A stretch of 63,534 nt of DNA, taken from Chloroflexota bacterium (GTDB lineage: Bacteria; Chloroflexota; Anaerolineae; Anaerolineales; Villigracilaceae). Shown here piece after piece: positions 1-63,534 of the stretch. Every line of letters starts with the position of its first letter. Position 1 is the stretch's first letter. The stretch lies in contig QMIW01000027.1 of NCBI GenBank assembly GCA_024434165.1, forward strand, positions 1-63,534, written 5' to 3'. Under the pieces are notes generated by a model. That model was not told the DNA's origin. It did no database searches and worked only from the letters and a program-made list of their open reading frames with translations. The position numbers and the translations under genes were made by a program.

Positions 1-1131
1 GGGACATCATACACCATTCCGCTCACAAACCCATTCGTGGGAGAAGCAAACGCAAGGGAGGAAATCTGGGCGTACGGCTTGCGCAATCCCTGGCGTTTTT
101 CATTCGACCGCACCACCGGTGATATTTTCATTGGAGATGTGGGTCAAAACGCGCAGGAGGAGATAGATTTCCAACCGTTCACAAGCGGGGGCGGTGAAAA
201 CTATGGCTGGCGCATCCTCGAAGGAAACCTGTGCTACAACAGCCAAACCTGCACGCCTCCCCCGGATTACGTCCCTCCGGTTGCGGTGTATGATCACGGC
301 CCGGACGATTCCTTCGGCTGTTCGGTCACCGGCGGTTACGTCTATCGCGGCTCGCAGTTCCCCGCTCTTCAGGGCGTTTATCTATACGGGGATTTCTGCA
401 AGGGGAAGGTTTGGGGCTTGATAAAAAACGGGAGCGGAGGATGGACATCCACCCTGATTGCCGATACCGATTTCCTCATTTCCTCCTTCGGCGAGGATGA
501 AGCAGGGGAACTTTATCTTACCGATTACGCCACGGGCGGCTTGTATCGTATCGCCGAAGCGCCGCTCATCAAAAAAGGGGTCGCTTCCAATGCAGGATAT
601 GACGGATACCTGCGCGAATCTTCCGCATCAAGCGGTCGGGGCGGGGCGATGAATACCACTGCAACCACTCTCAAACTGGGGGATGATACCGAGAACAGGC
701 AATATCGCGCCGTTCTGTCGTTCAATACCGCGTCCCTGCCGGATAACGCAGTCATCGTATCCGCTGTATTGAAATTCAAATACGCCGGCGGTACCGGGAC
801 ACTCCCCTTCGATTCACACGGTGACTTGCTTGCAGACATCCGCCGTGGAGCATTCAACAACAATGTAAATACCGAGCCGGGAGATTTCGCGGCTGCCGCG
901 GATAAAAACAGCGTTCTTCGCTACACGAATGTCACCGTCAATGGATGGTATTCCAAAAAATTGGGCGCCGCCAACCTGGACTACATCAACAAACAGGGAG
1001 TCACTCAATTCCGCCTGCGGTTTGCCATGGGGGACGACAACGATTCCACGATAGACCTCCTCAGGGTTTTCAGCGGGGACGGAGCCCCTTCAGATCGCCC
1101 GCGGCTCATCGTCACATATTTTCTCCCGTAA
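1..1131 (+). CDS. PQQ-type sugar dehydrogenase-like protein with DNRLRE tail (5' partial)
   Basis: The reading frame is open from base 1, so the true start lies upstream. The visible N-terminal part carries the AYGLRNPWRFSFD motif of soluble glucose/sorbosone-dehydrogenase-like six-bladed propellers, followed by the GDVGQNAQEEID and GGENYGWR motifs of that family and the final blade ending in TGGLYRI. From about residue 185 a second beta-rich module begins, with the A-V-L-S-F-N-T-x-S-L-P pattern typical of DNRLRE-type domains, often found in secreted surface proteins. It is presumably exported and either oxidises a sugar or binds a ligand at the surface; catalytic residues upstream cannot be checked. 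A strong hairpin follows 30 bp after the stop. Confidence 0.8.
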   Translation, partial: GTSYTIPLTNPFVGEANAREEIWAYGLRNPWRFSFDRTTGDIFIGDVGQNAQEEIDFQPFTSGGGENYGWRILEGNLCYNSQTCTPPPDYVPPVAVYDHGPDDSFGCSVTGGYVYRGSQFPALQGVYLYGDFCKGKVWGLIKNGSGGWTSTLIADTDFLISSFGEDEAGELYLTDYATGGLYRIAEAPLIKKGVASNAGYDGYLRESSASSGRGGAMNTTATTLKLGDDTENRQYRAVLSFNTASLPDNAVIVSAVLKFKYAGGTGTLPFDSHGDLLADIRRGAFNNNVNTEPGDFAAAADKNSVLRYTNVTVNGWYSKKLGAANLDYINKQGVTQFRLRFAMGDDNDSTIDLLRVFSGDGAPSDRPRLIVTYFLP

Positions 1132-1160
1132 CCAGCCGGCAATCGGTTATTGAACCATAT

Positions 1161-1195
1161 CCCAGCCCTCTTTGATGCAGGTAAAGAGGGCTGGG
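1161..1195 (+). terminator. Hairpin after the sugar dehydrogenase gene
   Basis: CCCAGCCCTCTTT pairs with AAAGAGGGCTGGG (13 bp stem) around a 9-nt loop. The tail (ATTTCGGTT) is only weakly T-rich, so it may stabilise an RNA end as much as terminate. Confidence 0.65.
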
Positions 1196-1287
1196 ATTTC
1201 GGTTAAGCGAACCATATCAAATCCGTTTTACATTCGAGGACGGGTGTTTGCACTGCGTAAAATAAACTCACCGGCTGGATTACCACC

Positions 1288-4200
1288 ATGACAAACAGCG
1301 TCTTTTCTTCGATAAAAAAATTTTGCTTATTCATCCTGGCTGTATCGCTCTTTGCAAGCCCGCAGCCTTCCGCCCGCGCCCAAACAAACCGCATCCTCTT
1401 TGCCGTCATCGGCGATTACGGACTCGCAGGTCAGGCGGAAGCGGATGTGGCAAGCCTGGTAAAGAGTTGGAATCCCGATTTCATCGTCACGGTCGGGGAT
1501 AACAATTATCCCGATGGGCTTGCAGAAACGATTGACCAGAACATTGGGCAGTATTACCAGGAGTTCATTCACCCCTACAAGGGGAAATACGGAAGCGGCT
1601 CGCCGGCGCGGAGATTCTTCCCGTCGCTGGGCAACCACGACTGGGGCGGCAGCGGGGTCAAACCATACCTGGAGTATTTCGGCTTTCGCAGCAATCAGAC
1701 GTATTACGATTTCGTTCAAGGTCCCGTGCATTTCTTCATGCTCGACAGCGACCGAAACGAGCCGGATGGAGTGACCTTCAAATCGGAGCAAGCCATCTGG
1801 TTGAAGAAAGGACTGGCGGCTTCGACCTCGCCTTATAATGTGGTGGTTTTTCATCACGCTCCTTATTCCTCGGGCAGGCATGGCTCCACCGAATACATGC
1901 GCTGGCCTTTCAAGGAATGGGGGGCGGATGTCGTCCTGACCGGGCACGACCATGTTTACGAGCGCCTGCTTGTGAACGGTCTGCCTTACTTCGTAAACGG
2001 ACTCGGCGGCTCGGAAATCTACAATTTCAACGCCATCCTGCCGGAGAGCCAGGCGCGCTTCAACCAGGATTTTGGCGCGATGCGCGTCGAAGCGACCAGC
2101 GCCTACATGAAATTCCAAATGATCACCCGCGCGGGCATCCTGGTGGACGAATACCTGATCGGTCAGGGAAACCCGGAGGTCCTGTCCATCAACCCGGTTG
2201 GCGCATCTCCCGCGAACGCCGATGCGCTGACTTTTCAGGTCACGTTCTCTGAAGCAGTGACCGGCGTGGATGCAGGCGATTTTGCAATTGTCACCAACTT
2301 AAGCGGCGCAGGCATCGGCAATGTCAGCGGGTTGGGGAATACCTACACGGTATCGGTCAACTCAGGGAGCGGGGACGGAACGCTTCGGCTCGATGTGCAG
2401 GACGATGATTCGATCACCAATGCCGCCGGCAGCAGCCTCGGAGGAGCCGGCATCGGAAACGGAAATTTCACAAGGGGTGCGGCTGTTGTTGTGGATAGAT
2501 CCGCCCCAACCGTGACCTCGATCATCCCGGCGGGCGCAAACCCATCCAACGCATCCATCGTGGACTTTACGGTTTCGTTCTCTGAACCGGTGACAGGCGT
2601 TGACCTCACGGATTTTTCCCTGTCAACCAGCGCGGGCGCTCAACTTACCGCCGTCAATGGCGCGGGAAGTGCGTATACTGTCTCCATCGTCACTGGCGCG
2701 GGTAACGACCTGCTGCGCCTGGATTTCGCGGTTAATGGCAGTGTCACCGACCTGGCTGGGAACTCCATAAGCCGGGGTTTTACCGGCGAGACCCATGTCA
2801 TTGACCACACAGCGCCCATCGCCGCCTCGATTTCGCGGATGGGAGAGCCGTCCGCTTCCGGCGTGGAATACGCTGTCAGTTTTTCAGAAGCAGTGACCGG
2901 CGTGGATGGAAGCGATTTCGTCCTCTCCACGATGAACGGCGCGAGCATCGCAAACATCTCCGGCGCGGGGAATCTGTATTCGGTGTTCATCCATCTCAAC
3001 CCGGGCAGCGACGCGCTCCGGCTCGACCTGATTGATAACGACAGCATCTACGACGCCGCAGGGAATCCGCTTGGCGGGGCAGGGCTTGGAAACGGCAATT
3101 ATTATGGCGAGCCGGTCCCGATTGCCATCGAAACGCCGATCGTGACCTCCATCATCCGCGCCAGCCCAAGCCCGACAAAAGCGGACAGCGTGGATTTCAT
3201 CGTCACGTTCTCCGAAATCGTCGAGGGGGTGGACGTTACCGATTTCATGATATCGGGCAAGCCGGATGCAGGCATCCTGGGCGTCCGGTCGGTCAACCCG
3301 TTTTACATTGTCACAGCAAACACCGGGGCGAGCGACGGTGTGTTGAAACTCGACCTGGTGGACGACGACAGCATTCGAAACATGCAAGGCATCCCATTGG
3401 GCGGCAATGGGACCGGCAACGCAAACTTTACCGCCGGAGAAACCTGCATCGTGGATCGGACTCCCCCGCGCGCAACTTCCATCATTCGCGCCGGCAGCAA
3501 CCCTGCCATCAACCCCAGCGTGGATTTCATCGTTACGTTTTCAGAGCCGGTGACCGGCGTGGATGTTTCGGACTTCAGGATTGCAACGTCGAATCTCAAC
3601 GCAGCCGTTGTGAACATTCAGGATGCAAACCCGTTCTACGTCGTCACCGTCAACACCGGCGCGGGTTCCGGCACGCTGCGGCTCGACCTGATGGACAACC
3701 GCAGCGTCGGCGATCTTGCAGGCAACCTCCTGGCGGATAACGGCTCCGGGAACGGCGGCTTCACGACGGGTGAAGCCTTCACAATTGCAAAAATCCCGGT
3801 CAATTTTCCGGCTCCGACTATCGCCGAGATCAACCACAAACACCTGATCAATTATTCCGCTCCAACCATCGCATGGTCTGCCGTCCGCAATGCGCAGGCG
3901 TATGAGGTCTTCCTCGCGCGCGACGCCAATTTTGCCCAACTGGTTGCGCTTCAAACCACAAGCGCAACATTCTTCATCCCAGATCTTCCCCTCGCAGATG
4001 GGACCTACTTCGCGCGCGTGTGGGCGTACAATGCCAGCCTCAGCCCCGGAAAGTTCAGCAGGACATACACCTTTACGATTGACACCACGCCTCCCGCCCC
4101 GCCGACGCCTGCCAGCCCGCCCAATCATTCGTCTACCCCGAAACGTCCTTCGCTAAAGTGGTCCGCGGTGAACGGCGCAGTACAATACCAGGTCGAGCTG

Positions 4201-4371
4201 GACGATAATCCCGATTTTTCCAGCCCGGAATTTTCAGCAGTGACGAATAGAACCGACGCGCAGACCAAAACCCTGCCAACCGGCAGGACATATTACTGGC
4301 GGGTGCGCGCCGTGGACGCCGCCAGGAATTGGAGCGGCTGGTCGGTTGTATTTGTAATCCAGGTGTATTGA
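1288..4371 (+). CDS. Secreted metallophosphatase with Ig-like and fibronectin-like repeats
   Basis: A 1027-residue exported protein. A cleavable signal peptide occupies about residues 1-31 (basic MTNSVFSSIKK, hydrophobic core, cut after ARA). Residues 35-295 form a calcineurin-like metallophosphoesterase of the purple-acid-phosphatase sort: GDYG, VGDNNY, LGNHDW, FHHAPYSS and GHDHVYER supply the two-metal site. Five Ig-like repeats of about 100 residues follow (about 300-830), each with the V-x-F-S-E-x-V-x-G-V-D signature. Two fibronectin-III-like modules close the protein (for example YYWRVRAVDAARNWSGW). No sortase or other anchor is seen, so it is probably released or adhesive. It is flanked by its own spacer; a -10-like TAAAAT lies at 1258-1263. 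The phosphate substrate cannot be told from sequence. Confidence 0.85.
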   Translation: MTNSVFSSIKKFCLFILAVSLFASPQPSARAQTNRILFAVIGDYGLAGQAEADVASLVKSWNPDFIVTVGDNNYPDGLAETIDQNIGQYYQEFIHPYKGKYGSGSPARRFFPSLGNHDWGGSGVKPYLEYFGFRSNQTYYDFVQGPVHFFMLDSDRNEPDGVTFKSEQAIWLKKGLAASTSPYNVVVFHHAPYSSGRHGSTEYMRWPFKEWGADVVLTGHDHVYERLLVNGLPYFVNGLGGSEIYNFNAILPESQARFNQDFGAMRVEATSAYMKFQMITRAGILVDEYLIGQGNPEVLSINPVGASPANADALTFQVTFSEAVTGVDAGDFAIVTNLSGAGIGNVSGLGNTYTVSVNSGSGDGTLRLDVQDDDSITNAAGSSLGGAGIGNGNFTRGAAVVVDRSAPTVTSIIPAGANPSNASIVDFTVSFSEPVTGVDLTDFSLSTSAGAQLTAVNGAGSAYTVSIVTGAGNDLLRLDFAVNGSVTDLAGNSISRGFTGETHVIDHTAPIAASISRMGEPSASGVEYAVSFSEAVTGVDGSDFVLSTMNGASIANISGAGNLYSVFIHLNPGSDALRLDLIDNDSIYDAAGNPLGGAGLGNGNYYGEPVPIAIETPIVTSIIRASPSPTKADSVDFIVTFSEIVEGVDVTDFMISGKPDAGILGVRSVNPFYIVTANTGASDGVLKLDLVDDDSIRNMQGIPLGGNGTGNANFTAGETCIVDRTPPRATSIIRAGSNPAINPSVDFIVTFSEPVTGVDVSDFRIATSNLNAAVVNIQDANPFYVVTVNTGAGSGTLRLDLMDNRSVGDLAGNLLADNGSGNGGFTTGEAFTIAKIPVNFPAPTIAEINHKHLINYSAPTIAWSAVRNAQAYEVFLARDANFAQLVALQTTSATFFIPDLPLADGTYFARVWAYNASLSPGKFSRTYTFTIDTTPPAPPTPASPPNHSSTPKRPSLKWSAVNGAVQYQVELDDNPDFSSPEFSAVTNRTDAQTKTLPTGRTYYWRVRAVDAARNWSGWSVVFVIQVY

Positions 4372-4404
4372 GGCAGTAAATATTTATGATATTTATCTAG
4401 TATA

Positions 4405-4437
4405 TTGACAAGTGGAAGCCGGGCAGTTATACTGCCC
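4405..4437 (+). promoter_or_regulatory. Consensus promoter with palindromic operator for sufR (leaderless)
   Basis: TTGACA (4405-4410), a 17-bp spacer and TATACT (4428-4433) make a near-perfect sigma70/SigA promoter. The expected transcription start is about 4440, exactly the ATG, so the message should be leaderless. GGGCAG-TTATA-CTGCCC (4421-4437) is a perfect inverted repeat straddling the -10, a likely site for autorepression by the product. Confidence 0.8.
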
Positions 4438-4439
4438 GT

Positions 4440-5063
4440 ATGAAATCCACGCGAGACAAGATTCTGCAAACCCTGTTGAAAAAACCGCGTTCCACTATTA
4501 ATGACCTTGCGGAAGCGGTCGGCATCAACCCCATTTCTGTGCGGCATCACCTTACAAATCTCCAAATGGAAGGGCTGGTCGAAGGACAGGAGGAACGGCA
4601 CGGTGTGGGACGCCCGCGCCTGGTGTATGTGCTCACCAACGAAGGCATGGAGCACTTCCCCACCCGCTACCTGCGCCTGACAACCCGCCTGATCGCGCAA
4701 ATGAAAGAGACCATGCCGAAGCCGGTGGTCAGCAAGTTGTTCGGTCAAATCGCCGAAGACCTCGCCAAAGACTACGCCAACGACATCAAAGGGCTGAGTA
4801 TGGAAGAGCGGCTTGACCTCGTCAAGGATTTGCTGGCACAGGAGGGGTTCACCGTCGAATGGGAAAAGAAGGATGGGCAGTACCAGATTCACGAAATCTC
4901 CTGCCCGTATTACCAGATCGGCATCAACCATCCCGAAATCTGCACGGTGGACCAGACCGTCATCTCGAAGATGCTGGCGTTACCCGCGAATAAAGTTCAA
5001 TGTATTCTGGATGGCGGCACACATTGCACGTATGTCGTCCAGCCAGCCGCAAAACAAAAGTAA
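4440..5063 (+). CDS. sufR: SufR-like iron-sulfur cluster-sensing repressor
   Basis: A 207-residue winged-helix regulator. Residues 3-70 are the DeoR/ArsR-like DNA-binding domain (STINDLAEAVGINPISVRHHL recognition region, wing GVGRPRLVYVLT). The C-terminal part carries four cysteines (C155, C168, C188, C196) in the spacing of SufR proteins, which ligate a 4Fe-4S cluster and repress suf genes when the cluster is present. The ATG coincides with the predicted transcription start and no Shine-Dalgarno sequence precedes it. It is followed after 10 bp by a DUF59 gene, the usual partner in Fe-S assembly. The SUF structural genes are not in the window. Cluster binding is inferred from the family. Confidence 0.85.
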   Translation: MKSTRDKILQTLLKKPRSTINDLAEAVGINPISVRHHLTNLQMEGLVEGQEERHGVGRPRLVYVLTNEGMEHFPTRYLRLTTRLIAQMKETMPKPVVSKLFGQIAEDLAKDYANDIKGLSMEERLDLVKDLLAQEGFTVEWEKKDGQYQIHEISCPYYQIGINHPEICTVDQTVISKMLALPANKVQCILDGGTHCTYVVQPAAKQK

Positions 5064-5073
5064 AAGAGGCAGC

Positions 5074-5421
5074 ATGAGCGATTCTGAAATCAAGGAAATC
5101 CAGTGGACCATTCACACCACCCATCCGGAGATGGTCAAACCGGCGCGCGAAAAACTCTCCGAAGTGGGGGACCCCGAAATCGGCATGAACATCATCCAGC
5201 TGGGTCTTGTGCGCGATATTGAAATCGAGAACAACACCGCCCGCCTGAAGATGATTCTCACCACGCCGTTCTGCCCGTATGGTCCCGCCATGATCGAAAT
5301 GACCAAAGCCAAGGCGGTCGAAGCCTTCAACATGCCGGTCACCATCGAGATGGGCATGGAAATGTGGGACTTCTCCATGATGGAAGACCCTTCCGCGCTC
5401 GATTGGGGAATGTACGCTTGA
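5074..5421 (+). CDS. DUF59/MIP18-family Fe-S assembly protein (SufT-like)
   Basis: A 115-residue single-domain protein of the MIP18 (DUF59) family, which helps mature iron-sulfur proteins. Seen motifs: DPEIGMNIIQLGLVRDIEI near the N-terminus (the D-P-E-x-x-x-x-I-x-x-L-G-L-V signature) and TTPFCPYGPAMI with the conserved cysteine of the family. An AAGAGG ribosome-binding site sits just before the ATG at 5074. It is 10 bp behind sufR and must share its promoter; a terminator hairpin follows 35 bp after the stop, so the pair is a two-gene operon. A longer reading in the same frame upstream overlaps sufR and is not credible. Confidence 0.88.
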   Translation: MSDSEIKEIQWTIHTTHPEMVKPAREKLSEVGDPEIGMNIIQLGLVRDIEIENNTARLKMILTTPFCPYGPAMIEMTKAKAVEAFNMPVTIEMGMEMWDFSMMEDPSALDWGMYA

Positions 5422-5456
5422 TGGTAATGTAGTTGGATAGTTGGGCAGTCGAAATG

Positions 5457-5490
5457 AAGACGCCGTCTCTTTTCAGAGCGGCGTCTTTTT
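5457..5490 (+). terminator. Rho-independent terminator after sufR operon
   Basis: AAGACGCCG pairs with CGGCGTCTT around a 13-nt loop and runs into TTTTT. The convergent XRE-cupin gene ends only 6 bp beyond, so the hairpin may serve both strands. Confidence 0.88.
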
Positions 5491-5495
5491 GTCGT

Positions 5496-6107
5496 TTATT
5501 CGCCTTTTTTCCAGTGCATGGCGTGCGGCTTTTCGCCTTCCTCAAAACCGGAAATGACGATCAACGCATTGCTGACATGACCGCCCGGATTCCGCCAGCG
5601 GTGACGCAGCCGCGAAGCGAACAGCAGGCTGTCCCCCGGTTCGAGGCGATAGACGTCTTTCTCGACGAAATAATCCAACTGACCCCGCAGGCAGTACACA
5701 AACTCATGACCGGAGTGGGTAATATCGTGAGGTCCGCTGGATGCGCCGCTTTCGAGGGTCAGCATAAACGGCTCCACCCGCCCGACAAACTGCTCACCTC
5801 CCAACGCTTCGAACACTCCGCGCGTGAACGACATGCGCGCCCGTTCATCCTGTTTCAAAAAGACGATCTGCGTCTTCTCATTTTCCGTCCCGAAGAATGA
5901 GGTGATCGCAACTCCCAGCGCATCCGCCAATTTATAAAGCGTGCTCACCGAGGGGGATGTCTTGCCGCGCTCGATCATCGAAAGCGCGTTTGCCGAAAGC
6001 CCGCTTTTCGCAGCCAGCGACCGCATCGAAATCCCCCGTGTCTCGCGCAGCTCGCGCAGGCGGCTTGCCACATTTACCGACAAGGCTTCCCGTTGAAACT
6101 CGCCCAT
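5496..6107 (-). CDS. XRE-cupin transcriptional regulator
   Basis: A 203-residue protein with an N-terminal Cro/C1 helix-turn-helix (about residues 12-70: LRELRETRGISMRSLAAKSG, LSMIERGKTSPS) and a C-terminal cupin barrel (about 110-190) with G-x(4)-H-x(2)-T-H-S-G-H-E-F and PGDSLLF-x(4)-H-x-W. This is the architecture of small-molecule-sensing repressors such as PuuR. It is divergent from the ArsR-led cytochrome operon, sharing a 180-bp spacer that holds repeated TGTGACA-type words, so it may control that operon or only itself. The ligand is unknown. Confidence 0.85.
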   Translation of the reverse strand: MGEFQREALSVNVASRLRELRETRGISMRSLAAKSGLSANALSMIERGKTSPSVSTLYKLADALGVAITSFFGTENEKTQIVFLKQDERARMSFTRGVFEALGGEQFVGRVEPFMLTLESGASSGPHDITHSGHEFVYCLRGQLDYFVEKDVYRLEPGDSLLFASRLRHRWRNPGGHVSNALIVISGFEEGEKPHAMHWKKGE

Positions 6108-6160
6108 GATGTTTCTCCATCCGCAGGAGGCTTTTGATAAGCGCCTGCCTGACAGCCAGG

Positions 6161-6276
6161 ATTATAACCCACAATATGTGACATTAAACAAAACTTAATA
6201 TGACACACTTCACTTTTGTACAATCTGTCACAAATGTATGATGAGGCTGTACGAATATTCGTCTATTCGCATATAA
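6161..6276. promoter_or_regulatory. Divergent control region between XRE-cupin and ArsR genes
   Basis: Minus strand: TATAAT at 6166-6161 for the XRE-cupin gene. Plus strand: TACAAT at 6219-6224, a candidate -10 for the ArsR operon. Between them TGTGACATTAA (6177-6187) and TTAATATGACACA (6195-6207) form an imperfect inverted repeat, and TGTCACA recurs at 6226-6232. Downstream, the palindrome CGAATATTCG (6252-6261) with the following TATTCGCATAT resembles ArsR/SmtB operators. The -35 elements are weak, as expected for regulated promoters. Confidence 0.55.
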
Positions 6277-6287
6277 GCAGGTGTCTT

Positions 6288-6635
6288 ATGGTAAACGCCG
6301 CCCTCCAACAGGAAATCACCCAGCTCGAAGCCAATTTCTGCGCCGCACTCTCCGACCCGAACCGGCTCTTGATTCTCTACGCCCTCAACGACGGTCCGCG
6401 CAACGTCACGGAACTTGCAAGCGAACTCGGCTTGAACCAGCCCACCACCTCCCGCCATCTCAAAGTCCTGCGGGAGCGCGGTCTGGTTTACACCGTCCGC
6501 AGCGGAACCACCATCACCTATCACCTTTCTGACATTCGACTCATCCAGGCTCTCGACCTCCTGCGAAGCGCCATGCGGGAACGGCTCTCGCGGCAGGCAA
6601 ACCTGATCAACGAAGTTACACAGGAGAATGTATGA
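6288..6635 (+). CDS. ArsR-family regulator of the cytochrome operon
   Basis: A 115-residue winged-helix protein: L-S-D-P-N-R-L-L-I-L-Y-A-L at the start of the fold, LASELGLNQPTTSRHLKVLRE as the recognition helix-turn-helix, then the wing ending TITYHLSD. It shows only one cysteine (in NFCAALSDP), so it lacks the cysteine pair of persulfide sensors such as SqrR/BigR and the CVC metal site of ArsR; the signal is unknown. ATG 6288 is preferred because AGGTG precedes it and the AT-rich operator-like sequence lies upstream; an in-frame ATG at 6234 would translate through that operator. The stop overlaps the next start (ATGA), so it is translationally coupled to the octaheme gene. Confidence 0.85.
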   Translation: MVNAALQQEITQLEANFCAALSDPNRLLILYALNDGPRNVTELASELGLNQPTTSRHLKVLRERGLVYTVRSGTTITYHLSDIRLIQALDLLRSAMRERLSRQANLINEVTQENV

Positions 6636-8092
6636 CAAAACGTCCTTCGACAAGATTTGGATTTCGCTTCCCTGCCTGGACCCTGGGGCTGGCTGGCATT
6701 CTTTTGCTGATTCTCGTCCCGGTCCTTTACTTCCTTCCCCGCACCCAATCCAAAACGGACCCGGCGGCTTACCTGCCCGAAAAACCCGTTCACGTGGACC
6801 ACAGCGACATCGTCCAGGGTGAATTCAAAACCGGGCAGGATGTGACCCGCACCTGCCTCGAATGTCACGAAGACGCCGCCGCACAGGTGATGAAAACCAC
6901 CCATTGGACGTGGGAATCGCAGGCATTCGACGTCCCCTGGCGCGAAGAAGATGTGACCATCGGCAAGATCAACCAGATCAACAACTTCTGCATCGGCACG
7001 CAGGGCAACGAAAACAAGTGCATGTCCTGTCACGCCGGGTACGGCTGGGAACAGGGACGCGAAACCGCGCTTGCCAACCCTGAAAACGTGGACTGCCTCG
7101 CCTGCCACGCCGATACCGGCGTTTACGGCAAGGGCGTCTTCGGCAACCCTGCCGAAGGCGTGGACCTGCTCGCCGCGGCGCGCTCCGTGCGTTCACCCAC
7201 CCGCGAGAACTGCGGCAAATGCCACTTCGACGGCGGCGGCGGGAACGGCGTCAAACACGGCGATCTCGATGAAAGCCTGTACTTCCCGGATGAATCGCTC
7301 GACGTGCACATGGGCGGCGAATTGGACATGCAATGCACTGACTGCCACTGGACGACGGAACATCGAATCCTTGGGCGCATGCTGGCGGACAATTACACCA
7401 TTGACCCGCAAGAACAGGTCGCGTGCGAGCAGTGCCATGTGAACCAGCAACACGAAGACGAACGCATCAACACCCACCTCGCCTCGGTCGCCTGTCAGAC
7501 CTGCCATATCCCTGCCATCGCACTCGAAGACCCGACCAAAACCGAATGGGACTGGTCGCAGGCGGGTCAGGAGGGACGCGAGGACGACCACTTTACCTAT
7601 CTCAAAATCAAGGGCGAATTCGCCTACGACAAGAACTTCGCGCCCGCCTATCTCTGGTTCAACGGGAACAACGAATACCGCTACATCCTCGGCGACCCGC
7701 TCGGCAGGGACGGCATCACCTACATCAACAAACCCGCCGGAAGCATCGCCGACAGCAGCGCCAAAATCTTCCCGTTCAAACTGCACATCGCCAAACAACC
7801 CTACGACGTGAAGAACAATTACCTGCTGCAACCCGTCACAGCGGGCGAAGGCGGCTTCTGGACCACCTTCGACTGGGACAGCGCCTTCGAACTCGCCGCG
7901 CCCATCACCGGTCTCGATTACAGCGGCGAATACGGCTTCACCACAACCTACATGTATTGGCCCACCACCCACATGGTGCAATCTGCCGATAAAGCCCTGG
8001 CATGCGAATCCTGTCACGGCGAAAACGGACGCATGGATTGGGAAGCGCTTGGCTATCCCGGCGACCCGATCGAGTGGGGCGGGAGAAAGTAA
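6632..8092 (+). CDS. Octaheme c-type cytochrome, tetrathionate reductase (OTR) family
   Basis: A 486-residue cytochrome held by an uncleaved N-terminal anchor (hydrophobic residues 15-34) and facing outwards. Eight CXXCH haem-binding motifs are visible: C75, C130, C155, C194, C235, C265, C288 and C458, the last after a haem-free stretch of about 165 residues. Number, spacing and length match octaheme tetrathionate reductase of Shewanella, whose active-site haem has a lysine ligand; the CLACH-ADTGVYGK region is the likely place here, which is inference. OTR-type enzymes reduce tetrathionate, nitrite and hydroxylamine in vitro. The neighbouring YeeE/YedE and rhodanese genes favour a sulfur substrate. 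Electrons presumably come from the next gene product. Confidence 0.85.
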   Translation: MTKRPSTRFGFRFPAWTLGLAGILLLILVPVLYFLPRTQSKTDPAAYLPEKPVHVDHSDIVQGEFKTGQDVTRTCLECHEDAAAQVMKTTHWTWESQAFDVPWREEDVTIGKINQINNFCIGTQGNENKCMSCHAGYGWEQGRETALANPENVDCLACHADTGVYGKGVFGNPAEGVDLLAAARSVRSPTRENCGKCHFDGGGGNGVKHGDLDESLYFPDESLDVHMGGELDMQCTDCHWTTEHRILGRMLADNYTIDPQEQVACEQCHVNQQHEDERINTHLASVACQTCHIPAIALEDPTKTEWDWSQAGQEGREDDHFTYLKIKGEFAYDKNFAPAYLWFNGNNEYRYILGDPLGRDGITYINKPAGSIADSSAKIFPFKLHIAKQPYDVKNNYLLQPVTAGEGGFWTTFDWDSAFELAAPITGLDYSGEYGFTTTYMYWPTTHMVQSADKALACESCHGENGRMDWEALGYPGDPIEWGGRK

Positions 8093-8141
8093 CTGGAGAT
8101 TAGAAATTGAAGATTGGAGATTGATAACTACCAGTCTCCAG
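8093..8141. repeat. Word repeat (GGAGATT type)
   Basis: The spacer is built from variants of GGAGATT / GAAGATT, and its ends CTGGAGA (8093-8099) and TCTCCAG (8135-8141) are inverted. One of several such spacer repeats in the window. Confidence 0.6.
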
Positions 8142-8160
8142 GCACTTCAAGGAATCAACC

Positions 8161-10854
8161 ATGAAACGATATTCACTCATCACCATCACCGGACTTCTCC
8201 TCCTCACCCTTGCCATTGGAATTCAAACGGTTCTTGCCGCGCCCACACCTGCTCCCGTCCATCAAGCCTCCGGCATCCACCCGGACTTTCTCCTGCTCGA
8301 TGCAGACGGCGTGAACGTCCTCGAGAGCGGCGGCGCGGTTTCCACGATGAACACCTGCGGGCAGTGCCACGACACCGGGTTCATCGCCTCGCACGCTTTC
8401 CACTCCGATCTCGGTTTGAGTGATTTCAACGCCGAAAACAACGGGCTCGATTCGAGCAACGGCTTGTTCGGCGAATGGGACCCGCTGACCTACCGCTTCC
8501 TCTCCCCTGCCGGTGACGAACGCCTCGACCTCGGAACCGCCGAATGGCTGATGCTCAACGGCGCGCGGGTCGCCGGCGGCGGACCCGCGGAAACCTCCCG
8601 CGGCGGCAAAGCCCTGACCGATCTGCCCCCCAACCGGAACAATCCTGAAACCGCCATCCTGAACGAAGACGGAAGCGTCTCTGCCTGGGACTGGAATGAA
8701 TCCGGCACGATGGAAATGAACTGCTTCCTGTGCCACCTCGAAACGCCGAACAACACTGCGCGCGTGGAAGCCATTCAAGCCGGCGAGTTTGGCAAAGCTA
8801 ACACCGTCACCCTGTTTGGGCTGAACATCGTCAGCGAAGCGGACGGCGGCTGGGCGTACAACCCGCAGGCGTTCAACGAAGCGGGCGAACTCAAGAACGA
8901 ACTGCTCGGCATCCAAGACCCCACCAACGAAAATTGCGCCGCCTGCCATGGCGAAGTCCATACCAGCGAAGACCCGCTGACCTTCACCGCCTGCGAAATT
9001 GACTATCCGCAAACCGCCACAACGGGACAGGTCGTCTCCGCTCAACGCATCAACGACTCCGGCGTGAATCTCACCAACAAAAACGAACTCGACCGTTCGT
9101 GGGATGTCCATGCGGAACGCCAGCTGCAATGCACCGACTGTCATTACGCGCTCAACAATCCCTCCCATTTGAGCGAACTGCAAAGCGCCAACCCCGATCA
9201 CCTCATCTACGACCCGCGCTCGCTGGAAATCGGCGAATATCTCGAACGCCCCGACCACAATTTTGCGCGCGGGCAGAGCGCGCAGTTCAACCTTGCGCCG
9301 GAATACAAAGGCACGATGCGCCGCTGTGAGAACTGCCACGACGCCCGCAAGGGTCACGCCGGCTGGCTGCCCTACATCGAGACCCACATGGATGCCATCG
9401 CCTGCGAGAGCTGTCACATCCCGCAGATGTACGCGCCTGCCATCCAGACCCAGGATTGGACGGTCATCGCCGCCGATGGCGGGGCTGTGAAAACCTGCCG
9501 CGGAATTGACGGCGCCCCCAACGACATTACTTCGCTTGTCACCGGCTACGAGCCGGTCCTGCTCAACCGCACCAACCTGGACGGGCAGCAGCTGCTCGCC
9601 CCGTACAACCTGCTTACGTCCTTCTACTGGGTGTACGACGACGCCAACGGAAACAAACGCCCGGTTCGTCAATTGGACCTCGAAGCGGTTTACCTCGAAG
9701 ACGGCGGGTACGCCGCCGACATCGTGGCTGTGTTCGACATGAACAGCGACGGTCAACTAAGTAATTCGGAATTGGTAATTGTCAATTCGACGCAGGAAGA
9801 AACTGTAAAGGCAAAACTGACCGCGCTTGGGCTGAACAACGTCCGCATCGAAGGGACGGTCCAGCCCTACAGCATCAACCATAATGTGACGAATGGCGAA
9901 TACGCCGTAAACGAATGCAAAGCCTGCCACAACGCAGACTCGCGCCTCTCCCAGCCCATCAAACTCGCAGACGCCGCGCCCGTGATGCCGGTCTTCGACG
10001 AAGACAACAATGTCAGCGCAACAGGCAAGTTGGTCAAAGGCGAAGACGGCGCGTTGTACTATCAGCCCGTCCCAGCCAATGACGGGATGTACGTCTTCGG
10101 CTCCAGCCGTGTGAGTTGGATTGACTGGTTCGGCGCGCTGATGTTTGCAGGCTCGCTGCTGGGCGTGTTCGGTCACGGGACGATGCGCTATCTTGCAGGG
10201 CGTAAACAGCCCAAAGGTCAAAAAAGAACCGAACGGGTTTACATGTACGAAGCGTACCGCCGCTTCTGGCACTGGCTCCAGACCGCGACAATCGTCATCC
10301 TGTTGTTCACGGGTTTGATCATCCATCGCCCCGACCTGTTCGGCGCATTCTCGTTCCGCGGCGTGGTGACCGTGCACAACGTGGCGGCGGTATTGCTGGG
10401 ACTGAATGCAGCGTTCGCGCTCTTCTATCACGTTGCCACCGAACGCATCCGCGAATTCATCCCGCACCCCTACGGCTTCTTCGACGACGCGATCTTGCAG
10501 GCAAAATACTACGTCAGCGGGATCTTCAGAGGCGAACCGCATCCCTTCGAAAAACGACCCGACAGCCGCATGAATCCGATTCAAAAGATGACCTACTTCA
10601 TGATCCTGAACGTGCTGCTGCCCCTGCAAGGTTTGACGGGCATCCTGATGTGGGGCGTACAAAAGTTCCCGGCGTTTGCCAATGCCCTCGGCGGGTTGCC
10701 CTTCCTGGCGCCGTTCCATTCGCTGATCGCGTGGTTGTTTGCAGCCTTCATCCTCGTGCATGTGTACATGACCACCACCGGCGCGACTCCGCTCGAAGCC
10801 ATGCGCGCCATGGTGACGGGATATGAGGAAGTGGAAGCGCCTGCATCTGAATGA
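8161..10854 (+). CDS. Heptaheme cytochrome c fused to a membrane cytochrome b
   Basis: An 897-residue fusion. A signal peptide (1-26) precedes an extracytoplasmic domain with seven CXXCH motifs (C66, C188, C259, C324, C389, C415, C586). Residues 526-537 form a perfect EF-hand-type calcium loop (D526, N528, D530, S534, E537). From about 652 the protein is membrane-bound: one extra helix (652-678), then a four-helix b-type cytochrome like those of Ni-Fe hydrogenase and thiosulfate reductase, with candidate haem ligands H704, H739, H757, H853 and H867. It should move electrons between the quinone pool and the octaheme protein. An AT-rich repeat-like insert is read in frame at 9761-9788. It is preceded by a 68-bp word-repeat spacer; its own RBS is CAAGG at 8149-8153. 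Confidence 0.85.
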   Translation: MKRYSLITITGLLLLTLAIGIQTVLAAPTPAPVHQASGIHPDFLLLDADGVNVLESGGAVSTMNTCGQCHDTGFIASHAFHSDLGLSDFNAENNGLDSSNGLFGEWDPLTYRFLSPAGDERLDLGTAEWLMLNGARVAGGGPAETSRGGKALTDLPPNRNNPETAILNEDGSVSAWDWNESGTMEMNCFLCHLETPNNTARVEAIQAGEFGKANTVTLFGLNIVSEADGGWAYNPQAFNEAGELKNELLGIQDPTNENCAACHGEVHTSEDPLTFTACEIDYPQTATTGQVVSAQRINDSGVNLTNKNELDRSWDVHAERQLQCTDCHYALNNPSHLSELQSANPDHLIYDPRSLEIGEYLERPDHNFARGQSAQFNLAPEYKGTMRRCENCHDARKGHAGWLPYIETHMDAIACESCHIPQMYAPAIQTQDWTVIAADGGAVKTCRGIDGAPNDITSLVTGYEPVLLNRTNLDGQQLLAPYNLLTSFYWVYDDANGNKRPVRQLDLEAVYLEDGGYAADIVAVFDMNSDGQLSNSELVIVNSTQEETVKAKLTALGLNNVRIEGTVQPYSINHNVTNGEYAVNECKACHNADSRLSQPIKLADAAPVMPVFDEDNNVSATGKLVKGEDGALYYQPVPANDGMYVFGSSRVSWIDWFGALMFAGSLLGVFGHGTMRYLAGRKQPKGQKRTERVYMYEAYRRFWHWLQTATIVILLFTGLIIHRPDLFGAFSFRGVVTVHNVAAVLLGLNAAFALFYHVATERIREFIPHPYGFFDDAILQAKYYVSGIFRGEPHPFEKRPDSRMNPIQKMTYFMILNVLLPLQGLTGILMWGVQKFPAFANALGGLPFLAPFHSLIAWLFAAFILVHVYMTTTGATPLEAMRAMVTGYEEVEAPASE

Positions 10855-10862
10855 TGAATTAT

Positions 10863-10915
10863 GAAGGATGAACGTCAACCTGCAACCTTCAACCTGCAAC
10901 CTTGAACTTTCAACC
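10863..10915. repeat. Word repeat (CAACCTTCAACCTG type)
   Basis: Tandem variants of CAACCT/GCAACCTT fill most of the spacer before the first YeeE/YedE gene; the last bases (AAGGAG at 10915-10920) serve as its ribosome-binding site. Confidence 0.6.
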
Positions 10916-10926
10916 AAGGAGTACAA

Positions 10927-11472
10927 ATGACCGCTCAAACCCGCAAAACGCTATTCCCGAAAACGCCAAAGCCTTTCGTTCACCCGTACTTTGGCGGCAT
11001 GGTATTGGGAATTGTGCTCTTCCTTGCCCTCTTACTGACCGGCAACGGACTGGGCTCCTCCGGCGCGACCAGCCGCTTCGTGACCGCCGTGACCGATGTA
11101 TTCGCCCCCGAACACGTGGACCGCACCCCCTACCTGTTGAAAATGGCAGGCGGGGACAAAAATCCGCTCGACGACTGGATTGTGCCGGTCTATATCGGCG
11201 CGCTGTTGGGCGGGTTCGCCTCCGGCTTGTTCAACGGACGCCTGAAATTCGAGACCACCAAAGGTCCGCACATCTCCGACCGCACCCGCTGGCTGATGGC
11301 GTTCCTGGGCGGCGTGATCTTTCTCTACGGCGCGCGCATGGCTCGCGGATGCACCTCCGGGCAGGCGCTTACAGGCGGCACGACGCTCTCGGCGGGTTCG
11401 TGGGTGGTGATGTTTGCCATCTTCGGCGGCGCGTATGGATTGGCGTATTTTGTAAGAAAGTTGTGGAATTAG
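10927..11472 (+). CDS. YeeE/YedE-family sulfur transporter, first half
   Basis: A 181-residue membrane protein with about four to five hydrophobic segments (22-42, 85-103, 122-139, 153-176). The R-G-C-T-S-G-Q-A-L motif around C142 is the cysteine motif of the YeeE/YedE (DUF395) family, whose characterised member TsuA imports thiosulfate by relaying it between cysteines. AAGGAG at 10915-10920 is a good ribosome-binding site. The next gene is a second, longer member; such pairs commonly act together. The context with the octaheme enzyme suggests thiosulfate or another sulfur species as substrate. Confidence 0.85.
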   Translation: MTAQTRKTLFPKTPKPFVHPYFGGMVLGIVLFLALLLTGNGLGSSGATSRFVTAVTDVFAPEHVDRTPYLLKMAGGDKNPLDDWIVPVYIGALLGGFASGLFNGRLKFETTKGPHISDRTRWLMAFLGGVIFLYGARMARGCTSGQALTGGTTLSAGSWVVMFAIFGGAYGLAYFVRKLWN

Positions 11473-11475
11473 GAA

Positions 11476-11548
11476 TAGCTGCAGGTTGCAAGTTGAAGAT
11501 TGAAAGTTAACCTGCAACCTTCAACCTTCGACCTTCAACTTGCAACTC
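11476..11548. repeat. Word repeat (CAACCTTCAACCTTCGACC type) forming a hairpin
   Basis: Left half GCAGGTTGCAAGTTGAAGATT is nearly complementary to the right-hand CTTCAACTTGCAAC, so the spacer folds on itself. Same word family as 10863-10915. Confidence 0.6.
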
Positions 11549-11566
11549 GCACTTAGGAGACTCACC

Positions 11567-12868
11567 ATGAACTTCCCCCTCCCTGAATTCATCGCCGTCA
11601 GCGCAAGCAACCCGTGGACGTACGTCGTCTTCGGTCTGATCGGTTTCGCTTTCGGCTACACCCTCGAAATGTCCGGCTTCGGCGATTCGCGCAAACTTGC
11701 GGCGCAGTTCTACTTCACCGAAATGACCGTGCTCAAAGTGATGTTCACCGCCATCGTCACGGCGATGGTACTGCTCTTCGGCGCAGCGGGACTGGGCATC
11801 CTCAACTTCAACCAGGTGTGGGTCAACCCTACGTATCTCTCGTCCGGCATCCTCGGCGGGCTGATCATGGGCGTGGGCTTCATCATCGGCGGGTTCTGCC
11901 CCACCACCTCGCTCGCCTCCGCCTCCACCGGCAAAATTGACGGCATGTTCTTCATGCTCGGAGGATTCGCCGGCGCGTTCCTCTTCGGCGAAAGCGAAGC
12001 GCTCTTCACCAACTGGTGGAACAACTCCGGCTACTACGGGCGCGTCACGCTCGACCAGGTCTTCCACTTGCCCATCGGCGTCGTGGTGCTGCTCGTCGTG
12101 CTGATGGCGCTGTTCATGTTCTGGGGCGCGGAGCAGCTCGAGCGCATCTTCGGCAAAAAGGATCTGAGCCGGGAACCCAAACTTCGCATTGCAGGCGCGG
12201 GCGTACTGTTTGCGGCGGCGCTCGCCGTAGTGTTCATCGGCAGTCCCTCGCTCGAAGATAAATACAACGCCCTGACCTTCACGCGCACCGAGACCATCCC
12301 GCAAGAGAACGCCGACCCCATCGTCAACACTTATGTTTACACGGCAGATGAAATGCTCGCCAACCGCCTCGTCTTCGTCGCGCCCGCCGAAGCCTTCAAG
12401 GCAAAATACAACCAGGCGATGAATCCGGTCTATCTCGACGTGCGCTCCGAAGCGGATTACAACCTCTACCACATCGAAGACGCGGTCAACGTGCCGCTCG
12501 AACGGATCGCCGAGGTCATTCCCGTCCTGCTCAGCGAGCCGCCGGCGAACACCGTCTTCATCGTGATGAGCAACGACGAGACCGCCGCCATCGCCGCGTG
12601 GAAGATCCTCTCCGCCTCCAGCGTGCCGAACGTGTACATCCTCGAAGGCGGAGTGAACAACTGGATTGCGTTCTTCGGGAAGGACGACAAAACGCTTCGA
12701 CCCAACCCGAATGCGGGCGACGACGAATTGGGCTTTCTCTTCCCCGCGGCGTTGGGCGACCGCTACGAATCCTGTTCGCCCAATCCCATCGAATACGAAA
12801 AACTGGAGTTCGAGCAGAAGATCAAACTGCAGCTCAAACGCGATAAGAGCGGGGGCGGCTGCGGGTAG
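11567..12868 (+). CDS. YeeE/YedE-family transporter with C-terminal rhodanese-like domain
   Basis: A 433-residue protein. Residues 10-228 hold about six membrane segments with the G-G-F-C-P-T-T-S motif (C111) of YeeE/YedE proteins. Residues 260-372 form a rhodanese-like fold (VYLDVRSEADYNLYHIEDA, then ILEGGVNNW), but the active-site loop reads V-F-I-V-M-S-N-D-E-T where a cysteine is normally found, so this domain cannot carry persulfide in the usual way. A cysteine at 403 and a C-terminal S-G-G-G-C-G tail (C432) could take over as sulfur handlers; that is inference. AGGAG precedes the ATG; a longer TTG start would read the repeat. A terminator follows 33 bp downstream, ending the operon. Confidence 0.85.
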   Translation: MNFPLPEFIAVSASNPWTYVVFGLIGFAFGYTLEMSGFGDSRKLAAQFYFTEMTVLKVMFTAIVTAMVLLFGAAGLGILNFNQVWVNPTYLSSGILGGLIMGVGFIIGGFCPTTSLASASTGKIDGMFFMLGGFAGAFLFGESEALFTNWWNNSGYYGRVTLDQVFHLPIGVVVLLVVLMALFMFWGAEQLERIFGKKDLSREPKLRIAGAGVLFAAALAVVFIGSPSLEDKYNALTFTRTETIPQENADPIVNTYVYTADEMLANRLVFVAPAEAFKAKYNQAMNPVYLDVRSEADYNLYHIEDAVNVPLERIAEVIPVLLSEPPANTVFIVMSNDETAAIAAWKILSASSVPNVYILEGGVNNWIAFFGKDDKTLRPNPNAGDDELGFLFPAALGDRYESCSPNPIEYEKLEFEQKIKLQLKRDKSGGGCG

Positions 12869-12901
12869 GATAAACTTTCAGAAAACGGAAGCAGGCACCG
12901 G

Positions 12902-12943
12902 CAAGGCTCCCGAGGCGCACCGTCGCGGGAGCCTTGTCTCTTT
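12902..12943 (+). terminator. Terminator of the cytochrome/sulfur operon
   Basis: CAAGGCTCCCG (12902-12912) pairs with CGGGAGCCTTG (12926-12936) around a 13-nt loop, followed by TCTCTTT. Confidence 0.85.
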
Positions 12944-13025
12944 CAGGTAAAGTATACTTGCCGCTATCCATCCATCACGCGGCTGGCTGCCACCGTATTG
13001 CAACGAGGCTGGGAACATCAGCCGG

Positions 13026-13031
13026 TATAAT
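13026..13031 (+). promoter_or_regulatory. -10 element (TATAAT) for the small-protein gene
   Basis: TATAAT lies 17 bp before the ATG at 13049; no convincing -35 is seen at the right distance. Confidence 0.45.
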
Positions 13032-13048
13032 TCCCGCAGGAGCCCATT

Positions 13049-13282
13049 ATGAACGACCTCGAAAAAATGATCATGCAGGAGATTTCGACGCTGAACGAGA
13101 TGCGCCTGATTGACGTGCTTGGGTTCATCCGCTATTTGAAGGAACAGAAGCCCGTCAAACAGGAGTGGGTCGAAAAATGGTTCGAGCAGGCTCTGAAATC
13201 CGTTCACAGCCGGGAGAAGGAACTGCGCATTACCCCTGCCGACATCCAGGCACAGATCAAGAAGAACAGGAAATCCCAATAG
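13049..13282 (+). CDS. Small hypothetical protein (77 aa)
   Basis: A 77-residue, mostly helical, charged protein (LIDVLGFIRYLKEQKPVKQEW...). The N-terminal helix pair with L-x-D-V-L-x-F-I-x-Y-L-K resembles DUF2281-type small proteins, some of which are antitoxins, but the match is weak. No membrane segment or cysteine. GCAGGAG before the ATG is a good ribosome-binding site. It sits 54 bp ahead of a sensor kinase with its own -10, so common transcription is possible but not required. No toxin gene is beside it. Confidence 0.6.
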   Translation: MNDLEKMIMQEISTLNEMRLIDVLGFIRYLKEQKPVKQEWVEKWFEQALKSVHSREKELRITPADIQAQIKKNRKSQ

Positions 13283-13317
13283 CCCAAATGGGTGAAAGAC
13301 GATTTTTCTGCGAGTGT

Positions 13318-13323
13318 TAGAAT
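13318..13323 (+). promoter_or_regulatory. -10 element (TAGAAT) close to the kinase start
   Basis: TAGAAT at 13318-13323 predicts transcription from about 13330, giving a leader of only about 7 nt before ATG 13337. Confidence 0.4.
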
Positions 13324-13336
13324 CGCCCCGGCAGTC

Positions 13337-14503
13337 ATGACCACCATCCGTACACCCGCAAAGATCATCCCCCGCGCCTTTCCCGGCATCAAACCGGACG
13401 AGGTGCAGGAGATCATCATGAACAGCCGCATCAAGACCTACCCGCCGAACACCGTGCTTTGCCGGGAGGATGCGGTCGAGCATACGTTTTACATGATCCT
13501 GGAGGGGAACTTCGAAGTCACCAAGACCATCCACAACGCCGACAAGCGCCTGCTCAAATCGCTCTCCGCCGGGGATTTCTTCGGCGAGATGGCTTTGATT
13601 CACAACGCGCCGCGCGCCGCCACCGTCACCTCGCTCACCAACGCGGTGGTGCTCGAACTGGACAAGGACGGCTTCGACCGCGTTCTGAAGCGCAGCCCGA
13701 GCGTGGCGATGGCGATGATCTCCGAGATCAGCAGCCGGTTGAGGCAGAACGACCAGCTGGCAATCGAAGACCTGCGCCTGCGCGCCGCCGAACTTGCAGA
13801 CGCCTACCAGAAACTCGCCGAACAGGACCTCGCCCGCCGTGAGTTCCTCTCCAATATCACCCACGAACTGCGGACTCCCCTGATGGTCGCCAGCGGATAT
13901 CTGCACGCACTCAAGAAGGGCATGCTCTCCGGCGAGCAGCTTCAATCCACCATCGAGACCGTCAGCCGCAACGTGGACCAGATCGTCAATCTCACGAACG
14001 ACATCCTCTTCCTTCAGGAAATGGACCTTGTCCTGCCGGATTTCCAGCCAGTGAACATGCTGGACGTGGTCGAAAGCGTCATCAGGAAATACGAGGGCAG
14101 GGCAAAGGCGAAGGGCATCTCGCTCAGCGTCAAGGGGCGCATCCAGGTCCCGCCCGTTCAGGGCGATGAAGCGTCTCTGGAACGCGCCATCACCGCGCTG
14201 GTGGATAACGCCATCAAGTTCAGCCATCCGAACGGTTCGGTGGAAATCCGCCTTGCCGAGCAGGGCAACCATGTGACGATCAGCGTGGAAGATCATGGCA
14301 TTGGCATTGACCCGCAGATTCGTCCGCGCATCTTCGACCGCTTCTTCCACATCGAAAAAAGCGGGGAGGAGTTATACAGCGGCATCGGCATCGGTCTTTC
14401 GATCACGCGCCAGGTCATTCAACAGCACCGCGGCACGCTGGATGTGACAAGCGAACCCGGCAAGGGAAGCACCTTCACCATATCCCTTTTGAAATGGAAA
14501 TAA
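13337..14503 (+). CDS. Cyclic-nucleotide-binding-domain histidine kinase
   Basis: A 388-residue cytoplasmic kinase. Residues 20-135 form a cNMP-binding (CAP effector-like) domain with FFGEMALIHNAPRAATV as the phosphate-binding cassette. A coiled linker leads to HisKA at about 166 (FLSNITHELRTPL, phospho-accepting His) and an HATPase domain with DNAIKF (N box), VEDHGIGI (G1), F-x-R-F-F and GIGIGLSITRQVI (G2). No membrane segment or receiver is present. ATG 13337 was chosen over a GTG 45 bp upstream because the cNMP fold starts soon after and a -10 lies directly before it. No response regulator is adjacent; the partner is unknown. A nucleotide-tuned kinase is inferred from the architecture. Confidence 0.85.
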   Translation: MTTIRTPAKIIPRAFPGIKPDEVQEIIMNSRIKTYPPNTVLCREDAVEHTFYMILEGNFEVTKTIHNADKRLLKSLSAGDFFGEMALIHNAPRAATVTSLTNAVVLELDKDGFDRVLKRSPSVAMAMISEISSRLRQNDQLAIEDLRLRAAELADAYQKLAEQDLARREFLSNITHELRTPLMVASGYLHALKKGMLSGEQLQSTIETVSRNVDQIVNLTNDILFLQEMDLVLPDFQPVNMLDVVESVIRKYEGRAKAKGISLSVKGRIQVPPVQGDEASLERAITALVDNAIKFSHPNGSVEIRLAEQGNHVTISVEDHGIGIDPQIRPRIFDRFFHIEKSGEELYSGIGIGLSITRQVIQQHRGTLDVTSEPGKGSTFTISLLKWK

Positions 14504-14548
14504 TCTCCGGGGGATAACTCAACAACGAACCCAACCTGCTGGAGAACC

Positions 14549-15352
14549 ATGCAATCGAAACATCCCGGCATCATCGCACTGATTGCAACAAGCGCAATAC
14601 TCCTCGCGGCATGCCGCGGCGGGAGCGAGCCCCCGGTTGTCGTCTTTCCGCCGACCATGCCGGCGGCGGAAGCCCAACAAACGCCCGGCATCTCCACCAA
14701 CAGCGGTCTGTGCCAGAACGATCTCTTCCCGGTAAAACCCGGCGCAACATGGACGTACCTCAGCACGGGCGGTCCGGGCGGCGATTTCGCCTACACCAAT
14801 TCGATCACAGAAGTCCGCGAAAACGGTTTCATCCTCAGCGCCGCCTTTGCCGACCTCACCCGCACCCAGGAATGGTCGTGCGAGCCGGGCGGCTTGAAGG
14901 CGCTCCAACTCGGAGGAGACTCAATCGCCGGTATCTCCACCCAAACCATGACAGCCGAGTTTACGACAATCGCGGCGGAGGGTCTCAGCCTGCCGAGGGA
15001 AATCACGTCGGGAATGCAATGGCAGTTCAACCTGGGGCTGGAAGGCTCCGTTGCCATGCCGGGCGAACAACAGACGCAGTCCACCGGTGCGTATTCGGTT
15101 GCGATGCAGGCACTGGGAAGGGAGAGCGTCACCGTGCCAGCGGGTACGTTCGAGGCGGTCAAAATCCAGGCGACCACCACCGTGCAGCTCAACGCCGATT
15201 TTCAAGGCGTTCCCGTACCGATCACGGCGAACGTTTCCAGCATTCTGTGGTTCGCCCCCGGAGTCGGGTTCATCAAATCCATCGAAAACAGCGATTTCAG
15301 CGGCTCTCCCTACACAGCCACAACGGAACTGCAAACGTACACCATCCCCTGA
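14549..15352 (+). CDS. Lipoprotein of unknown function
   Basis: A 267-residue secreted lipoprotein: N-terminal signal with lipobox L-L-A-A-C at residue 22, then a short Pro/Ala-rich linker. The mature part begins with LFPVKPGATWTYL, a motif seen in beta-rich secreted proteins of the DUF3108-like group, and ends with an A-P-G-V-G-F-I-K-S strand; most of the fold is beta. GGAGAACC is the ribosome-binding site. It is 45 bp behind the cNMP kinase and may be its co-transcribed accessory. It converges with a Nudix gene one base away, so the two 3' ends abut. No function can be assigned. Confidence 0.75.
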   Translation: MQSKHPGIIALIATSAILLAACRGGSEPPVVVFPPTMPAAEAQQTPGISTNSGLCQNDLFPVKPGATWTYLSTGGPGGDFAYTNSITEVRENGFILSAAFADLTRTQEWSCEPGGLKALQLGGDSIAGISTQTMTAEFTTIAAEGLSLPREITSGMQWQFNLGLEGSVAMPGEQQTQSTGAYSVAMQALGRESVTVPAGTFEAVKIQATTTVQLNADFQGVPVPITANVSSILWFAPGVGFIKSIENSDFSGSPYTATTELQTYTIP

Positions 15353-15353
15353 T

Positions 15354-15848
15354 TCATTCGGCAAAAACGACGGTCAACTTTCCATCCTCGTAATACGAGC
15401 GCGCGGAAAACGGCGGACTTCCTTTTTGCATTTTGTGGATTCGTTCCAGCAGGACGGGCAAATCCTCCACCACCGGCAGATGAAGAACCGTTTCTTTCGG
15501 GACCCATTCCACGAGTCCTTCCTTCGAGGCTTGGGCTTCGCCCTGAGCGTTTTCCCCTACAAAGACAAACAGGCAGATTCCCACCTCCCCCGCATCCACG
15601 ATGACCGTGCCGCACAGCCACAAATCCGCATGGATGCCTGCCTCTTCGAGCAGTTCTCTGCGCGCGGCAGAGAGCGCATCCTCACCGCGTTCCACGTGCC
15701 CGCCCAGACAGTTGTACTTCCCCGCCCACAGGCGTTTCGTGGGCGCGCCTTTGATCAACAAATATTCCTCTCCGCGCCGGGCAAAAATCGCCGTGCGGGG
15801 GATGAGCATGTATCTGTCTTTCGTTACGCCTTGATCGGATTGGGGCAT
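15354..15848 (-). CDS. Nudix hydrolase
   Basis: A 164-residue Nudix pyrophosphatase with the full signature G-G-H-V-E-R-G-E-x(7)-R-R-E-L-L-E-E-A-G-I (residues about 49-71), which binds the catalytic metal. The core starts at about residue 14 (LIPRTAIFARRGEEYLLIKG). MutT-like members cleave oxidised or surplus nucleotides, but the family is broad and the substrate is not readable. The upstream spacer (15849-15893) is a GGAGACT word repeat. The gene is the last normal-composition gene before an AT-rich accessory patch. Confidence 0.88.
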   Translation of the reverse strand: MPQSDQGVTKDRYMLIPRTAIFARRGEEYLLIKGAPTKRLWAGKYNCLGGHVERGEDALSAARRELLEEAGIHADLWLCGTVIVDAGEVGICLFVFVGENAQGEAQASKEGLVEWVPKETVLHLPVVEDLPVLLERIHKMQKGSPPFSARSYYEDGKLTVVFAE

Positions 15849-15893
15849 GGGGAGAGTCTGGAGACCAGAGCCTGGAGACTGGAGACTGGTAAG
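15849..15893. repeat. Word repeat (TGGAGACT type)
   Basis: Tandem variants of CTGGAGAC (five copies or part copies) directly upstream of the Nudix start; the same word class as 8093-8141. Confidence 0.65.
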
Positions 15894-16182
15894 CGTTCGA
15901 GGCTGCTCCGCGTTGACCTGTCCAATCTCCCTGTTTATAATCTGCTCATCTTATTTTAACCCATGCGGTAAGACATTGCGCAGTGAACAGCCGGTACACG
16001 GCGCATTATTTTGGACACCTGCCACACCGCGCCTTTTCCCTGGACTATCCATCCAGGACAGGCTGGCTGCCCCAGCGCAGGTACCCCATTCGCTCGGCTT
16101 GGAGCGGCGTCGCAAACCGTTGGCTTGCCCCTTCCAAAATTGAGTCGCTGAAAATATTATCGCTTCGTGATATTATCAGCGC
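15894..16182 (+). other. Gene-free spacer at the left edge of the accessory patch
   Basis: No gene is seen. It includes a degenerate GC-rich repeat (about 16067-16135, starting CTGCCCCAGCGCAGGTA) that recurs at about 16701-16768. Just before the HigB remnant is a directly repeated ATATTATC (about 16154 and 16170), a plausible former promoter/operator of the toxin-antitoxin pair. Confidence 0.5.
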
Positions 16183-16520
16183 ATGATAGAGTCTTTCGCC
16201 TCCGAAGAAACCGAGAAAATCTTTCGGGGTCAAGTCTCAAAGATATTCAGCGAACCGCCCGCCGCAACTCGAAGATTTCATGAAGCCGCTTGGTTTGAGA
16301 CAGTATCATTTGGCGCATGACATCGGCGTTACTCCAATTCGCATCAGTCAAATCGTGAATGGCGAGCGCTCTATTACCGTTGATACTGCCATGCGCCCTG
16401 CTCGGTATTTTGGTACAAGTGCGGTATGACTTGGAGGTTGCAGAGAGCGAATTGAGCGACAAAATCAGTCGTGAAGTCAATGAAGTCAAGGTGCGTGATA
16501 AAACGCCAAGTCACGTGTAG
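16183..16520 (+). pseudogene. Decayed HigBA toxin-antitoxin module
   Basis: The start MIESFASEETEKIFRGQ is the N-terminus of a HigB-type (RelE fold) toxin, but it runs on out of frame after about 20 codons. From about 16250 another frame reads a HigA antitoxin: LEDFMKPLGL, then GVTPIRISQIVNGERSITVDTA and ARYFGTS, the helix-turn-helix of the HigA/XRE family. That frame stops at 16429, and a third frame resumes the HigA tail (V-R-Y-D-L-E-V-A-E-S-E). So a deletion has fused toxin to antitoxin and a second small deletion has broken the antitoxin. The locus should be inactive. Location beside foreign-composition genes fits an acquired cassette. Confidence 0.7.
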
Positions 16521-16546
16521 GGCGAAAGGCCAGCCAACACAGCATA

Positions 16547-16650
16547 CACCCGTCCCCGCTGCACTGCGCGGGGCGAACGACCTGATCCTCGGGCGAACAT
16601 CGAGGGCAGGCGCTGGGGACTGCCGCCTTCGGCGGTGTGCGCACATCCCA
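16547..16650 (+). repeat. GC-rich imperfect-palindrome repeat, copy 1
   Basis: About 104 bp containing nested hairpins (CCCCGCTGCACTGCGCGGGG, GCCGCCTTCGGCGG). A copy at 18149-18253 is about 85% identical by eye. Together they bracket the GNAT gene and the MITE-split gene, as attC-like sites bracket gene cassettes. Confidence 0.65.
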
Positions 16651-16683
16651 GGCATTTTTCTACGCCTTAGCATTTTTCTGGTT

Positions 16684-16781
16684 GGACGGCTTCGCCGTCC
16701 CTGCCCCAGCGCGGGTATCCCGTAAAGAGCGCACGGGTCGAGCCGCAAACCGCTGGGCGGCAAGTGCCAGCCTGCCAATTA
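16684..16781 (+). repeat. Second GC-rich degenerate repeat, right copy
   Basis: Starts with the hairpin GGACGGCTTCGCCGTCC (16684-16700), then a segment beginning CTGCCCCAGCGCGGGTA (16701) that matches the segment at 16067-16135, including the shared CGCAAACCG. The spacer to the GNAT start holds nothing else recognisable. Confidence 0.5.
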
Positions 16782-16803
16782 CCCAAAACAAACAGAAGCC
16801 ACA

Positions 16804-17448
16804 ATGAGAGAAGAAGAAATTCCAGATTACAACATTTTTATGATGTGTGAGCAGCTCAACAGGTCCGCATTGACAGAATTGAGCGCTGGTTATTATTTTA
16901 GAAATTGCAGACCAGATGAATTGGAAACCTGGAAAGCATTTCCTTTTGACAGTGAAAGAGTGCCCGAAGAGTATGAGGGCTTTATGAACAAAATAATAAA
17001 CGACTCTTACGGCAAAAATATGGATGTTTTCTTTCAAAACACACTTTTTGTCTGCGATAAAGAAGACAAGCCAGTTGCAACTTGTTCCCACTGGAAAGCA
17101 TACGGAAAGATAAATTCAATTCATTGGCTAAAGACTCTAAAAGCCCATGAAGGAAAGGGACTGGGCAGAGCTGTACTTTCTGCAATAATGAGGCGTTTTG
17201 ACAGCAACGACTATCCAATTTACCTGCATACACAACCAGGAAGTTTCAGGGCAATAAAGTTATATTCCGATTTTGGATTTCACCTGCTTAGAGGAGGGCA
17301 ACTCGGAACAAGGGTGAATGAACTGGAAAAGTGCCTGCCAATTCTCAAAGAATTTATGCCAAAAAAAGATTTTGAACGCCTGAAAATTACTGATACGCCA
17401 GACGAGTTGATCAAATTATTAGAGAATGAAACAACAATACAATTTTGA
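16804..17448 (+). CDS. GNAT-family N-acetyltransferase
   Basis: A 214-residue acetyltransferase of the GNAT fold. Acetyl-CoA-binding motif A reads LKTLKAHEGKGLGRAVLSAIM (residues about 115-135; the H-E-G-K-G-L-G-R loop binds pyrophosphate), followed by a motif B-like YLHTQPGSFRAIKLYSDFGF. Acceptor substrate unknown. Codon use is clearly AT-rich (AAA, AAT, TTT, ATA) against GC-rich neighbours, so the gene is recently acquired. It lies between two copies of a GC-rich palindromic repeat with the decayed HigBA upstream, in the same orientation, like a cassette. Confidence 0.82.
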   Translation: MREEEIPDYNIFMMCEQLNRSALTELSAGYYFRNCRPDELETWKAFPFDSERVPEEYEGFMNKIINDSYGKNMDVFFQNTLFVCDKEDKPVATCSHWKAYGKINSIHWLKTLKAHEGKGLGRAVLSAIMRRFDSNDYPIYLHTQPGSFRAIKLYSDFGFHLLRGGQLGTRVNELEKCLPILKEFMPKKDFERLKITDTPDELIKLLENETTIQF

Positions 17449-17458
17449 AAAAGCCCTC

Positions 17459-18116
17459 ATGAACAATTATTCTGATAGGGCAAGACATATTAGCAACAGA
17501 CTAGGTAAAATTTTAGTCATTTACATAAGTATTGAAATTATCCTCCAACTAAGTAGTCGGTCGAAATAAATTTTACAAAAATACGCTCCCGGCGGCGTCC
17601 CCGCCGCCGAGGACGGCGGCATGAGCAGGAATTTGTTTTCTAAAATTTTTAGTTGAAGGAGTAATCAAGTATGCAAAATATTTGAATTTTCGCAGAGAAC
17701 TATCTAATGCTCAAATGCTTTGGAAGGAAAATGGGCTTTCAGATTATGAAATTATTGTAACTGGCAATAAATTCTACGGCAACAACAATCACCCATGCAC
17801 ACTTTCTTACCAAAAAATTGTTTTTGAAAATGAGCTAGCCATAGCTGGCAACCATTTAGCAGAATGTCAGACCAATTACAATGAAATAGCAATAAGCAGA
17901 TTCTTTGAATATATAGGCAGCGAATTATCGGGAATAAATATCATTCTTACTGATTGGGCTATAGAGTTTGACAACAAATATGGGTTTGTCACTTTTTACA
18001 GAATAGATTATAGAGGTTCAGTACTATTTCCCAACAAAAATAGCGTTAGCATTTTCCCTCAGAGCGATTATGATTTCAAAACATTTGGAATTGCTGAGTT
18101 TCACCCAATAAGATGA
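17459..18116 (+). pseudogene. Hypothetical gene split by a MITE
   Basis: The upstream piece starts at ATG 17459 (MNNYSDRARHISNRLGK, then a hydrophobic helix ILVIYISIEIILQ) and runs into the MITE at 17550. After the element an open frame without a proper start resumes (LVEGVIKYAKYLNFRREL, then LWKENGLSDYEI) and continues to 18116, with a beta-rich C-terminal half. The joined product would be a membrane-anchored protein of about 185 residues; the NFRREL-x(5)-LW-x(5)-SDYEI stretch recalls DUF6174-like secreted proteins, a tentative match. A TTG at 17682 could start the downstream piece. Composition is AT-rich as in the GNAT gene. Disruption is inferred from the position of the element. Confidence 0.5.
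17550..17660. mobile_element. MITE family 1, copy A
   Basis: Begins TA-AGTAGTCGGTCGAAATA, identical in type to the terminal inverted repeats of the copies at 45197-45315 and 56030-56129, with the same GC-rich hairpin core (GCTCCCGGCGGCGTCC...). It is in the opposite orientation to copy B; its right end (TTTGTTTTCTAAAA...) matches copy B inwardly but the last terminal repeat has decayed. No coding capacity. Confidence 0.75.
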
Positions 18117-18474
18117 AACTGCAAATTGCCACTGCCCACCAAAGCGTTCACCCCGTTTCCGCTGCCCTGCGCGGGGCGAACGGCCTGACCCTTGGACGAA
18201 CACCGAGGACAGGCGTTGGGGACTGCCGCCTTCGGCGGCGTGCGCACATCCCACCTGCGCCTTGCCGCACATTCGAAACTTGAAATCAAATGCACTCGCT
18301 GGTTTTAGCCTTTGCATTACGCCCATACAGGCATCCAGGTTTGCAGAGAAACAAACGTTATGGTTTAAAGAGCGGATACCTCCGGGGGAATACGGCGCGG
18401 CACCCCCAACCAAGGTTATAATTGCGTAACCGTTTTCATAGATCCGCCCGCCCGAAAGTAAAATTACAACCACC
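18117..18474 (+). other. Spacer with GC-rich repeat copy 2 and promoter of the TPR gene
   Basis: Contains the second copy of the palindromic repeat (18149-18253), an AT/GC mixed tail ending in AACAAACGTTATGG (about 18352), and TATAAT at 18417-18422, the likely -10 for the TPR gene with a leader of about 45 nt. No gene is seen. Confidence 0.6.
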
Positions 18475-20793
18475 ATGCTCGGTAGAGACGACATCTTTCA
18501 AAAAGCAATGAACGAGGGACATTCCGCCGCCTGGGACCAGGAATGGGAAAAGGCGATCAACGCCTATCGCCGCGCCCTCGAAGAATTCCCCGATCACCCC
18601 AAAGCGCTTACCAGCCTGGGGCTTGCCCTGTTCCAAATGGGCAACATAGACGAATCCCTGCAAATCTACCTGCGCGCCGCCAAGGTCTCGCCCGACGATC
18701 CCGTCTCCACCGAGAAAGTGGCGCAGCTCTCCGAACGCGTCGGCGATCTCAAAACCGCCATGGATGCAGCCATCCGCGCGGGCGACCTCTACCTCAAACA
18801 GCGCGATACCGACAAAGCCATCGAAAACTGGGTGCACGTCACCAGCATCAACCCCGAAAACGCCATCGCCCACTCACGTCTCGCCCAGGTGCACGAACGG
18901 CTCGGCCACCTTCAGCAGGCGGTCACGGAATACCTCGCCCTCGCCAGCATCATCCAACGCGCGGGCAACGCCGAAAAAACCCAGGAGATGGTGGATAAAG
19001 CCCAATCCCTCCTGCCCAACAGCCCCGAAGTCAAACAGGCGCAATCCTCCCTCAAAATGGGGCAGCTGCTCCCCAAACCGATTCGCGGAAAAGGCGGGAC
19101 GGGACCCATCCGCATGGCGCAGGTCAAACAACTGCAGCAGCCGAACGCTTCGCGAACCGCCTCGGGGCTGGACCCGGTGGCGGAAGCCCGCCAGAAAGCG
19201 TTGACTCATCTGGCAGAGATGCTCTTCGAGTATTCCGACGACAGCCCCGGCGCGCAGGAACGACGCGGACTGGCGGCGATCATGAAAGGCACGGGCGCCA
19301 TCTCGCTCCAGCAAGCCGAACAGGCGAAGGTCATCCTGCACCTCGGTCAGGCGATTGACGCGCAATCGAAGGGCAACGACGCGCAAGCCGCCGAGGAGAT
19401 GGAAGGCGCGCTGGAGGCAGGCTTCACCAATCCCGCCCTGTACTTCAATCTCGGCTACCTCCGCTTCAAGGGCGACCGCATCGAAAGCGCGCAGCGCTTT
19501 CTGCAAAACGCCGTCAAACACAACGATTACGCGTTCGCAACGCGCCTCCTGCTCGGACAGATGCTGGTCAGGAAGGGCGCCTATCGTGAAGCCGCCCTGG
19601 AATACATCGAAGCCCTAAAACTGGCAGATTCGATGACTGTCCCCGCCGAACAGGCGGACGACATCCGCCAGCAGTACGAACCCATCCTCGAAACCTACCA
19701 AAATCAATCGGATGACAGCGTACTGCGCAAAGTGTGCGAAAACATCAACGGCTTGTTGATGCGCCCCGACTGGCGCGAACAACTCCATAAGACGCGCGAA
19801 CAAATGCCCAAAATGGAGGGCAATCTGCCCGCCCCGCTCGGCGATATCATCCTCCAGGCGCAATCCAGTTCAGTGCTCGAATCCATGAACCGCATCAACC
19901 AGCTGGCGCGCATGGGAAGCCTGCGCTCCGCCATGGATGAAGCCTATGACGCCGTACAGCAGGCGCCCACCTACCTGCCGCTCCACACCCTCATGGGCGA
20001 CCTGCTCGTCCAGGACGGGCGCAGCGCCGACGCCATGACCAAGTACAGCGTCGTGGCACATGCCTACAGCGTGCGCGGCGAAGTCCTGCCGGCGACGAAA
20101 CTCCTGCGCCGCATCATCCAAATCTCGCCCATGGATATGGGCGCCCGCAACCGCCTGATTGACCTGCTCGTGGCGCGCGGTCACATAGACGAAGCCATCA
20201 ACGAATACCTGGAACTCGCCGCCATTTACTACCGCCTCGCCGAACTGGACATGGCGCGCAAAACCTACACCACCGCCCTGCGCGTGGTGCAGCAGGGCAA
20301 CGCCAGCCGCGACTGGAATACCCACATCCTGCAGCGCATGGCAGATATTGACATGCAGCGCCTGGATTGGAAACAAGCCCTGCGCGTCTACGAACAGATC
20401 CGCACCCTCGCACCCGACGACGACGCCACCCGCAAACAGATCATCGAATTGAACCTGCGCATGGGGCAGACGGATAAAGCGCTCACCGAATTGGAAGGCT
20501 ACATCACACATCTGGAAAGCCAGAACAAGAACGAACCCGCGCTCAACTTCCTCGAAGAACTCGTCCGCGACCACCCGGAACAACCCATGCTCAAACGCAC
20601 CTGCGCGGCTCTTCTGCACCGCACCGGGCGCACCGGCGAAGCGGTCTCCCTGCTGGACGGCTTGGGGGAAACTCTCCTGCAAAGCGGCGACCGTCAGGGC
20701 GCGATGGAAGTCATCAACCAAATCGTCCTGATGAATCCGCCCAATGCCGAAGACTACCGCGCCCTGTTAAGTCAGATGCGCTCCAGACCGTAG
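18475..20793 (+). CDS. Large tetratricopeptide-repeat protein
   Basis: A 772-residue soluble protein made almost wholly of TPR helices: clear units include AWDQEWEKAINAYRRALEEFPDHP (18-41), the units to about 160, 295-375, and 510-770. A less regular linker (about 185-290) contains GKGGTGPIRMAQVKQLQQ. No signal peptide, membrane helix or enzymatic motif. TPR solenoids act as protein-interaction scaffolds; the partner is unknown. It has its own promoter and a strong terminator, so it is monocistronic, just outside the AT-rich patch. Confidence 0.88.
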   Translation: MLGRDDIFQKAMNEGHSAAWDQEWEKAINAYRRALEEFPDHPKALTSLGLALFQMGNIDESLQIYLRAAKVSPDDPVSTEKVAQLSERVGDLKTAMDAAIRAGDLYLKQRDTDKAIENWVHVTSINPENAIAHSRLAQVHERLGHLQQAVTEYLALASIIQRAGNAEKTQEMVDKAQSLLPNSPEVKQAQSSLKMGQLLPKPIRGKGGTGPIRMAQVKQLQQPNASRTASGLDPVAEARQKALTHLAEMLFEYSDDSPGAQERRGLAAIMKGTGAISLQQAEQAKVILHLGQAIDAQSKGNDAQAAEEMEGALEAGFTNPALYFNLGYLRFKGDRIESAQRFLQNAVKHNDYAFATRLLLGQMLVRKGAYREAALEYIEALKLADSMTVPAEQADDIRQQYEPILETYQNQSDDSVLRKVCENINGLLMRPDWREQLHKTREQMPKMEGNLPAPLGDIILQAQSSSVLESMNRINQLARMGSLRSAMDEAYDAVQQAPTYLPLHTLMGDLLVQDGRSADAMTKYSVVAHAYSVRGEVLPATKLLRRIIQISPMDMGARNRLIDLLVARGHIDEAINEYLELAAIYYRLAELDMARKTYTTALRVVQQGNASRDWNTHILQRMADIDMQRLDWKQALRVYEQIRTLAPDDDATRKQIIELNLRMGQTDKALTELEGYITHLESQNKNEPALNFLEELVRDHPEQPMLKRTCAALLHRTGRTGEAVSLLDGLGETLLQSGDRQGAMEVINQIVLMNPPNAEDYRALLSQMRSRP

Positions 20794-20797
20794 CCGA

Positions 20798-20826
20798 ATG
20801 CCCATCCGCGCGATGGGCATTTTTAT
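20798..20826 (+). terminator. Rho-independent terminator of the TPR gene
   Basis: ATGCCCATC pairs with GATGGGCAT around a 5-nt loop, followed by TTTTATT. Confidence 0.9.
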
Positions 20827-20904
20827 TCACAAGTCCATTTATTCCAATATGACAAATTAGCCCCGAATTTGTGACAAAAGTCCGACCGCCGCATAATTTC
20901 CCCA

Positions 20905-20913
20905 TGCTATAAT
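20905..20913 (+). promoter_or_regulatory. Extended -10 promoter for ctaA
   Basis: TGCTATAAT (20905-20913) is an extended -10; no -35 match is needed in this class. Leader of about 50 nt. Confidence 0.55.
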
Positions 20914-20969
20914 CCCGCGGACTTTGAATCCGTAAGCCGCGCTTTCAGCATAACCTGATTGGAGAAATC

Positions 20970-22004
20970 ATGCCCAAAACTCAAAACAGAGCCGTGATGA
21001 CTTGGCTTTTTATCTTCGCCTTTGTCGTGGCTTTCCTCGTCGTCTTCGGCGGATTCGTCCGCCTGACCCGCTCCGGCTTGTCCATCGTCGAATGGAATCC
21101 GATCAACGGTACGATTCCCCCCATGGGAAACCACGAATGGGAGGCGGAATTCGCCAAATACCAGCAGACTCCCGAATACATTCTCATCAACCAGGGCATG
21201 ACCCTGGAGGAATACAAGTTCATCTTCTACATCGAATGGTTCCACCGCCTTGTGGCGCGCCTTGCCGGTCTGTTCTACGCCATCCCGGTGTTTTACTTCC
21301 TGTTCAAAAAAGCCATCCCCTTCAAGGAGTTTGGCATTTATTTCGTGATGGGGATGCTCTTCATCGGGCAGGCGTTCATGGGCTGGTTCATGGTCGCCAG
21401 CGGATTGGAAAGCCGTCCCTCCGTCAGTCATTTCCGCCTCACCGCCCACCTCCTGCTTGCCCTGACCCTCTTCGCCCTCGCCTTGTGGACGGCGCTCGGT
21501 CACCGCTTCGGCTTCCCCAATTCCGCCAGACCGGTGAAATGGTCGCTGGCGAGCAAACTGGCGTTGTGGTCAACAGCGGTGTTGATCATCCAAATCGCCT
21601 ACGGCGGCATGACGGCGGGACTCAAAGCCGGTCACGTCTCCGACACCTGGCCCCTCATGTTCGGCAAGTGGATTCCGCCCAACCTGTTCGCGTCGTGGGC
21701 AGCCCTCCTTGAAACCCCGCAGACCATCGTCTTCATCCACCGCTGGTTCGCATGGCTGGGAATCATCCTTGTGCCGCTGGTCTATTTCATCGTCAAAAAG
21801 CAGAACTACCCCGCCGACATCCTGAACGGGCTCAAATGGCTGACCGGCGTGGTCGCCCTGCAAATCACGCTCGGCGTGCTGACCATCCTCTCCTACGTGA
21901 ACATCGTCATCGCCCTGCTTCATCAGGCGAACGCCATCCTGCTTTTTGGGCTGGCGGTGTATTTCATCCACCGCTTCCGCGCGCTGGACCAGAAAACGGC
22001 GTAG
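20970..22004 (+). CDS. ctaA: Heme A synthase (Cox15/CtaA)
   Basis: A 344-residue polytopic membrane protein with eight helices in two pseudo-symmetric halves. It oxidises the C8 methyl of heme O to make heme A for aa3-type cytochrome oxidase. Visible signatures: GGFVRLTRSGLSIVEW in the first loop, FYIEWFHRLVARLAG (haem-ligand His), HFRLTAHLLLA, IQIAYGGMTAGLKAG, FIHRWFAWLG and ALLHQANAILLF, giving paired histidines in each half. GGAGAAATC precedes the ATG. It implies aerobic or microaerobic respiration in this organism, although the oxidase genes are not here. Monocistronic: own extended -10 promoter and terminator. Confidence 0.93.
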   Translation: MPKTQNRAVMTWLFIFAFVVAFLVVFGGFVRLTRSGLSIVEWNPINGTIPPMGNHEWEAEFAKYQQTPEYILINQGMTLEEYKFIFYIEWFHRLVARLAGLFYAIPVFYFLFKKAIPFKEFGIYFVMGMLFIGQAFMGWFMVASGLESRPSVSHFRLTAHLLLALTLFALALWTALGHRFGFPNSARPVKWSLASKLALWSTAVLIIQIAYGGMTAGLKAGHVSDTWPLMFGKWIPPNLFASWAALLETPQTIVFIHRWFAWLGIILVPLVYFIVKKQNYPADILNGLKWLTGVVALQITLGVLTILSYVNIVIALLHQANAILLFGLAVYFIHRFRALDQKTA

Positions 22005-22057
22005 GCGGCGGAAAAACCATCCGCGCAGAGACAACTCCCAGTCCGGTAAGATGCGCA

Positions 22058-22097
22058 AAACTTCCCCCGCACCGTCTTCGGAGCAGGGGAAGTTTTT
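22058..22097. terminator. Bidirectional terminator between ctaA and the ABC operon
   Basis: AACTTCCCC pairs with GGGGAAGTT, followed by TTTTT on the plus strand; the reverse strand also ends in TTTT. The flanking operons converge here. Confidence 0.8.
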
Positions 22098-22167
22098 ACT
22101 TCGGTGATGGGTCGAAATAACCGATTATGCCCGTAGAACGAAACAGTATCTCGCTCTACATCCGCTT

Positions 22168-22362
22168 TTACTTCAACGTCTTCGAATACAACGTGAATCC
22201 GATCATCCCCAATGCCAGCCCAAGGCTGGAAACGCCCCACGAGAAAAAGTTCAGAAAATAAGTGGACTCGAGAACTTTTATGACCATCAGGAATGGCAGG
22301 ATGACGCCGCCGACAACCATCATCACCACGCCGGAATTGAGAAGCAGCAGCGGGGATTTCAT
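22168..22362 (-). CDS. Small two-helix membrane protein
   Basis: A 64-residue protein with two hydrophobic helices (about 4-28 and 34-58: LNSGVVMMVVGGVILPFLMVI and FFSWGVSSLGLALGMIGFTLY) and a short lysine tail. Its ATG overlaps the stop of the upstream ABC ATPase (ATGA), so it is translationally coupled and is the last gene of the importer operon. Function unknown; it could be an accessory of the transporter or simply riding on the operon. Confidence 0.72.
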   Translation of the reverse strand: MKSPLLLLNSGVVMMVVGGVILPFLMVIKVLESTYFLNFFSWGVSSLGLALGMIGFTLYSKTLK

Positions 22363-23372
22363 TCCGGTTCCTCCGTTCGATACAGCCAGCAGGCGACGAA
22401 ATGCCCCGGCTCGGGTTCAAAATCAACCGGCTCTTTCTCGCTGCACAACCCTGCGATGGCTTTGGCGCAGCGCGGGTGAAAACGGCAGCCCTTCGGCGGG
22501 TTCACCAGGCTGGGCGGTTCGCCGGGCGGCACTTCCTTGTAGGTGATGGAATTATCCGCATCCGGGTCGGAGGTGGCGGCGAGCAGAGCCGCCGTGTACG
22601 GGTGCAGGGGGTTATCGAGCAGGCGGCGCGTTTGGGCTTTTTCCACCAGATTGCCCGCATACATCACAAAGATGCGCTCGGAAAAATACTTGACCGTCGA
22701 AAGGTCGTGCGTGATGTAAATGACCGAGAGGCGGTGCCGCTCCTGCAGAGCGTGCAGCAACTTCAAAATTTCCACCCGCACCGAAGCGTCGAGCATGGAG
22801 ACGGGTTCGTCCGCCACGATCATCTTCGGTTCGAGGATCATCGCGCGCGCGATGACCACGCGCTGCTGCTGCCCGCCGCTCAGCATGTGCGGAAACTTGT
22901 GCAGGAAATCCTCCACCGGGTGCAGTTTCACCTCGGTCATCGTCTTGCGGATTCGCTCCAGCCGTTTCTCGCGGTCCTTCACGCCGCTGATGATGAGCGG
23001 TTCCTCCAAAATCTGCTGCACGGTCATAAACGGCGGCAGCGCCCCGTAGGGGTCCTGCTGGACGTAACCGATCTCGAAACGATAATTCCGCAGTTCTTCG
23101 CCGGTCAGTTCGACCAGATTTCTGCCTTCGAAGATGAGTTCGCCGCGCGTGGGGATGTTGATTCCCAGGATGGTTTTCATCAGGCTGGATTTTCCGCATC
23201 CGCTCTCGCCGACGACTGCCACAGTCTCCCCCTGCGCCATCTCAAAGCTGACGCCGTCCACGGCTTTGACGTATCCCATGTGGCTGAACCCGAATCGGCG
23301 CAATTCATACCAGACGTGCAGGTCACGAATGGAGAGGAGAGTCTCCCGCTGTTCCCGGATTTTCGACGACAT
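22359..23372 (-). CDS. Peptide/nickel-type ABC transporter ATPase (OppF/DppF-like)
   Basis: A 337-residue ATPase of the Opp/Dpp class. Walker A GESGCGKSS, Q-loop YVQQDPYG, signature LSGGQQQRV, Walker B MIVADEPVSMLD and switch ITHDLS are all present. The C-terminal oligopeptide-ATPase extension has NPPKGCRFHPRCAKA and a later cysteine, the site that holds an Fe-S cluster in some relatives. ATG 23372 is taken because AGAGG lies 8 bp before it; an ATG at 23378 is possible. It is separated from the partner ATPase by a DinB-like gene. Confidence 0.9.
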   Translation of the reverse strand: MSSKIREQRETLLSIRDLHVWYELRRFGFSHMGYVKAVDGVSFEMAQGETVAVVGESGCGKSSLMKTILGINIPTRGELIFEGRNLVELTGEELRNYRFEIGYVQQDPYGALPPFMTVQQILEEPLIISGVKDREKRLERIRKTMTEVKLHPVEDFLHKFPHMLSGGQQQRVVIARAMILEPKMIVADEPVSMLDASVRVEILKLLHALQERHRLSVIYITHDLSTVKYFSERIFVMYAGNLVEKAQTRRLLDNPLHPYTAALLAATSDPDADNSITYKEVPPGEPPSLVNPPKGCRFHPRCAKAIAGLCSEKEPVDFEPEPGHFVACWLYRTEEPE

Positions 23373-23404
23373 TTTCATTGCCTCTTTTAGTTCAGTGGTA
23401 TGGA

Positions 23405-23986
23405 TCATGACCGCTTTTCCGTGGCAGAGCCAAAGCCCGTCTGCAAGCCTTTCAGGCATTCCATCATGCCGAGGTGACGGCAATCGTGCGACAAAAAGAC
23501 CAGCAGGTTCAGGCGGATATTTTGCAGTTTTCGTTTCAATTCTTCGTCAACAGCATCAAGGGTGGGGTAACGCTCATCCAGCAATTGGATAAATTCTTCA
23601 AGGGCGTCGTAGGAGCGTTTGAGATAATCCAGCAATTCATCCCTGGGAGGGATGGGCAGGGTGGCGGCGACTTCATCGCTCAGACCCGTGCCGACCGTCG
23701 CGCTCAGGTCGGTGGGAAAGCCCCATTTTTGGGCGAGGTTTTCGCGCGCCCAAATCTCCACCGGCTCGCCGAAATCGGAACCCAGCTGCGGCGTGCGTTC
23801 CAGGATGATCGCCTTGAGGAAATCTGACTCACGCGCCAGATGCCAAAGGTGAAATCCAATCGAAGTGCTGTAGCCCTTCGGTCTCCAGCGCAGCTGGTCG
23901 TCGTCGAGTTCGCGGGCAAAATTCAGGACAACCTGATGAATATCCTTGAAGGAATAAAGGACGTCGTAAAGGGCGGGTGTGGGCAT
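23405..23986 (-). CDS. DinB-superfamily protein inside the ABC operon
   Basis: A 193-residue four-helix-bundle protein of the DinB/YfiT type. Helix 1 has LYSFKDIHQVVLNF; STSIGFHLWHLARESDF supplies the first metal-type histidine motif and LVFLSHDCRHLGMMECL the C-terminal one, so three histidines of a metal site are visible. Members are thiol transferases or metal-dependent hydrolases; many have no known role. GGGAGAACC precedes the ATG. It sits between the two ATPases of the importer and is read in the same direction, an unusual place; it may act on the imported solute. Confidence 0.75.
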   Translation of the reverse strand: MPTPALYDVLYSFKDIHQVVLNFARELDDDQLRWRPKGYSTSIGFHLWHLARESDFLKAIILERTPQLGSDFGEPVEIWARENLAQKWGFPTDLSATVGTGLSDEVAATLPIPPRDELLDYLKRSYDALEEFIQLLDERYPTLDAVDEELKRKLQNIRLNLLVFLSHDCRHLGMMECLKGLQTGFGSATEKRS

Positions 23987-24014
23987 GGTTCTCCCGGTGA
24001 TGTTGGTATGGGGG

Positions 24015-24980
24015 TTACATGTGCAGCCAGCACTTGACTTTGCGGTTGCCCTTCCGAAAGACCGGCGGTTCCTCACTGCACTTCTCGAAGCGGAACGGAC
24101 AGCGCGCCGCAAAGCGGCAGCCGCCGGGCGGGTTCATCAGGCTGGGCGGCTGCCCGGTGATGAAGATCGGGTCGGCGTCGCTGCGGAGGCGCGGCACGCT
24201 CGCCATGAGCATCTGCGAGTAGGGGTGCAGGGGTGCGGGGAAGAAATCCCTTGCCTCTCCCGTCTCCACGATCTGACCGGCGTACATGATGGCGACTTCA
24301 TCTGCGAGTTCGCTCGAGGTGGCGATGTCGTGCGTGATGAGGATGAAGGAGGTTCCCAGTTCGTGCTTGATGCGCTTGAGCACGTTCATGATGTTCGCCT
24401 GCGTCAGCAGGTCCAATGCGGAGGTGGGTTCGTCCAGCACGATCAAATTGGGCGAGGTGACCAGCGCCATCGCCAGCGCCACGCGCTGGCGCATCCCGCC
24501 GCTCAATTCAAACGGGTAGCGGTCTACAAAATCCGCCGGGACGCCCACATGCTGGAACATCTTGTAAACCAGCCCAAGCGCGTCCTGTTTGGTCAAGCCC
24601 AGGTGAATCATGGCGGGTTCGGCAACCTGCTCACCCACTTTCAATACGGGGTTCAGGGAATTCATCGCCGCCTGCGGTACGAGCGACATGCTCACCCAGC
24701 GCACGTTTCTGCGGTATTCCTCGTCGTCCAGTTCCATGACGTCCATGCCCTGCAGCAGGACTTTGCCGGAGTATTTATCCACATTGCGGGGCAGGAGGCG
24801 CAGCAGCGCCCTGGAAAGCGAGGTCTTCCCGCACCCGGATTCTCCCAAAATGACAACGGCGCGGTTCGTTCCCAGTTCAAAGTCCACGCCATCCACCGCC
24901 TGGACGACGCCCTTGGTGGTTTTGAAATGCAGGACCAGATCTTCGATCTTGAGCAATTCAAGCGACGGGGCGAGACTCAT
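24015..24980 (-). CDS. Peptide/nickel-type ABC transporter ATPase (OppD/DppD-like)
   Basis: A 321-residue ATPase: Walker A GESGCGKTS, Q-loop SLVPQAAMN, signature LSGGMRQRV, Walker B LIVLDEPTSALD, switch ITHDIA, and the C-terminal NPPGGCRFAARCPFRFEKC motif of the Opp/Dpp family. ATG 24980 overlaps the stop of the permease gene (ATGA) and is preceded by GAGG. It forms a heterodimer with the OppF-like product, powering the permease pair. The long upstream extension of the same frame runs inside the permease gene and is not used. Confidence 0.9.
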   Translation of the reverse strand: MSLAPSLELLKIEDLVLHFKTTKGVVQAVDGVDFELGTNRAVVILGESGCGKTSLSRALLRLLPRNVDKYSGKVLLQGMDVMELDDEEYRRNVRWVSMSLVPQAAMNSLNPVLKVGEQVAEPAMIHLGLTKQDALGLVYKMFQHVGVPADFVDRYPFELSGGMRQRVALAMALVTSPNLIVLDEPTSALDLLTQANIMNVLKRIKHELGTSFILITHDIATSSELADEVAIMYAGQIVETGEARDFFPAPLHPYSQMLMASVPRLRSDADPIFITGQPPSLMNPPGGCRFAARCPFRFEKCSEEPPVFRKGNRKVKCWLHM

Positions 24981-26314
24981 ACTTCCCTCAGCCTGGGGTT
25001 GAAGATGCGGTCCAGCGCAAAGCCAAGCACGGCGAACGCAAGACCGGTGATCATCAGCAAAGCCGCCGGTTCCAGCACCCAGTAGTAATATCCCTTGAAA
25101 AGGGCGCCGTTGGACTGGGCGTCCTGGATGATCTTGCCCCAGGTCGGCAGGACGGGGTCGCCCAAGCCGATCACCGCCAGCGAGGCTTCGAGGAACACGA
25201 ACGCCGGCACCGCCTGCACCAGGCTCGGAATCAACAGGGGAATCATGCGCGGGATGAGATACATGAAGATGATGCGCCAGTTGCTTGCGCCGTACGCCTT
25301 TGCCGCTTCGATGTACATGGATTCCTTGACTTGCAGGAAGATGGCGCGGTATCCCAAAATGGCGCCGGTGAAAATGCTCAGCAGGATGGTGGCGGTCAGA
25401 ATAACCCAGATGCTGCGGGAGTAAAACGTCCCGATCATGATCAACAGCGCAAAGAACGGCAGGACGAGGTTGACCTCGGTGATGCGCTGAATCAATTCGT
25501 CCACCCAGCCGGAATACCACGTCCCCACCGCCGCGATGATCATGGTCAGCACCGTGGTGCCGATGGCAGCCATCAAGCCGAACGCCAGAGCCACAGGCGC
25601 ACCCCAGAGGAGCGGCAGGGTCAGGTCGCGGCGGGCGTGATCCGTACCGGCAAGACCGAACACCTGTCCGTGAGAAACGAACTCCATGTCCATGGTCGAA
25701 TCGGGCTCAAAGGTGGTGCCGATGACGATGAGTTTGTACGTTCCCTTCAACACGTCCCCGCTCTCCGGGTCGGAGAACAAAGCCGGGATGACCTCATCCG
25801 TCCGCAGTTTGGCGCGCAGTTTCTCGTCCTGAGAGAAGCGGTAGGTGAACTTGTTTCCGATGACGAAGTTCGCAATCCGAATCGTGCGGTTATCGGGCGT
25901 GACCAGTTCAATCGAGACGAACGGCTGCTTTGCCTCGAACGTGGAATTGAAGTACAGGATCATGTCCTGCGGGTACACATCGTAGTTGAAGTCGAACTCA
26001 TGCACCATTTCGTAGGTGGTGGAGTCGTTCTTGCCCGGCGCGGCGGTTTTGGTCATTTCGCCTTCGGCAGTGCTTACGGCAAAGGACTCGGAATACTTTT
26101 TGCTGGAAAACAGATTGACCCATGCGGGCTGCGCAAACTTGGGGTTTTGATACCAGACATCCTCCCCGCCCCGCCACAGGCGGATGGCTTCGGAATAGGG
26201 GATTGTGATCATGGTGTAGATGGATACGGCGACCAGCACCAGGATGGCGGCAATGCCAACCAGCGCGGAGGGATACATCAGTAACTTCTTGAAGGATGCT
26301 CTCAAATTATTCAT
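24977..26314 (-). CDS. ABC permease (OppC-like) with large extracytoplasmic insert
   Basis: A 445-residue permease. Helix 1 (about 14-38) is followed by about 190 residues outside the membrane rather than the usual 50-60, including a beta-rich part (DVYPQDMILYFNSTFEAKQPF, then LKGTYKLIVIGTTFEPD). The normal OppC core then begins with FGLAGTDHARRDLTLPLLWG, five more helices, and the EAA loop EAAKAYGASNWRIIFMYLIP. ATG 26314 lies 4 bp after the previous stop; a GTG slightly upstream is possible. The insert could dock the unusual binding protein of this operon, which is inference. Confidence 0.87.
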   Translation of the reverse strand: MNNLRASFKKLLMYPSALVGIAAILVLVAVSIYTMITIPYSEAIRLWRGGEDVWYQNPKFAQPAWVNLFSSKKYSESFAVSTAEGEMTKTAAPGKNDSTTYEMVHEFDFNYDVYPQDMILYFNSTFEAKQPFVSIELVTPDNRTIRIANFVIGNKFTYRFSQDEKLRAKLRTDEVIPALFSDPESGDVLKGTYKLIVIGTTFEPDSTMDMEFVSHGQVFGLAGTDHARRDLTLPLLWGAPVALAFGLMAAIGTTVLTMIIAAVGTWYSGWVDELIQRITEVNLVLPFFALLIMIGTFYSRSIWVILTATILLSIFTGAILGYRAIFLQVKESMYIEAAKAYGASNWRIIFMYLIPRMIPLLIPSLVQAVPAFVFLEASLAVIGLGDPVLPTWGKIIQDAQSNGALFKGYYYWVLEPAALLMITGLAFAVLGFALDRIFNPRLREV

Positions 26315-26318
26315 GGCA

Positions 26319-27440
26319 TTACTCACCAATCTTTACCCTGGGATCCACGAGCGCATATACAAAATTGAGAATGAACACGGTGATCGCCAGCAGGTAGGCG
26401 TAGATGACCGTCGAGCCGACGATGATCGGCGTATCGTATAAACCGATCGCCTGGAAGAGCGTCCTGCCGAGCCCGGGCCACAGGAAGACGGTTTCGGTAA
26501 ACAACGCGCCCGTCCACAGACCGATGAGCAGGAGCGAAAAGTTCGTGATGATGGTCGGCAGGGTGGGGCGCAGGATATAGCGCCGTTCGATATCCCTGGC
26601 TTGCAAGCCCTTGGCGCGCGCCATGTCCACATAATCCTCGCTGGAGTAGATGAGGAAGAAGGTGCGGTAGTTGTACACGCTCAGGAAGAAGGAACTGATG
26701 ATCAGCGAAAAGCCGGGCAGGGCAAGATGCTTCAAAACGCTGATGGCGTAGTCGAACGGGTTGGAAGGCGGCGGGGAATCCACCATGCCGCCAAAGGGCA
26801 GAATTTTCAACCCCGCCGCAAAGATAAGGATGAGAAAAATTCCATAGAACCAGGGTGGCACGGCGGAGGAGGGCGACAATGCAATGATCAACTTATCCCA
26901 GAAACTGCCGTAGCGCCGCGAAAGGTTGAGCGCGATGAAAACGCTGGAGAAGAACAGGAACAACTGCGACGTGCCCATCAACAGCAGGGTGGCGGGCAGG
27001 CGTTCGAGCAGGATGAGGCGCACCTGCTTCGAGCCGCTGTCGCTCGTGAGGTTGAAGGCACGCCCGAGGTCCAGTTGAAGCGCGTTGGAAAGATAGCGGA
27101 AGTTACGAATGGCGATGGGCGTATTCAGCCCGCGGCGTTTTTCCTCCAGCGCGATCCGGTCTTCGATCAACTGCCTGCGGGTCTCCGGGTCCATTTGCTG
27201 GTAGGTCGGGCTTGCAGAGACGGATTGCGTCACCGTATCCCGAATCTGTCCGCGGATGATCTGGTCCACGAAACCGCCCATGTTGGCGATCAGAATTGTG
27301 AGATACACGCCGACCACCACCGTGGTGAATAACGTCAACAGGCGCACCGCCACGTAACGGGTCAGGCGCACGAATGTGCTGTTTAGAAATCTTTTCTTTA
27401 TGACAAATTCTTCCGAAGGGGCATGGGTGGTGACGGACAT
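26319..27440 (-). CDS. ABC permease (OppB-like)
   Basis: A 373-residue permease with six helices. An N-terminal cytoplasmic tail precedes helix 1 (about 31-52), then an extracytoplasmic domain of about 90 residues with LQLDLGRAFN, the usual OppB landmark. The EAA loop reads MARAKGLQARDIERRYILRPTLP, and the C-terminus ends LNFVYALVDPRVKIGE, a standard OppB end. With the OppC-like protein it makes the channel. It begins 77 bp after the binding-protein gene, across a perfect 13-bp hairpin. Confidence 0.9.
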   Translation of the reverse strand: MSVTTHAPSEEFVIKKRFLNSTFVRLTRYVAVRLLTLFTTVVVGVYLTILIANMGGFVDQIIRGQIRDTVTQSVSASPTYQQMDPETRRQLIEDRIALEEKRRGLNTPIAIRNFRYLSNALQLDLGRAFNLTSDSGSKQVRLILLERLPATLLLMGTSQLFLFFSSVFIALNLSRRYGSFWDKLIIALSPSSAVPPWFYGIFLILIFAAGLKILPFGGMVDSPPPSNPFDYAISVLKHLALPGFSLIISSFFLSVYNYRTFFLIYSSEDYVDMARAKGLQARDIERRYILRPTLPTIITNFSLLLIGLWTGALFTETVFLWPGLGRTLFQAIGLYDTPIIVGSTVIYAYLLAITVFILNFVYALVDPRVKIGE

Positions 27441-27461
27441 GGGGACCTCGCAATCGAATGT

Positions 27462-27493
27462 CCTCAGGGCGAGGAGTGCGCCTCGCCCTGAGG
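27462..27493. promoter_or_regulatory. Intra-operon hairpin between binding-protein and permease genes
   Basis: CCTCAGGGCGAGG and CCTCGCCCTGAGG form a perfect 13-bp stem with a 6-nt loop and no T tract. Such hairpins commonly protect the upstream mRNA, so that the binding protein is made in excess over the permeases. Confidence 0.6.
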
Positions 27494-27517
27494 GTTGAAA
27501 CTGCTACAACGAACGGG

Positions 27518-30097
27518 TTATTGAACGACGAAGTCGAACGAAGTGAAAGCCGGGATTGCCACCGGGATCGGGACAACCGCCACTTCCAGTTTCGCCGAAC
27601 CGGTCGCCAGCTGGGATGTGGCTTCCGCATCCAGCGCGACCTGGAATTGACCTTCGCCCACAGCCTGCGCGTCGCCGATGGCAACCACCGCGCCGGTGGT
27701 ATCGTACAGGATGTACTTCACCTGCTTGATATCCTCGTTGGCGTACGGCTCGTCCTTGAAGTTGACGATCACATCGAAGACCGCTTCTTCACCAGCCGTC
27801 ACCTGTCCGGGACCATCGAGCACCACGGTGGCGCGTTTCGGGTCGCTGAAGGAAGACCAGCGGTTGGCAAGATCGGGGAAGTCGGCAAAGTGTTTGAGAA
27901 CGAGAGACTTCTCGGTGGTAAAGACCTGATCCAGGTAGTAAGGACCGGTGCCGAGCCAGAAGTGGCCGTGATCGGCATACCACTTGTTGAGGTTCTCATA
28001 ACGCAGGGCGGCTTCCTCCGGCGTCAGGAACTGGCTGAGGGTCGCTTCGTACGGAATATAATTCTCAGCCTGCGCCTGGTCAAGATATTTCTTCAAAACC
28101 TCGAGGCTCGGGCCGCCAACCCAGCTCATCTGTTCGATCTGTTCCAGGTCCGCCTTGTCGGCAGAGTAGGCAACTTCGCCCGCGGCTTCAGCCAGGTTGG
28201 AAACAGCCAGAATCTGCCAGCTGTTTTCGCCCGAAAGACCGGTGGGGGAACCGGGCCAGAGCGGCAGGACGTTCAACTCCGCATCGGCATTGTAGGAATC
28301 GCTGTAGTATTCGATGGTGAGCGGGTCGGTGGAGGTAATGCGCCAGCCCTTGAAGGAAGGCAGGAACGCATCCACTGAAAGCGCAGCGGATTCATCGTAG
28401 ATGGGGCTTTCCGGCTTGGCGCGGTCGAGGAAGACGATGAACGGCATCACGAAGTCCGCAACGGAGATCGGGCTGCCGTCGTGCCACTTGACGGTTTCAA
28501 ACAGGTCGGCGGGATAAACCACAGTGCTCTTGACCTTGGCGGTGGTGCCATCGGGGAATTTCTCGCCTGCGGTGATAAAGGTTTGGTCGGCGGCGTTCCA
28601 GTCCACCCACGCATCTTCGGGAACCGGAATTTGGTCCACTTCGGTAACGGTCAGCCAGTCGAGGTTCTGGACAATCGGCAGACCGGCTTCGTATTCGAGG
28701 GTGGCGCTTTCGATGCGCTGGGGCCAGGCAAGACCCGTGTACGGATCCGCCATCAGACCCTGACCGCCGCTCACAGGAGATGCACCCATACTGGTGGCGC
28801 GCCAAATATTGGAATCCCAGACCCAATTGGAGCCGGCAATGGTGTTCCACGGCTGGGTGAAGAGGTCGTTGGTGCCAACGCGCATCGTGCCGCCCTCCTG
28901 GTCCACAAGGCGCAGGTTGTAGTTGCCCATGGCAGCCGATTCATAACCGGCGGCAAGGTCATAGGTGACCGACACGTTATTGTTGTACGGAGCGTACACC
29001 AACTGATCCACGACCCACACAAAGAGCGAATCTTCGAGCGAGAGTTCCAGCGCGCGCGCCATCATCTCATCGCGTTCTTCCTTGGTGGAGAAGTTGCCCT
29101 GCGCAAGGTCGTCGCCGAGTTTCTGCAATTCGGGGTCGGCGACATTGGAGATGAAGGGCTCGCTTGCCTGGATGCTGGTGGGCAGATAATACTGCTGGAT
29201 ATTGCCGCGCTCGTCGCGGGTCAAGCCGGAGGGCAGGTAACCGGCAGTGTAGAGATTCCACTGACCCGCCCTGGCATCGGTACCGAGCCAGATTGGGAAC
29301 GCCTCAGAGGAGGTCTTGTACTGGCGGTCCACGGTGAAACCGACGGCTTCCAATTGATTGGAGACGTAATCGCCCATCGGCTGGCGGGTGCCATCGCCAT
29401 CGGAGCGGATGAGGAAGATCAGGGTCACGGGCGAACCGTTGTACTGCCACTTGCCGTCATCGCCCAGCGTGGCGCCCATGCCTTCCATTTCAGCCGTAAT
29501 GACTTCCTTCGCCTTGTCGAGGTTGTAGGCATACTTGGTCTCGAGCGCACGGGCGGTCGCGATCAGGTTGGTGTATTCCACCAACTGCGTGGTGATCGGC
29601 AGGAGTTTGGGCAGGGAACCGCCGCCGTAGATCTCCTGATTGATGTAATTGCGGTCAATCAGCCAGTTCATCGCTTCGCGGATCTTGCGGTTCGAGAAGG
29701 GATTCAGGACGTTGGCATCCTCGAACACGGCGGGGTTAAGGCTGATGCCGTAATTTCCACCGTAGGACTGGGTGTAGTTCAAGCCCGCATCCTTGATGTC
29801 CTGCAGCGTATCGGAAGACAGATTGAATGAATAAAAATCAATCGCGCCGGCTTCCAGTTGGGAAATCGCTGAATCGGACGAGACCACGGAGAACACGATT
29901 TCATCCAGCCAGCCGCCGCGGCGATCGGTGGCGGGGACTTCTTCCGTCGCGGCGGGTTCTTCCGTCGCGGCTTCCTCTGTCATGACTGGTTCCTCGGTCG
30001 TTGCGGGACCTTCGGAGGTCGCAGGCGCGCACGCAGCAAGCGCCATGCTCAAAACCACCAGCACACTCAAGAGAGCATATAATCTTTTGATCTTCAT
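27518..30097 (-). CDS. Circularly permuted family-5 solute-binding lipoprotein
   Basis: An 859-residue lipoprotein (lipobox ALAAC, C23; then a Glu/Thr-rich linker to 58). The domain order is unusual. Residues 62-400 match the C-terminal half of DppA/OppA-like proteins (DEIVFSVVSSDSAISQLEAG; FSNRKIREAMNWLIDRNYI at 134-152; then the final strands). Residues 402-750 match the N-terminal half (GGTMRVGTNDLF, VKWHDGSPISVADF at 536-549, GTGPYYLDQ at 716-724). So the chain appears to start at the normal middle and end there. Residues 755-859 add a beta-sandwich tail. GGAGAAAAGAGTA precedes ATG 30097. It leads the ABC importer operon; ligand unknown, peptide or oligosaccharide by family. Confidence 0.85.
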   Translation of the reverse strand: MKIKRLYALLSVLVVLSMALAACAPATSEGPATTEEPVMTEEAATEEPAATEEVPATDRRGGWLDEIVFSVVSSDSAISQLEAGAIDFYSFNLSSDTLQDIKDAGLNYTQSYGGNYGISLNPAVFEDANVLNPFSNRKIREAMNWLIDRNYINQEIYGGGSLPKLLPITTQLVEYTNLIATARALETKYAYNLDKAKEVITAEMEGMGATLGDDGKWQYNGSPVTLIFLIRSDGDGTRQPMGDYVSNQLEAVGFTVDRQYKTSSEAFPIWLGTDARAGQWNLYTAGYLPSGLTRDERGNIQQYYLPTSIQASEPFISNVADPELQKLGDDLAQGNFSTKEERDEMMARALELSLEDSLFVWVVDQLVYAPYNNNVSVTYDLAAGYESAAMGNYNLRLVDQEGGTMRVGTNDLFTQPWNTIAGSNWVWDSNIWRATSMGASPVSGGQGLMADPYTGLAWPQRIESATLEYEAGLPIVQNLDWLTVTEVDQIPVPEDAWVDWNAADQTFITAGEKFPDGTTAKVKSTVVYPADLFETVKWHDGSPISVADFVMPFIVFLDRAKPESPIYDESAALSVDAFLPSFKGWRITSTDPLTIEYYSDSYNADAELNVLPLWPGSPTGLSGENSWQILAVSNLAEAAGEVAYSADKADLEQIEQMSWVGGPSLEVLKKYLDQAQAENYIPYEATLSQFLTPEEAALRYENLNKWYADHGHFWLGTGPYYLDQVFTTEKSLVLKHFADFPDLANRWSSFSDPKRATVVLDGPGQVTAGEEAVFDVIVNFKDEPYANEDIKQVKYILYDTTGAVVAIGDAQAVGEGQFQVALDAEATSQLATGSAKLEVAVVPIPVAIPAFTSFDFVVQ

Positions 30098-30476
30098 TAC
30101 TCTTTTCTCCTTAATCAGATTTGAATGGGACGAAACGACTTTCATGACATTTTGCAACCAACCACCTCCTCGTCAAAGGGTGCAGGTAGAAGCAGAAGGC
30201 GGAAGACCAGTCATCAACCGGACTCCGCCTCTGCATGAATGCGTTCATCTTCTTGGAGGAAAAATATCCGCATGTGCTCCCATGATACGTAGTCCGGGCG
30301 CCGCTGTCATGCGCCGCGAAAATCGGTTTCGCCCCTACATCTGAACGGTTCGAGCCCGGTAGTTTGCGTCTCCGCCAATCGGTCCTTTCGGCGTGAAAAA
30401 ACCCTACTGGAGTATTGGATTACACACCCCGCCCGGGAAGCCCGAAGCGCCCAAATTGCTTATAATACAAAGAGAT
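30098..30476. other. Divergent spacer between ABC operon and large sensor kinase
   Basis: No gene is seen. Minus strand: TTGACG (30176-30171), 16 bp, CAAAAT (30154-30149) is a weak promoter candidate for the ABC operon. An inverted repeat GCAGAAGGCGGA (30192-30203) / TCCGCCTCTGC (30224-30234) lies upstream. Plus strand: TATAAT at 30461-30466, 11 bp before the kinase ATG, predicts an almost leaderless kinase mRNA. Confidence 0.55.
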
Positions 30477-33400
30477 ATGCGCAAGATTCTGTTTTTCTGG
30501 ATATTCCTCCCCGCCATCCTCCTGTCATCGTGCGGGACGCAGCCCGCGGCCGTCGAGCCGGAACAAACCGCGCCCGCCTCTCCCCCGGACCCGGCGCCTG
30601 TTTCCCCCCAGGAGGACTCGTTCATCCCTTATGGCAAGAACATCCGCTTCGAACGACTCAGCCTCGAAGAAGGGCTGTCGCAAAGCGTTGTGAACGTCAT
30701 CCTTCAGGACCGCAAGGGCTTTCTTTGGATCGGCACAGACGACGGACTCAACCGTTACGATGGGTACAATTTCAAAGTCTACAAACCCGAGACGAACGAC
30801 CCCTTCAGCCTGAGCGACCGCTCGATTACAGCCATCGTGGAAGACCGCAGCGGAAACCTCTGGGTCGCCACCCGCACAGGCGGATTAAACCGCTACGACC
30901 CCATTACCGGGAAATTCATTCACTACACGAACGACAAGAACAACGACCAGACCATTGCCAGCAACCGCGTCAACGCGTTGGCGCTCGATGAAAACGGTCT
31001 ATGGATTGGTACCGACAACGGACTCGATTACCTCGATCTCCAAACCTACAAACTGACCCACCACCCCTCAACTGCAAGCCCCATCAAACTGAAAAGCAAA
31101 TCCATCTCCTCCCTGTTCATCGACTCGACCGGGAGGCTGTGGATAGGCACCCTCGATTCGGGCGTCGGCTATTACGACCCGGCATCTGGTACGTTCAAGA
31201 CCTTCAGGAACAACCAATACAATTCCAACAGCCTGAGCAGCAACCGCATCTTCTCCATTGCCGAAGGACAAACCGGAGAGATATGGATCGGCACAGGCAA
31301 CGGGTTGAACCTTTACAACCCCGCCGAAAACAATTTCATCCGCTTCAAGAACTCCAGAGACTTCCCCGCCAGTCTCGCCGGGAATGTGGTTTACGCCCTT
31401 TTCACCGACCGTTCGGGCGGGCTTTGGGTGGGCACCAACATGGGCTTGGATCGGTACGACCCGCAGGAAGGCGCCTTCATCCACCACCAGTACCAGCCGA
31501 ATGTACCCAACAGCCTGAGCAACAACGAAGTGCGGTACATCTACGAGGACGACAGCGGCGTCCTCTGGGTGGGCACGTATGGCGGCGGCTTGAACAAATA
31601 CAACCGCCAGCAGGACCGCTACGCCTACTTTCGCCATAACCCCGACGACCCCGAAAGCCTGAGCAGCAATCTGGTGTTCGCCATCCTGCCGGATGAAAGA
31701 GACCAGGTGTGGGTTGGAACCATAGATAACGGACTGAACCTGTTCAACCCGAAGACGGAAACGTTTACACGCTTCATACATGACCCCGGCGACTCAGCCA
31801 CCATCGGCAGCAACAGCGTCATCTCGCTGTACAAAGACCGGGACGGGGTTTTGTGGGTTGGAACGGGCGGCTCGCTCGACCGCTACAACCGCGGAATAAA
31901 GACTTTCTCCCATTTCCAGCCGGAGGAAGCCGACCTCAGCGACCCCTCGCGTTTTGCCGTGTTTGCCATCCTTGAGGATTCAATGGGCAGTTTCTGGGTT
32001 GGCTCGAACCGCGGGCTTCTCCTCTTCGACAGGGAGACAAAAACCTTCTCCGAGTATAAGACCGGTGGAGACGACCCCAACTACTTCAGCAGCATCAGGA
32101 TCAACGCCCTCTTCGAAGACGACGACCAAAACCTATGGGTCGGCACCTACGACAACGGCTTGCAGCGCATCAATCTGGGAACCGGCGAGGTCGCCTTCTA
32201 CCGCAACAACCCCGCGGACACATCCACATTGGGCAACAATACCGTTCTGTCCATCTACCAGGATACGGGCGGCACGCTCTGGGTCGGCACAAACGGCGGC
32301 GGCTTGAGCCGCTACAACCCTGAGACCGAAACCTTTACCAATTTTACGGAATATGAAGGGCTATCGAACAATGTGGTCTATGGAATCCTGGAAGACGAAA
32401 CCGGCAAGCTGTGGCTCAGCACCAACTTCGGGTTGTCGAGGTTCGACCCCGTCAACCGCTCCTTCCGCATCTTTACCGCCAGCGACGGTTTGCAAAGCAA
32501 CGAGTTCAACCAGAATTCCTACGCGAAAGACCGCAACGGCACCATGTATTTCGGCGGCATTAATGGGTTGAACATATTTGTCCCACAGGAAATTACCGAC
32601 AACCAGTATACCCCGAAGATCGCGCTGACATCCATCACGCTGGACGGCGTTCCCCTGGACGGAGAGCAGACCACCGAATACCTGGATACCATCACACTGA
32701 CCTGGCCCCAGGACTCCTTTGAATTCGAGTTTGCCTCCTTCGCCTACGAACAACCCTCGAAAAATCAGTACGCCTATATGCTGGAGGGCTTCGACACGGA
32801 CTGGATCAACATTGACAATCAACGGAACGGGCGATACACCAACCTTTCCGGCGGAACGTACACCCTGCGGCTGCGCGGCTCGAACAGCGACGGGGTTTGG
32901 AACGAGGAAGGCGTGGCGATTCAGGTGATCGTCGTGCCGCCCTTCTGGGAGACCTGGTGGTTCCGCAGTCTGTTCGTCATCCTCTTCGGGCTGAGCGTGG
33001 CAGGCGGATTGCGCTGGCGCGTAAAGAGCATCGAAAACCAAAACCGGGAACTGGAGCGCCTGGTCAGGAAACGGACCGCAGACCTGGAAAAGCGCACCGG
33101 CGAAATCGAGGCGCTGTACCAGGCGGACGAAAAGATTTTGCGAAGCGTCACCCTCAACCACATTTTCCAGACCCTCGTGGATGTCTCGGTCTCCATCCTC
33201 AAGGCAGATCGCAGTGTGGTCCTTACCTGGAACGAGGAAAAACGGAAGATCATGCCGCGGGTCAGCCACGGATTCCAAGCGGCGTCGCTGGCTGTCCTGA
33301 ACTTCAATCAGGATGAGGGCGTGATCGGGATTGCCGTCAAAACCGGCACCGCCGTTATTGTGGCGGACCTTGCCCGCGCCTCCTTCCGCGAAGATGTCAG

Positions 33401-34220
33401 AGCAGCCATCCAAAACGAGGGTATCCAATCCTTCGCACACTTTCCCATCGTGGTGGACGGCAAGGTCATCGCCATCTTCAGCGTGGCGTACACCCGCCCC
33501 AACGCGCTCACCAAGGATTCCGCCCGCCTGTTCACGGCGCTGGTCAACCGCGCCGCGCTGTCCATTGCGAACATGGAACTCTTCGAGCAGACCAAGGACC
33601 TGGCGGTGATGGAGGAACGCAACCGCCTCGCCCGGGACCTGCACGACAGCGCAAAGCAGAAGGCATTTGCCGCCCTCGCCCAACTGGGCATCGTCAACGG
33701 CATGGCGCGCGTTGTTCCGCAGGAGGTCGCCCCGCATTTGACCGAAGCGGAGACTTTAATCTACGAAGTGATTCAGGAATTGAACTTCCTGATTCAGGAA
33801 ATTTACCCGATTGCCCTACAGGAAAAGGGACTGCAAACCACCCTGCGGGAGTACGTTTTCGAGTGGGAGCATCGCAATGACGCCATTGTAAACCTGACGA
33901 TCCAGAACGAACGGCAACTGCCGCTCGAAATGGAACAGGCGGTCTACCGCGTCATCCAGGAGGCGCTCGCCAACATTGCCCGTCACAGCAAGGCAAAGCG
34001 GGCGGATATATCGCTCGTTTATAATCATGAAGTGCTCCAGGTAATGATCGCGGACGATGGCTGCGGCTTCGACATGAATCAGAAGGCGAAAGGCATGGGC
34101 TTCCGCTCCATGCGCGAACGCATCAGCAGCATCCGTGGAACGCTTCAGGTGCAAAGCGCGCCCGGTCAGGGAACCCGTCTCATCATCCAGATTCCCACCA
34201 GGAACGGCACAGGAGATTGA
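30477..34220 (+). CDS. Giant hybrid-type sensor: propeller, Y_Y_Y, GAF, histidine kinase
   Basis: A 1247-residue sensor kinase. The N-terminus is a lipoprotein signal (LLSSC, C19). Residues 50-700 hold about 14 two-component-regulator propeller repeats (FLWIGTDDGLNRYDG, LWVGTNGGGLSRYNP and so on), making two seven-bladed propellers outside the cell. A Y_Y_Y domain (about 730-820), a single membrane helix (about 826-846), a coiled linker and a GAF domain (about 880-1025) follow. The kinase is of the HisKA_3 class: MEERNRLARDLHDSAKQ holds the phospho-accepting His, HATPase has DDGCGFD and GMGFRSMRERI. It pairs with the NarL-type regulator 3 bp downstream. Sensing of carbohydrate or polymer is typical for relatives; the ligand here is unknown. 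Confidence 0.92.
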   Translation: MRKILFFWIFLPAILLSSCGTQPAAVEPEQTAPASPPDPAPVSPQEDSFIPYGKNIRFERLSLEEGLSQSVVNVILQDRKGFLWIGTDDGLNRYDGYNFKVYKPETNDPFSLSDRSITAIVEDRSGNLWVATRTGGLNRYDPITGKFIHYTNDKNNDQTIASNRVNALALDENGLWIGTDNGLDYLDLQTYKLTHHPSTASPIKLKSKSISSLFIDSTGRLWIGTLDSGVGYYDPASGTFKTFRNNQYNSNSLSSNRIFSIAEGQTGEIWIGTGNGLNLYNPAENNFIRFKNSRDFPASLAGNVVYALFTDRSGGLWVGTNMGLDRYDPQEGAFIHHQYQPNVPNSLSNNEVRYIYEDDSGVLWVGTYGGGLNKYNRQQDRYAYFRHNPDDPESLSSNLVFAILPDERDQVWVGTIDNGLNLFNPKTETFTRFIHDPGDSATIGSNSVISLYKDRDGVLWVGTGGSLDRYNRGIKTFSHFQPEEADLSDPSRFAVFAILEDSMGSFWVGSNRGLLLFDRETKTFSEYKTGGDDPNYFSSIRINALFEDDDQNLWVGTYDNGLQRINLGTGEVAFYRNNPADTSTLGNNTVLSIYQDTGGTLWVGTNGGGLSRYNPETETFTNFTEYEGLSNNVVYGILEDETGKLWLSTNFGLSRFDPVNRSFRIFTASDGLQSNEFNQNSYAKDRNGTMYFGGINGLNIFVPQEITDNQYTPKIALTSITLDGVPLDGEQTTEYLDTITLTWPQDSFEFEFASFAYEQPSKNQYAYMLEGFDTDWINIDNQRNGRYTNLSGGTYTLRLRGSNSDGVWNEEGVAIQVIVVPPFWETWWFRSLFVILFGLSVAGGLRWRVKSIENQNRELERLVRKRTADLEKRTGEIEALYQADEKILRSVTLNHIFQTLVDVSVSILKADRSVVLTWNEEKRKIMPRVSHGFQAASLAVLNFNQDEGVIGIAVKTGTAVIVADLARASFREDVRAAIQNEGIQSFAHFPIVVDGKVIAIFSVAYTRPNALTKDSARLFTALVNRAALSIANMELFEQTKDLAVMEERNRLARDLHDSAKQKAFAALAQLGIVNGMARVVPQEVAPHLTEAETLIYEVIQELNFLIQEIYPIALQEKGLQTTLREYVFEWEHRNDAIVNLTIQNERQLPLEMEQAVYRVIQEALANIARHSKAKRADISLVYNHEVLQVMIADDGCGFDMNQKAKGMGFRSMRERISSIRGTLQVQSAPGQGTRLIIQIPTRNGTGD

Positions 34221-34223
34221 CGT

Positions 34224-34892
34224 ATGAAACACCATCGCACAAGCATATTGGTCGTGGACGATCATGAAGTGGTACGCAACGGAATCCGTTCCTACCTTGA
34301 AAAGATTTCGGATTTCCACGTGGTCGGCGAAGCGGCTTCCGGCGAAGAGGCGTTGAGCCTGGTCGGCGAGATGATCCCGGATATTGTTCTGCTCGACCTG
34401 ATGATGCCCGGCATGGACGGCATCGAAACCACGCGGCGCATCCGCCAGATCAGCCCGCGCACGAAGGTCGTGGTGTTGACGTCCTATCACGAGGATGCGC
34501 ATATCTTCCCTGCCTTGAAAGCGGGCGCAATTTCCTACATCCTCAAAGACATGAAAATGGACAAACTGGTGGATGTCCTGCACCGCGCCGTGCAAGGCGA
34601 GGTCACGCTCCACCCAAGGGTGGCTTCGCGGGTGCTTCAAAACATCCGCGGCGAGGGCAGCGAACAGCCGCTCTTCACCGAGTTGACCGACCGCGAGACC
34701 GACGTGCTCAAACTCATCGCCAACGGGCTGACCAACAGTCAGATCGCGGAGAAACTGGTCATCAGCGAGAACACCGTCAAGGGGCACGTCAGCAACATCC
34801 TTAGCAAACTGCATTTGGCAGACCGGACGCAGGCGGCGGTTTATGCCTGGCAGCAAGGGATTGTCAGCAGGCAGAGCGAACTGAAAGGATGA
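34224..34892 (+). CDS. NarL/LuxR-family response regulator
   Basis: A 222-residue regulator: receiver domain (residues 8-124) with acidic pocket DD (12-13), phospho-acceptor D in VLLDLMMPGMDG, conserved T/S in VVLTSYHED and K in YILKDM. The C-terminal LuxR helix-turn-helix (about 152-215) reads LTDRETDVLKLIANGLTNSQIAEKL-x-ISENTVKGHVSNIL. It starts 3 bp after the giant kinase, is surely its partner, and ends in a bidirectional terminator. Target genes are unknown; the divergent ABC importer is the nearest candidate. Confidence 0.94.
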   Translation: MKHHRTSILVVDDHEVVRNGIRSYLEKISDFHVVGEAASGEEALSLVGEMIPDIVLLDLMMPGMDGIETTRRIRQISPRTKVVVLTSYHEDAHIFPALKAGAISYILKDMKMDKLVDVLHRAVQGEVTLHPRVASRVLQNIRGEGSEQPLFTELTDRETDVLKLIANGLTNSQIAEKLVISENTVKGHVSNILSKLHLADRTQAAVYAWQQGIVSRQSELKG

Positions 34893-34895
34893 ACA

Positions 34896-34929
34896 AAAAG
34901 GACACTGCACAACCGGCAGTGTCCTTTTT
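34896..34929. terminator. Bidirectional terminator
   Basis: AAAAGGACACTG pairs with CAGTGTCCTTTT; A and T tracts on both sides let it end both the response-regulator operon and the convergent DsbA-like gene. Confidence 0.92.
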
Positions 34930-34949
34930 ACATCCTGATCAAAGCGGGG

Positions 34950-35693
34950 TTACTGCCCCATTTCCGCCAGGGCGGCTTCGATCTCCTGCTGGAAGGCATC
35001 GAAGGGCTGCGCCCCCTGAATGATCCTCGTCTTCGTCTCGCCGTTCACAGTGTAGGAAAGCACAAAGGAAGGCGTGGCTTGAATACCGGCAAGCAGGCCG
35101 TCCTTGCCGTCCTGTTCGACCAGGTCGGCGTACTTCCCTGAATCGAAGCACGAATTGAATTCATCCATATCCAGCCCGATTCGGTCGGCGTATGCGGCGA
35201 TGCGGCGGTCGGTATATGCGCCGACATTTTCACCCGTCTGGTTTGCAAAGAGGATGTCGTGCATCTCCCAGAATTTCCCCTGGTCGCCCGCGCAATAGGC
35301 GGCTTCGGCGGCGGCGGCGGACTCGGCGCCGATGAACGAACCAAAGGAGCGATACACGAAGTACACCGTGCCGTCGGCAATGTAGGTGGAGAGCAGCTGC
35401 TCTTCGGTATTTTCGAAGAAGATGCGGCAGTAGGGGCATTGGAAGTCTGAATATTCTTCGATTTTGATGGGAGCGTCAGGGTCTCCCACTGCATTGAAGT
35501 CCACGTTTGTGCGGGCAATTACCGGCGCATCGGCTATATCGCCGATGGGTTTGAGCATCGGGTAAATGAACAAAAATGCGAGAAAAAGCGCGCCAACCGA
35601 GATCAGGCCAATTCCCAACAGCCTCGAGCGCATCTCTTTGCGCCGGATCTGTTCGCGGCGCATCTGGCGTTTGCTCATTTCTTTGGTATTCAT
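34950..35693 (-). CDS. DsbA/thioredoxin-fold thiol oxidoreductase, membrane-anchored
   Basis: A 247-residue protein. A basic cytoplasmic N-terminus (1-24) precedes one membrane helix (about 25-46), then an extracytoplasmic DsbA-type domain. The active site is FQCPYCRIFFE (C-P-Y-C) and the cis-proline loop is IQATPSFVLS. Further cysteines (AAYCAGD and NSCFDS) may make a second disulfide. Members oxidise or isomerise disulfides of exported proteins, possibly also helping cytochrome c maturation. AGGAGACCGC precedes the ATG. It has its own spacer on both sides. Confidence 0.9.
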   Translation of the reverse strand: MNTKEMSKRQMRREQIRRKEMRSRLLGIGLISVGALFLAFLFIYPMLKPIGDIADAPVIARTNVDFNAVGDPDAPIKIEEYSDFQCPYCRIFFENTEEQLLSTYIADGTVYFVYRSFGSFIGAESAAAAEAAYCAGDQGKFWEMHDILFANQTGENVGAYTDRRIAAYADRIGLDMDEFNSCFDSGKYADLVEQDGKDGLLAGIQATPSFVLSYTVNGETKTRIIQGAQPFDAFQQEIEAALAEMGQ

Positions 35694-35782
35694 GCGGTCT
35701 CCTGTTTGGTTTAAGTTTTATGGCTGAAAAATTCTCCCATGCCAGCGGAGATTTGTCCAGCGAAGCGTTAATACTCTCTTAT

Positions 35783-36625
35783 TTATACCTCGCGCAGACG
35801 CGCATCCATCCAGAGCGTCATGGTCTTGAGCACTTCGGCTTTTTCCGGTTCGTTGTGTATCTCGTGATAACCGCCCTCCCACAGCACAAGGGTGCATTTC
35901 TCTTTTAATGACGCGGCAAACTCGATGCTGCTGGAGGGATAGGCGATGTCATCCTCCTTGCCGTGCATCAGGAGCAAAGGAAGGGGGAATTCGCCCGCAT
36001 GTGCCAGAATCCATTTCGTCACGCCCAGCATGATCTTTCCGAAACCCAGCGATGCCTTGTCGTGCACCAACGGGTCGTTGATATAGGCTTCCACCACTTT
36101 CGGGTCGTGTGAGAGCGCCTTCGCATCCAACCCGCTGGAGAGGATGGTCGTGGGCGTCAGCGAACCGAGCAGGTTGGCAAGGAAAATCTTGAGGGGTTGT
36201 TTTTCGAGCGCGGAATGGAGCGCCGCGCCGGTGGCGATCACACCCTTCACGTCCGGTTTGCGCGTCAGCCCGTAGTAAAGCGCCTGTATCCCTCCCAGGC
36301 TGTGCCCATATAAAAAGAGCGGCATTCCCAAATAGCGGGCGCGCGCCTGCGCCAGCAGGCTGTCAATATCCTGCATGAAATCCTCGATGGAGGAAATATG
36401 CCCGCGCAGACCGCCGGAACGCCCGTGACCGCGCAGGTCATACGTGAACAGAATGAAGCCTTCCTTCCCAAACGCCTCGGCGACATGCGCATACCGCGAA
36501 CTATGTTCGCCCAGCCCATGCACCAGGCAGACCACCGCCTTCGGCTGAATGACCTCCGGTTCCCAAACCTGGGCAAAAATATCCAGCCCGTCGTGCGACT
36601 TCCATTTCAGTTCCTGATGTTTCAT
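35783..36625 (-). CDS. Alpha/beta hydrolase, monoacylglycerol-lipase-like
   Basis: A 280-residue hydrolase of the lysophospholipase/monoacylglycerol lipase (Hydrolase_4) family. Seen: oxyanion-hole H-G motif LVHGLGEHSSRY, nucleophile elbow FLYGHSLGG, acid loop LLLMHGKEDDIAYP and catalytic His in GGYHEIHNEPE, so the Ser-Asp-His triad is complete. No signal peptide. GGAGGG is the ribosome-binding site; the ATG at 36625 overlaps the stop of the V4R gene (ATGA), so the two are coupled. Substrate is most likely a lipid monoester. Confidence 0.9.
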   Translation of the reverse strand: MKHQELKWKSHDGLDIFAQVWEPEVIQPKAVVCLVHGLGEHSSRYAHVAEAFGKEGFILFTYDLRGHGRSGGLRGHISSIEDFMQDIDSLLAQARARYLGMPLFLYGHSLGGIQALYYGLTRKPDVKGVIATGAALHSALEKQPLKIFLANLLGSLTPTTILSSGLDAKALSHDPKVVEAYINDPLVHDKASLGFGKIMLGVTKWILAHAGEFPLPLLLMHGKEDDIAYPSSSIEFAASLKEKCTLVLWEGGYHEIHNEPEKAEVLKTMTLWMDARLREV

Positions 36626-37233
36626 GGGCGCCCTCCAATTGTGATTTTGAATTCGCACCGCCGCGCGCCCATCGCACCGCAGGCGCGTTCTTCGATGTCG
36701 TGCTCCTCGCCCACCGCCCAAAAGAGACACTCCCGAATCAAACCGTGCGTCACGAAACAGACCGGCGCGTCATCGGTTTGATTCAAGGTGGTGGGAGAAG
36801 CCTGGTCAACCAGGAGCAGGTCAAGGTCCAGAGTGTGAACCGTGATGTCTCCCCGTTTCGCTGCGAGGATGCGGGCAAGCAGTTCGAGCGCCTGCCTTCT
36901 CCTGAAAGATTTTGGCAGTCCGCGCAGGAGCGATGCCTGCGCCCTGATTCCAAACGAAGAGTCAGCCAACAAATGCCGCCAAAGACTCGCGCCGATGCGC
37001 AACAGAATCCCGCGCGCGCCGCGCCCGTAATAGGTGCGCAAGGCAGATTGCAGGCGGGCATATTCCTCCGCCGCCTGAACATCGTTCAACGCGGAAAGAT
37101 GTTCGGGCTTCGCCCATTCGCGCGGCAGCCCTGCCTTCGAAAGCACGGCGGAAAAGGTATCCTGCCCGATTTCATCGGAGAGCGTTTCGACGAACCTGCG
37201 CAGCAAGCGTACCGGGAATTCCGTGCGAGCCAT
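36622..37233 (-). CDS. V4R-domain protein
   Basis: A 203-residue protein. The C-terminal half (about 115-198) matches the V4R (4-vinyl reductase) ligand-binding domain, with APVCFVTHGLIRECLFWAVGEEHDIEERACGAMGARRCEFKI and its conserved C-x(n)-C pair near the end. V4R domains bind small hydrophobic ligands and occur in bacteriochlorophyll biosynthesis protein BchJ and in transcription regulators; no pigment genes are present here. The N-terminal half is helical. Coupled to both neighbours: its ATG overlaps the upstream stop by one base and its stop overlaps the lipase start. It could sense a lipid handled by the lipase, which is only inference. Confidence 0.75.
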   Translation of the reverse strand: MARTEFPVRLLRRFVETLSDEIGQDTFSAVLSKAGLPREWAKPEHLSALNDVQAAEEYARLQSALRTYYGRGARGILLRIGASLWRHLLADSSFGIRAQASLLRGLPKSFRRRQALELLARILAAKRGDITVHTLDLDLLLVDQASPTTLNQTDDAPVCFVTHGLIRECLFWAVGEEHDIEERACGAMGARRCEFKITIGGRP

Positions 37234-38093
37234 TAATAGCCGCCTCCGCGAACAAAAACGGGAAAGTATTCGCCCGTGCGCACGAAACCCATCTTTTGAT
37301 AAAGCGCCAGCGAGGCGAGGTTATCTGCCTGTGTGTTTACCGAGAGAGTACGGGGCGAGTGAACGCTCAACTGCCGGATCAAATCCCCGACCAGGGCGGT
37401 TCCAACCCCCAGACCTTGCGCTTCGGGCCGGACTGCGAGCCGGGCGAGGTGCGCCCCAAATGTATTCCCGGTGCTGATCTGATACCCGACTATTTGGAAA
37501 TCGTTTTCCGCCACCGCGGCATGAATGGATTGCGAATACGCTCTTTGAAGCGAATCCAGCGAGTTGTGCCAGAAGGGACCGAACGCCGCCAGATCCAGCT
37601 GTGCGATTGCAAGGAGGTCGCCGGGCTGCATGGGGCGGATGTGGATTCCGGTTGGGGTCGCAGCCGGCGGGGGAGGACCGCCGGGGCGCTGCAGGAGGAC
37701 GATATCCTGCATCCGTTCGAAACCGCTCGAAAGCAGGAGGGATTGGAACCAGGGTTTGACGACAATGGCGGCAATTTGCGCGCGCGGGTTGGCGTGAAAG
37801 GCTTCGGCGCTGGCAACCTCCCAGAGGGCAGACCAGGCTTCGGGTCCAGCAAGATGCGCCTGGTGGGTAAAAAGACGAATCCAGGCTGCATCGGGCGGGT
37901 CTTCCGGGCAGGCAAGGGCGGCAGTGATCAGTCCGCCTTCATCCAACACCCAGTAGTTTTGCGAGCCAATCCATTCAAGAGCGGAGCGCCAATCGAGATG
38001 ACGGTGGGTTTTCGATTCGCGCTGAATGAGGCTGGCGATCTGGCGATGATCCTCTGCGACCGCGCGGCGAACCTGAAGGTTGAGGTTGATCAT
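37233..38093 (-). CDS. GNAT-family N-acetyltransferase (RimI-like)
   Basis: A 286-residue protein with a degenerate N-terminal GNAT half (about 1-140) and an intact C-terminal half (about 150-285): LARLAVRPEAQGLGVGTALVGDLIRQL is acetyl-CoA motif A and LSVNTQADNLASLALYQKMGF is motif B of RimI-type enzymes. Acceptor unknown. The stop shares one base with the V4R start. It is one bp after the upstream TPR gene stop, so four genes (TPR, GNAT, V4R, lipase) form one operon. Confidence 0.87.
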   Translation of the reverse strand: MINLNLQVRRAVAEDHRQIASLIQRESKTHRHLDWRSALEWIGSQNYWVLDEGGLITAALACPEDPPDAAWIRLFTHQAHLAGPEAWSALWEVASAEAFHANPRAQIAAIVVKPWFQSLLLSSGFERMQDIVLLQRPGGPPPPAATPTGIHIRPMQPGDLLAIAQLDLAAFGPFWHNSLDSLQRAYSQSIHAAVAENDFQIVGYQISTGNTFGAHLARLAVRPEAQGLGVGTALVGDLIRQLSVHSPRTLSVNTQADNLASLALYQKMGFVRTGEYFPVFVRGGGY

Positions 38094-38094
38094 T

Positions 38095-38616
38095 TCACTT
38101 GATGAAGCGCAGGAAGAATTTTAGAATGCGTTCGAAAAATCCCGGGTTCTTTTTGACATCGAGCGAACCCATCATCTTGAAAGCGGATTCGGTGATTTTG
38201 CCGGTCTTGAGTTTGATGGCGGCGGCGGATTTCATGACCATGGCGCGCAGGTCGCCTTCGTCAATCTGACCGAACAATTCGGCGGAGCGTTCGTATTTTT
38301 CGAGGGCTTCCTCGTAGCGGTTCAGGGCTTCGAGCGCGGCGGCTTGATTCCCCAATGCCATTGCCTGGCGTTTGAGGTCGTTTGCCCCGGCAAAGGTTTC
38401 ATCGGTGCCGAGGGCGGCTTCGAGCGCTTCCTGCGGGCTGCCCGCCTGCAGCAGAGCGACGCTCAGGTTATTTTGCATTTCAGCCGCCAGCAAGCCGTTG
38501 CGACCGAGGGCGTAGCCTTCCGCCGCGCGGCGGAAATATTCGGCGGCTTCAGAGAAGTTTTTGTTTTCGAAGGCGCGTTTGCCTTCGGCGTCGAGTTGGT
38601 GGGGTTCAAGTGCCAT
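38095..38616 (-). CDS. Small tetratricopeptide-repeat protein
   Basis: A 173-residue helical protein with about three TPR units ([62 protein letters not shown]) and a C-terminal basic/aromatic tail (FFERILKFFLRFIK) that could sit on a membrane. No enzyme motif. First gene of the TPR-GNAT-V4R-lipase run, starting 22 bp after the XRE regulator stop. Confidence 0.8.
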   Translation of the reverse strand: MALEPHQLDAEGKRAFENKNFSEAAEYFRRAAEGYALGRNGLLAAEMQNNLSVALLQAGSPQEALEAALGTDETFAGANDLKRQAMALGNQAAALEALNRYEEALEKYERSAELFGQIDEGDLRAMVMKSAAAIKLKTGKITESAFKMMGSLDVKKNPGFFERILKFFLRFIK

Positions 38617-38638
38617 GTGCGAATTTCAAAATACTCTC

Positions 38639-39313
38639 TTAGAGCGTGATATCCAGCAAGCCTTCGGCAACCGAGCGCAATTTTTCCCTGGACATGCTGC
38701 TGAGTTTCATTGCCAGTTCGAGGTAGGGGCGGTTGACCGGCTGGCAGACGAAATTCTGCACATCTTCGGGCAGTTCAAGGAATTTTTGCATGGCGCGCTG
38801 GCTGTTCATCCACTCGCCCACAGGTCCGCTTTGGTCGAAGAAGGTTTCGATGCGGCTGCCCAGCACCGCCAAAATGCTTTCCAGTTCGGGCACACTCACC
38901 GGGCGTTCGCCCAATTCGTACGATTTCAGCCTCGATTGTGAGATGCCTGTCGTCAAAGAAACCTGGCGGATGGACATGTTTGCCCGGGTGCGTTCCTGCC
39001 GCAGGAGCGCGCCGATCATGCGCTGGCGGAGCGCGATCAGGCGGGCGATATCCGCCGCTTCCATGGGAGAGGGGGCGTCGGACATGGTTTCGTTCCCCCA
39101 GAACTGGGAGATGGGAAGTTTCAGGAAATAAACAAGCGCTTCGAGTTCGGGCAGCGACGGTGAACGACGACCCTCTTCATAAGCGCGGAAGACACCGGGC
39201 TTGACGCCTATGGCATCGGCGCATTCCTTGATGCTGCGGCGTTCTGCCACGCGGGCATCCCGTATCAGCAAGCCGAGTTTCTTTTCACGAATGGTGATTT
39301 GGGCGTTGTTCAT
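38639..39313 (-). CDS. Double-XRE helix-turn-helix regulator
   Basis: A 224-residue protein with two Cro/C1-type helix-turn-helix domains in tandem: the first at about 12-70 (IKECADAIGVKPGVFRAYEEG-RRSPSL) and the second at about 100-155 (MSIRQVSLTTGISQSRLKSYELG-ERPVSV). The C-terminal helical part has no known sensor. Two HTH units suggest binding to paired half-sites as a monomer or dimer. Its promoter has an extended -10 (TGCTATAAT read on the minus strand, 39349-39341) and GAGGAAAC as ribosome-binding site. It probably leads the downstream four-gene run. Confidence 0.85.
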   Translation of the reverse strand: MNNAQITIREKKLGLLIRDARVAERRSIKECADAIGVKPGVFRAYEEGRRSPSLPELEALVYFLKLPISQFWGNETMSDAPSPMEAADIARLIALRQRMIGALLRQERTRANMSIRQVSLTTGISQSRLKSYELGERPVSVPELESILAVLGSRIETFFDQSGPVGEWMNSQRAMQKFLELPEDVQNFVCQPVNRPYLELAMKLSSMSREKLRSVAEGLLDITL

Positions 39314-39340
39314 GTTTCCTCGTTATCGGTGAATGCCCCG

Positions 39341-39349
39341 ATTATAGCA
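39341..39349 (-). promoter_or_regulatory. Extended -10 promoter of the double-XRE gene
   Basis: TGCTATAAT on the minus strand, about 28 bp before the ATG; it lies just beyond the cpaF stop and starts a separate transcript. Confidence 0.6.
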
Positions 39350-39356
39350 GAGTGTT

Positions 39357-40679
39357 TCACCGCCGCGCGGTGGGATCGGGCGCGGGCTTGCCCGTCATGA
39401 AGATTTCGGAGCCCAGTTTGTACCCCGCCGCTTCGAGCCGCGGCGTGAAGAGCGGACGTATGCCGGTGGGTCTCAACTCGCCCAACACCTTTCCATCCTG
39501 CGAGACGCCCGTCTGGTTGAATTTGAAGATGTCGGTGAGGACCACCACATCGCCTTCCATGCCTGCCACCTCGGTGATGGAGGTGACTTTGCGTTGTCCG
39601 TCCTTGAGGCGGGTCTGCTGGACGATCAGGTCAATGGCGGATGAGATCTGCGTCCGCACGACCTTGAGCGGCAGGTCCATGCCCGCCATCAGCACCAGCG
39701 TTTCCAGGCGCGAGAGCGCATCACGCGGACTGTTGGCATGGACGGTGGTGAGCGAGCCGTCGTGCCCGGTGTTCATTGCCTGGAGCATATCGAGGGCTTC
39801 GCCGCCGCGCACCTCCCCCACCACGATGCGGTCGGGACGCATGCGCAGGGAGTTCTTGACCAGGTCGCGGATGGTCACGGCGTGGAGACCGTCCACATTC
39901 GGGGATTTGGTTTCCATGCGCATGACGTGGTCCTGCTGCAACTGCAATTCGGCGGCGTCTTCGATGGTGATGATGCGCTCGTTCTCCGGGATGAAACTGG
40001 AGAGGACGTTCAGAAGCGTGGTCTTGCCGGAGCCGGTCCCGCCGGAAATGACGATATTGAAGCGGGCTTTGACACAGGCTTCCAGAAAGTCCGCCATCTG
40101 GCGCGAGAGCGAACCGAATTCGATCAGGTTTTCGACCGAGAGTTTATCCTTGCGGAATTTGCGGATGGTGATGGAGGGACCGTCAATCGCCACCGGGCGC
40201 ACCACGGCATTGACGCGCGAGCCGTCGGGCAGGCGCGCATCCACCGTGGGAGAGTCGTAATCCACCCGCCGGCCGAGGGGCAGGATAATGCGGTCAATGA
40301 TTCGCAAGACGTGGTCTTCGTCATCGAACACGATGCTGGACTTGGAGAGTTGTCCGCTTTTCTCGACAAAGACCTTCTTGGGACCGTTGACCATGATCTC
40401 GGAGACATCGGGGTCGTCCAACAGGGGCTGGATGGGACCGAAGCCAAGCAGGTCGTTGAAGACCTGTTTGAAGATTTCCCGCTTCACATCCTCCGGGAGT
40501 TTCAACTGCATCTGGTCGAAGATGCGGGTGATGTTTTGATGGATGAACGAATTGCGCTGGGCGGCAGGGACTCCCTCCATTTCGATTGCACGCAGGAGGT
40601 TGTCGGTCAGGTATTTTTTCAGGCGAATCAGGTCCTGCGCCGTCAATCTCTGCGGCATACCGGGCGTTGCGGCGTTCAT
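39357..40679 (-). CDS. cpaF: CpaF/TadA-type secretion ATPase
   Basis: A 440-residue hexameric ATPase of the Tad/Flp pilus and type II/IV secretion superfamily. N-terminal helical part (to about 105), then GPIQPLLDDPDVSEIMVNGP, arginine finger region, Walker A SGGTGSGKTT, aspartate box (ITIEDAAELQL), Walker B MRPDRIVVGEVRGGEALDML and His box (GHDGSLTTVHANS). It should drive pilin assembly at the membrane. The usual membrane partners TadB/TadC and a prepilin are not in the window. Its ATG overlaps the stop of the preceding small gene (ATGA). Confidence 0.94.
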   Translation of the reverse strand: MNAATPGMPQRLTAQDLIRLKKYLTDNLLRAIEMEGVPAAQRNSFIHQNITRIFDQMQLKLPEDVKREIFKQVFNDLLGFGPIQPLLDDPDVSEIMVNGPKKVFVEKSGQLSKSSIVFDDEDHVLRIIDRIILPLGRRVDYDSPTVDARLPDGSRVNAVVRPVAIDGPSITIRKFRKDKLSVENLIEFGSLSRQMADFLEACVKARFNIVISGGTGSGKTTLLNVLSSFIPENERIITIEDAAELQLQQDHVMRMETKSPNVDGLHAVTIRDLVKNSLRMRPDRIVVGEVRGGEALDMLQAMNTGHDGSLTTVHANSPRDALSRLETLVLMAGMDLPLKVVRTQISSAIDLIVQQTRLKDGQRKVTSITEVAGMEGDVVVLTDIFKFNQTGVSQDGKVLGELRPTGIRPLFTPRLEAAGYKLGSEIFMTGKPAPDPTARR

Positions 40680-40975
40680 TCCCCCGCTTCCTTCCCGTTT
40701 TCCTCGTCCACGGGCATGACCCAGACGATCTGATCCTTTTGCACCGCCAGAAACGAGCTGGTGAACGCCTGATTGCCGTCCGCATCATAAATCACGGCAT
40801 TGGTGACCGCCGTGAAATGTTCGCTGTTTTCCATTTCATCCTTGAGGCGTTCCCCCTGCCGCACATGCACCAGCCCGCGAATCAGATGGGTGGTGGTCTG
40901 GAGGATGGAGGGGATGGCGACTTTTTGGATTATGTTGGTGTAATACTTTCCCTTTTCGTCGTATTCGATTGTCAT
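40676..40975 (-). CDS. Small conserved-type protein between cpaE and cpaF
   Basis: A 99-residue soluble protein, beta-rich (NAVIYDADGNQAFTSSFLAVQKDQIVWVMPV), with a T-x(2)-L-I-R-G-x-V-H-V-R-Q-G-E-R-L stretch. It resembles small DUF6812-type proteins that are common beside regulators in this phylum, but the assignment is tentative. Coupled to cpaF by a 4-bp overlap and 11 bp after cpaE, so its role is presumably in the same process. No membrane helix or cysteines. Confidence 0.65.
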   Translation of the reverse strand: MTIEYDEKGKYYTNIIQKVAIPSILQTTTHLIRGLVHVRQGERLKDEMENSEHFTAVTNAVIYDADGNQAFTSSFLAVQKDQIVWVMPVDEENGKEAGE

Positions 40976-40986
40976 GATTCACTCCG

Positions 40987-42153
40987 TCAGGCTGGCACAA
41001 ATTGCTCGCCGCGCAGTTTCCGGGCGAGCGCAGCCATTTCCTTTGCCGTATCGTGGAAAATGATGGAAGCCGTGTCGTTGGGGAATTTTAACGTAAAAGG
41101 CTGGTGGTGGCTGTTTGCAAAAGCGAAATTTGTGCCCAGGTAGGGCATGGCGGCGTTGATCGTGATTCCGAGCATCTTTTCGGCGTCCGTCTTGCTCAAG
41201 CCCTCCAGTCCCACGGCACGGTTCAGAATCGTATAAACCGAATCGAGATGCACCCCCTTGCTCTTCAGGTAATCCAGGAGAATCTTTGTCAGCGAAACGG
41301 TGCTGATATCGGTGCTGATGAGCAGGGCGATCAGGTCGGCATGCTGGAGGAGCGGCAGGGTGATTTTCGACAACGAGCGTCCGATGTCAATCAGGACGTA
41401 ATCGTAGGAGGTTTTCAACGAAGTGACGATATCCCAGATGCGCCCGACGTTGAGCTGGTTACTGCGCTCCGGGTCGGGCGAACCCGCCAGCAGGTTGAAA
41501 CGCCAGATGTTCATCGCCGGCAGGTGGCGGCGGAAGAACTCCGGCGTGGTCTCGTCGGCGGGCAGGTCTGCGACGCTGACGATGTTCATATCGCCGGTGT
41601 AGCCGACGATCGGGGCAATCGAACCGATGGGAAGCACCAGATCCAGAACCGCCAGGCGCGCTTCCGGCTGGAACTGGGCGATGTTCATGGCGATGTTCGC
41701 GCACATGGACGAGGTTCCCGTTCCGCCCTTGGCGCTCAGGAAAATGATCGAAAGACCGCCCTGTTTCATCACTTCCTCGGTCAGCCCAAGCAGGCGAACC
41801 AGCGCATCCTTGAGCAGCGGCACCGCCTGCCCGGACTTCATGATGAACTCGTTGAAACCGGCATCCAGGCAGGTTTGCCTGCGCGAACTTCTCGGGTCGC
41901 TGCTCAGGGCAACGAGCGGCATTGGCGACGTCCGCGCATCGTTCCGCAATTTCGAGGCGAATTCCTCCCCCGTCAGGTCTGGCATGACCGGGTCGGCAAC
42001 GATCAGGTCGGGTCTGTCGCGCCAGGAATAGATCAGCCCTTCCTTGCCGGACCCGGCTTGAATTACGTCATAGTTCGATTCGTACAGTTTTTTGGCAATA
42101 AAGTTCCGGCTGGCGACATCGGCATCCACGATAAGAATTCTTTTTTGGGGCAT
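40987..42153 (-). CDS. cpaE: CpaE-like receiver/ParA-type ATPase
   Basis: A 388-residue protein. Residues 4-125 form a receiver domain (RILIVDADVASRNF, phospho-acceptor in LIVADPVMPDLTG). Residues 135-385 form a MinD/ParA-like ATPase with deviant Walker A SAKGGTGTSS, LAVLDLVLPIGS and YDYVLIDIGRSLSK. CpaE/TadZ proteins localise Tad pilus machinery to the pole. Operon order HK-HK-RR-CpaE-small-CpaF suggests that pilus assembly is under two-component control. Confidence 0.9.
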   Translation of the reverse strand: MPQKRILIVDADVASRNFIAKKLYESNYDVIQAGSGKEGLIYSWRDRPDLIVADPVMPDLTGEEFASKLRNDARTSPMPLVALSSDPRSSRRQTCLDAGFNEFIMKSGQAVPLLKDALVRLLGLTEEVMKQGGLSIIFLSAKGGTGTSSMCANIAMNIAQFQPEARLAVLDLVLPIGSIAPIVGYTGDMNIVSVADLPADETTPEFFRRHLPAMNIWRFNLLAGSPDPERSNQLNVGRIWDIVTSLKTSYDYVLIDIGRSLSKITLPLLQHADLIALLISTDISTVSLTKILLDYLKSKGVHLDSVYTILNRAVGLEGLSKTDAEKMLGITINAAMPYLGTNFAFANSHHQPFTLKFPNDTASIIFHDTAKEMAALARKLRGEQFVPA

Positions 42154-42192
42154 GAGAAGTCATCCTTTGCATGCCTCCCATGAGAGGTCGTC

Positions 42193-42888
42193 TCACGATT
42201 CGATGGGGGGCATCAAATATCCCAATCCGGAGCGCGTGACGATGTGCCGCGGATTGTGGGCGTCCTTCTCCAGTTTTTGGCGCAGGCGGGCGATGCTCAC
42301 CCACAGGATCTCCTTGTCGTTCTTGTATTCCACACCCCAAACGCTCGTAAGCAGATCCTCCGATGTAAGAATCTTGCCGATGTTATGCGCAAACTGAAGC
42401 AGGAGTCGATATTCGGTGGCGGAGAGAGAGACGGGCTCCTCTCCGCGCCAGACCTCCGCTCTGGCAAAATCAATCCTCAGATCGTCGTGAGTGAAGAAGC
42501 GCACCTGACCCGCATCGGTGGGCGGCTGGGCGCGGCGCAAAACCGCCCGAACGCGCGCCAGCAATTCCGTCGCCGAAAACGGCTTGACCAGGTAATCGTC
42601 CGCGCCCAGGTCCAGCCCGCGGACACGGTCGTGTTCCTCGCCGCGCGCCGTCAGAATGACGATGGGCACGTTGGAGAACTCGCGCAGGCGCTGGCAGACC
42701 CCGAAACCATCCAGCCGCGGCATCATCACATCCAGCAGGACCAGGTCAATCGGCTGGGAGGAAAATACATCCAGCGCCTGCACCCCGTCCTGGGCGGTCG
42801 TCACTTCATAGCCTTCCGTCCGCAGGTTCGCCTCCAACAAGCGCAGATAGCGGGGTTCATCATCAACGATCAAGATACGCTTTGCCAT
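42193..42888 (-). CDS. OmpR/PhoB-family response regulator
   Basis: A 231-residue regulator: receiver (residues 4-120: ILIVDDEPRYL, LVLLDVMMPRLDG with phospho-acceptor Asp, VILTARGEE, DDYLVKPF) and a winged-helix output domain (about 135-228: LSATEYRLLLQFAHNIGKILTSEDLL, then SIARLRQKLE and RSGLGYLM). It follows the two kinases by 34 bp and precedes cpaE by 39 bp. It is the probable partner of one or both kinases and the likely regulator of the operon. Confidence 0.94.
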   Translation of the reverse strand: MAKRILIVDDEPRYLRLLEANLRTEGYEVTTAQDGVQALDVFSSQPIDLVLLDVMMPRLDGFGVCQRLREFSNVPIVILTARGEEHDRVRGLDLGADDYLVKPFSATELLARVRAVLRRAQPPTDAGQVRFFTHDDLRIDFARAEVWRGEEPVSLSATEYRLLLQFAHNIGKILTSEDLLTSVWGVEYKNDKEILWVSIARLRQKLEKDAHNPRHIVTRSGLGYLMPPIES

Positions 42889-42922
42889 CGTGTCTCTCCT
42901 TGGGACAAAAGAATGAAAACGG

Positions 42923-44113
42923 TCAAAGCGTTGGATTGGCAGGCAGTTCGATGAAAAACGTCGTGCCTTTATCCAACATTGACTCTACCCAAATCTTACC
43001 ATGATGCGCCATAACAATTTGCTTGCAAATGTACAGCCCCAGCCCGGTGCCGGTCACGGTCCGTTCGCCGGGGACGCGGTAGAAGCGTTCAAAAAGGAAG
43101 GGCAGAAAATCCTCGGGGATGCCGTCGCCTTCGTCGCCAAAGGAGATAAGCACCTTGTTATCCAGCGCCCTTGCCTTGATGGTGATCTTCGAACCGGGGG
43201 CATATTTGATGGCATTGCTGAACAGGTTCTCGAAGACCTGCGAAAGCCGCACGCCGTCGCCGAGGACGGGCGGAAGGGGTTCCAGGAAAAATTCGATGTT
43301 CAGATTCGGATGATGCGTGTTGACGCGCGTCGAAACGTCGCGGATCAGCGCATCGAGACGCAGGGGCGAAAACTTGAATTGCAGGGTCTTGCTTTGCAGG
43401 CGGGCGGATTCGAGCATGTCCTCGATCAGTTTCGTCAGGCGATCCGCTTCTTCATCTATGATGGTGAGGAACTCGCGCTGGGTCTCGTCGTCCCACGTCG
43501 TATCCTGGCGCAGGAGGCTGGTACTGTACCCCTTGATGAAACCGAGCGGCGTGCGCAGCTCGTGGGAAATGGTCGAGACGAAATCGTCCTGCAGGCGCAT
43601 CTGCCGCTGGACCGAATCCAATTCCGCACGCGCCTCCTGGAGTTCCTTGCGTTCGATCAATGCGGACGACCAGAACGCCTGCAGGGAGGCGATATGGATA
43701 TGGTCGTCGGTGAATTCGGGTCCGCCGAAACGCACGAACAGAAGCGCGCCGCGAATCTTCGAGCCGATGCGCAGGGGCATCCCGATCAAATAAGGCTGCG
43801 TCATCCGGTTGCCGTAACGCATCTTCGAGCGCGGCTCACGGATCGCAGTACGCCCCGTCCGAATCACATCGCTCGCCACGATCTCTCCCCAGGCGGCGTC
43901 GGCTTCGGCGTTCTTTCCGCGCCCCATGGCGCGCGCGTAAACGACATCCAGGCTCTTCTCATGCAGGTCTTCCAGGTAGATCGCAACGTTATCGAACACG
44001 AATGCGCCCCGCAGGGAAAGGAACAGCGTATCCAAGGCGGCTTTCAGGTCCTGCTTTTTTTGCACTTCCTGAAAGATGTGATGCAGTTGCGCGAGCGTGA
44101 CCGGTTGATTCAT
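42923..44113 (-). CDS. GAF-domain histidine kinase
   Basis: A 396-residue cytoplasmic kinase. An N-terminal GAF domain (about 15-165: IYLEDLHEKSLDVVYARAMG, GMPLRIGSKIRGALLFVRFGG) is followed by HisKA (DDFVSTISHELRTPLGFIKGY, phospho-accepting His at about 196) and an HATPase domain (NLFSNAIKYA, FGDEGDGIPEDFLPFLFERFYR, GTGLGLYICKQIV). No membrane helix. It lies 3 bp after the upstream kinase gene, so both are made from one message; two kinases feeding one regulator is the simplest reading. Confidence 0.92.
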   Translation of the reverse strand: MNQPVTLAQLHHIFQEVQKKQDLKAALDTLFLSLRGAFVFDNVAIYLEDLHEKSLDVVYARAMGRGKNAEADAAWGEIVASDVIRTGRTAIREPRSKMRYGNRMTQPYLIGMPLRIGSKIRGALLFVRFGGPEFTDDHIHIASLQAFWSSALIERKELQEARAELDSVQRQMRLQDDFVSTISHELRTPLGFIKGYSTSLLRQDTTWDDETQREFLTIIDEEADRLTKLIEDMLESARLQSKTLQFKFSPLRLDALIRDVSTRVNTHHPNLNIEFFLEPLPPVLGDGVRLSQVFENLFSNAIKYAPGSKITIKARALDNKVLISFGDEGDGIPEDFLPFLFERFYRVPGERTVTGTGLGLYICKQIVMAHHGKIWVESMLDKGTTFFIELPANPTL

Positions 44114-44116
44114 GGA

Positions 44117-45139
44117 TTAATCCCGGATCGCAAGCAGCGGGAATTTGAAGACCGAGCCCTTGCCCTCCGCCGATTTGACATCCAGCAGGGAGCCGTGCGC
44201 TTCGATGATCTGACGGACGAGCGAAAGCCCCAGCCCGGTCCCGCCGTAGCGCCTTGTGGAGGAACCGTCCAGTTGGTGGAAAGGCTCGAAGATTTCCTTC
44301 ATGCGGCCCTGCGGGATGCCGATGCCCGTATCCGAAACCGAGACCTGAACGAGATTGCTGCCCTCCTCCCGGACGGAGATCGTCACGCTTCCGCCAGACG
44401 GAGTGAACTTGATCCCGTTATCGAGGAGTTGGTTCACCACCCAGCCGAGTTTTTCCGAATCCGCCTGCACGGGCGGCAGGGTATCGGGGATGTCGGTCTG
44501 GAGTTTTACGCCGCGTTCCTCCGCCTTGTTGACCGCGGACTTGGCGGCAAGCGAAGCCAGGCGGCGGATATCCACAACGTCGAGTTTCATGCTTAGTTCG
44601 CCGCGCGAAGCCAGCGAGAACATGATCAGGTCTTCGATCATGCTTTCGAGTTTCCCCGCGGCGCGCTGACTTACCGAGAGGGCGTGGCGCTGTTCGGGGG
44701 TGATTCCCCCCAGCGACTCGGTAATGAGCAGTTCCAGATAGCCTTTGATGTGCGTAAGCGGCGTGCGCAGTTCGTGCGAGATGTTCGAGACGAAGTTCGC
44801 CTTCATCTGGCTGAGTTCCGAAAGCCGGTTGAGCGCTTCGTTCAGGTCGGCGGTGCGCTCGCGGACGCGCTGTTCGAGGTTGCGGTTCGCCGCCTGCAGC
44901 GCGGAGCGCAGCTGCAGAATCTGCTCGGTGATCGCCTGGTCGAGCGTGGCGCGGTCGAGCAGGTTCAAGTCCATCAATGCCTGACCCAACATGCAGGGGA
45001 CGCCCTTTGCCATTTGATCCTGCTGGTAATCGAGCGCGCGCATCAGATCGTTATTGTTGATCAAGCCTTTTTGGACAAGATATTCCCCTAAACGCGGAAT
45101 TAACATTTCGGGCGTCAGTTTGGAGGCGTTCGGTAACAT
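44117..45139 (-). CDS. Histidine kinase with MshEN/T2SSE-N-like N-domain
   Basis: A 340-residue kinase. Residues 10-82 look like the MshEN (type II secretion E N-terminal) module: LGEYLVQKGLINNNDLMRALDYQ, then LGQALMDLNLLDRATLDQAI, the doubled L-G-x-x-L-x-x-x-x-L pattern that binds c-di-GMP in MshE-like ATPases. A coiled coil (88-118) leads to HisKA (KANFVSNISHELRTPLTHIKGYL) and HATPase (QLLDNGIKF, VSDTGIGIPQ, GTGLGLSLVRQII). First gene of the cpaE-cpaF operon; GGAGATGCC precedes its ATG. c-di-GMP sensing is inferred from the domain family. Confidence 0.85.
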   Translation of the reverse strand: MLPNASKLTPEMLIPRLGEYLVQKGLINNNDLMRALDYQQDQMAKGVPCMLGQALMDLNLLDRATLDQAITEQILQLRSALQAANRNLEQRVRERTADLNEALNRLSELSQMKANFVSNISHELRTPLTHIKGYLELLITESLGGITPEQRHALSVSQRAAGKLESMIEDLIMFSLASRGELSMKLDVVDIRRLASLAAKSAVNKAEERGVKLQTDIPDTLPPVQADSEKLGWVVNQLLDNGIKFTPSGGSVTISVREEGSNLVQVSVSDTGIGIPQGRMKEIFEPFHQLDGSSTRRYGGTGLGLSLVRQIIEAHGSLLDVKSAEGKGSVFKFPLLAIRD

Positions 45140-45196
45140 GGCATCTCCAATCGCTAAGATAAACTGGTTCCGCCGTTTTTAACGGGAAAACCGTTC

Positions 45197-45315
45197 TAAG
45201 TAGTCGGTCGTAAGTTTTTAGAAAACAAATTTCTGCTCAAGCCGCCGCCGTTCGCTGCACGAAGACGCCGCCGGGAGCATATTTTTTTATTAAATCTATT
45301 TCGACCGACCACTTA
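45197..45315. mobile_element. MITE family 1, copy B (complete)
   Basis: 119 bp with terminal inverted repeats TAAGTAGTCGGTCG (45197-45210) and CGACCGACCACTTA (45302-45315; one mismatch) and a GC-rich hairpin core (GCCGCCGCCG / GACGCCGCCGGGAGC). Ends in TA on both sides, as for elements mobilised by IS630/Tc1-type transposases. Followed directly by a word repeat of the ACACAAAGGACACGA type (about 45316-45342). The remainder of the 45140-45377 spacer is empty. Confidence 0.85.
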
Positions 45316-45377
45316 AACACAAAGGACACGAGGGTCACGACCTTGGCGCCCTTCATGTTCGGGCTCTTTCCCGCCAA

Positions 45378-46967
45378 TTACGGGAGAACCGATAAGACCC
45401 ATTCGCCATTAATCATGACCGCATCGGCGGTCAAAGTCAATAGGTCGTCGGGGCGAATTTCAAACGGATCCCGGTCCAGGACGATCAGGTCGGCGTGATA
45501 ATTCTCCGCGAGTTTGCCGAGGCGGTTCTCCGCGTTGGCGGCGTAGGCAGCGCCAAACGTATAGGCGGACAAGGCTTCGGCAAGGGTCAACTTCTGTTCG
45601 GGGTACCAGCCGCCGGCGGAGGGCGAGGCGTCTGCGCGTTTGCGAGTGACCGCGGCATACAATCCCAAAAACGGGTTCGGCGATTCCACCGGCGCGTCCG
45701 ATCCAAAAGCGAGGATTGCGCCGTGAGCGAGTTGCGTCCGCCAGGCGTAGGAGTGCTTGGAGCGTTCACCCCAATAACGGTCTGCGGCGTGCATGTCGGA
45801 GGTGGCATGAATCGGCTGCATGGATGCGATGACATCGAGATGCGCGAGGCGGGGCGCATCGTCGGGGTGAATGATCTGCACATGCTCGATGCGGTGACGA
45901 AGGCGCGGCAGGGCGTTCTGGGTTTCGTACTTGCGAAGTTGTTCGAATGCGTTCAGCACTTCATGGTTGGCGCGGTCGCCGATGGCGTGAACGGTCATGC
46001 TCAAGCCGACATCGGCGGCTTTGCGGCAGTGCTCGAAGAGTTCTTCGCCGTCCATGTTGAGAATGCCCTTGTTGTGCGGTTCGCCTTCATACGGCTGGAA
46101 CATCGCCGCCGTGCGCGGACCGAGCGCGCCATCCATAAAGGCTTTGACCGAACCGATCCACAGCCATTCGTCGCCGAAGCCCGTGCGCAAGCCGAGGTCG
46201 TTCGCCTGCTGCACGCTTTCGACGGGGATGTTTTTGCACACGCGCAATTTTAATTTATTCCGCGCGCGCAGGGATTGCAATGCCATGAACGATTCGCGGC
46301 GGTCGAAGTCGTGAATGCCGGTGACGCCCATCTGCCACAACACGCTTTGGGCTTTCTCGATCGCCGCTTCGATCTCGCCGACGGCTGGTTCGGGGACCGC
46401 GGCATGGACCAACGCCATGGCTGTTTCCAGCAAAATACCGGTGGCTTTGCCCTGCGCGCCGCGTTGAATGACGCCGTCCTTCGGGTTTGGCGTATCGTCG
46501 CTGATGTTTGCCAGCCTCAACGCGAATGTATTCGCCCACGCCGCATGAAGCGACTTGGCAGTGAGATAGACCGGGTTGTCCGGCGCGACGGCATCGAGCT
46601 CGGCGGCGGTTGGGAAGTTTCCATCCCAATCATTTTGCTGCCAGCCATGTCCCAGCACCCACTCACCGGGTTTGAGAGTCCGTGCGCGCTCCGCCACCCG
46701 CCGCAGACATTCTTCCTTTGTTTTTGTTTCGCAATCCACCCTGGAAAGTGAAAGCGCATAATGCTGAATGTGGATGTGCGCGTCGGTGAGACCAGGCAGA
46801 ATCGTCCGGCCCCGCATATCCATTTTCTCCACCTTGCCGTGAGCGAGGCGTTCGAGCGCATCTCTCCCACCAATGGCAATGATCCGTCCGCCTGCGATGA
46901 GAATCGCAGAAGCGCGCGGGTTGGATGAGTCAAGAGTATGGATGTTGGCGTTGTAGAAGAGTTTCAT
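45378..46967 (-). CDS. Amidohydrolase (YtcJ-like, amidohydrolase family 3)
   Basis: A 529-residue metal-dependent hydrolase. N-terminal beta-sandwich (IHTLDSSNPRASAILIAGGRIIAIG), then PGLTDAHIHIQHYA giving the H-x-H metal motif, KAFMDGALG with the bridging-residue region, MTVHAIGDRANHEVLNAF, RHRIEHVQIIHP and FGSDAPVESPNP with the catalytic Asp. The family covers amidases and other C-N hydrolases; the substrate is unknown. Its ATG overlaps the parB stop (ATGA), so it rides at the end of the PfkB-parA-parB operon. Confidence 0.9.
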   Translation of the reverse strand: MKLFYNANIHTLDSSNPRASAILIAGGRIIAIGGRDALERLAHGKVEKMDMRGRTILPGLTDAHIHIQHYALSLSRVDCETKTKEECLRRVAERARTLKPGEWVLGHGWQQNDWDGNFPTAAELDAVAPDNPVYLTAKSLHAAWANTFALRLANISDDTPNPKDGVIQRGAQGKATGILLETAMALVHAAVPEPAVGEIEAAIEKAQSVLWQMGVTGIHDFDRRESFMALQSLRARNKLKLRVCKNIPVESVQQANDLGLRTGFGDEWLWIGSVKAFMDGALGPRTAAMFQPYEGEPHNKGILNMDGEELFEHCRKAADVGLSMTVHAIGDRANHEVLNAFEQLRKYETQNALPRLRHRIEHVQIIHPDDAPRLAHLDVIASMQPIHATSDMHAADRYWGERSKHSYAWRTQLAHGAILAFGSDAPVESPNPFLGLYAAVTRKRADASPSAGGWYPEQKLTLAEALSAYTFGAAYAANAENRLGKLAENYHADLIVLDRDPFEIRPDDLLTLTADAVMINGEWVLSVLP

Positions 46968-47827
46968 GTCAATTTCTCCAATAGCGCATCCAACTCTTCA
47001 TTGGAATAATAGTAGATCGTGACCGTCCCGCCTTTCTTGCCGTGTTTGAGTGAGACTTTCGTCCCCAGGCTTTTTTGAAGCCGCCGCTCCAGATCGGTGA
47101 CATCCGCGCTGCGGAAGGTCTTTTTCGCCTTGACCGGTCTTTGCCCGGTCAACTTTCGCATCAACTCCTCCGCCTGGCGGACACTCAACGACAGGTTGAG
47201 GATGGTCTGCAAAGCAGATGTCTGCGCTTTTTGAGTGGAGAGCATCAACAGGGCGCGGGCATGACCTTCGGTAATCCTGCCGTCCACCAACGCCTGCTTG
47301 ACCGCATCCGCGAGGTTGGTGAGGCGCATCGTGTTGGTCACCGCCACGCGGCTCTTGCCGACACGCTTTGCAATCATCTCATGTGAGAGACCGAACTCCT
47401 CCGCCAGCTGGTGATAGGCTTCGGCTTCCTCCATCGGGTTCAAATCCGCCCGCTGGACGTTTTCGATCAGCGCCAGTTCAAGGAGTTCCTGGCTGCTTGC
47501 CTGCCGCGTAATGACGGGGACCGTCCGCAAGCCTGCGCGCTGCGCCGCCTGCCAGCGCCGTTCGCCCGCGATCAAAACGAACGTCCCATCCCCGTTCGAC
47601 GAGACGATCAACGGCTGGATGATGCCATGCTCCCGAATGGACGCCGCCAGTTCGTCCAGTTCCTCCTCCTTGAAATGCACGCGCGGCTGGCGCGGGTTGC
47701 GTTTGATGGCGTCCACTGCCGCCTGCTGCGCGCCTCCGCTGTGACCTCCGCCCGGGTGCGGCACGGAAGACTTCCCGCCGGGAATGAGCGCATCCAATCC
47801 TTTGCCGAGACCTTTTCGTTGAGCCAT
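46964..47827 (-). CDS. parB: Chromosome partitioning protein ParB
   Basis: A 287-residue ParB: basic N-terminus (KGLGKGLDALIPGG), ParB/Srx CTPase domain (about 35-125) with ELAASIREHGIIQPLIV, GERRWQAAQRAGL (C3 motif) and ENVQRADLNPMEEA, the helix-turn-helix (HEMIAKRVGKSRVAVTNTMRLTNL) that reads parS, and a C-terminal dimerisation domain (DLERRLQKSLGTKVSL). It acts with ParA upstream in origin segregation. No convincing parS site was found in the window. A 91-bp spacer with a 17-bp inverted repeat separates it from parA. Confidence 0.95.
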   Translation of the reverse strand: MAQRKGLGKGLDALIPGGKSSVPHPGGGHSGGAQQAAVDAIKRNPRQPRVHFKEEELDELAASIREHGIIQPLIVSSNGDGTFVLIAGERRWQAAQRAGLRTVPVITRQASSQELLELALIENVQRADLNPMEEAEAYHQLAEEFGLSHEMIAKRVGKSRVAVTNTMRLTNLADAVKQALVDGRITEGHARALLMLSTQKAQTSALQTILNLSLSVRQAEELMRKLTGQRPVKAKKTFRSADVTDLERRLQKSLGTKVSLKHGKKGGTVTIYYYSNEELDALLEKLT

Positions 47828-47844
47828 GTTTCTACCTTTTCAAC

Positions 47845-47903
47845 CACCAAGGGTCACGAAGTATCACAAAGGTTTTGAAGGTTTTCCTTCGTGACCCTTG
47901 GTG
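47845..47903. repeat. Long inverted word repeat between parA and parB
   Basis: CACCAAGGGTCACGAAG (47845-47861) and CTTCGTGACCCTTGGTG (47887-47903) are perfect inverted copies of 17 bp, with further ACCACAAAG words outside. Same word class as beside the MITE at 45316. Confidence 0.75.
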
Positions 47904-47918
47904 ACACTTTGTGGTTAG

Positions 47919-48689
47919 TTAATTTTTATCGCCTTTCAACAATTCCTTCGCCAGCGTTTCGTACGCCTGCGCCCCAACCGACGCGGGTGCATATTCCGAG
48001 ATCGGCAAACCGTACGAGGGCGCTTCCGCCAGCCGCACACTGCGCGGGATGATGCTCTTGAACACCAGATTCGGGAAATGCCGGTTGACCTCGCGCACCA
48101 CATCGGTGGCGAGATTCGTGCGGTTGTCGAACATGGTCAACACCACGCCGCGCACCTTCAATTCAGGGAACAACGCCGAGCGCACCCGCTCGATGGTCTG
48201 GGTCAACTGTCCCAGCCCTTCGAGCGCGAGATATTCACACTGCACCGGCACGATCACGCCGTCCATCGCCGCCATCAAACCGTTGACGGTCAACAAACCA
48301 AGCGAAGGCGGGCAGTCAATGAGCACATAATCGTAGCGGTTCGCCACTTTCAACACCGCCTTGCGCAACCGCGACTCGCGTCCCAGTTCGTCCACCAGTT
48401 CCACTTCCGCGCCCGCCATCGCAGGCGAAGCCGGAAGCAGGGATAAATTCAAACGCTCGTTCAACAAAATGAACGGAAAGATATCCTCATCGCCGAGCAG
48501 GGCTTCATACGTGCCGCCTTCCACGCCGAGTTTATCCACGCCCAGGCAGGAGGTGGCATTCGCCTGCGGGTCAAGGTCCACCACCAGCACGCGCTGACCC
48601 ATCTTCGCCAGGTACGCCGCGATGTTGATCGTGGACGTAGTCTTGCCCACCCCGCCTTTTTGATTCACCAGCGTATAGATCTTCGTCAA
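47919..48689 (-). CDS. parA: Chromosome partitioning ATPase ParA (Soj)
   Basis: A 256-residue Walker ATPase: deviant Walker A QKGGVGKTTS, VVDLDPQANAT, YDYVLIDCPPSLGLLTVNG and the C-terminal RSVRLAEAPSYGLPI of chromosomal Soj proteins. No ATG fits; TTG 48689 is chosen because GGAGG lies 7 bp before it and because it overlaps the stop of the PfkB gene (TTGA). It forms nucleoid gradients that segregate ParB-bound origins. Confidence 0.95.
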   Translation of the reverse strand: MTKIYTLVNQKGGVGKTTSTINIAAYLAKMGQRVLVVDLDPQANATSCLGVDKLGVEGGTYEALLGDEDIFPFILLNERLNLSLLPASPAMAGAEVELVDELGRESRLRKAVLKVANRYDYVLIDCPPSLGLLTVNGLMAAMDGVIVPVQCEYLALEGLGQLTQTIERVRSALFPELKVRGVVLTMFDNRTNLATDVVREVNRHFPNLVFKSIIPRSVRLAEAPSYGLPISEYAPASVGAQAYETLAKELLKGDKN

Positions 48690-49537
48690 GATAAAACCTC
48701 CATCAGGCAGTGTTCGATTTCCCGTTGAGTCGGAATCCCCTGCAAGCCGGCGCGCGTCACCGAATGCGCCGCAAGGCTGGTCGCAAAACGCGCCGCCTCC
48801 CAGGGATCGCGCGTGCGCCACAAGCGCGTAAAGAACGCCGCCGCAAAAATATCGCCCGCACCGGTCGCATCCACTTCCTCAACGGGAACGGGGCGAAAGC
48901 GCCGCCGGTCTCCGTGCCAGTGCAAGACCGCGCCCTGATCGCCCTCCGTGAAGCAAAGCAGACCGGTGTGATGCGCCATCCATTCGACGACTTCCAGATC
49001 GCGGTTCACATCCTCAAGGCTGATCACCACGCCTCCCGCCTGACCGAGGACCTGTTCGCTGTTTTCCCAGGCTTTGGCAAACACCGAACCTTTTTCGTCC
49101 CAGCCGCGCATCCAGCCCTGCGGCGTGACGCCCACCCACGATGAACGGAACTGCTTTGCCATCGCCGGGTCCACTTCCTGCGCGATGGGCGCAAGATGCA
49201 CGATCGGCGCATCCCGCCAAATGGGCGGGACATGCTCAAACGAAATCGGCGCGGCGCGGTGATGCAAGGTCTGCCTGCGGCCGTTCTCTGTTCTTATATT
49301 TTCAAAAACGGTGCTTTGCGCGGTGGGAATGTTGAAAATTTGAATCCCATCGAGGAGATGCAAAGGCGCGTCCCCGCCCGCCGAAGTGACCACGCCCACG
49401 CGCAGTCCCAGCGCCCGCGCCGTCAACGCCGCGTAGGAAACCGTCCCGCCGAGTTGTTTGCCTGCGGGCGTTAAATCCACCGCCACATGACCGACAAGCA
49501 GATACTCCACAGGCTGCAGGGGTGCGAGTTCCGACAT
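48686..49537 (-). CDS. PfkB-family carbohydrate/nucleoside kinase
   Basis: A 283-residue ribokinase-like kinase. N-terminal LLVGHVAVDLTPAGKQLGGTVSYAALTARALG gives the GG hinge motif of the PfkB family; the C-terminal DATGAGDIFAAAF is the anion-hole and catalytic Asp motif. The sugar or nucleoside substrate is not clear. It is the first gene of the PfkB-parA-parB-amidohydrolase operon. TATAAT ends 7 bp before its ATG, so its message should be leaderless. Confidence 0.9.
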   Translation of the reverse strand: MSELAPLQPVEYLLVGHVAVDLTPAGKQLGGTVSYAALTARALGLRVGVVTSAGGDAPLHLLDGIQIFNIPTAQSTVFENIRTENGRRQTLHHRAAPISFEHVPPIWRDAPIVHLAPIAQEVDPAMAKQFRSSWVGVTPQGWMRGWDEKGSVFAKAWENSEQVLGQAGGVVISLEDVNRDLEVVEWMAHHTGLLCFTEGDQGAVLHWHGDRRRFRPVPVEEVDATGAGDIFAAAFFTRLWRTRDPWEAARFATSLAAHSVTRAGLQGIPTQREIEHCLMEVLS

Positions 49538-49544
49538 GGGGCGA

Positions 49545-49550
49545 ATTATA
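49545..49550 (-). promoter_or_regulatory. -10 element for the PfkB-parA-parB operon (leaderless)
   Basis: TATAAT on the minus strand, with 7 bases to the ATG at 49537; transcription would start at or beside the A of the ATG. No clear -35 is seen because the upstream DNA is word repeat. Confidence 0.55.
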
Positions 49551-49594
49551 CCTTGTGGACGATGGAGAGTAGACGATAGACTGTAAAAAGAGTG

Positions 49595-49683
49595 TAGCGC
49601 AAAACTGTCGGTGACCTATGCTCAAAGCCGCCGCCGTCCCCGGCGCAGGGAGCGCTGAGAAAATTACCGATACTTTTGCGCTA
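49595..49683. mobile_element. MITE family 2
   Basis: 89 bp with terminal inverted repeats TAGCGCAAAACTGTCGGT (49595-49612) and ACCGATACTTTTGCGCTA (49666-49683), two mismatches in 18. The core AAAGCCGCCGCCGTCC is like that of MITE family 1. Ends in TA. Word-repeat DNA (GGACGATGG, ATCGTCTATGG) flanks it on both sides. Confidence 0.75.
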
Positions 49684-49705
49684 TACCCCCGTAAAAAAAG
49701 ACCGC

Positions 49706-49760
49706 GGACATTCATCGTCCACGGTCCATGGTTCATCGTCTATGGTCTGTCGCCCACTGT
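49706..49760. repeat. Word repeat (CGTCCACGGTCCATGG type)
   Basis: Variants of ATCGTCCACGGTCC/ATGGTCTGT between the MITE and the jag stop; complementary to the words left of the MITE (49551-49590). Confidence 0.55.
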
Positions 49761-49771
49761 CTGTGGTTGGC

Positions 49772-50632
49772 TTATTCCTTCGGCAGGATGACCACCTTGC
49801 GGTAGGGTTCTTCGCCGGTGCTTTCGGTTTTCACGGCGGGGTGTCCGCGCAGTTCGATGTGCACCACCCGGCGTTCGTTCGAGGGCATCGGTTCCATCGT
49901 CACTCTGCGCCCGGTCTTGGTCACCTGTTCCGCCATGCGGCGCGCCAGCTGCCGGATCTGTTTTTCGCGGCGGGAGCGGTAGCCTTCCACGTCAATGATC
50001 ATCTGCACCCATTTTTGAGTCTGCTTGCCGACGATCAGGGATGCGATGTGCTGGAAGGCGCTCAGGGTCTCGGCGCGGCGGCCGATGAGGGCGCTGAGAT
50101 CGTCCCCGCGCACATCCACCTGGATGACGCGATGCTCGTCGGTGCTGGATTCGTCGTAATGAGCGGAAACCTGCGCCTTCATGCCCATGTGATGAATTAG
50201 TTTGGAAACCACTTCTTCCGCGGCGTTCAGGACGGGGTCATGCTCTGCAGATTCGGAGGCTTGGAATGCCGGCGGTTCAACCGGTTTTTGAACTGTTGGC
50301 TTTTGTTCGGCAGGTTTTGTCTCCGCGGGTTTCGGCTCGGCGGGCTTTTTCGCCGGGCGGGGTTTGGCTTCCTTAACTCGCGGCTTGGATTCAACTTTCT
50401 GGTCGGCGGCAGGCTTGAGGTCCGGGGGTGAGGCGGGTTTTTCCTTCACCTGCGGGTTTACGGTGAGGCGCACGCGCACCTGACGCCCGCCGAGTCCGAA
50501 TAATCCTTTCGAGCCGGAATCCAGAACCTCCACCGAGACGGCATCCGCCGTCAAGCCGAGTTGGGTCAAGCCTTGTTGAATGGCTTCTTCGACGGTCGGG
50601 GCGATGATTTCAAGCGTAGTCCGCTCGCTCAT
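49772..50632 (-). CDS. jag: Jag/KhpB RNA-binding protein
   Basis: A 286-residue protein: Jag N-terminal domain (1-58: TVEEAIQQGLTQLGL, GSKGLFGLGGRQVRV), a long Lys/Pro/Glu-rich linker (about 65-125), a KH domain (about 135-215, with G-x-x-G-like DLSALIGRRAETLSAFQHIAS) and an R3H domain (about 220-275, ARRMAEQVTKTGRRVTMEPMPSNERRVVHIEL). KhpB-type proteins bind many RNAs and influence cell shape. It follows yidC by 9 bp, the normal order in bacteria. Confidence 0.93.
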   Translation of the reverse strand: MSERTTLEIIAPTVEEAIQQGLTQLGLTADAVSVEVLDSGSKGLFGLGGRQVRVRLTVNPQVKEKPASPPDLKPAADQKVESKPRVKEAKPRPAKKPAEPKPAETKPAEQKPTVQKPVEPPAFQASESAEHDPVLNAAEEVVSKLIHHMGMKAQVSAHYDESSTDEHRVIQVDVRGDDLSALIGRRAETLSAFQHIASLIVGKQTQKWVQMIIDVEGYRSRREKQIRQLARRMAEQVTKTGRRVTMEPMPSNERRVVHIELRGHPAVKTESTGEEPYRKVVILPKE

Positions 50633-50641
50633 AGAGCCTCC

Positions 50642-51427
50642 CTATTTTTTGGCTGGGGCTTTTTTGCTGCCGCCCGGCAGGAGATTGCGCCAGTTGGCGC
50701 GCCCTGTTGCGGCGTATTGAACGATGCCCAAGATGTTGCTGGTGATGAAATAAACGGAAATGCCCGAGGCGAAATTCAACGCAAACCAGCCAAGCAGGAG
50801 CGGCATGTAAATGCTCATCATGCCGGACATGGCGGCGGTCTGGTCGTTGGGGTTGGCGGTGGCGGGCATGGTGAGTTTGGTTTGGATGTAGGTCGTCAGC
50901 GCCACGATGATGGCGAGGGTGGGCAGGGCAAAACCGAACAATGGGATGGATTCGGGTTGACCGAGGTTCATCCACAGGAATTTGCTGTTGAGGGGGATGA
51001 TGTTTTCCAGGTTTTGGAAGGGGTAGACCGTGCGCGCCAGTTTGAGCATATCCAGCGGGGTGGCAGCCATGGCGCGGATGATCGCCTGGTACAAGCCGAT
51101 GATGATGGGGAATTGAATGAGGGTCGGCAGGCAGGAGGCGAAGGGGTTGATGCCCTTTTCCCGGTAGATGCGCATTTGCTCCTGCGCCAGTTTTTCGCGG
51201 TCTTTGGCGTATTTCTTTTGAATGTCCTGCCATTCCTTGTCGTTCTGCAATTCCTGCATGGCTTGCGCGCCCTTTACCTGCGAGGCGTTGAGGGGCCAGG
51301 TGATTACTTTGATGAGGATGGTAAAGAGGATGATCGCCAGACCAAACATGTGCGGACCATGACCGAGCACGTCATAGATCCACAACAAAAGGTTGGTCAG
51401 CGGTTGGACGATAAGCAGTTCCCACAT
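50642..51427 (-). CDS. yidC: Membrane protein insertase YidC/Oxa1
   Basis: A 261-residue YidC of the short Gram-positive type, with five hydrophobic segments (4-20, 26-45, 104-122, 170-187, 206-235) and a charged cytoplasmic hairpin (residues 60-95). It inserts membrane proteins with or without the Sec channel. At the position of the conserved groove arginine in helix 1 this protein reads TILIKVITWPLN, so a lysine may take its place. Basic tail SKKAPAKK. Member of the rpmH-rnpA-yidD-(lipoprotein)-yidC-jag run. Confidence 0.93.
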   Translation of the reverse strand: MWELLIVQPLTNLLLWIYDVLGHGPHMFGLAIILFTILIKVITWPLNASQVKGAQAMQELQNDKEWQDIQKKYAKDREKLAQEQMRIYREKGINPFASCLPTLIQFPIIIGLYQAIIRAMAATPLDMLKLARTVYPFQNLENIIPLNSKFLWMNLGQPESIPLFGFALPTLAIIVALTTYIQTKLTMPATANPNDQTAAMSGMMSIYMPLLLGWFALNFASGISVYFITSNILGIVQYAATGRANWRNLLPGGSKKAPAKK

Positions 51428-51439
51428 GGGTCGGGTTCC

Positions 51440-52513
51440 TTATTTTTCGGGGGTGAACGTCCAGGCTTGTTTGCCTTCGGCGTCGTAGGCGGCAAGGGCA
51501 AATTCCGCCTGGTAGGGGGCGACGAGGATCAAATCGCCGGAGAGGACGGGGGTGGTGTAAATCTTTCCACCCGTTTCTTTATCCCACACGATTTTTCCAT
51601 CGCGGTCCAGCGCGTAGAAGGTGCCTTCTTCGGTGGCGATGTAAATCTGCTCGCCCACCACGAGCGGACGCGCCGCAATCGGTCCATCGGGCTGGACGAC
51701 GCCCCAGTTCTGGCTTCCGGTGGCGAGGTCGAGAGAGTAGACGTTGCCGCTCAAATCGGCGTAATACAGCGTTTCGCCGTCGAGAGCGGGCGTCCCCCAC
51801 ACCCAGTTGGAGGCGTTTGCCAGGACTTTGTGGTCGCCACCCGGGGTGACGAACTCAATGGTGGAGGCAAACGACCCAACATACACGCCCTCCTCACCCA
51901 CAGCGGGGCTATCGGGCAGGGCGCCGCCAAGGTCAATCGGTTCGCTCGAAGCGCCGTTCGTCGGGTCAATGATGTGGAGGTGATGGTCGAGCGAGGTAAC
52001 GTACAGAAGATCGCCGTCTGTGGCGGGTGCAGACCATAACGAACCGCCCAATTCAATGGGGTCGGCGATCTGCTTTCCATCCATACCGAGGATGTAGAGG
52101 AATCCGTCGGTGTTGGGGGCGTAGATGGTATCTCCCATCACGAGCGGGGATGCCACCCAGGCGCCTTTCGCGCCGGTGAACGGCTCCGCCCAGTTTTCCC
52201 TGCCCGTCGCCGCATCGAGGCTGACGAAGGAGTGGGCGCTGCCGACACTGCCGATAAGGAGTTGCCCATCTTCTGTGAGGGTGGGGTTGGCGTAGAACAA
52301 GACGCTGTTATCGGCTTCGGCGGGATACCGCCAGACCTCTTCACCTGTTTTGACATCCACAGCGTAGATGAACGTGCCGATGGAAAGATAGGCGCGTTCC
52401 GCATCCGCTGCGAGGCCGGGCCAGTTGTTTGCGAGAGGCTGTCCGCTGCAGGCGCCGAGGAAAAGCGCGCCGAGGACAAGCATCAAAAATAGCATCAATC
52501 GTTTTGTTTTCAA
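51440..52513 (-). CDS. PQQ-repeat (BamB-like) lipoprotein inserted in the yidC cluster
   Basis: A 357-residue lipoprotein: signal with lipobox FLGAC (C22) and a propeller of PQQ-like repeats (GTFIYAVDVKTGEEVWRYP, DGFLYILGMDGK, GNVYSLDLATGSQNW, GTFYALDRDGKIVWDKETG, AAYDAEGKQAWTF). BamB-like propellers are scaffolds; this host is probably single-membraned, so a Bam role is doubtful. TTG 52513 is chosen since AGGAG lies 10 bp before it and the lipobox then sits at a normal distance; ATG 52570, overlapping the yidD stop, would give a 19-residue longer n-region. An export-related scaffold beside yidC is plausible but unproven. Confidence 0.82.
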   Translation of the reverse strand: MKTKRLMLFLMLVLGALFLGACSGQPLANNWPGLAADAERAYLSIGTFIYAVDVKTGEEVWRYPAEADNSVLFYANPTLTEDGQLLIGSVGSAHSFVSLDAATGRENWAEPFTGAKGAWVASPLVMGDTIYAPNTDGFLYILGMDGKQIADPIELGGSLWSAPATDGDLLYVTSLDHHLHIIDPTNGASSEPIDLGGALPDSPAVGEEGVYVGSFASTIEFVTPGGDHKVLANASNWVWGTPALDGETLYYADLSGNVYSLDLATGSQNWGVVQPDGPIAARPLVVGEQIYIATEEGTFYALDRDGKIVWDKETGGKIYTTPVLSGDLILVAPYQAEFALAAYDAEGKQAWTFTPEK

Positions 52514-52566
52514 ATCGGTATCGCTCCTGAGTGAATCGAAACCGCCATTCGCATGGCGATGGGTTG

Positions 52567-52866
52567 TCATGGGACGGGGTCGTACCCGCCGGGGTTGAAG
52601 GGGTTGCAGCGCAGAACACGCCAGACCGCCATGAGGGACCCCTTGAGCGCGCCGTGTTTATAGACCGCCTGGTAGCCATAATGCGAGCAGGAGGGATAAA
52701 AACGGCAGGTGTTGGCGGGAAGACCGGGCGAGATCGCTTTTTGATAGAAGCGAATCAACGCCAGCACGAAGATGCGCGGCATGTTCTCCAGCGTGCGAGG
52801 CATGTCGCGCAGGCGCGGTTCATGGGAATAATCGTGCAGGTGAAATGGTTGTTCTTCGGGGTTCAT
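52567..52866 (-). CDS. yidD: YidD membrane protein insertion efficiency factor
   Basis: A 99-residue protein with the YidD core: [32 protein letters not shown]-type sequence (split here as [15 protein letters not shown] and [14 protein letters not shown]), then [28 protein letters not shown]. Three conserved cysteines are present. An amphipathic helix holds it at the membrane, where it helps YidC. The N-terminal 30 residues are longer than usual; internal ATGs before PRIFVLAL could be the true start. Overlaps the rnpA stop by 4 bp. Confidence 0.93.
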
Positions 52867-53246
52867 CCGGGGGACTCGTCCACGGCGGGGAGGAGATTGG
52901 CGCGTTTGAGCAGGTTGGTCAACGCGGAGCGGGTATCTGTCAGCGTGGCGCCTGCAAGCGCGGGTCGGGCGATCAGAATCAGGTCCCAGCCGGAGGTGTT
53001 ATCCTGAGCCAGCCGCAGAGTCATGGAGGGAATCAACGGGCGGATGGCTTCGCGTAAAAGCCGCTTCGCCCGGTTTCGATGCACCGCCGTGCCTGAGGTC
53101 TTTCCCGCCGCAACCCCGATACGAATCTGTTTGTGTGATTCGCTGGCTTGCGCCACTAACACAACAAGCGGATGGGCATAGGACTTGCCTGTTCGCCGCA
53201 CCCGCTTGAAGTCTTCGGATCGGGACAGTCGAAATCGTCTCTGCAC
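52863..53246 (-). CDS. rnpA: Ribonuclease P protein component
   Basis: A 127-residue RnpA with [19 protein letters not shown] at the N-terminus and the RNR motif [20 protein letters not shown]. It binds the RNA subunit and helps cleave tRNA 5' leaders. It lies 40 bp after rpmH across a perfect hairpin and is coupled to yidD. Confidence 0.95.
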
Positions 53247-53257
53247 CCGCGCCTCTT

Positions 53258-53290
53258 GTAAATCTCCGCGCCCAAACGCCGGAGATTTAC
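53258..53290. promoter_or_regulatory. rpmH-rnpA intercistronic hairpin
   Basis: GTAAATCTCCG and CGGAGATTTAC form a perfect 11-bp stem with an 11-nt loop. One arm includes the rpmH stop codon. No T tract: likely an attenuator or stability element keeping L34 above RnpA. Confidence 0.65.
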
Positions 53291-53457
53291 CAACGAGTCC
53301 GCTTGACGTGTTCGTTGGATTTAACGGTCAGTTTGTGGCGGCCCTTCAGGCGGCGGCGCTTGAGCACGGCGCGCCCGTCAGCCGTTGCCATGCGCGAGCG
53401 GAAGCCGTGCACACGCACGCGGCGGCGGATCTTGGGTTGATAAGTTCGCTTCGTCAT
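53287..53457 (-). CDS. rpmH: Ribosomal protein L34
   Basis: A 56-residue L34: [40 protein letters not shown], then a C-terminal [16 protein letters not shown] tail about 10 residues longer than in most bacteria. The R-x-H-G-F-x-x-R-M-x-T-x-x-G-R signature is complete. GGAAGAA precedes the ATG with a leader of about 75 nt. It opens the rpmH-rnpA-yidD-yidC-jag run that marks origin regions; dnaA, usually divergent from rpmH, is absent and an adenosine deaminase gene lies there instead. Confidence 0.95.
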
Positions 53458-53539
53458 ACTACGTTCTTCCTTTTATTCCTTCGAAAGTTGGTTACACAAT
53501 CCCCAAAGGGACAGGTTTGCTGGGTAAGACTGGCGCATT

Positions 53540-53569
53540 ATTTTACCCTAAGGGTTGCGAATCGGTCAA
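53540..53569 (-). promoter_or_regulatory. Promoter of the rpmH operon
   Basis: On the minus strand TTGACC (53569-53564), 18-bp spacer, TAAAAT (53545-53540); transcription from about 53533, leader about 75 nt. Confidence 0.65.
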
Positions 53570-53648
53570 TTTGATTTTTCGGCTCTCCCGTAACGAATGG
53601 AAAACGTCTCACCACAAAGGGCGCCAATTCCGGCAAAGCCTGCGGGGT

Positions 53649-54662
53649 CTATTGGAAATACTTCTCCCATATCGGCTTGGTCTTCGCCGGGTCAATGAAC
53701 GAAGACTCAAAAGCAAATCGGTTGCAGGTCTGGATATCCTCCATGCTCATGCCGAGGATTTCGTGCGCGATACGGTATTCGTTGTTGACGTTCGTTTCCA
53801 GTACTTCGGGATCGTCTGAGTTGATAGTGACCCGCACGCCGAGGTCGAACAACCTCTTGAGCGGATGCGCCTCGATCGTCGGGACGGAGTTGGTCAGGTA
53901 ATTCGACCAGGGATTCACTTCGAGCGTGATCCTCTTTTCGATCAGCATTTCTACCGCCTTCATATCCTCGATGCTGTGAATGCCATGACCGATGCGATCC
54001 GGTTTGAAGTTTTTGATGGTCTCGATGACGTACGAAGCCGGCGTATCCTCCCCCGTGTGGATGGTCACTTTCAAGCCTGCGTCCCTGGCTTTCAAAATCG
54101 GTTTTACAAAATCCGCGGCGGGATACAGCAGTTCCCCGTCGGCAAGGTCCACCGCCTGGATATGCTTGCGGTGACGAATCGCCCAGTCCACGGTGCGGAC
54201 GCACGACTCCGCGCCCATGCCGCGCGAGGTGATGGCGATGATGCCGATCGCCATGTCGAATTCCCTTTCGGCGCGTTCCTGCGCGCGGAGCAATCCTTCA
54301 AGGCAGGCGTCCCAATTCAAATTGTGTCCATGGAACGCCCAATCGGGCGAGAAGCGCACTTCAAAAAGTTTGATGTTCTGCTTCGCGCAATCCTCGAACA
54401 GTTCCCAGGCGATGCGTTCGAAGACGGCTGGCGAGGTGATACTGCGCTGGAAGATGTCGAACGCCTCCAGCACGGCTTGCAGGTCGCGCATCTGGTCGAG
54501 GACTTTGACGTGCCTGTCCAGTTCGGCAACTTCGTAAGAAGGCAGGGAAATGTTGTATTCGCGCGCCACGTCAATGATGGTTTGCGTACGGATCGCGCCT
54601 TCGAGGTGGCAGTGGATTTCGGTTTTGGGGATGTCGTTGTATTTGGGGTCGAAGTTTTTCAT
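53649..54662 (-). CDS. add: Adenosine deaminase
   Basis: A 337-residue metal-dependent deaminase converting adenosine to inosine. Signatures: PKTEIHCHLEGAIR (metal H-x-H and substrate site), VTIHTGED (metal His and catalytic Glu nearby), RIGHGIHSIED, VNPWSNYLTNSV (ADA N-P-x-S-N motif) and VTINSDDPEVL (metal Asp). All catalytic residues are present. Purine salvage in the cytoplasm. It follows a word-repeat spacer after the M20 hydrolase gene and may share its transcript. Confidence 0.93.
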   Translation of the reverse strand: MKNFDPKYNDIPKTEIHCHLEGAIRTQTIIDVAREYNISLPSYEVAELDRHVKVLDQMRDLQAVLEAFDIFQRSITSPAVFERIAWELFEDCAKQNIKLFEVRFSPDWAFHGHNLNWDACLEGLLRAQERAEREFDMAIGIIAITSRGMGAESCVRTVDWAIRHRKHIQAVDLADGELLYPAADFVKPILKARDAGLKVTIHTGEDTPASYVIETIKNFKPDRIGHGIHSIEDMKAVEMLIEKRITLEVNPWSNYLTNSVPTIEAHPLKRLFDLGVRVTINSDDPEVLETNVNNEYRIAHEILGMSMEDIQTCNRFAFESSFIDPAKTKPIWEKYFQ

Positions 54663-54669
54663 AAGCCTA

Positions 54670-54733
54670 ATGGACGATGGACGATGGACGATGGACCGCG
54701 GACGATGGTCAATGGTCTATCGTCCGTGGTCTG
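54670..54733. repeat. Word repeat (GGACGAT type) with inverted half
   Basis: Three tandem GGACGAT words then GACCGCGGACGAT and the near-complement ATCGTCCGTGGTC, so the spacer folds into a hairpin. Same words as beside MITE family 2. Confidence 0.65.
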
Positions 54734-54739
54734 CCTATT

Positions 54740-55987
54740 TTACCCGCTCCCCAACCGCAGAGCCGCCTGCAGCAGCACATTTGCCCCATTGACGCAGTCC
54801 TCCCATTTCGTGAATTCGCGCGGCGAGTGACTCGCTCCGTCCACCGACGGGACGAAGATCATCCCCACCGGACACAAATCCGCCAGCGATTGTCCGTCGT
54901 GTCCCGCACCCGAAGGCAGGGGCATGTGCGTCAAACCCAAGTCGTCGCACGAGGCGGCGAACGCGCTCCGCACCGTTTCGCTCATCAAACTGGGCGAGTG
55001 TTTGCCGAGAAATTCCTTCCGCAATTCCAAACCAAAGCGCGCGGCTTCCGCTTCTGCCAATTCCAACAGCGCTTTGTCCAAACGCTTGAACTCCGCTTCA
55101 TCGGGCGAGCGGAATTCAAGCGCTGCATCCACCTGTGCAGGGACGATGTTGAATGCGCCCGGCGCAAACTCCATTTTGCCCACGTTCACCACGCAGTTCG
55201 GGAAATCCCGCATCACCAACCCGCGCGCCGCCAGTGTGAACGCGCTCGCGCCGAGCGACGCATCCCGCCGGTCATCCATCGTGGTTGAACCCGCATGGTC
55301 GGCTTTGCCGATGAACGACAGCCGGTACGAAGCGATACCGACAATTGCGGTCACGATGCCGATGTTCACGCCCGCGCGCTCCAGCCGTTTGCCCTGCTCG
55401 ATGTGCAGTTCCAAATATCCCGCCAGTGAATTCTTCGGCCGCGCCGCACTCAGCATGCTTTCGTCGGAAAGCCCCGCCCGCTTCATGCCCTCGACAAGAT
55501 TCTCCCTTCCGCCGCGTGGAGATTCCAAATCTTTTTGACGGAGATGACCTGCCAGCGCCGCGCTGCCGAGCAGACCGACGAGCGTGCCTTCTTCATCGGT
55601 GAAGTCCATCGCCTCCAAATGGACGTTCAGGCTGATTCTGTTTTCTCGAACCGTTTTCAACACTTCGAGCGCAGCCACCACGCCCAGCGCGCCGTCGAAG
55701 CGTCCGCCATTTGGAACAGAATCGAGATGCGAGCCGAGGATCAGCGTGGGAGCGGACGAATCGCTGCATGGCAAGAAAGCGGAATGATTCCCCGCGCCGT
55801 CTGTGCGAAATTCCAAGCCCGATCTTTCGATCTCCTCGCGGAACCATCGGCGCGCGGCGAGATGCGCCTCGCTGAACGCGGGACGGTTCACGCCGCCGCC
55901 CGCCGTCGCACCGATGGCGGCTAACCGGGTAAACGAATCAAGCAAACGGTCCGGGTTGATGCGAGGGAATGAAAAGGCTTGGGTCAT
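54740..55987 (-). CDS. M20-family amidase (N-carbamoyl amino acid/allantoate hydrolase type)
   Basis: A 415-residue dizinc hydrolase. SHLDSVPNGGRFDGALGVVA supplies the first metal residues, FTDEEGTLVGLLGSAALAG the catalytic Glu pair, LELHIEQGKRLE the third ligand, GKADHAGSTTMDDRRDA the dimerisation-domain motif and PSGAGHDGQSLA the last His. Length and motifs match the AmaB/allantoate amidohydrolase group, which releases ammonia and CO2 from carbamoyl or ureido compounds. With adenosine deaminase downstream, a purine/pyrimidine degradation role is reasonable inference. Confidence 0.88.
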   Translation of the reverse strand: MTQAFSFPRINPDRLLDSFTRLAAIGATAGGGVNRPAFSEAHLAARRWFREEIERSGLEFRTDGAGNHSAFLPCSDSSAPTLILGSHLDSVPNGGRFDGALGVVAALEVLKTVRENRISLNVHLEAMDFTDEEGTLVGLLGSAALAGHLRQKDLESPRGGRENLVEGMKRAGLSDESMLSAARPKNSLAGYLELHIEQGKRLERAGVNIGIVTAIVGIASYRLSFIGKADHAGSTTMDDRRDASLGASAFTLAARGLVMRDFPNCVVNVGKMEFAPGAFNIVPAQVDAALEFRSPDEAEFKRLDKALLELAEAEAARFGLELRKEFLGKHSPSLMSETVRSAFAASCDDLGLTHMPLPSGAGHDGQSLADLCPVGMIFVPSVDGASHSPREFTKWEDCVNGANVLLQAALRLGSG

Positions 55988-56006
55988 GAGTCAAAAATCT
56001 CCTATC

Positions 56007-56151
56007 TCCCAATCATAATCAATAACGTATAAGTGCTCCCGCCGCAGTCCTCGGCGGCGGGGACGCCGCCTGGAGCAAGGTAAAAAAGTGACTTTTACAA
56101 GAAGTCCAATCTATTTCGACCGACTACTTAAATCCCAATCATAATCAATAA
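56007..56151. mobile_element. MITE family 1, copy C, between 20-bp direct repeats
   Basis: The right end CGACCGACTACTTA (56116-56129) and core GGGGACGCCGCCTGGAGCA match the other copies; the left terminal repeat is lost (TATAAGTGCTCCCG). TCCCAATCATAATCAATAAC occurs on both sides (56007-56026 and 56132-56151), a 20-bp direct repeat. This and the inverted repeat below fill the 55988-56326 spacer; no gene is present. Confidence 0.75.
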
Positions 56152-56180
56152 CTCGCCTTGGGTAAAACCTCTTCACAGAA

Positions 56181-56245
56181 CCGCAGGGGCGACCCGCCCA
56201 TTGAGAGCAAAACGCCTTATCCATTCTGACGGGCCGCCCCTGCGG
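56181..56245. repeat. REP-like inverted repeat
   Basis: CCGCAGGGGCGACCCGCCC (56181-56199) and GGGCCGCCCCTGCGG (56231-56245) are inverted, separated by about 31 bp; resembles extragenic palindromes rather than a terminator. Confidence 0.6.
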
Positions 56246-56258
56246 AGTAAGATGGCTC

Positions 56259-56290
56259 AAAAAAACAGGAGCCGAAGGGTTCGGCTCCTG
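56259..56290 (-). terminator. Rho-independent terminator of hsp20
   Basis: On the minus strand CAGGAGCCGAA pairs with TTCGGCTCCTG (3-nt loop) and is followed by seven T residues. Confidence 0.93.
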
Positions 56291-56326
56291 GAAGCGGGGG
56301 GCGACATAAACGTCGCAGTACAAAGG

Positions 56327-56770
56327 TTATTTGGATTTGATGGTGATGCTCTTGGGTTTGACCTCTTCCGCCTTGGGCAGCGTGATGGTCAGGACGCCGT
56401 TCTCGAACTCCGCCTTGGCTTTGTCCGCAACGACATCGGTGGGCAGGATGACGGAGCGTTCAAAGGCGCCCCAGCGCTGTTCGCGCAGGTGGTAGGTCTT
56501 CTCCTTCGACTCGCTCTCCTGCCGGGTCTCGCCCTTGATGGTAAGCACCTCACCCGTGACGCTGATCTGCACTTCATCCGCCTTGATGCCGGGAAGGGCG
56601 GCTTTCACCACAACCTCGTTGTCGGTCTGGTACATATCCACTGCCGGGACAGACCAATTGGCGTTGGCGAGGTTGAACGGGCGGGTGAACGCCTCGTCGA
56701 AGAGGCGATCCATGGCCTCACGCAGGGTCATCATTTCACGAGCGGGTTCCCAACGAATGATACTGGACAT
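56327..56770 (-). CDS. Hsp20/alpha-crystallin small heat-shock protein
   Basis: A 147-residue small chaperone. The alpha-crystallin domain (about 40-135) begins VPAVDMYQTDNEVVVKAALPGIKADEVQIS, and ends with GVLTITLPKAEEVKPKSI, with the A-x-x-x-N-G-V-L/L-x-I-x-L-P signature and an I-x-I tail (ITIK). It holds unfolding proteins. A strong AAAGGAGG ribosome-binding site precedes the ATG. Monocistronic between two terminators; no CIRCE element is seen upstream. Confidence 0.95.
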   Translation of the reverse strand: MSSIIRWEPAREMMTLREAMDRLFDEAFTRPFNLANANWSVPAVDMYQTDNEVVVKAALPGIKADEVQISVTGEVLTIKGETRQESESKEKTYHLREQRWGAFERSVILPTDVVADKAKAEFENGVLTITLPKAEEVKPKSITIKSK

Positions 56771-56809
56771 AGGTACCTCCTTTCGGGTTTTGGGTTACGC
56801 CCTTAATTT

Positions 56810-56842
56810 AAAACGCCTGCGTTAGAAAAACGCAAGCGTTTT
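56810..56842 (-). terminator. Terminator of the kinase/phosphatase operon
   Basis: AAAACGCTTGCGTT and AACGCAGGCGTTTT (minus strand) form a long stem with one mismatch, then TTTTAAATT. It lies between the response regulator and hsp20. Confidence 0.8.
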
Positions 56843-56878
56843 GTATTCGTTTTGTTAGAGGAACGGGTGCGTCGCACT

Positions 56879-57595
56879 CTATTCCTTGTTCCGCTTGAAA
56901 TCCACAAAGCGGTAGCCCACGCCGCGTTCGGTGAGGATGTACTGCGGGTTGGCGGGGTCCTTCTCCAGTTTCTGGCGCAGGTAGTTGATGTACAGGCGGA
57001 CGTAATGCGGCTCGTCGCGGTATTCGTATCCCCACACCTTTTGCAGCAGCTGGTCGTGCGAAACCACCCAGCCCGCGTTCTGCACGAGGTGATAGAGCAG
57101 GCGGTATTCGGTCGGGCGCAGTTTGACCAGTTTGCCCTCCAGCCAGATCTCGCGGCGCTCGAAGTCAATTTTGAGGCGTTTGTCAATTTCGATCAACCCG
57201 TGCATGGAGCCGCTGGCGCCTTCGGTGCGGCGCAGAACGGCTTTGATGCGGCTGACCAGTTCGCGCGGACTGAACGGCTTGGTGATGTAATCGTCCGCGC
57301 CGTGCTCCAGGCCGCGCACGCGGTCGTCCTCCTCGCCCTTGGCGGTGAGCATGATGACCGGCACATTGCTGAAATCGCGGATGGTTTCGAGCACGTCGAA
57401 ACCGTCAATATCGGGCATCATCACATCCAGCAGGATGAGGTCGGGGGTGAAATCGCGAATCTTTTGGATTGCCTGTTTGCCGTTGAACGCCTCTCCCACC
57501 TGGAACCCGTCGTGCTCCAGGTTCATGCGGATGAAGCGCACCATGCGTTCTTCGTCATCCACCACAAGGATGCGGCGTCTTTCCATGTCTGCCAT
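56879..57595 (-). CDS. OmpR/PhoB-family response regulator
   Basis: A 238-residue regulator: receiver (8-124: [51 protein letters not shown]) and winged-helix domain (about 142-232: [26 protein letters not shown], then LRQKLEKDP and ERGVGYRF). No histidine kinase is next to it. It is the last gene of the Ser/Thr kinase operon, 1 bp after a small gene, so it may be a target of that kinase, as with other OmpR-type regulators phosphorylated by STPKs. Confidence 0.94.
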
Positions 57596-57596
57596 G

Positions 57597-57839
57597 TCAT
57601 TCCCTCACAAAGCCGATGATCTTTTCCTCTTCGGCGTCGCCCAGGACCTCGATGAAACTCAACTTCGAGAGGGGCCAGATCACCTTGACCGTGCCGTGAT
57701 CAATGTAGTGCAGGTCCTTGCCGTCCTTCTGGCGCGGGTTGACGACGACGATGATATTGTCGGTGGGTTTGGGCAGTTCCTCCACTTCGCCCATCACCGA
57801 CATTTCGTTTGGGATGTGTAAAACGACCGTATGTGCCAT
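57597..57839 (-). CDS. Small conserved-type protein in the kinase operon
   Basis: An 80-residue beta-rich soluble protein ([25 protein letters not shown]..., [19 protein letters not shown]). It has no cysteine or membrane segment. The general look (short strands, central V-I-W-P motif) recalls the 99-residue protein between cpaE and cpaF, but homology is uncertain. One base separates it from the response regulator. Function unknown. Confidence 0.65.
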
Positions 57840-57863
57840 GGCTGTGAGCCTTTCCTGCTGTTT

Positions 57864-58373
57864 TTATTTGTCCTTGAACAAGACCTGCATTTTCAACTTT
57901 CCAAGCGCGATGATGTCGCCGTGATTTATGACCTGCTCCACATTGGGGGTAAGCCGTTTGCCGTTGATGTACGTCCCATTGGCGGAGCCGAGGTCCATGA
58001 AGACGATGCGCGCGCCGTCCCGTTTGATCACCGCGTGCAGACGGGACACCCCCGCCGCATACGCCTGGAACGGGGAAAGGTCAATATCCGGCATGATGGG
58101 CTGACCTTCGCTGATACGTCCCATCGTGAATTCGCTGCGGGAGGAAAGCGGCAGGACCTGTCCGGTATCCAACAGGTGCAAACTCCCCCAAGCGTCGGCT
58201 ACGTCGAAATCCTGGTAGGTATCCTCCCCGACGGGCGTGTTCACTTTTTTGAACTTGTCCGTCGAAATGGTCTGGGTGATGAGCGCATCCCTGCCGATGA
58301 GCTGCGCGCCGCATTCGGTACAAAACATTGCCCCAGCCATGTTGGCATGTTTGCAATTGGAACAAACGATCAT
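57864..58373 (-). CDS. Zinc-ribbon FHA-domain protein
   Basis: A 169-residue protein. N-terminal zinc ribbon (C4, C7, C18, C21: VCSNCKH, FCTECGA), a Thr-rich linker (ITQTISTDKFKKVNTPVGEDTY), and an FHA phosphothreonine-binding domain (about 75-165: MGRISEG, VSRLHAVIKRD, DLGSANGTYINGKRL). The layout of a threonine-bearing tail before an FHA domain recalls GarA/OdhI-type proteins that are switched by STPK phosphorylation; that is inference. Its start overlaps the upstream VWA gene stop (ATGA). Confidence 0.88.
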   Translation of the reverse strand: MIVCSNCKHANMAGAMFCTECGAQLIGRDALITQTISTDKFKKVNTPVGEDTYQDFDVADAWGSLHLLDTGQVLPLSSRSEFTMGRISEGQPIMPDIDLSPFQAYAAGVSRLHAVIKRDGARIVFMDLGSANGTYINGKRLTPNVEQVINHGDIIALGKLKMQVLFKDK

Positions 58374-59857
58374 CCTGCCTTCTCCTTGCCGCCGCTCAGA
58401 AGGAGCGCGCGGGTCTTGTATTTAATATCCTTGCTGCCGCTGGCGCTGAACGCATGCATTCTTTCCAGGTTATCCGCCTCGAACAACGCCGTTTTCGCCA
58501 GCGCATGTTCGCCCTGCGAGAGCAGGTGAGTTGCAAGGTTCTGCAAATGACGGATGGCGACGTCAATCTGCCCCGCTTCGACCGCGTTTTGGGCGCGTTC
58601 CTGCATCCGGTAGAGGGTCAGGCGCGAGAGGGCGCTCAGGATGCGCGTCGGGGGTGGATCAACCGACGGGTTTTCGCGCACCTCGCGGGTCAGATGGAGG
58701 CGGATGGGCGGAACGGGAATCGGGTTTGCTGTTATGGATGTCTTCAACGACCCGTTAAGCAGCAACACCTCGTTTCCCGCCAGCGCTTCAGGTCCCACCA
58801 CCACTTCCAGGAGAACATGCAGGGGGGTATCCCTCAGAATGGGACCGAGCCGCATGGGCGGCTGGACCTCGATTGCGCCGCCCTCCGGTTGAAGCCGAAA
58901 GGCGTAGTTGATGCGGATGAAGTCCTGTTCCTTGAACTCCAGCAGGACTTCATCCGCATAGGTGCTGACGAGCGCCTTGAATTTATCCACCAGCAGGCGT
59001 TCGATGTCCTTGGGGTTCGAGATGTAGGCAGACGAGCCGCCGGTCTTTCCGGCGAGCGCATCCAAAAAGATGTCGTTCCATTCGTGCCCAATGCCCATGC
59101 CGGTGATGCCGATGTTCTGAACGGCGGCTTCCTCCGCCAGTTGCAGGCATGCCTGTTCATCGCCGTAGGTGTTGCCGTCCGTCAGCAGGATGATATGATT
59201 CACGCGGGAGGGGTCGCGGGTGCGGCGGACTTCCTTCAAACCGGCTTCCAATCCCTGATAGATCTCCGTCGCCCCCGAGCACTGCATCATTTGGATGCGT
59301 CCCTCCTGCTTCTTCTTATCGAGACTGATCGAGGCGGGGACGATGACCTCTGCGCGGTCGCTGAACGCCACAATGCTCAAAACGTCCTGCGGGCGCAAAC
59401 TCCGCAGGAGTTGGATGGCGGTGGCTTTCAGCGTATCCATTTTTTCGCCCTGCATGGATGTGGAACGGTCCAGCACCAGGCAGATGTTGAGAGGCGGGGC
59501 GGGAGCCTTGTCGGACTTTTCTTCGCGGGGACCGACTTCCAAAAGTATGTAAATCAACTGGTCTTCCCCCAGGCGCACCAGGTTGGGGCGGCTGAAGAAA
59601 ACCTCGTGCTTTATGAAGCGGTTGCCCTCGTCAATTTCGGGGGGAAGGGTTGCATCGTATTGATTGCGGCGTTTGGGATTCGACAAGACCTCATACGCCT
59701 GTTGAACTTCGAGGAAGAGTTCCGTCTCGCCGGCGGCTACGTTTTTATCGGGGTGCAGGCGCTGGGCGGCTTCCAGGTAGGCGCGTTTGATCTCCTCCTG
59801 TGTTGCGTCGCGGAAAACACCCAGAACGGCGTAGTAATCGGGCTTGCTGGCAGGCAT
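58370..59857 (-). CDS. J-domain/von Willebrand factor A fusion protein
   Basis: A 495-residue soluble protein. Residues 6-69 are a complete J domain (DYYAVLGVFRDATQEEIKRAY, LHPDKN with the HPD loop that stimulates DnaK ATPase). Residues 115-290 form a VWA domain with an intact MIDAS (ICLVLDRSTSM, D-x-S-x-S; GATEIYQGL; LLTDGNTYGD). A beta region (300-400) and a helical tail with TPR-like helices (about 410-470) follow. A J domain joined to a VWA module is an uncommon arrangement. It lies 3 bp after the PP2C gene. It might recruit DnaK to a metal-dependent partner assembly under kinase control. Confidence 0.88.
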   Translation of the reverse strand: MPASKPDYYAVLGVFRDATQEEIKRAYLEAAQRLHPDKNVAAGETELFLEVQQAYEVLSNPKRRNQYDATLPPEIDEGNRFIKHEVFFSRPNLVRLGEDQLIYILLEVGPREEKSDKAPAPPLNICLVLDRSTSMQGEKMDTLKATAIQLLRSLRPQDVLSIVAFSDRAEVIVPASISLDKKKQEGRIQMMQCSGATEIYQGLEAGLKEVRRTRDPSRVNHIILLTDGNTYGDEQACLQLAEEAAVQNIGITGMGIGHEWNDIFLDALAGKTGGSSAYISNPKDIERLLVDKFKALVSTYADEVLLEFKEQDFIRINYAFRLQPEGGAIEVQPPMRLGPILRDTPLHVLLEVVVGPEALAGNEVLLLNGSLKTSITANPIPVPPIRLHLTREVRENPSVDPPPTRILSALSRLTLYRMQERAQNAVEAGQIDVAIRHLQNLATHLLSQGEHALAKTALFEADNLERMHAFSASGSKDIKYKTRALLLSGGKEKAG

Positions 59858-59860
59858 GGT

Positions 59861-60772
59861 TTACCCAACGAGTTGAGCAATGGCAACTGTAATATTATCG
59901 GGTCCACCGGCGGCGTTTGCGGCTTCCACCAGTTTCTGGCAGGCAAGATGCAAAGACGGCGACTCTGAAACAATGCGAACAATATCCTTGTCGTTCACGA
60001 CCCCCCATAATCCATCACTGCACAACATGAGATAGCCGGGCTGGGGGAACGGGATCGTGAAAATATCCGCTTCGAGGGATTCTCCCTGCCCCAGCGCGCG
60101 AATCAAGACGTTGCGATGCGGGAAATTCTCGGCTTCGTCCCTGCTAAGATGACCGAGTTCTTCGAGCCGTTTGACGAGCGAATGGTCGCGGGTAAGCGCC
60201 TCCATTCTTCCATCGGGATAGATGGCATAGGCGCGGCTATCGCCCACGTGACCGATGGTCACCTGTTGACCGAGGACGAGGGCGGCAGTGACCGTTGTGC
60301 CGCTGCCCGGCGCCTCGCGCTGGATGTATTGATGCGCTTCGAGGATGGACATTTCCATCACTTCCTGAAGCGACTCCTGGAGCGACTGCGTGGGCATGTT
60401 GTAGAGAAAGGAATGGAACTTCTTGGTGACATTCCCGCCGACGATGCGGATGGCGGCGTTGCTCGCCACTTCGCCGAACTGATGCCCGCCCATCCCGTCG
60501 GCGACCACGTACAAACCAAAGGGAATATTCTCCGTGCTGCCGGAGATGGTGGAGGTGAGCGCGAGCACGCTGTCCTCGTTATGTTCACGCTGTTTTCCAA
60601 CGGACTGCCCAACGCTGGCAACCAATTGTTTCATCTCGTATTTGGGAGTCTGGCTCGCGATGATCGAACTGATCTGCTGGTCCGACAGCGGGGCTGTGGT
60701 TGCGTTGTCCGATGCCTTCGGCTTATCCTGCACTTCTTTGCCGCCAAATAGTTTACGAAAGAAATCAGCCAC
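59861..60772 (-). CDS. PP2C-type Ser/Thr protein phosphatase
   Basis: A 303-residue phosphatase of the PPM family with an N-terminal linker (to about 60) and the catalytic core: REHNEDS, VVADGMGGHQFGEVAS, GSGTTVTAALV, GHVGDSRAYAI, RDHSLVKRL, LMLCSDGLWGVV and GGPDNITVAI, so the metal-binding aspartates are present. GTG 60772 is used: AAGGAG lies 5 bp before it and 11 bp separate it from the kinase stop. It should reverse phosphorylation by the adjacent kinase. Confidence 0.93.
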   Translation of the reverse strand: MADFFRKLFGGKEVQDKPKASDNATTAPLSDQQISSIIASQTPKYEMKQLVASVGQSVGKQREHNEDSVLALTSTISGSTENIPFGLYVVADGMGGHQFGEVASNAAIRIVGGNVTKKFHSFLYNMPTQSLQESLQEVMEMSILEAHQYIQREAPGSGTTVTAALVLGQQVTIGHVGDSRAYAIYPDGRMEALTRDHSLVKRLEELGHLSRDEAENFPHRNVLIRALGQGESLEADIFTIPFPQPGYLMLCSDGLWGVVNDKDIVRIVSESPSLHLACQKLVEAANAAGGPDNITVAIAQLVG

Positions 60773-60783
60773 GAGAACTCCTT

Positions 60784-62673
60784 TTAGGCAAACAGAGCAT
60801 ATACATGATGGTCTGTCGAGCCGAAATATACGATATCGTCGAACACGATCGGCGAACCGGTAATTGCCTTTTTGGTTTCGAACTTCCAGCGCAGACGGCC
60901 AGTGCGGTACTCCAGGCAATACATGTTGCCGTCCACCGAGCCGCAATAGATGGAGTCTTTATAGATGGCAGGGGAACTGCTGACCTGATTCTCGGTCTTG
61001 AAACGCCAGGTTTCCTTGGCGGTACGAATGTCCACGCAGTAAATAAAACCGTCCGCCGCGCCGACGAAGATGAGGTCGTCTGCAATGATGGGCGAAGAGA
61101 TGCTGCCTTTGCCCAGGCGGAACTTCCAGATCGCCCAGCCGCTTTTCGCGTCCAGGGCGTACAACGTCCCATCGAGCGAAGCCACATAAATGGCTTGTCC
61201 GTTCAGGATGGGAGACGAGGTGATTCCGCGCTTTGCCTGGAAACGCCACTTCAACGTGCCGCGAAAATCCAGCGCGTAGAAGGAGCCGGTCTCCGTGCCG
61301 AAGTAGATCATCTCGTTCGCCACCAGCGGCGTGGAATGAATCGGACCGTCGGTGGTGAACTTCCAGACCGCGCGCCCGCTGTTCACGTTCACCGCATGGA
61401 GGTCCTGGTCGTCGGAGCCGAAAAAGACATGTCCATCGGCGATGCGCGGCGAGGAATAGATCTTGCCGTCGGTGTAATACGTCCACACCACCTTGCCGGT
61501 GCGGGTATTGACCACGTGCAGGCGTTTGTCTTCCGAACAGAAGAACACATTGTTTTCAAACACGATCGGGCGCGAGACAATGCCGCCATCGGCAGGGTAT
61601 TTCCACATGAACTGTCCATCGGCGGCGTTGAGGGCGTATAAGTTGTTGTCGTAACAGCCGATGTACAAAACCCCCTGACTCAACACGGGAGTGCCGCGGA
61701 TTTCATCCTCGCATTTGAAGGACCACAACGGTTTCACCCCCCCGCTGGAAATCGGCAGGGCGGAGGTGATCTTCGAGAGCGCGCCCGTCTTGCGCGCCAC
61801 GTTCATCAACGCCTCTTTCATGGCGTCAGCGTTCGGAAAGCGTTCGCCCGGATTGTATTGCAGGGCGGTATTGATCACCGCTTCGAACTCGACCGAAACG
61901 TTCGTATTGATGCGGCGGATGGGGCGCTCGGCAAAGGAAAACGGCGGCTCCAAACGCGGGTCGCGCCGCGTGATGGCGTGGTGCAGGGTTGCGCCGAGCG
62001 AATAGACATCCGCAAGCGGGGTGGCTTCGCCGCGGTACTGCTCCGGCGGGGAGTATCCCTCCGTGCCGATCATCGTCCCCTTCTGCCCGACCTGAAACGT
62101 CTTGGCGATGCCGAAATCCACCAGCACCACGTCGCCGTTGTGATTGATCATCACGTTGGAGGGTTTCATATCGCGGAAGATGATCGGGTCCGGTTTGTGG
62201 CTGTGCAGGTATGCCAGCACATCGCAGAGTTGAATCGCCCAGCTGATGACTTGATCTTCGGGCAGGAATCCGCTTGTGTCGTTGATGACCGTCTCAAGGT
62301 CCTTGCCGTGAACGAATTCCAGCACCAGGTAGGAGCGGTCGTCGTGTGAAAAGTAATCGTAAATACGGGGAATTGAGGGATGATTGAGCGTGGCAAGCAG
62401 GTTCGCTTCGCGCTCGAAGTTCTGGACGATCGTCTGACGCACCAGCGGGTCGGGCGCCATGTTGATCATTTCCTTCACCGCCACCAGCTTCACCACATTG
62501 GGGAAGTGCATGTCGCGGGCGCGGTAAACCGACCCCATACCGCCGACGCCGATGACGTCCTGAATGTTATAACGGTTGACCAGCGTCACGCCGGGCTGCA
62601 GCTGCTGGCGCGGCTTTTGGTCGCCCGACCCGAACCCCGGTCCGATAGGTGAGGTGATGTTCCTGGTTTCCAT
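60784..62673 (-). CDS. Ser/Thr protein kinase with cytoplasmic PQQ-repeat propeller
   Basis: A 629-residue kinase. The N-terminal kinase domain (about 33-300) has VGGMGSVYRARD (glycine loop), VAVKEM (Lys), IIFRDMKPSNVM (catalytic loop with Asp), VLVDFGIAK and GYSPPEQYRG. The C-terminal half (about 325-629) is a beta-propeller of about eight PQQ-like repeats (GVLYIGCYDNNLYALNAADG, WTYYTDGKIYSSP and so on). No hydrophobic segment separates the halves, so both must be in the cytoplasm, unlike most bacterial STPKs with outside sensors. First gene of the STPK-PP2C-J/VWA-FHA-small-RR operon; near-leaderless promoter with palindrome upstream. Confidence 0.93.
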   Translation of the reverse strand: METRNITSPIGPGFGSGDQKPRQQLQPGVTLVNRYNIQDVIGVGGMGSVYRARDMHFPNVVKLVAVKEMINMAPDPLVRQTIVQNFEREANLLATLNHPSIPRIYDYFSHDDRSYLVLEFVHGKDLETVINDTSGFLPEDQVISWAIQLCDVLAYLHSHKPDPIIFRDMKPSNVMINHNGDVVLVDFGIAKTFQVGQKGTMIGTEGYSPPEQYRGEATPLADVYSLGATLHHAITRRDPRLEPPFSFAERPIRRINTNVSVEFEAVINTALQYNPGERFPNADAMKEALMNVARKTGALSKITSALPISSGGVKPLWSFKCEDEIRGTPVLSQGVLYIGCYDNNLYALNAADGQFMWKYPADGGIVSRPIVFENNVFFCSEDKRLHVVNTRTGKVVWTYYTDGKIYSSPRIADGHVFFGSDDQDLHAVNVNSGRAVWKFTTDGPIHSTPLVANEMIYFGTETGSFYALDFRGTLKWRFQAKRGITSSPILNGQAIYVASLDGTLYALDAKSGWAIWKFRLGKGSISSPIIADDLIFVGAADGFIYCVDIRTAKETWRFKTENQVSSSPAIYKDSIYCGSVDGNMYCLEYRTGRLRWKFETKKAITGSPIVFDDIVYFGSTDHHVYALFA

Positions 62674-62674
62674 C

Positions 62675-62722
62675 CGATAATTCCAATTATCGAATTATAG
62701 TGTGCGTTGAGGGGAATTGCAA
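62675..62722 (-). promoter_or_regulatory. Promoter and palindrome of the STPK operon
   Basis: On the minus strand TTGCAA (62722-62717), 17 bp, TATAAT (62699-62694). The perfect palindrome CGATAATT-CC-AATTATCG (62675-62692) lies between the -10 and the ATG, covering the start site, and is a likely operator. GGAATTGCAA is repeated 16 bp apart (62713 and 62729). Confidence 0.7.
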
Positions 62723-62756
62723 ATACCGGGAATTGCAATTTTGTCGGGCAGCGGGC

Positions 62757-62785
62757 TTGCAAGGAATCCCCTTCTACGGCACAAT
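62757..62785 (+). promoter_or_regulatory. Promoter of the metallophosphoesterase gene
   Basis: TTGCAA (62757-62762), 17 bp, CACAAT (62780-62785); predicted transcription start coincides with GTG 62793. Confidence 0.5.
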
Positions 62786-62792
62786 GTGGTTC

Positions 62793-63416
62793 GTGAAAAT
62801 CCTAGCCGTCAGCGACCAGATCGTGGACCGCATCTATTCCCTTGTTTCGAGCGGGCATTTCCAGGATGTGGAACTTGTCCTCGGCTGCGGCGACCTGCCC
62901 TATACCTACCTCGAATATATCGTGACCGTGCTTAACAAACCGCTGTACTACGTGCCGGGAAACCACGACCCGATGTACAACCCGAACGACATCCGCTCGA
63001 AAGCCGAAGGCGGCTCAAACCTGGACCTCCGAACTGTGCGCCACAAAAATTACCTGATCGGCGGCTTTGGGGGGTCCATCCGCTACCGCCCGGACGGCAC
63101 GAACCAGTACACGCAGAAGGAAGCCAGCCGGAGAGCCCTTCAAATGCTCCCCAACCTCATCGGCAATACCATCCGCCACGGCCGCGCGCTGGACATCCTG
63201 ATCGCCCACTCTCCTCCCTTCGGCATCCACGACGACACCGACCCGGCGCACCAGGGACTCAGGGCGTTGAACTGGCTCATCCACACCGCCAAGCCGCGCT
63301 ATGTCTTTCACGGTCATACCCATTTCTACCGCAGCAACATCGCACAGAATGAAACGATCCTCGATGGCACAAGAATCATCAACGTCTATCCGTACAAGAT
63401 CGTTGACATTCCATGA
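62793..63416 (+). CDS. Metallophosphoesterase
   Basis: A 207-residue calcineurin-like phosphoesterase. Seen motifs: ILAVSDQIVD (first metal Asp; the usual His of D-x-H is not in place), VLGCGDLPYTYLEY (G-D), YYVPGNHDP (G-N-H-D), IAHSPPFG (His) and VFHGHTHFYRS (G-H-x-H). So all but the first His are present, as in several chloroflexal relatives. The family includes cyclic-nucleotide and other phosphodiesterases. GTG 62793 is chosen because it starts the fold directly (VKILAVSD) and matches the predicted transcription start; ATG 62784 is the alternative. Confidence 0.85.
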   Translation: MKILAVSDQIVDRIYSLVSSGHFQDVELVLGCGDLPYTYLEYIVTVLNKPLYYVPGNHDPMYNPNDIRSKAEGGSNLDLRTVRHKNYLIGGFGGSIRYRPDGTNQYTQKEASRRALQMLPNLIGNTIRHGRALDILIAHSPPFGIHDDTDPAHQGLRALNWLIHTAKPRYVFHGHTHFYRSNIAQNETILDGTRIINVYPYKIVDIP

Positions 63417-63487
63417 AACTGCTGGAAAAACAGTAAAGTAACTCAAGTTGCCACCTTCCAATAGATTTTCTAGGTTCCCCGCCCAAA

Positions 63488-63520
63488 GCCCTCACCCTGC
63501 CCTCTCCCATCGGGAGAGGG
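63488..63520. repeat. CCCTCACCC/CCCTCTCCC hairpin repeat
   Basis: CCCTCTCCC (63500-63508) and GGGAGAGGG (63512-63520) form a tight hairpin preceded by CCCTCACCCTG. This kind of extragenic repeat is common in many genomes. No T tract follows within the window. Confidence 0.6.
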
Positions 63521-63534
63521 GGAAGTCATCCCAG

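Follow-up and report, generated by a model that had tools for sequence, protein, structure and literature searches.

A solute-binding protein (SBP) gene at the head of an oppBCDF operon in Chloroflexota was found to encode the two halves of a family-5 binding protein in swapped order; the order is evident in the sequence and at the level of the half-folds and is conserved among relatives, and the gene is under purifying selection. The protein, hereafter the window SBP (the window being the whole stretch of 63,534 nucleotides that was analysed), is considered a natural permutant of a family-5 binding protein resembling OppA of Thermococcus kodakarensis and belonging to an Opp-type importer, with a probability of roughly 0.88. 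The halves are named after their canonical positions, CL being the canonical C-terminal half and NL the canonical N-terminal half, and the order CL then NL is termed R1. A second rotation, R2, with the order CL2-NL-CL1, was detected in one bacterial family, coded f63. We lean towards the reading that, after R1 had spread in Chloroflexota, R2 was made at least three separate times in this family through tandem fusion and re-trimming at the same turn.

The gene lies on the minus strand at 27518..30097, as do all parts listed below, and was typed from sequence and profiles as a circularly permuted family-5 solute-binding lipoprotein of 859 residues plus a stop codon. The open reading frame (ORF) starts with an ATG at 30097, with AAGGAGAAAAGAG directly upstream, and stops at 27518. 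A signal peptide with the lipobox LAAC at residues 20-23 (residues 1-23, 30029..30097) and a linker rich in Glu, Thr, Pro and Ala (residues 24-57, 29927..30028) were read from the sequence, in agreement with the earlier note, which had placed a lipobox and a Glu/Thr linker on the new N-terminal end. The CL block comes first, at residues 62-400 (28898..29914), and contains between two predicted strands the turn GKWQYNGSPVTLIF (residues 215-228, 29414..29455), which is uncut in the window SBP and is the R2 cut site in relatives. The join between the canonical C-terminus and the canonical N-terminus was placed at residues ~392-408 (28874..28924), and the NL block comes second, at residues 402-757 (27827..28894). 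The new C-terminal end carries the extra domain that the note had also proposed; this strand-rich, beta-sandwich-like domain (residues ~760-859, 27521..27820) was recognised from predicted strands and from a FlgD_ig match at E 1.3e-3, which is below the Pfam cut-off. Comparisons with six relatives gave dN/dS values of 0.05-0.11 in five cases, which indicate purifying selection on the window SBP, and the sixth comparison was saturated.

The swapped order was evaluated by profile comparison, which the earlier note, written on this one gene, had itself named as the test that could refute it. The whole protein matched PF00496 (SBP_bac_5) with 107 bits (E 1.5e-30), compared with a Pfam gathering cut-off of 32.4, and this was the sole binding-protein family in Pfam matching the window SBP at E <=1. 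Residues 62-400 alone matched PF00496 positions 148-350 (E 6.9e-26), and residues 402-750 alone matched positions 25-140 (E 2.3e-5) with 24.1 bits, which is below the whole-protein cut-off of 32.4. Because the order is not collinear with PF00496, the window SBP was classed as a circularly permuted variant and not as an ordinary family-5 member. The landmarks on which the note had relied were located at DEIVFSVV (from residue 65), REAMNWLIDRNYI (140-152), GTMRVGTND (403-411), VKWHDGSPISVADF (536-549) and GTGPYYL (716-722). A second profile was built from seven canonical-order paralogues of the window genome and compared with 41 rows, some of which are one gene fetched twice. In all 41 rows the first block past the signal peptide began at profile position 237-248, and in 38 of them a weak block at lower positions came second; no N-half block reached the cut-off with this profile in the remaining rows (L020, L050 and L051).

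Profile-to-profile and structure-database comparisons gave the same arrangement. With hhalign, the CL family profile aligned to canonical columns 257-550 (E 1.2e-23) and the NL family profile to columns 131-186 (probability 70.6, E 3.9e-5). The Thermococcus OppA entry 7fi3 was the best PDB match for both halves: the NL profile matched its residues 62-307 (E 1.9e-28), the sole PDB match at E <=0.01, and the CL profile matched the same chain at 327-618 (E 3.4e-41). The R1 cut accordingly falls between residues 307 and 327 of 7fi3, in the YW loop, where the note had expected the new ends. Judged from the sequence, the junction of the old ends lies close to residue 400, so that this part of the proposal was borne out as well. 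When the window SBP was rotated back, its best single-domain score against the paralogue profile rose from 35.8 to 39.0 bits (100 shuffles, <=2.6); this gain of about 3 bits has little weight as a test, given the distance of the NL half from the paralogues. Both halves are homologous to one canonical protein, their order is swapped and the cyclic order is kept, which makes the window SBP a natural circular permutant.

In the structure check called for in the note, the two halves matched the family fold separately. The AlphaFold2 model of the window SBP, calculated from a 14-row alignment, was of low overall quality (mean pLDDT 58.7, pTM 0.43). Model residues 353-666 (protein residues 410-723) superposed on 7fi3 63-332 with Z 19.0 and 2.4 A over 217 aligned residues, and model residues 54-307 (protein residues 111-364) superposed on AppA (1xoc) 242-490 with Z 15.1 and 3.7 A over 215 aligned residues. 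In the model, the half-folds are therefore superposed in the same swapped order as the sequence matches. The model supports each half-fold separately; the two-lobed assembly of the halves is a prediction, and the permuted protein probably folds normally.

The permuted family occurs across Chloroflexota. The window genome (G000) contains a second permuted SBP with 51% identity and its own opp operon (G000:C130), and R1 orthologues were found in G026 and G021, whose assemblies each consist of one contig, and in G032 on a contig of 4.74 Mb. Some match was present in 56 of 61 genomes (the window genome and its relatives), many of these matches covering the signal and linker region alone. Among 400 Chloroflexota genomes, 38 contained a whole-protein profile match at E <=1e-20 when up to two first-look candidates per genome were scored, and the NL profile at E 1e-5 retrieved the same 38 genomes with up to five candidates scored per genome. 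No canonical-order close relative was found among the candidates scored in these 400 genomes; the 48 NL matches were collinear with the permuted profile or were typed as R1 or R2. In total, 95 ORFs were typed and 85 were complete by the script criterion, giving 77 distinct genes once ORFs of the same gene were merged. These comprised 56 genes with the order CL-NL-IG, 17 with CL-NL, four with CL2-NL-CL1 and none with NL-CL; R1 is thus present in 73 of the 77, and the same-order orthologues that the note had suggested looking for do exist. Six of the ten partial ORFs reach a contig or locus end, including one cut R2 gene, two come from a single gene with a broken reading frame, and two are weak matches in canonical proteins. 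A pattern scan of genome contigs, which detects close relatives only, returned 15 loci, comprising 13 permuted relatives from Anaerolineales, Anaerolineae or Anaerolinea and two signal/linker matches in Oscillospiraceae. In plasmids, seven records showed 21-29% identity to portions of the C-half block.

Divergent members vary in their anchors and fusions. By eye, a C-terminal membrane helix was observed in L088, L096 and L097 and a Tat-like signal in L091, which suggests that the anchor type is independent of the permutation. Also by eye, L107, at a contig end, is fused to a Ser/Thr kinase and L094 to a metalloprotease-like region; no second case of the kinase fusion was present among the matches listed for 18 genomes of the family of L107.

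The genes next to the SBP gene are those of an Opp/Dpp importer operon: two encode BPD_transp_1 permeases, and two encode ABC ATPases with oligo_HPY. On the minus strand, these are an OppB-like permease (26319..27440; PF00528 and NCBIfam Opp permease models), an OppC-like permease with a large insert ahead of the permease domain (24977..26329), an OppD-like ATPase (24015..24980) and an OppF/DppF-like ATPase (22359..23483). A DinB_2-family ORF (23405-24112) lies between the two ATPases. The OppC insert (25655..26200, minus strand) comprises ~190 residues, mostly in beta strands, and was modelled by AlphaFold2 with a mean pLDDT of 79.8 and with 140 of 182 modelled residues at pLDDT >=70. Its position past the first membrane helix suggests an extracytoplasmic location, and it may have a role in docking; comparison of the insert with the PDB gave weak matches only (best E 3.3e-4, TM 0.41, 9.4 A) and no assignment.

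The OppC insert was also traced through the family. OppC stands beside the SBP at 37 distinct permuted loci, where the alignment begins at query residue <=25 for 36 of the OppC proteins and at residue 58 for the remaining one (L154, which lies at a contig end). These alignments therefore cover the whole insert or, in L154, almost the whole of it. OppC-like matches starting only at residue 228 were found at L103 and L104 and in the second operons of L098 and L099, the match at L151 (384 aa) starts at residue 143, and a 141-aa piece at the contig start of L020 aligns from residue 328. No OppC match was found at the canonical loci L105 and L106. OppC is absent from the fetched stretch of seven permuted loci (L094, L107, L146, L150, L155, L158 and L160), of which L107, L146 and L150 are cut or near the contig start and L094, L146, L155, L158 and L160 belong to family f63.

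The second rotation was found in f63, where the gene at L095 has the order CL2-NL-CL1. This finding lies outside the earlier note, which covered one gene. Matches were present in seven of 84 genomes searched from the order to which L095 belongs, and R2 comprises five ORFs in four genomes (G444, G477 with two, G491 and G492). One of these ORFs (L159) has its start truncated by a contig end; L153 begins at contig base 1, yet it includes a stretch resembling a ribosome-binding site and a signal peptide. The four complete R2 proteins share one cut site, a hairpin turn in the C-lobe, which in the window SBP corresponds to the position between GKWQYNG and SPVTLIFLIR. Their C-termini end in GKYLYLAP, GKYYYLAP, GRYRYSEPED or NEYWHYQVS, and their CL2 blocks start with IEVVCLVR, VTVKLLIR, VELTVVIR or IEIDFIIR soon past the signal or anchor segment. 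The linker from NL to CL1 resembles the R1 C-terminal tail (WLFLMDP) followed by the R1 post-lipid linker (P-rich, HTGAWVDEV), a pattern that head-to-tail fusion of R1 copies would be expected to leave in R2. The oppB, oppC and ATPase genes are retained in the R2 operons at L095, L153 and L159; L154 has OppC and ATPase genes as far as the contig end, and L155 has no opp genes on its contig.

R2 was defined from architecture ahead of any tree. In a tree of 62 rows, R2 proteins appeared in four places. Approximately unbiased (AU) tests on a 20-row subset rejected a single R2 clade with all columns (p 1.6e-18) and with each part, namely NL (p 3.7e-17), CL1 (p 5e-4) and CL2 (p 4.4e-5), and a second alignment made with MAFFT rejected it again (p 3e-51). 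With the MAFFT alignment, a grouping of L128 with L130 (p 9e-5) and the two threesomes tried (p 6e-56 and 8e-101) were likewise rejected, these sub-groups having been picked after the tree was seen. In all three parts, the R2 protein L128 is placed beside the R1 protein L085, with which it shares 57-59% identity throughout, and the R2 protein L130 is placed beside the R1 proteins L136, L141 and L145. Given that the AU tests reject these R2 groupings, the trees call for no fewer than three changes between R1 and R2, provided that gene conversion has not distorted the signal.

Such conversion is the basis of the main competing account of R2, in which R2 has a single origin and its sequence was dispersed over the tree by recombination or gene conversion with R1 copies. 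The hairpin-turn cut shared by the four complete R2 proteins is consistent with a single origin, as is the grouping of L095 with L127 in the CL1 tree (83/72) and the MAFFT tree (74/91), where the support is not strong. The rejection of one R2 clade by NL, CL1 and CL2 each argues against it, and the placements of L128 and L130 would require that no fewer than two lineages had undergone conversion on each side of the second cut; we regard a single origin as rather unlikely. For repeated formation of R2, the simplest route would be head-to-tail fusion of tandem R1 copies followed by loss of the outer pieces. Tandem R1 genes are present at L090 and L092. A fused-tandem intermediate was not found among the 95 typed ORFs, and a search for tandem remnants near the R2 gene L095 gave nothing better than E 0.08 outside the gene (ORFs >25 aa). 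For R1, duplication is likewise the presumed route, and the direction of the change is presumed as well; neither a canonical-order close relative nor a fused-tandem intermediate was found. R1 could instead have been produced when a family-5 gene split in two and the parts were re-fused in reverse order, without tandem duplication; in keeping with this route, no typed ORF has the full NL block or the full CL block twice, but stand-alone CL or NL genes are likewise absent among the typed ORFs and tandem R1 copies exist, and we consider it unlikely though by no means negligible.

Two further accounts concern the gene itself. The named relatives are metagenome-assembled genomes, and fragments of a canonical gene might have been misjoined during assembly. 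Against this, the same order occurs in 73 of 77 complete distinct genes, none of which is canonical, and in the paralogue of the window genome; single-contig genomes contain it, the joins are in frame and the gene is under purifying selection. An assembly artefact, which the earlier note had wished to see excluded, is therefore practically negligible. The permuted protein might also serve mainly as a sensor or surface-display module and not as the binding subunit of an importer, a role to which the absence of OppC from the fetched stretch of some relatives and the fusions at L107 and L094 would be suited. However, opp genes lie beside the SBP gene in the window and at 37 distinct permuted loci, and a function of this kind is very improbable.

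An importer subunit therefore remains the preferred reading of the window SBP; peptide as the ligand class and a role in transport are both predicted from homology and the operon. The old C- and N-termini would be connected by a short linker and the new ends opened at a surface loop past the YW motif, and the permuted chain would retain all spatial neighbours except at the one opened loop. Going round the circle, the elements still follow one another as in the canonical protein, and this allows formation of the same two-lobed 'Venus flytrap'. The flytrap would close on a peptide outside the membrane, dock on OppB and OppC as usual and deliver the peptide, with a transport mechanism that is presumably unchanged. 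According to the OppA domain limits that we assume, the R1 cut falls inside domain I and the R2 cut inside domain III, which would leave both lobe-to-lobe crossings intact. An idea that the permutation made each lobe contiguous and removed a hinge crossing was dropped, as these limits keep both crossings.

The archaeal oligopeptide-binding protein 7fi3, which according to its database entry was crystallised with an endogenous pentapeptide, has the order NL then CL, whereas the window SBP has CL then NL and additionally carries the lipobox linker and the C-terminal strand-rich domain. DppA, OppA and AppA (SBP_bac_5, cluster C) are collinear with the family profile; the window SBP scores above the family cut-off and its CL half superposes on AppA, but its profile order is swapped. 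The earlier note knew of no family-5 protein with this order, and none was found in searches of open PubMed Central full texts. A permuted ABC binding protein of another class has nevertheless been published: Treponema pallidum MglB-2 (Tp0684; 'Type Ic / Cluster Bc'), a tethered lipoprotein and natural permuted binding protein of an ABC importer, is reported to bind glucose and to keep its ligand-induced conformational change (PMC4990184). TpMglB-2 has the sugar-binding fold of cluster B; its permutation lies within the N lobe and is accompanied by a fourth hinge crossing, and no second rotation is reported in the parts of that article consulted (PMC4990184), whereas R2 is present in the permuted family described here. 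Unlike the TpMglB-2 class, the window SBP has no cluster B (periplasmic sugar-binding) homology in Pfam at E <=1. Other natural permutants include saposin/swaposin and DNA methyltransferases, whose folds differ from that of the window SBP; the main models described are duplication, which predicts tandem intermediates, and fission/fusion (PMC3320104, as far as consulted). Natural permutation of an ABC binding protein has thus been described before, in the sugar class, and the apparent recurrence of a second rotation is the most surprising part here.

Natural circular permutations are usually viewed as two old end states, whereas two rotations coexist here in one family. Because R1 and R2 sisters share 57-59% identity, the permitted cut turns, the intermediates and the effect of rotation on binding are directly testable. 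The swapped order splits profile matches into pieces, which matters for annotation, and the family is relevant to the design of biosensors, in which permuted proteins are made deliberately, and to how a binding protein docks once its tether is relocated. The permuted family is an unusual natural record of proteins that survived re-cutting. If R2 did originate repeatedly, circular permutation would be a tolerated path that a functional ABC importer subunit takes repeatedly in evolution, with the cuts limited to a small number of permitted turns.

In addition to the permuted order of the window gene and most relatives, in which the canonical C-terminal half precedes the canonical N-terminal half (CL-NL), a second rotation, CL2-NL-CL1, was identified in the family-5 binding proteins encoded at five loci, namely, L095 (5849-8122), L153 (1-2259), L154 (10725-13115), L155 (215-2554) and L159 (3-1886). 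The cut site of this rotation is a hairpin turn within the C-lobe of the same binding protein, and the genes carrying it do not form a single clade in the trees.

Variation within the permuted genes was also observed. The NL block of some members contains an insert of approximately 85-95 residues (L098, 5515-8439; L099, 5294-8245; L101, 5679-8528; and L152, 6953-9883). By eye, the lipobox is replaced as the anchor by a C-terminal membrane helix in L088, L096 and L097, and by a Tat-like signal at the N-terminus in L091. The permuted gene of L102 (5628-8471; G004:C17) lies in two ORFs of different frames, reflecting either a frameshift or a sequencing error.

Several N-terminal fusions were likewise assigned by eye. 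One ORF at L107 (2-1915) combines a Ser/Thr protein kinase, a membrane helix and the beginning of a permuted binding domain, which is only partly covered because the contig end truncates the ORF; PP2C-like and von Willebrand-like ORFs adjoin it. No second kinase fusion of this type was found among the matches listed (18 genomes of its family). At L094 (4980-8225), approximately 380 extra N-terminal residues, including a metalloprotease-like motif (HEIGHTLGLDD), are fused to the permuted domain. At L156, one opp operon is flanked by two permuted binding proteins (1450-4113 and 9834-12422), both with N-terminal extensions resembling InlB B-repeats.

The strand-rich insert of the permease OppC (window 25655-26200) was spanned by the 37 OppC proteins found adjoining permuted genes, although the one in L154 covers nearly all rather than the whole of it. 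In L103 and L104, where the operon is canonical, OppC does not span the insert. Adjoining the window binding-protein gene are a divergent Reg_prop/Y_Y_Y/GAF/HisKA_3 sensor kinase and a LuxR-type response regulator (30393-34892), together a possible regulator.
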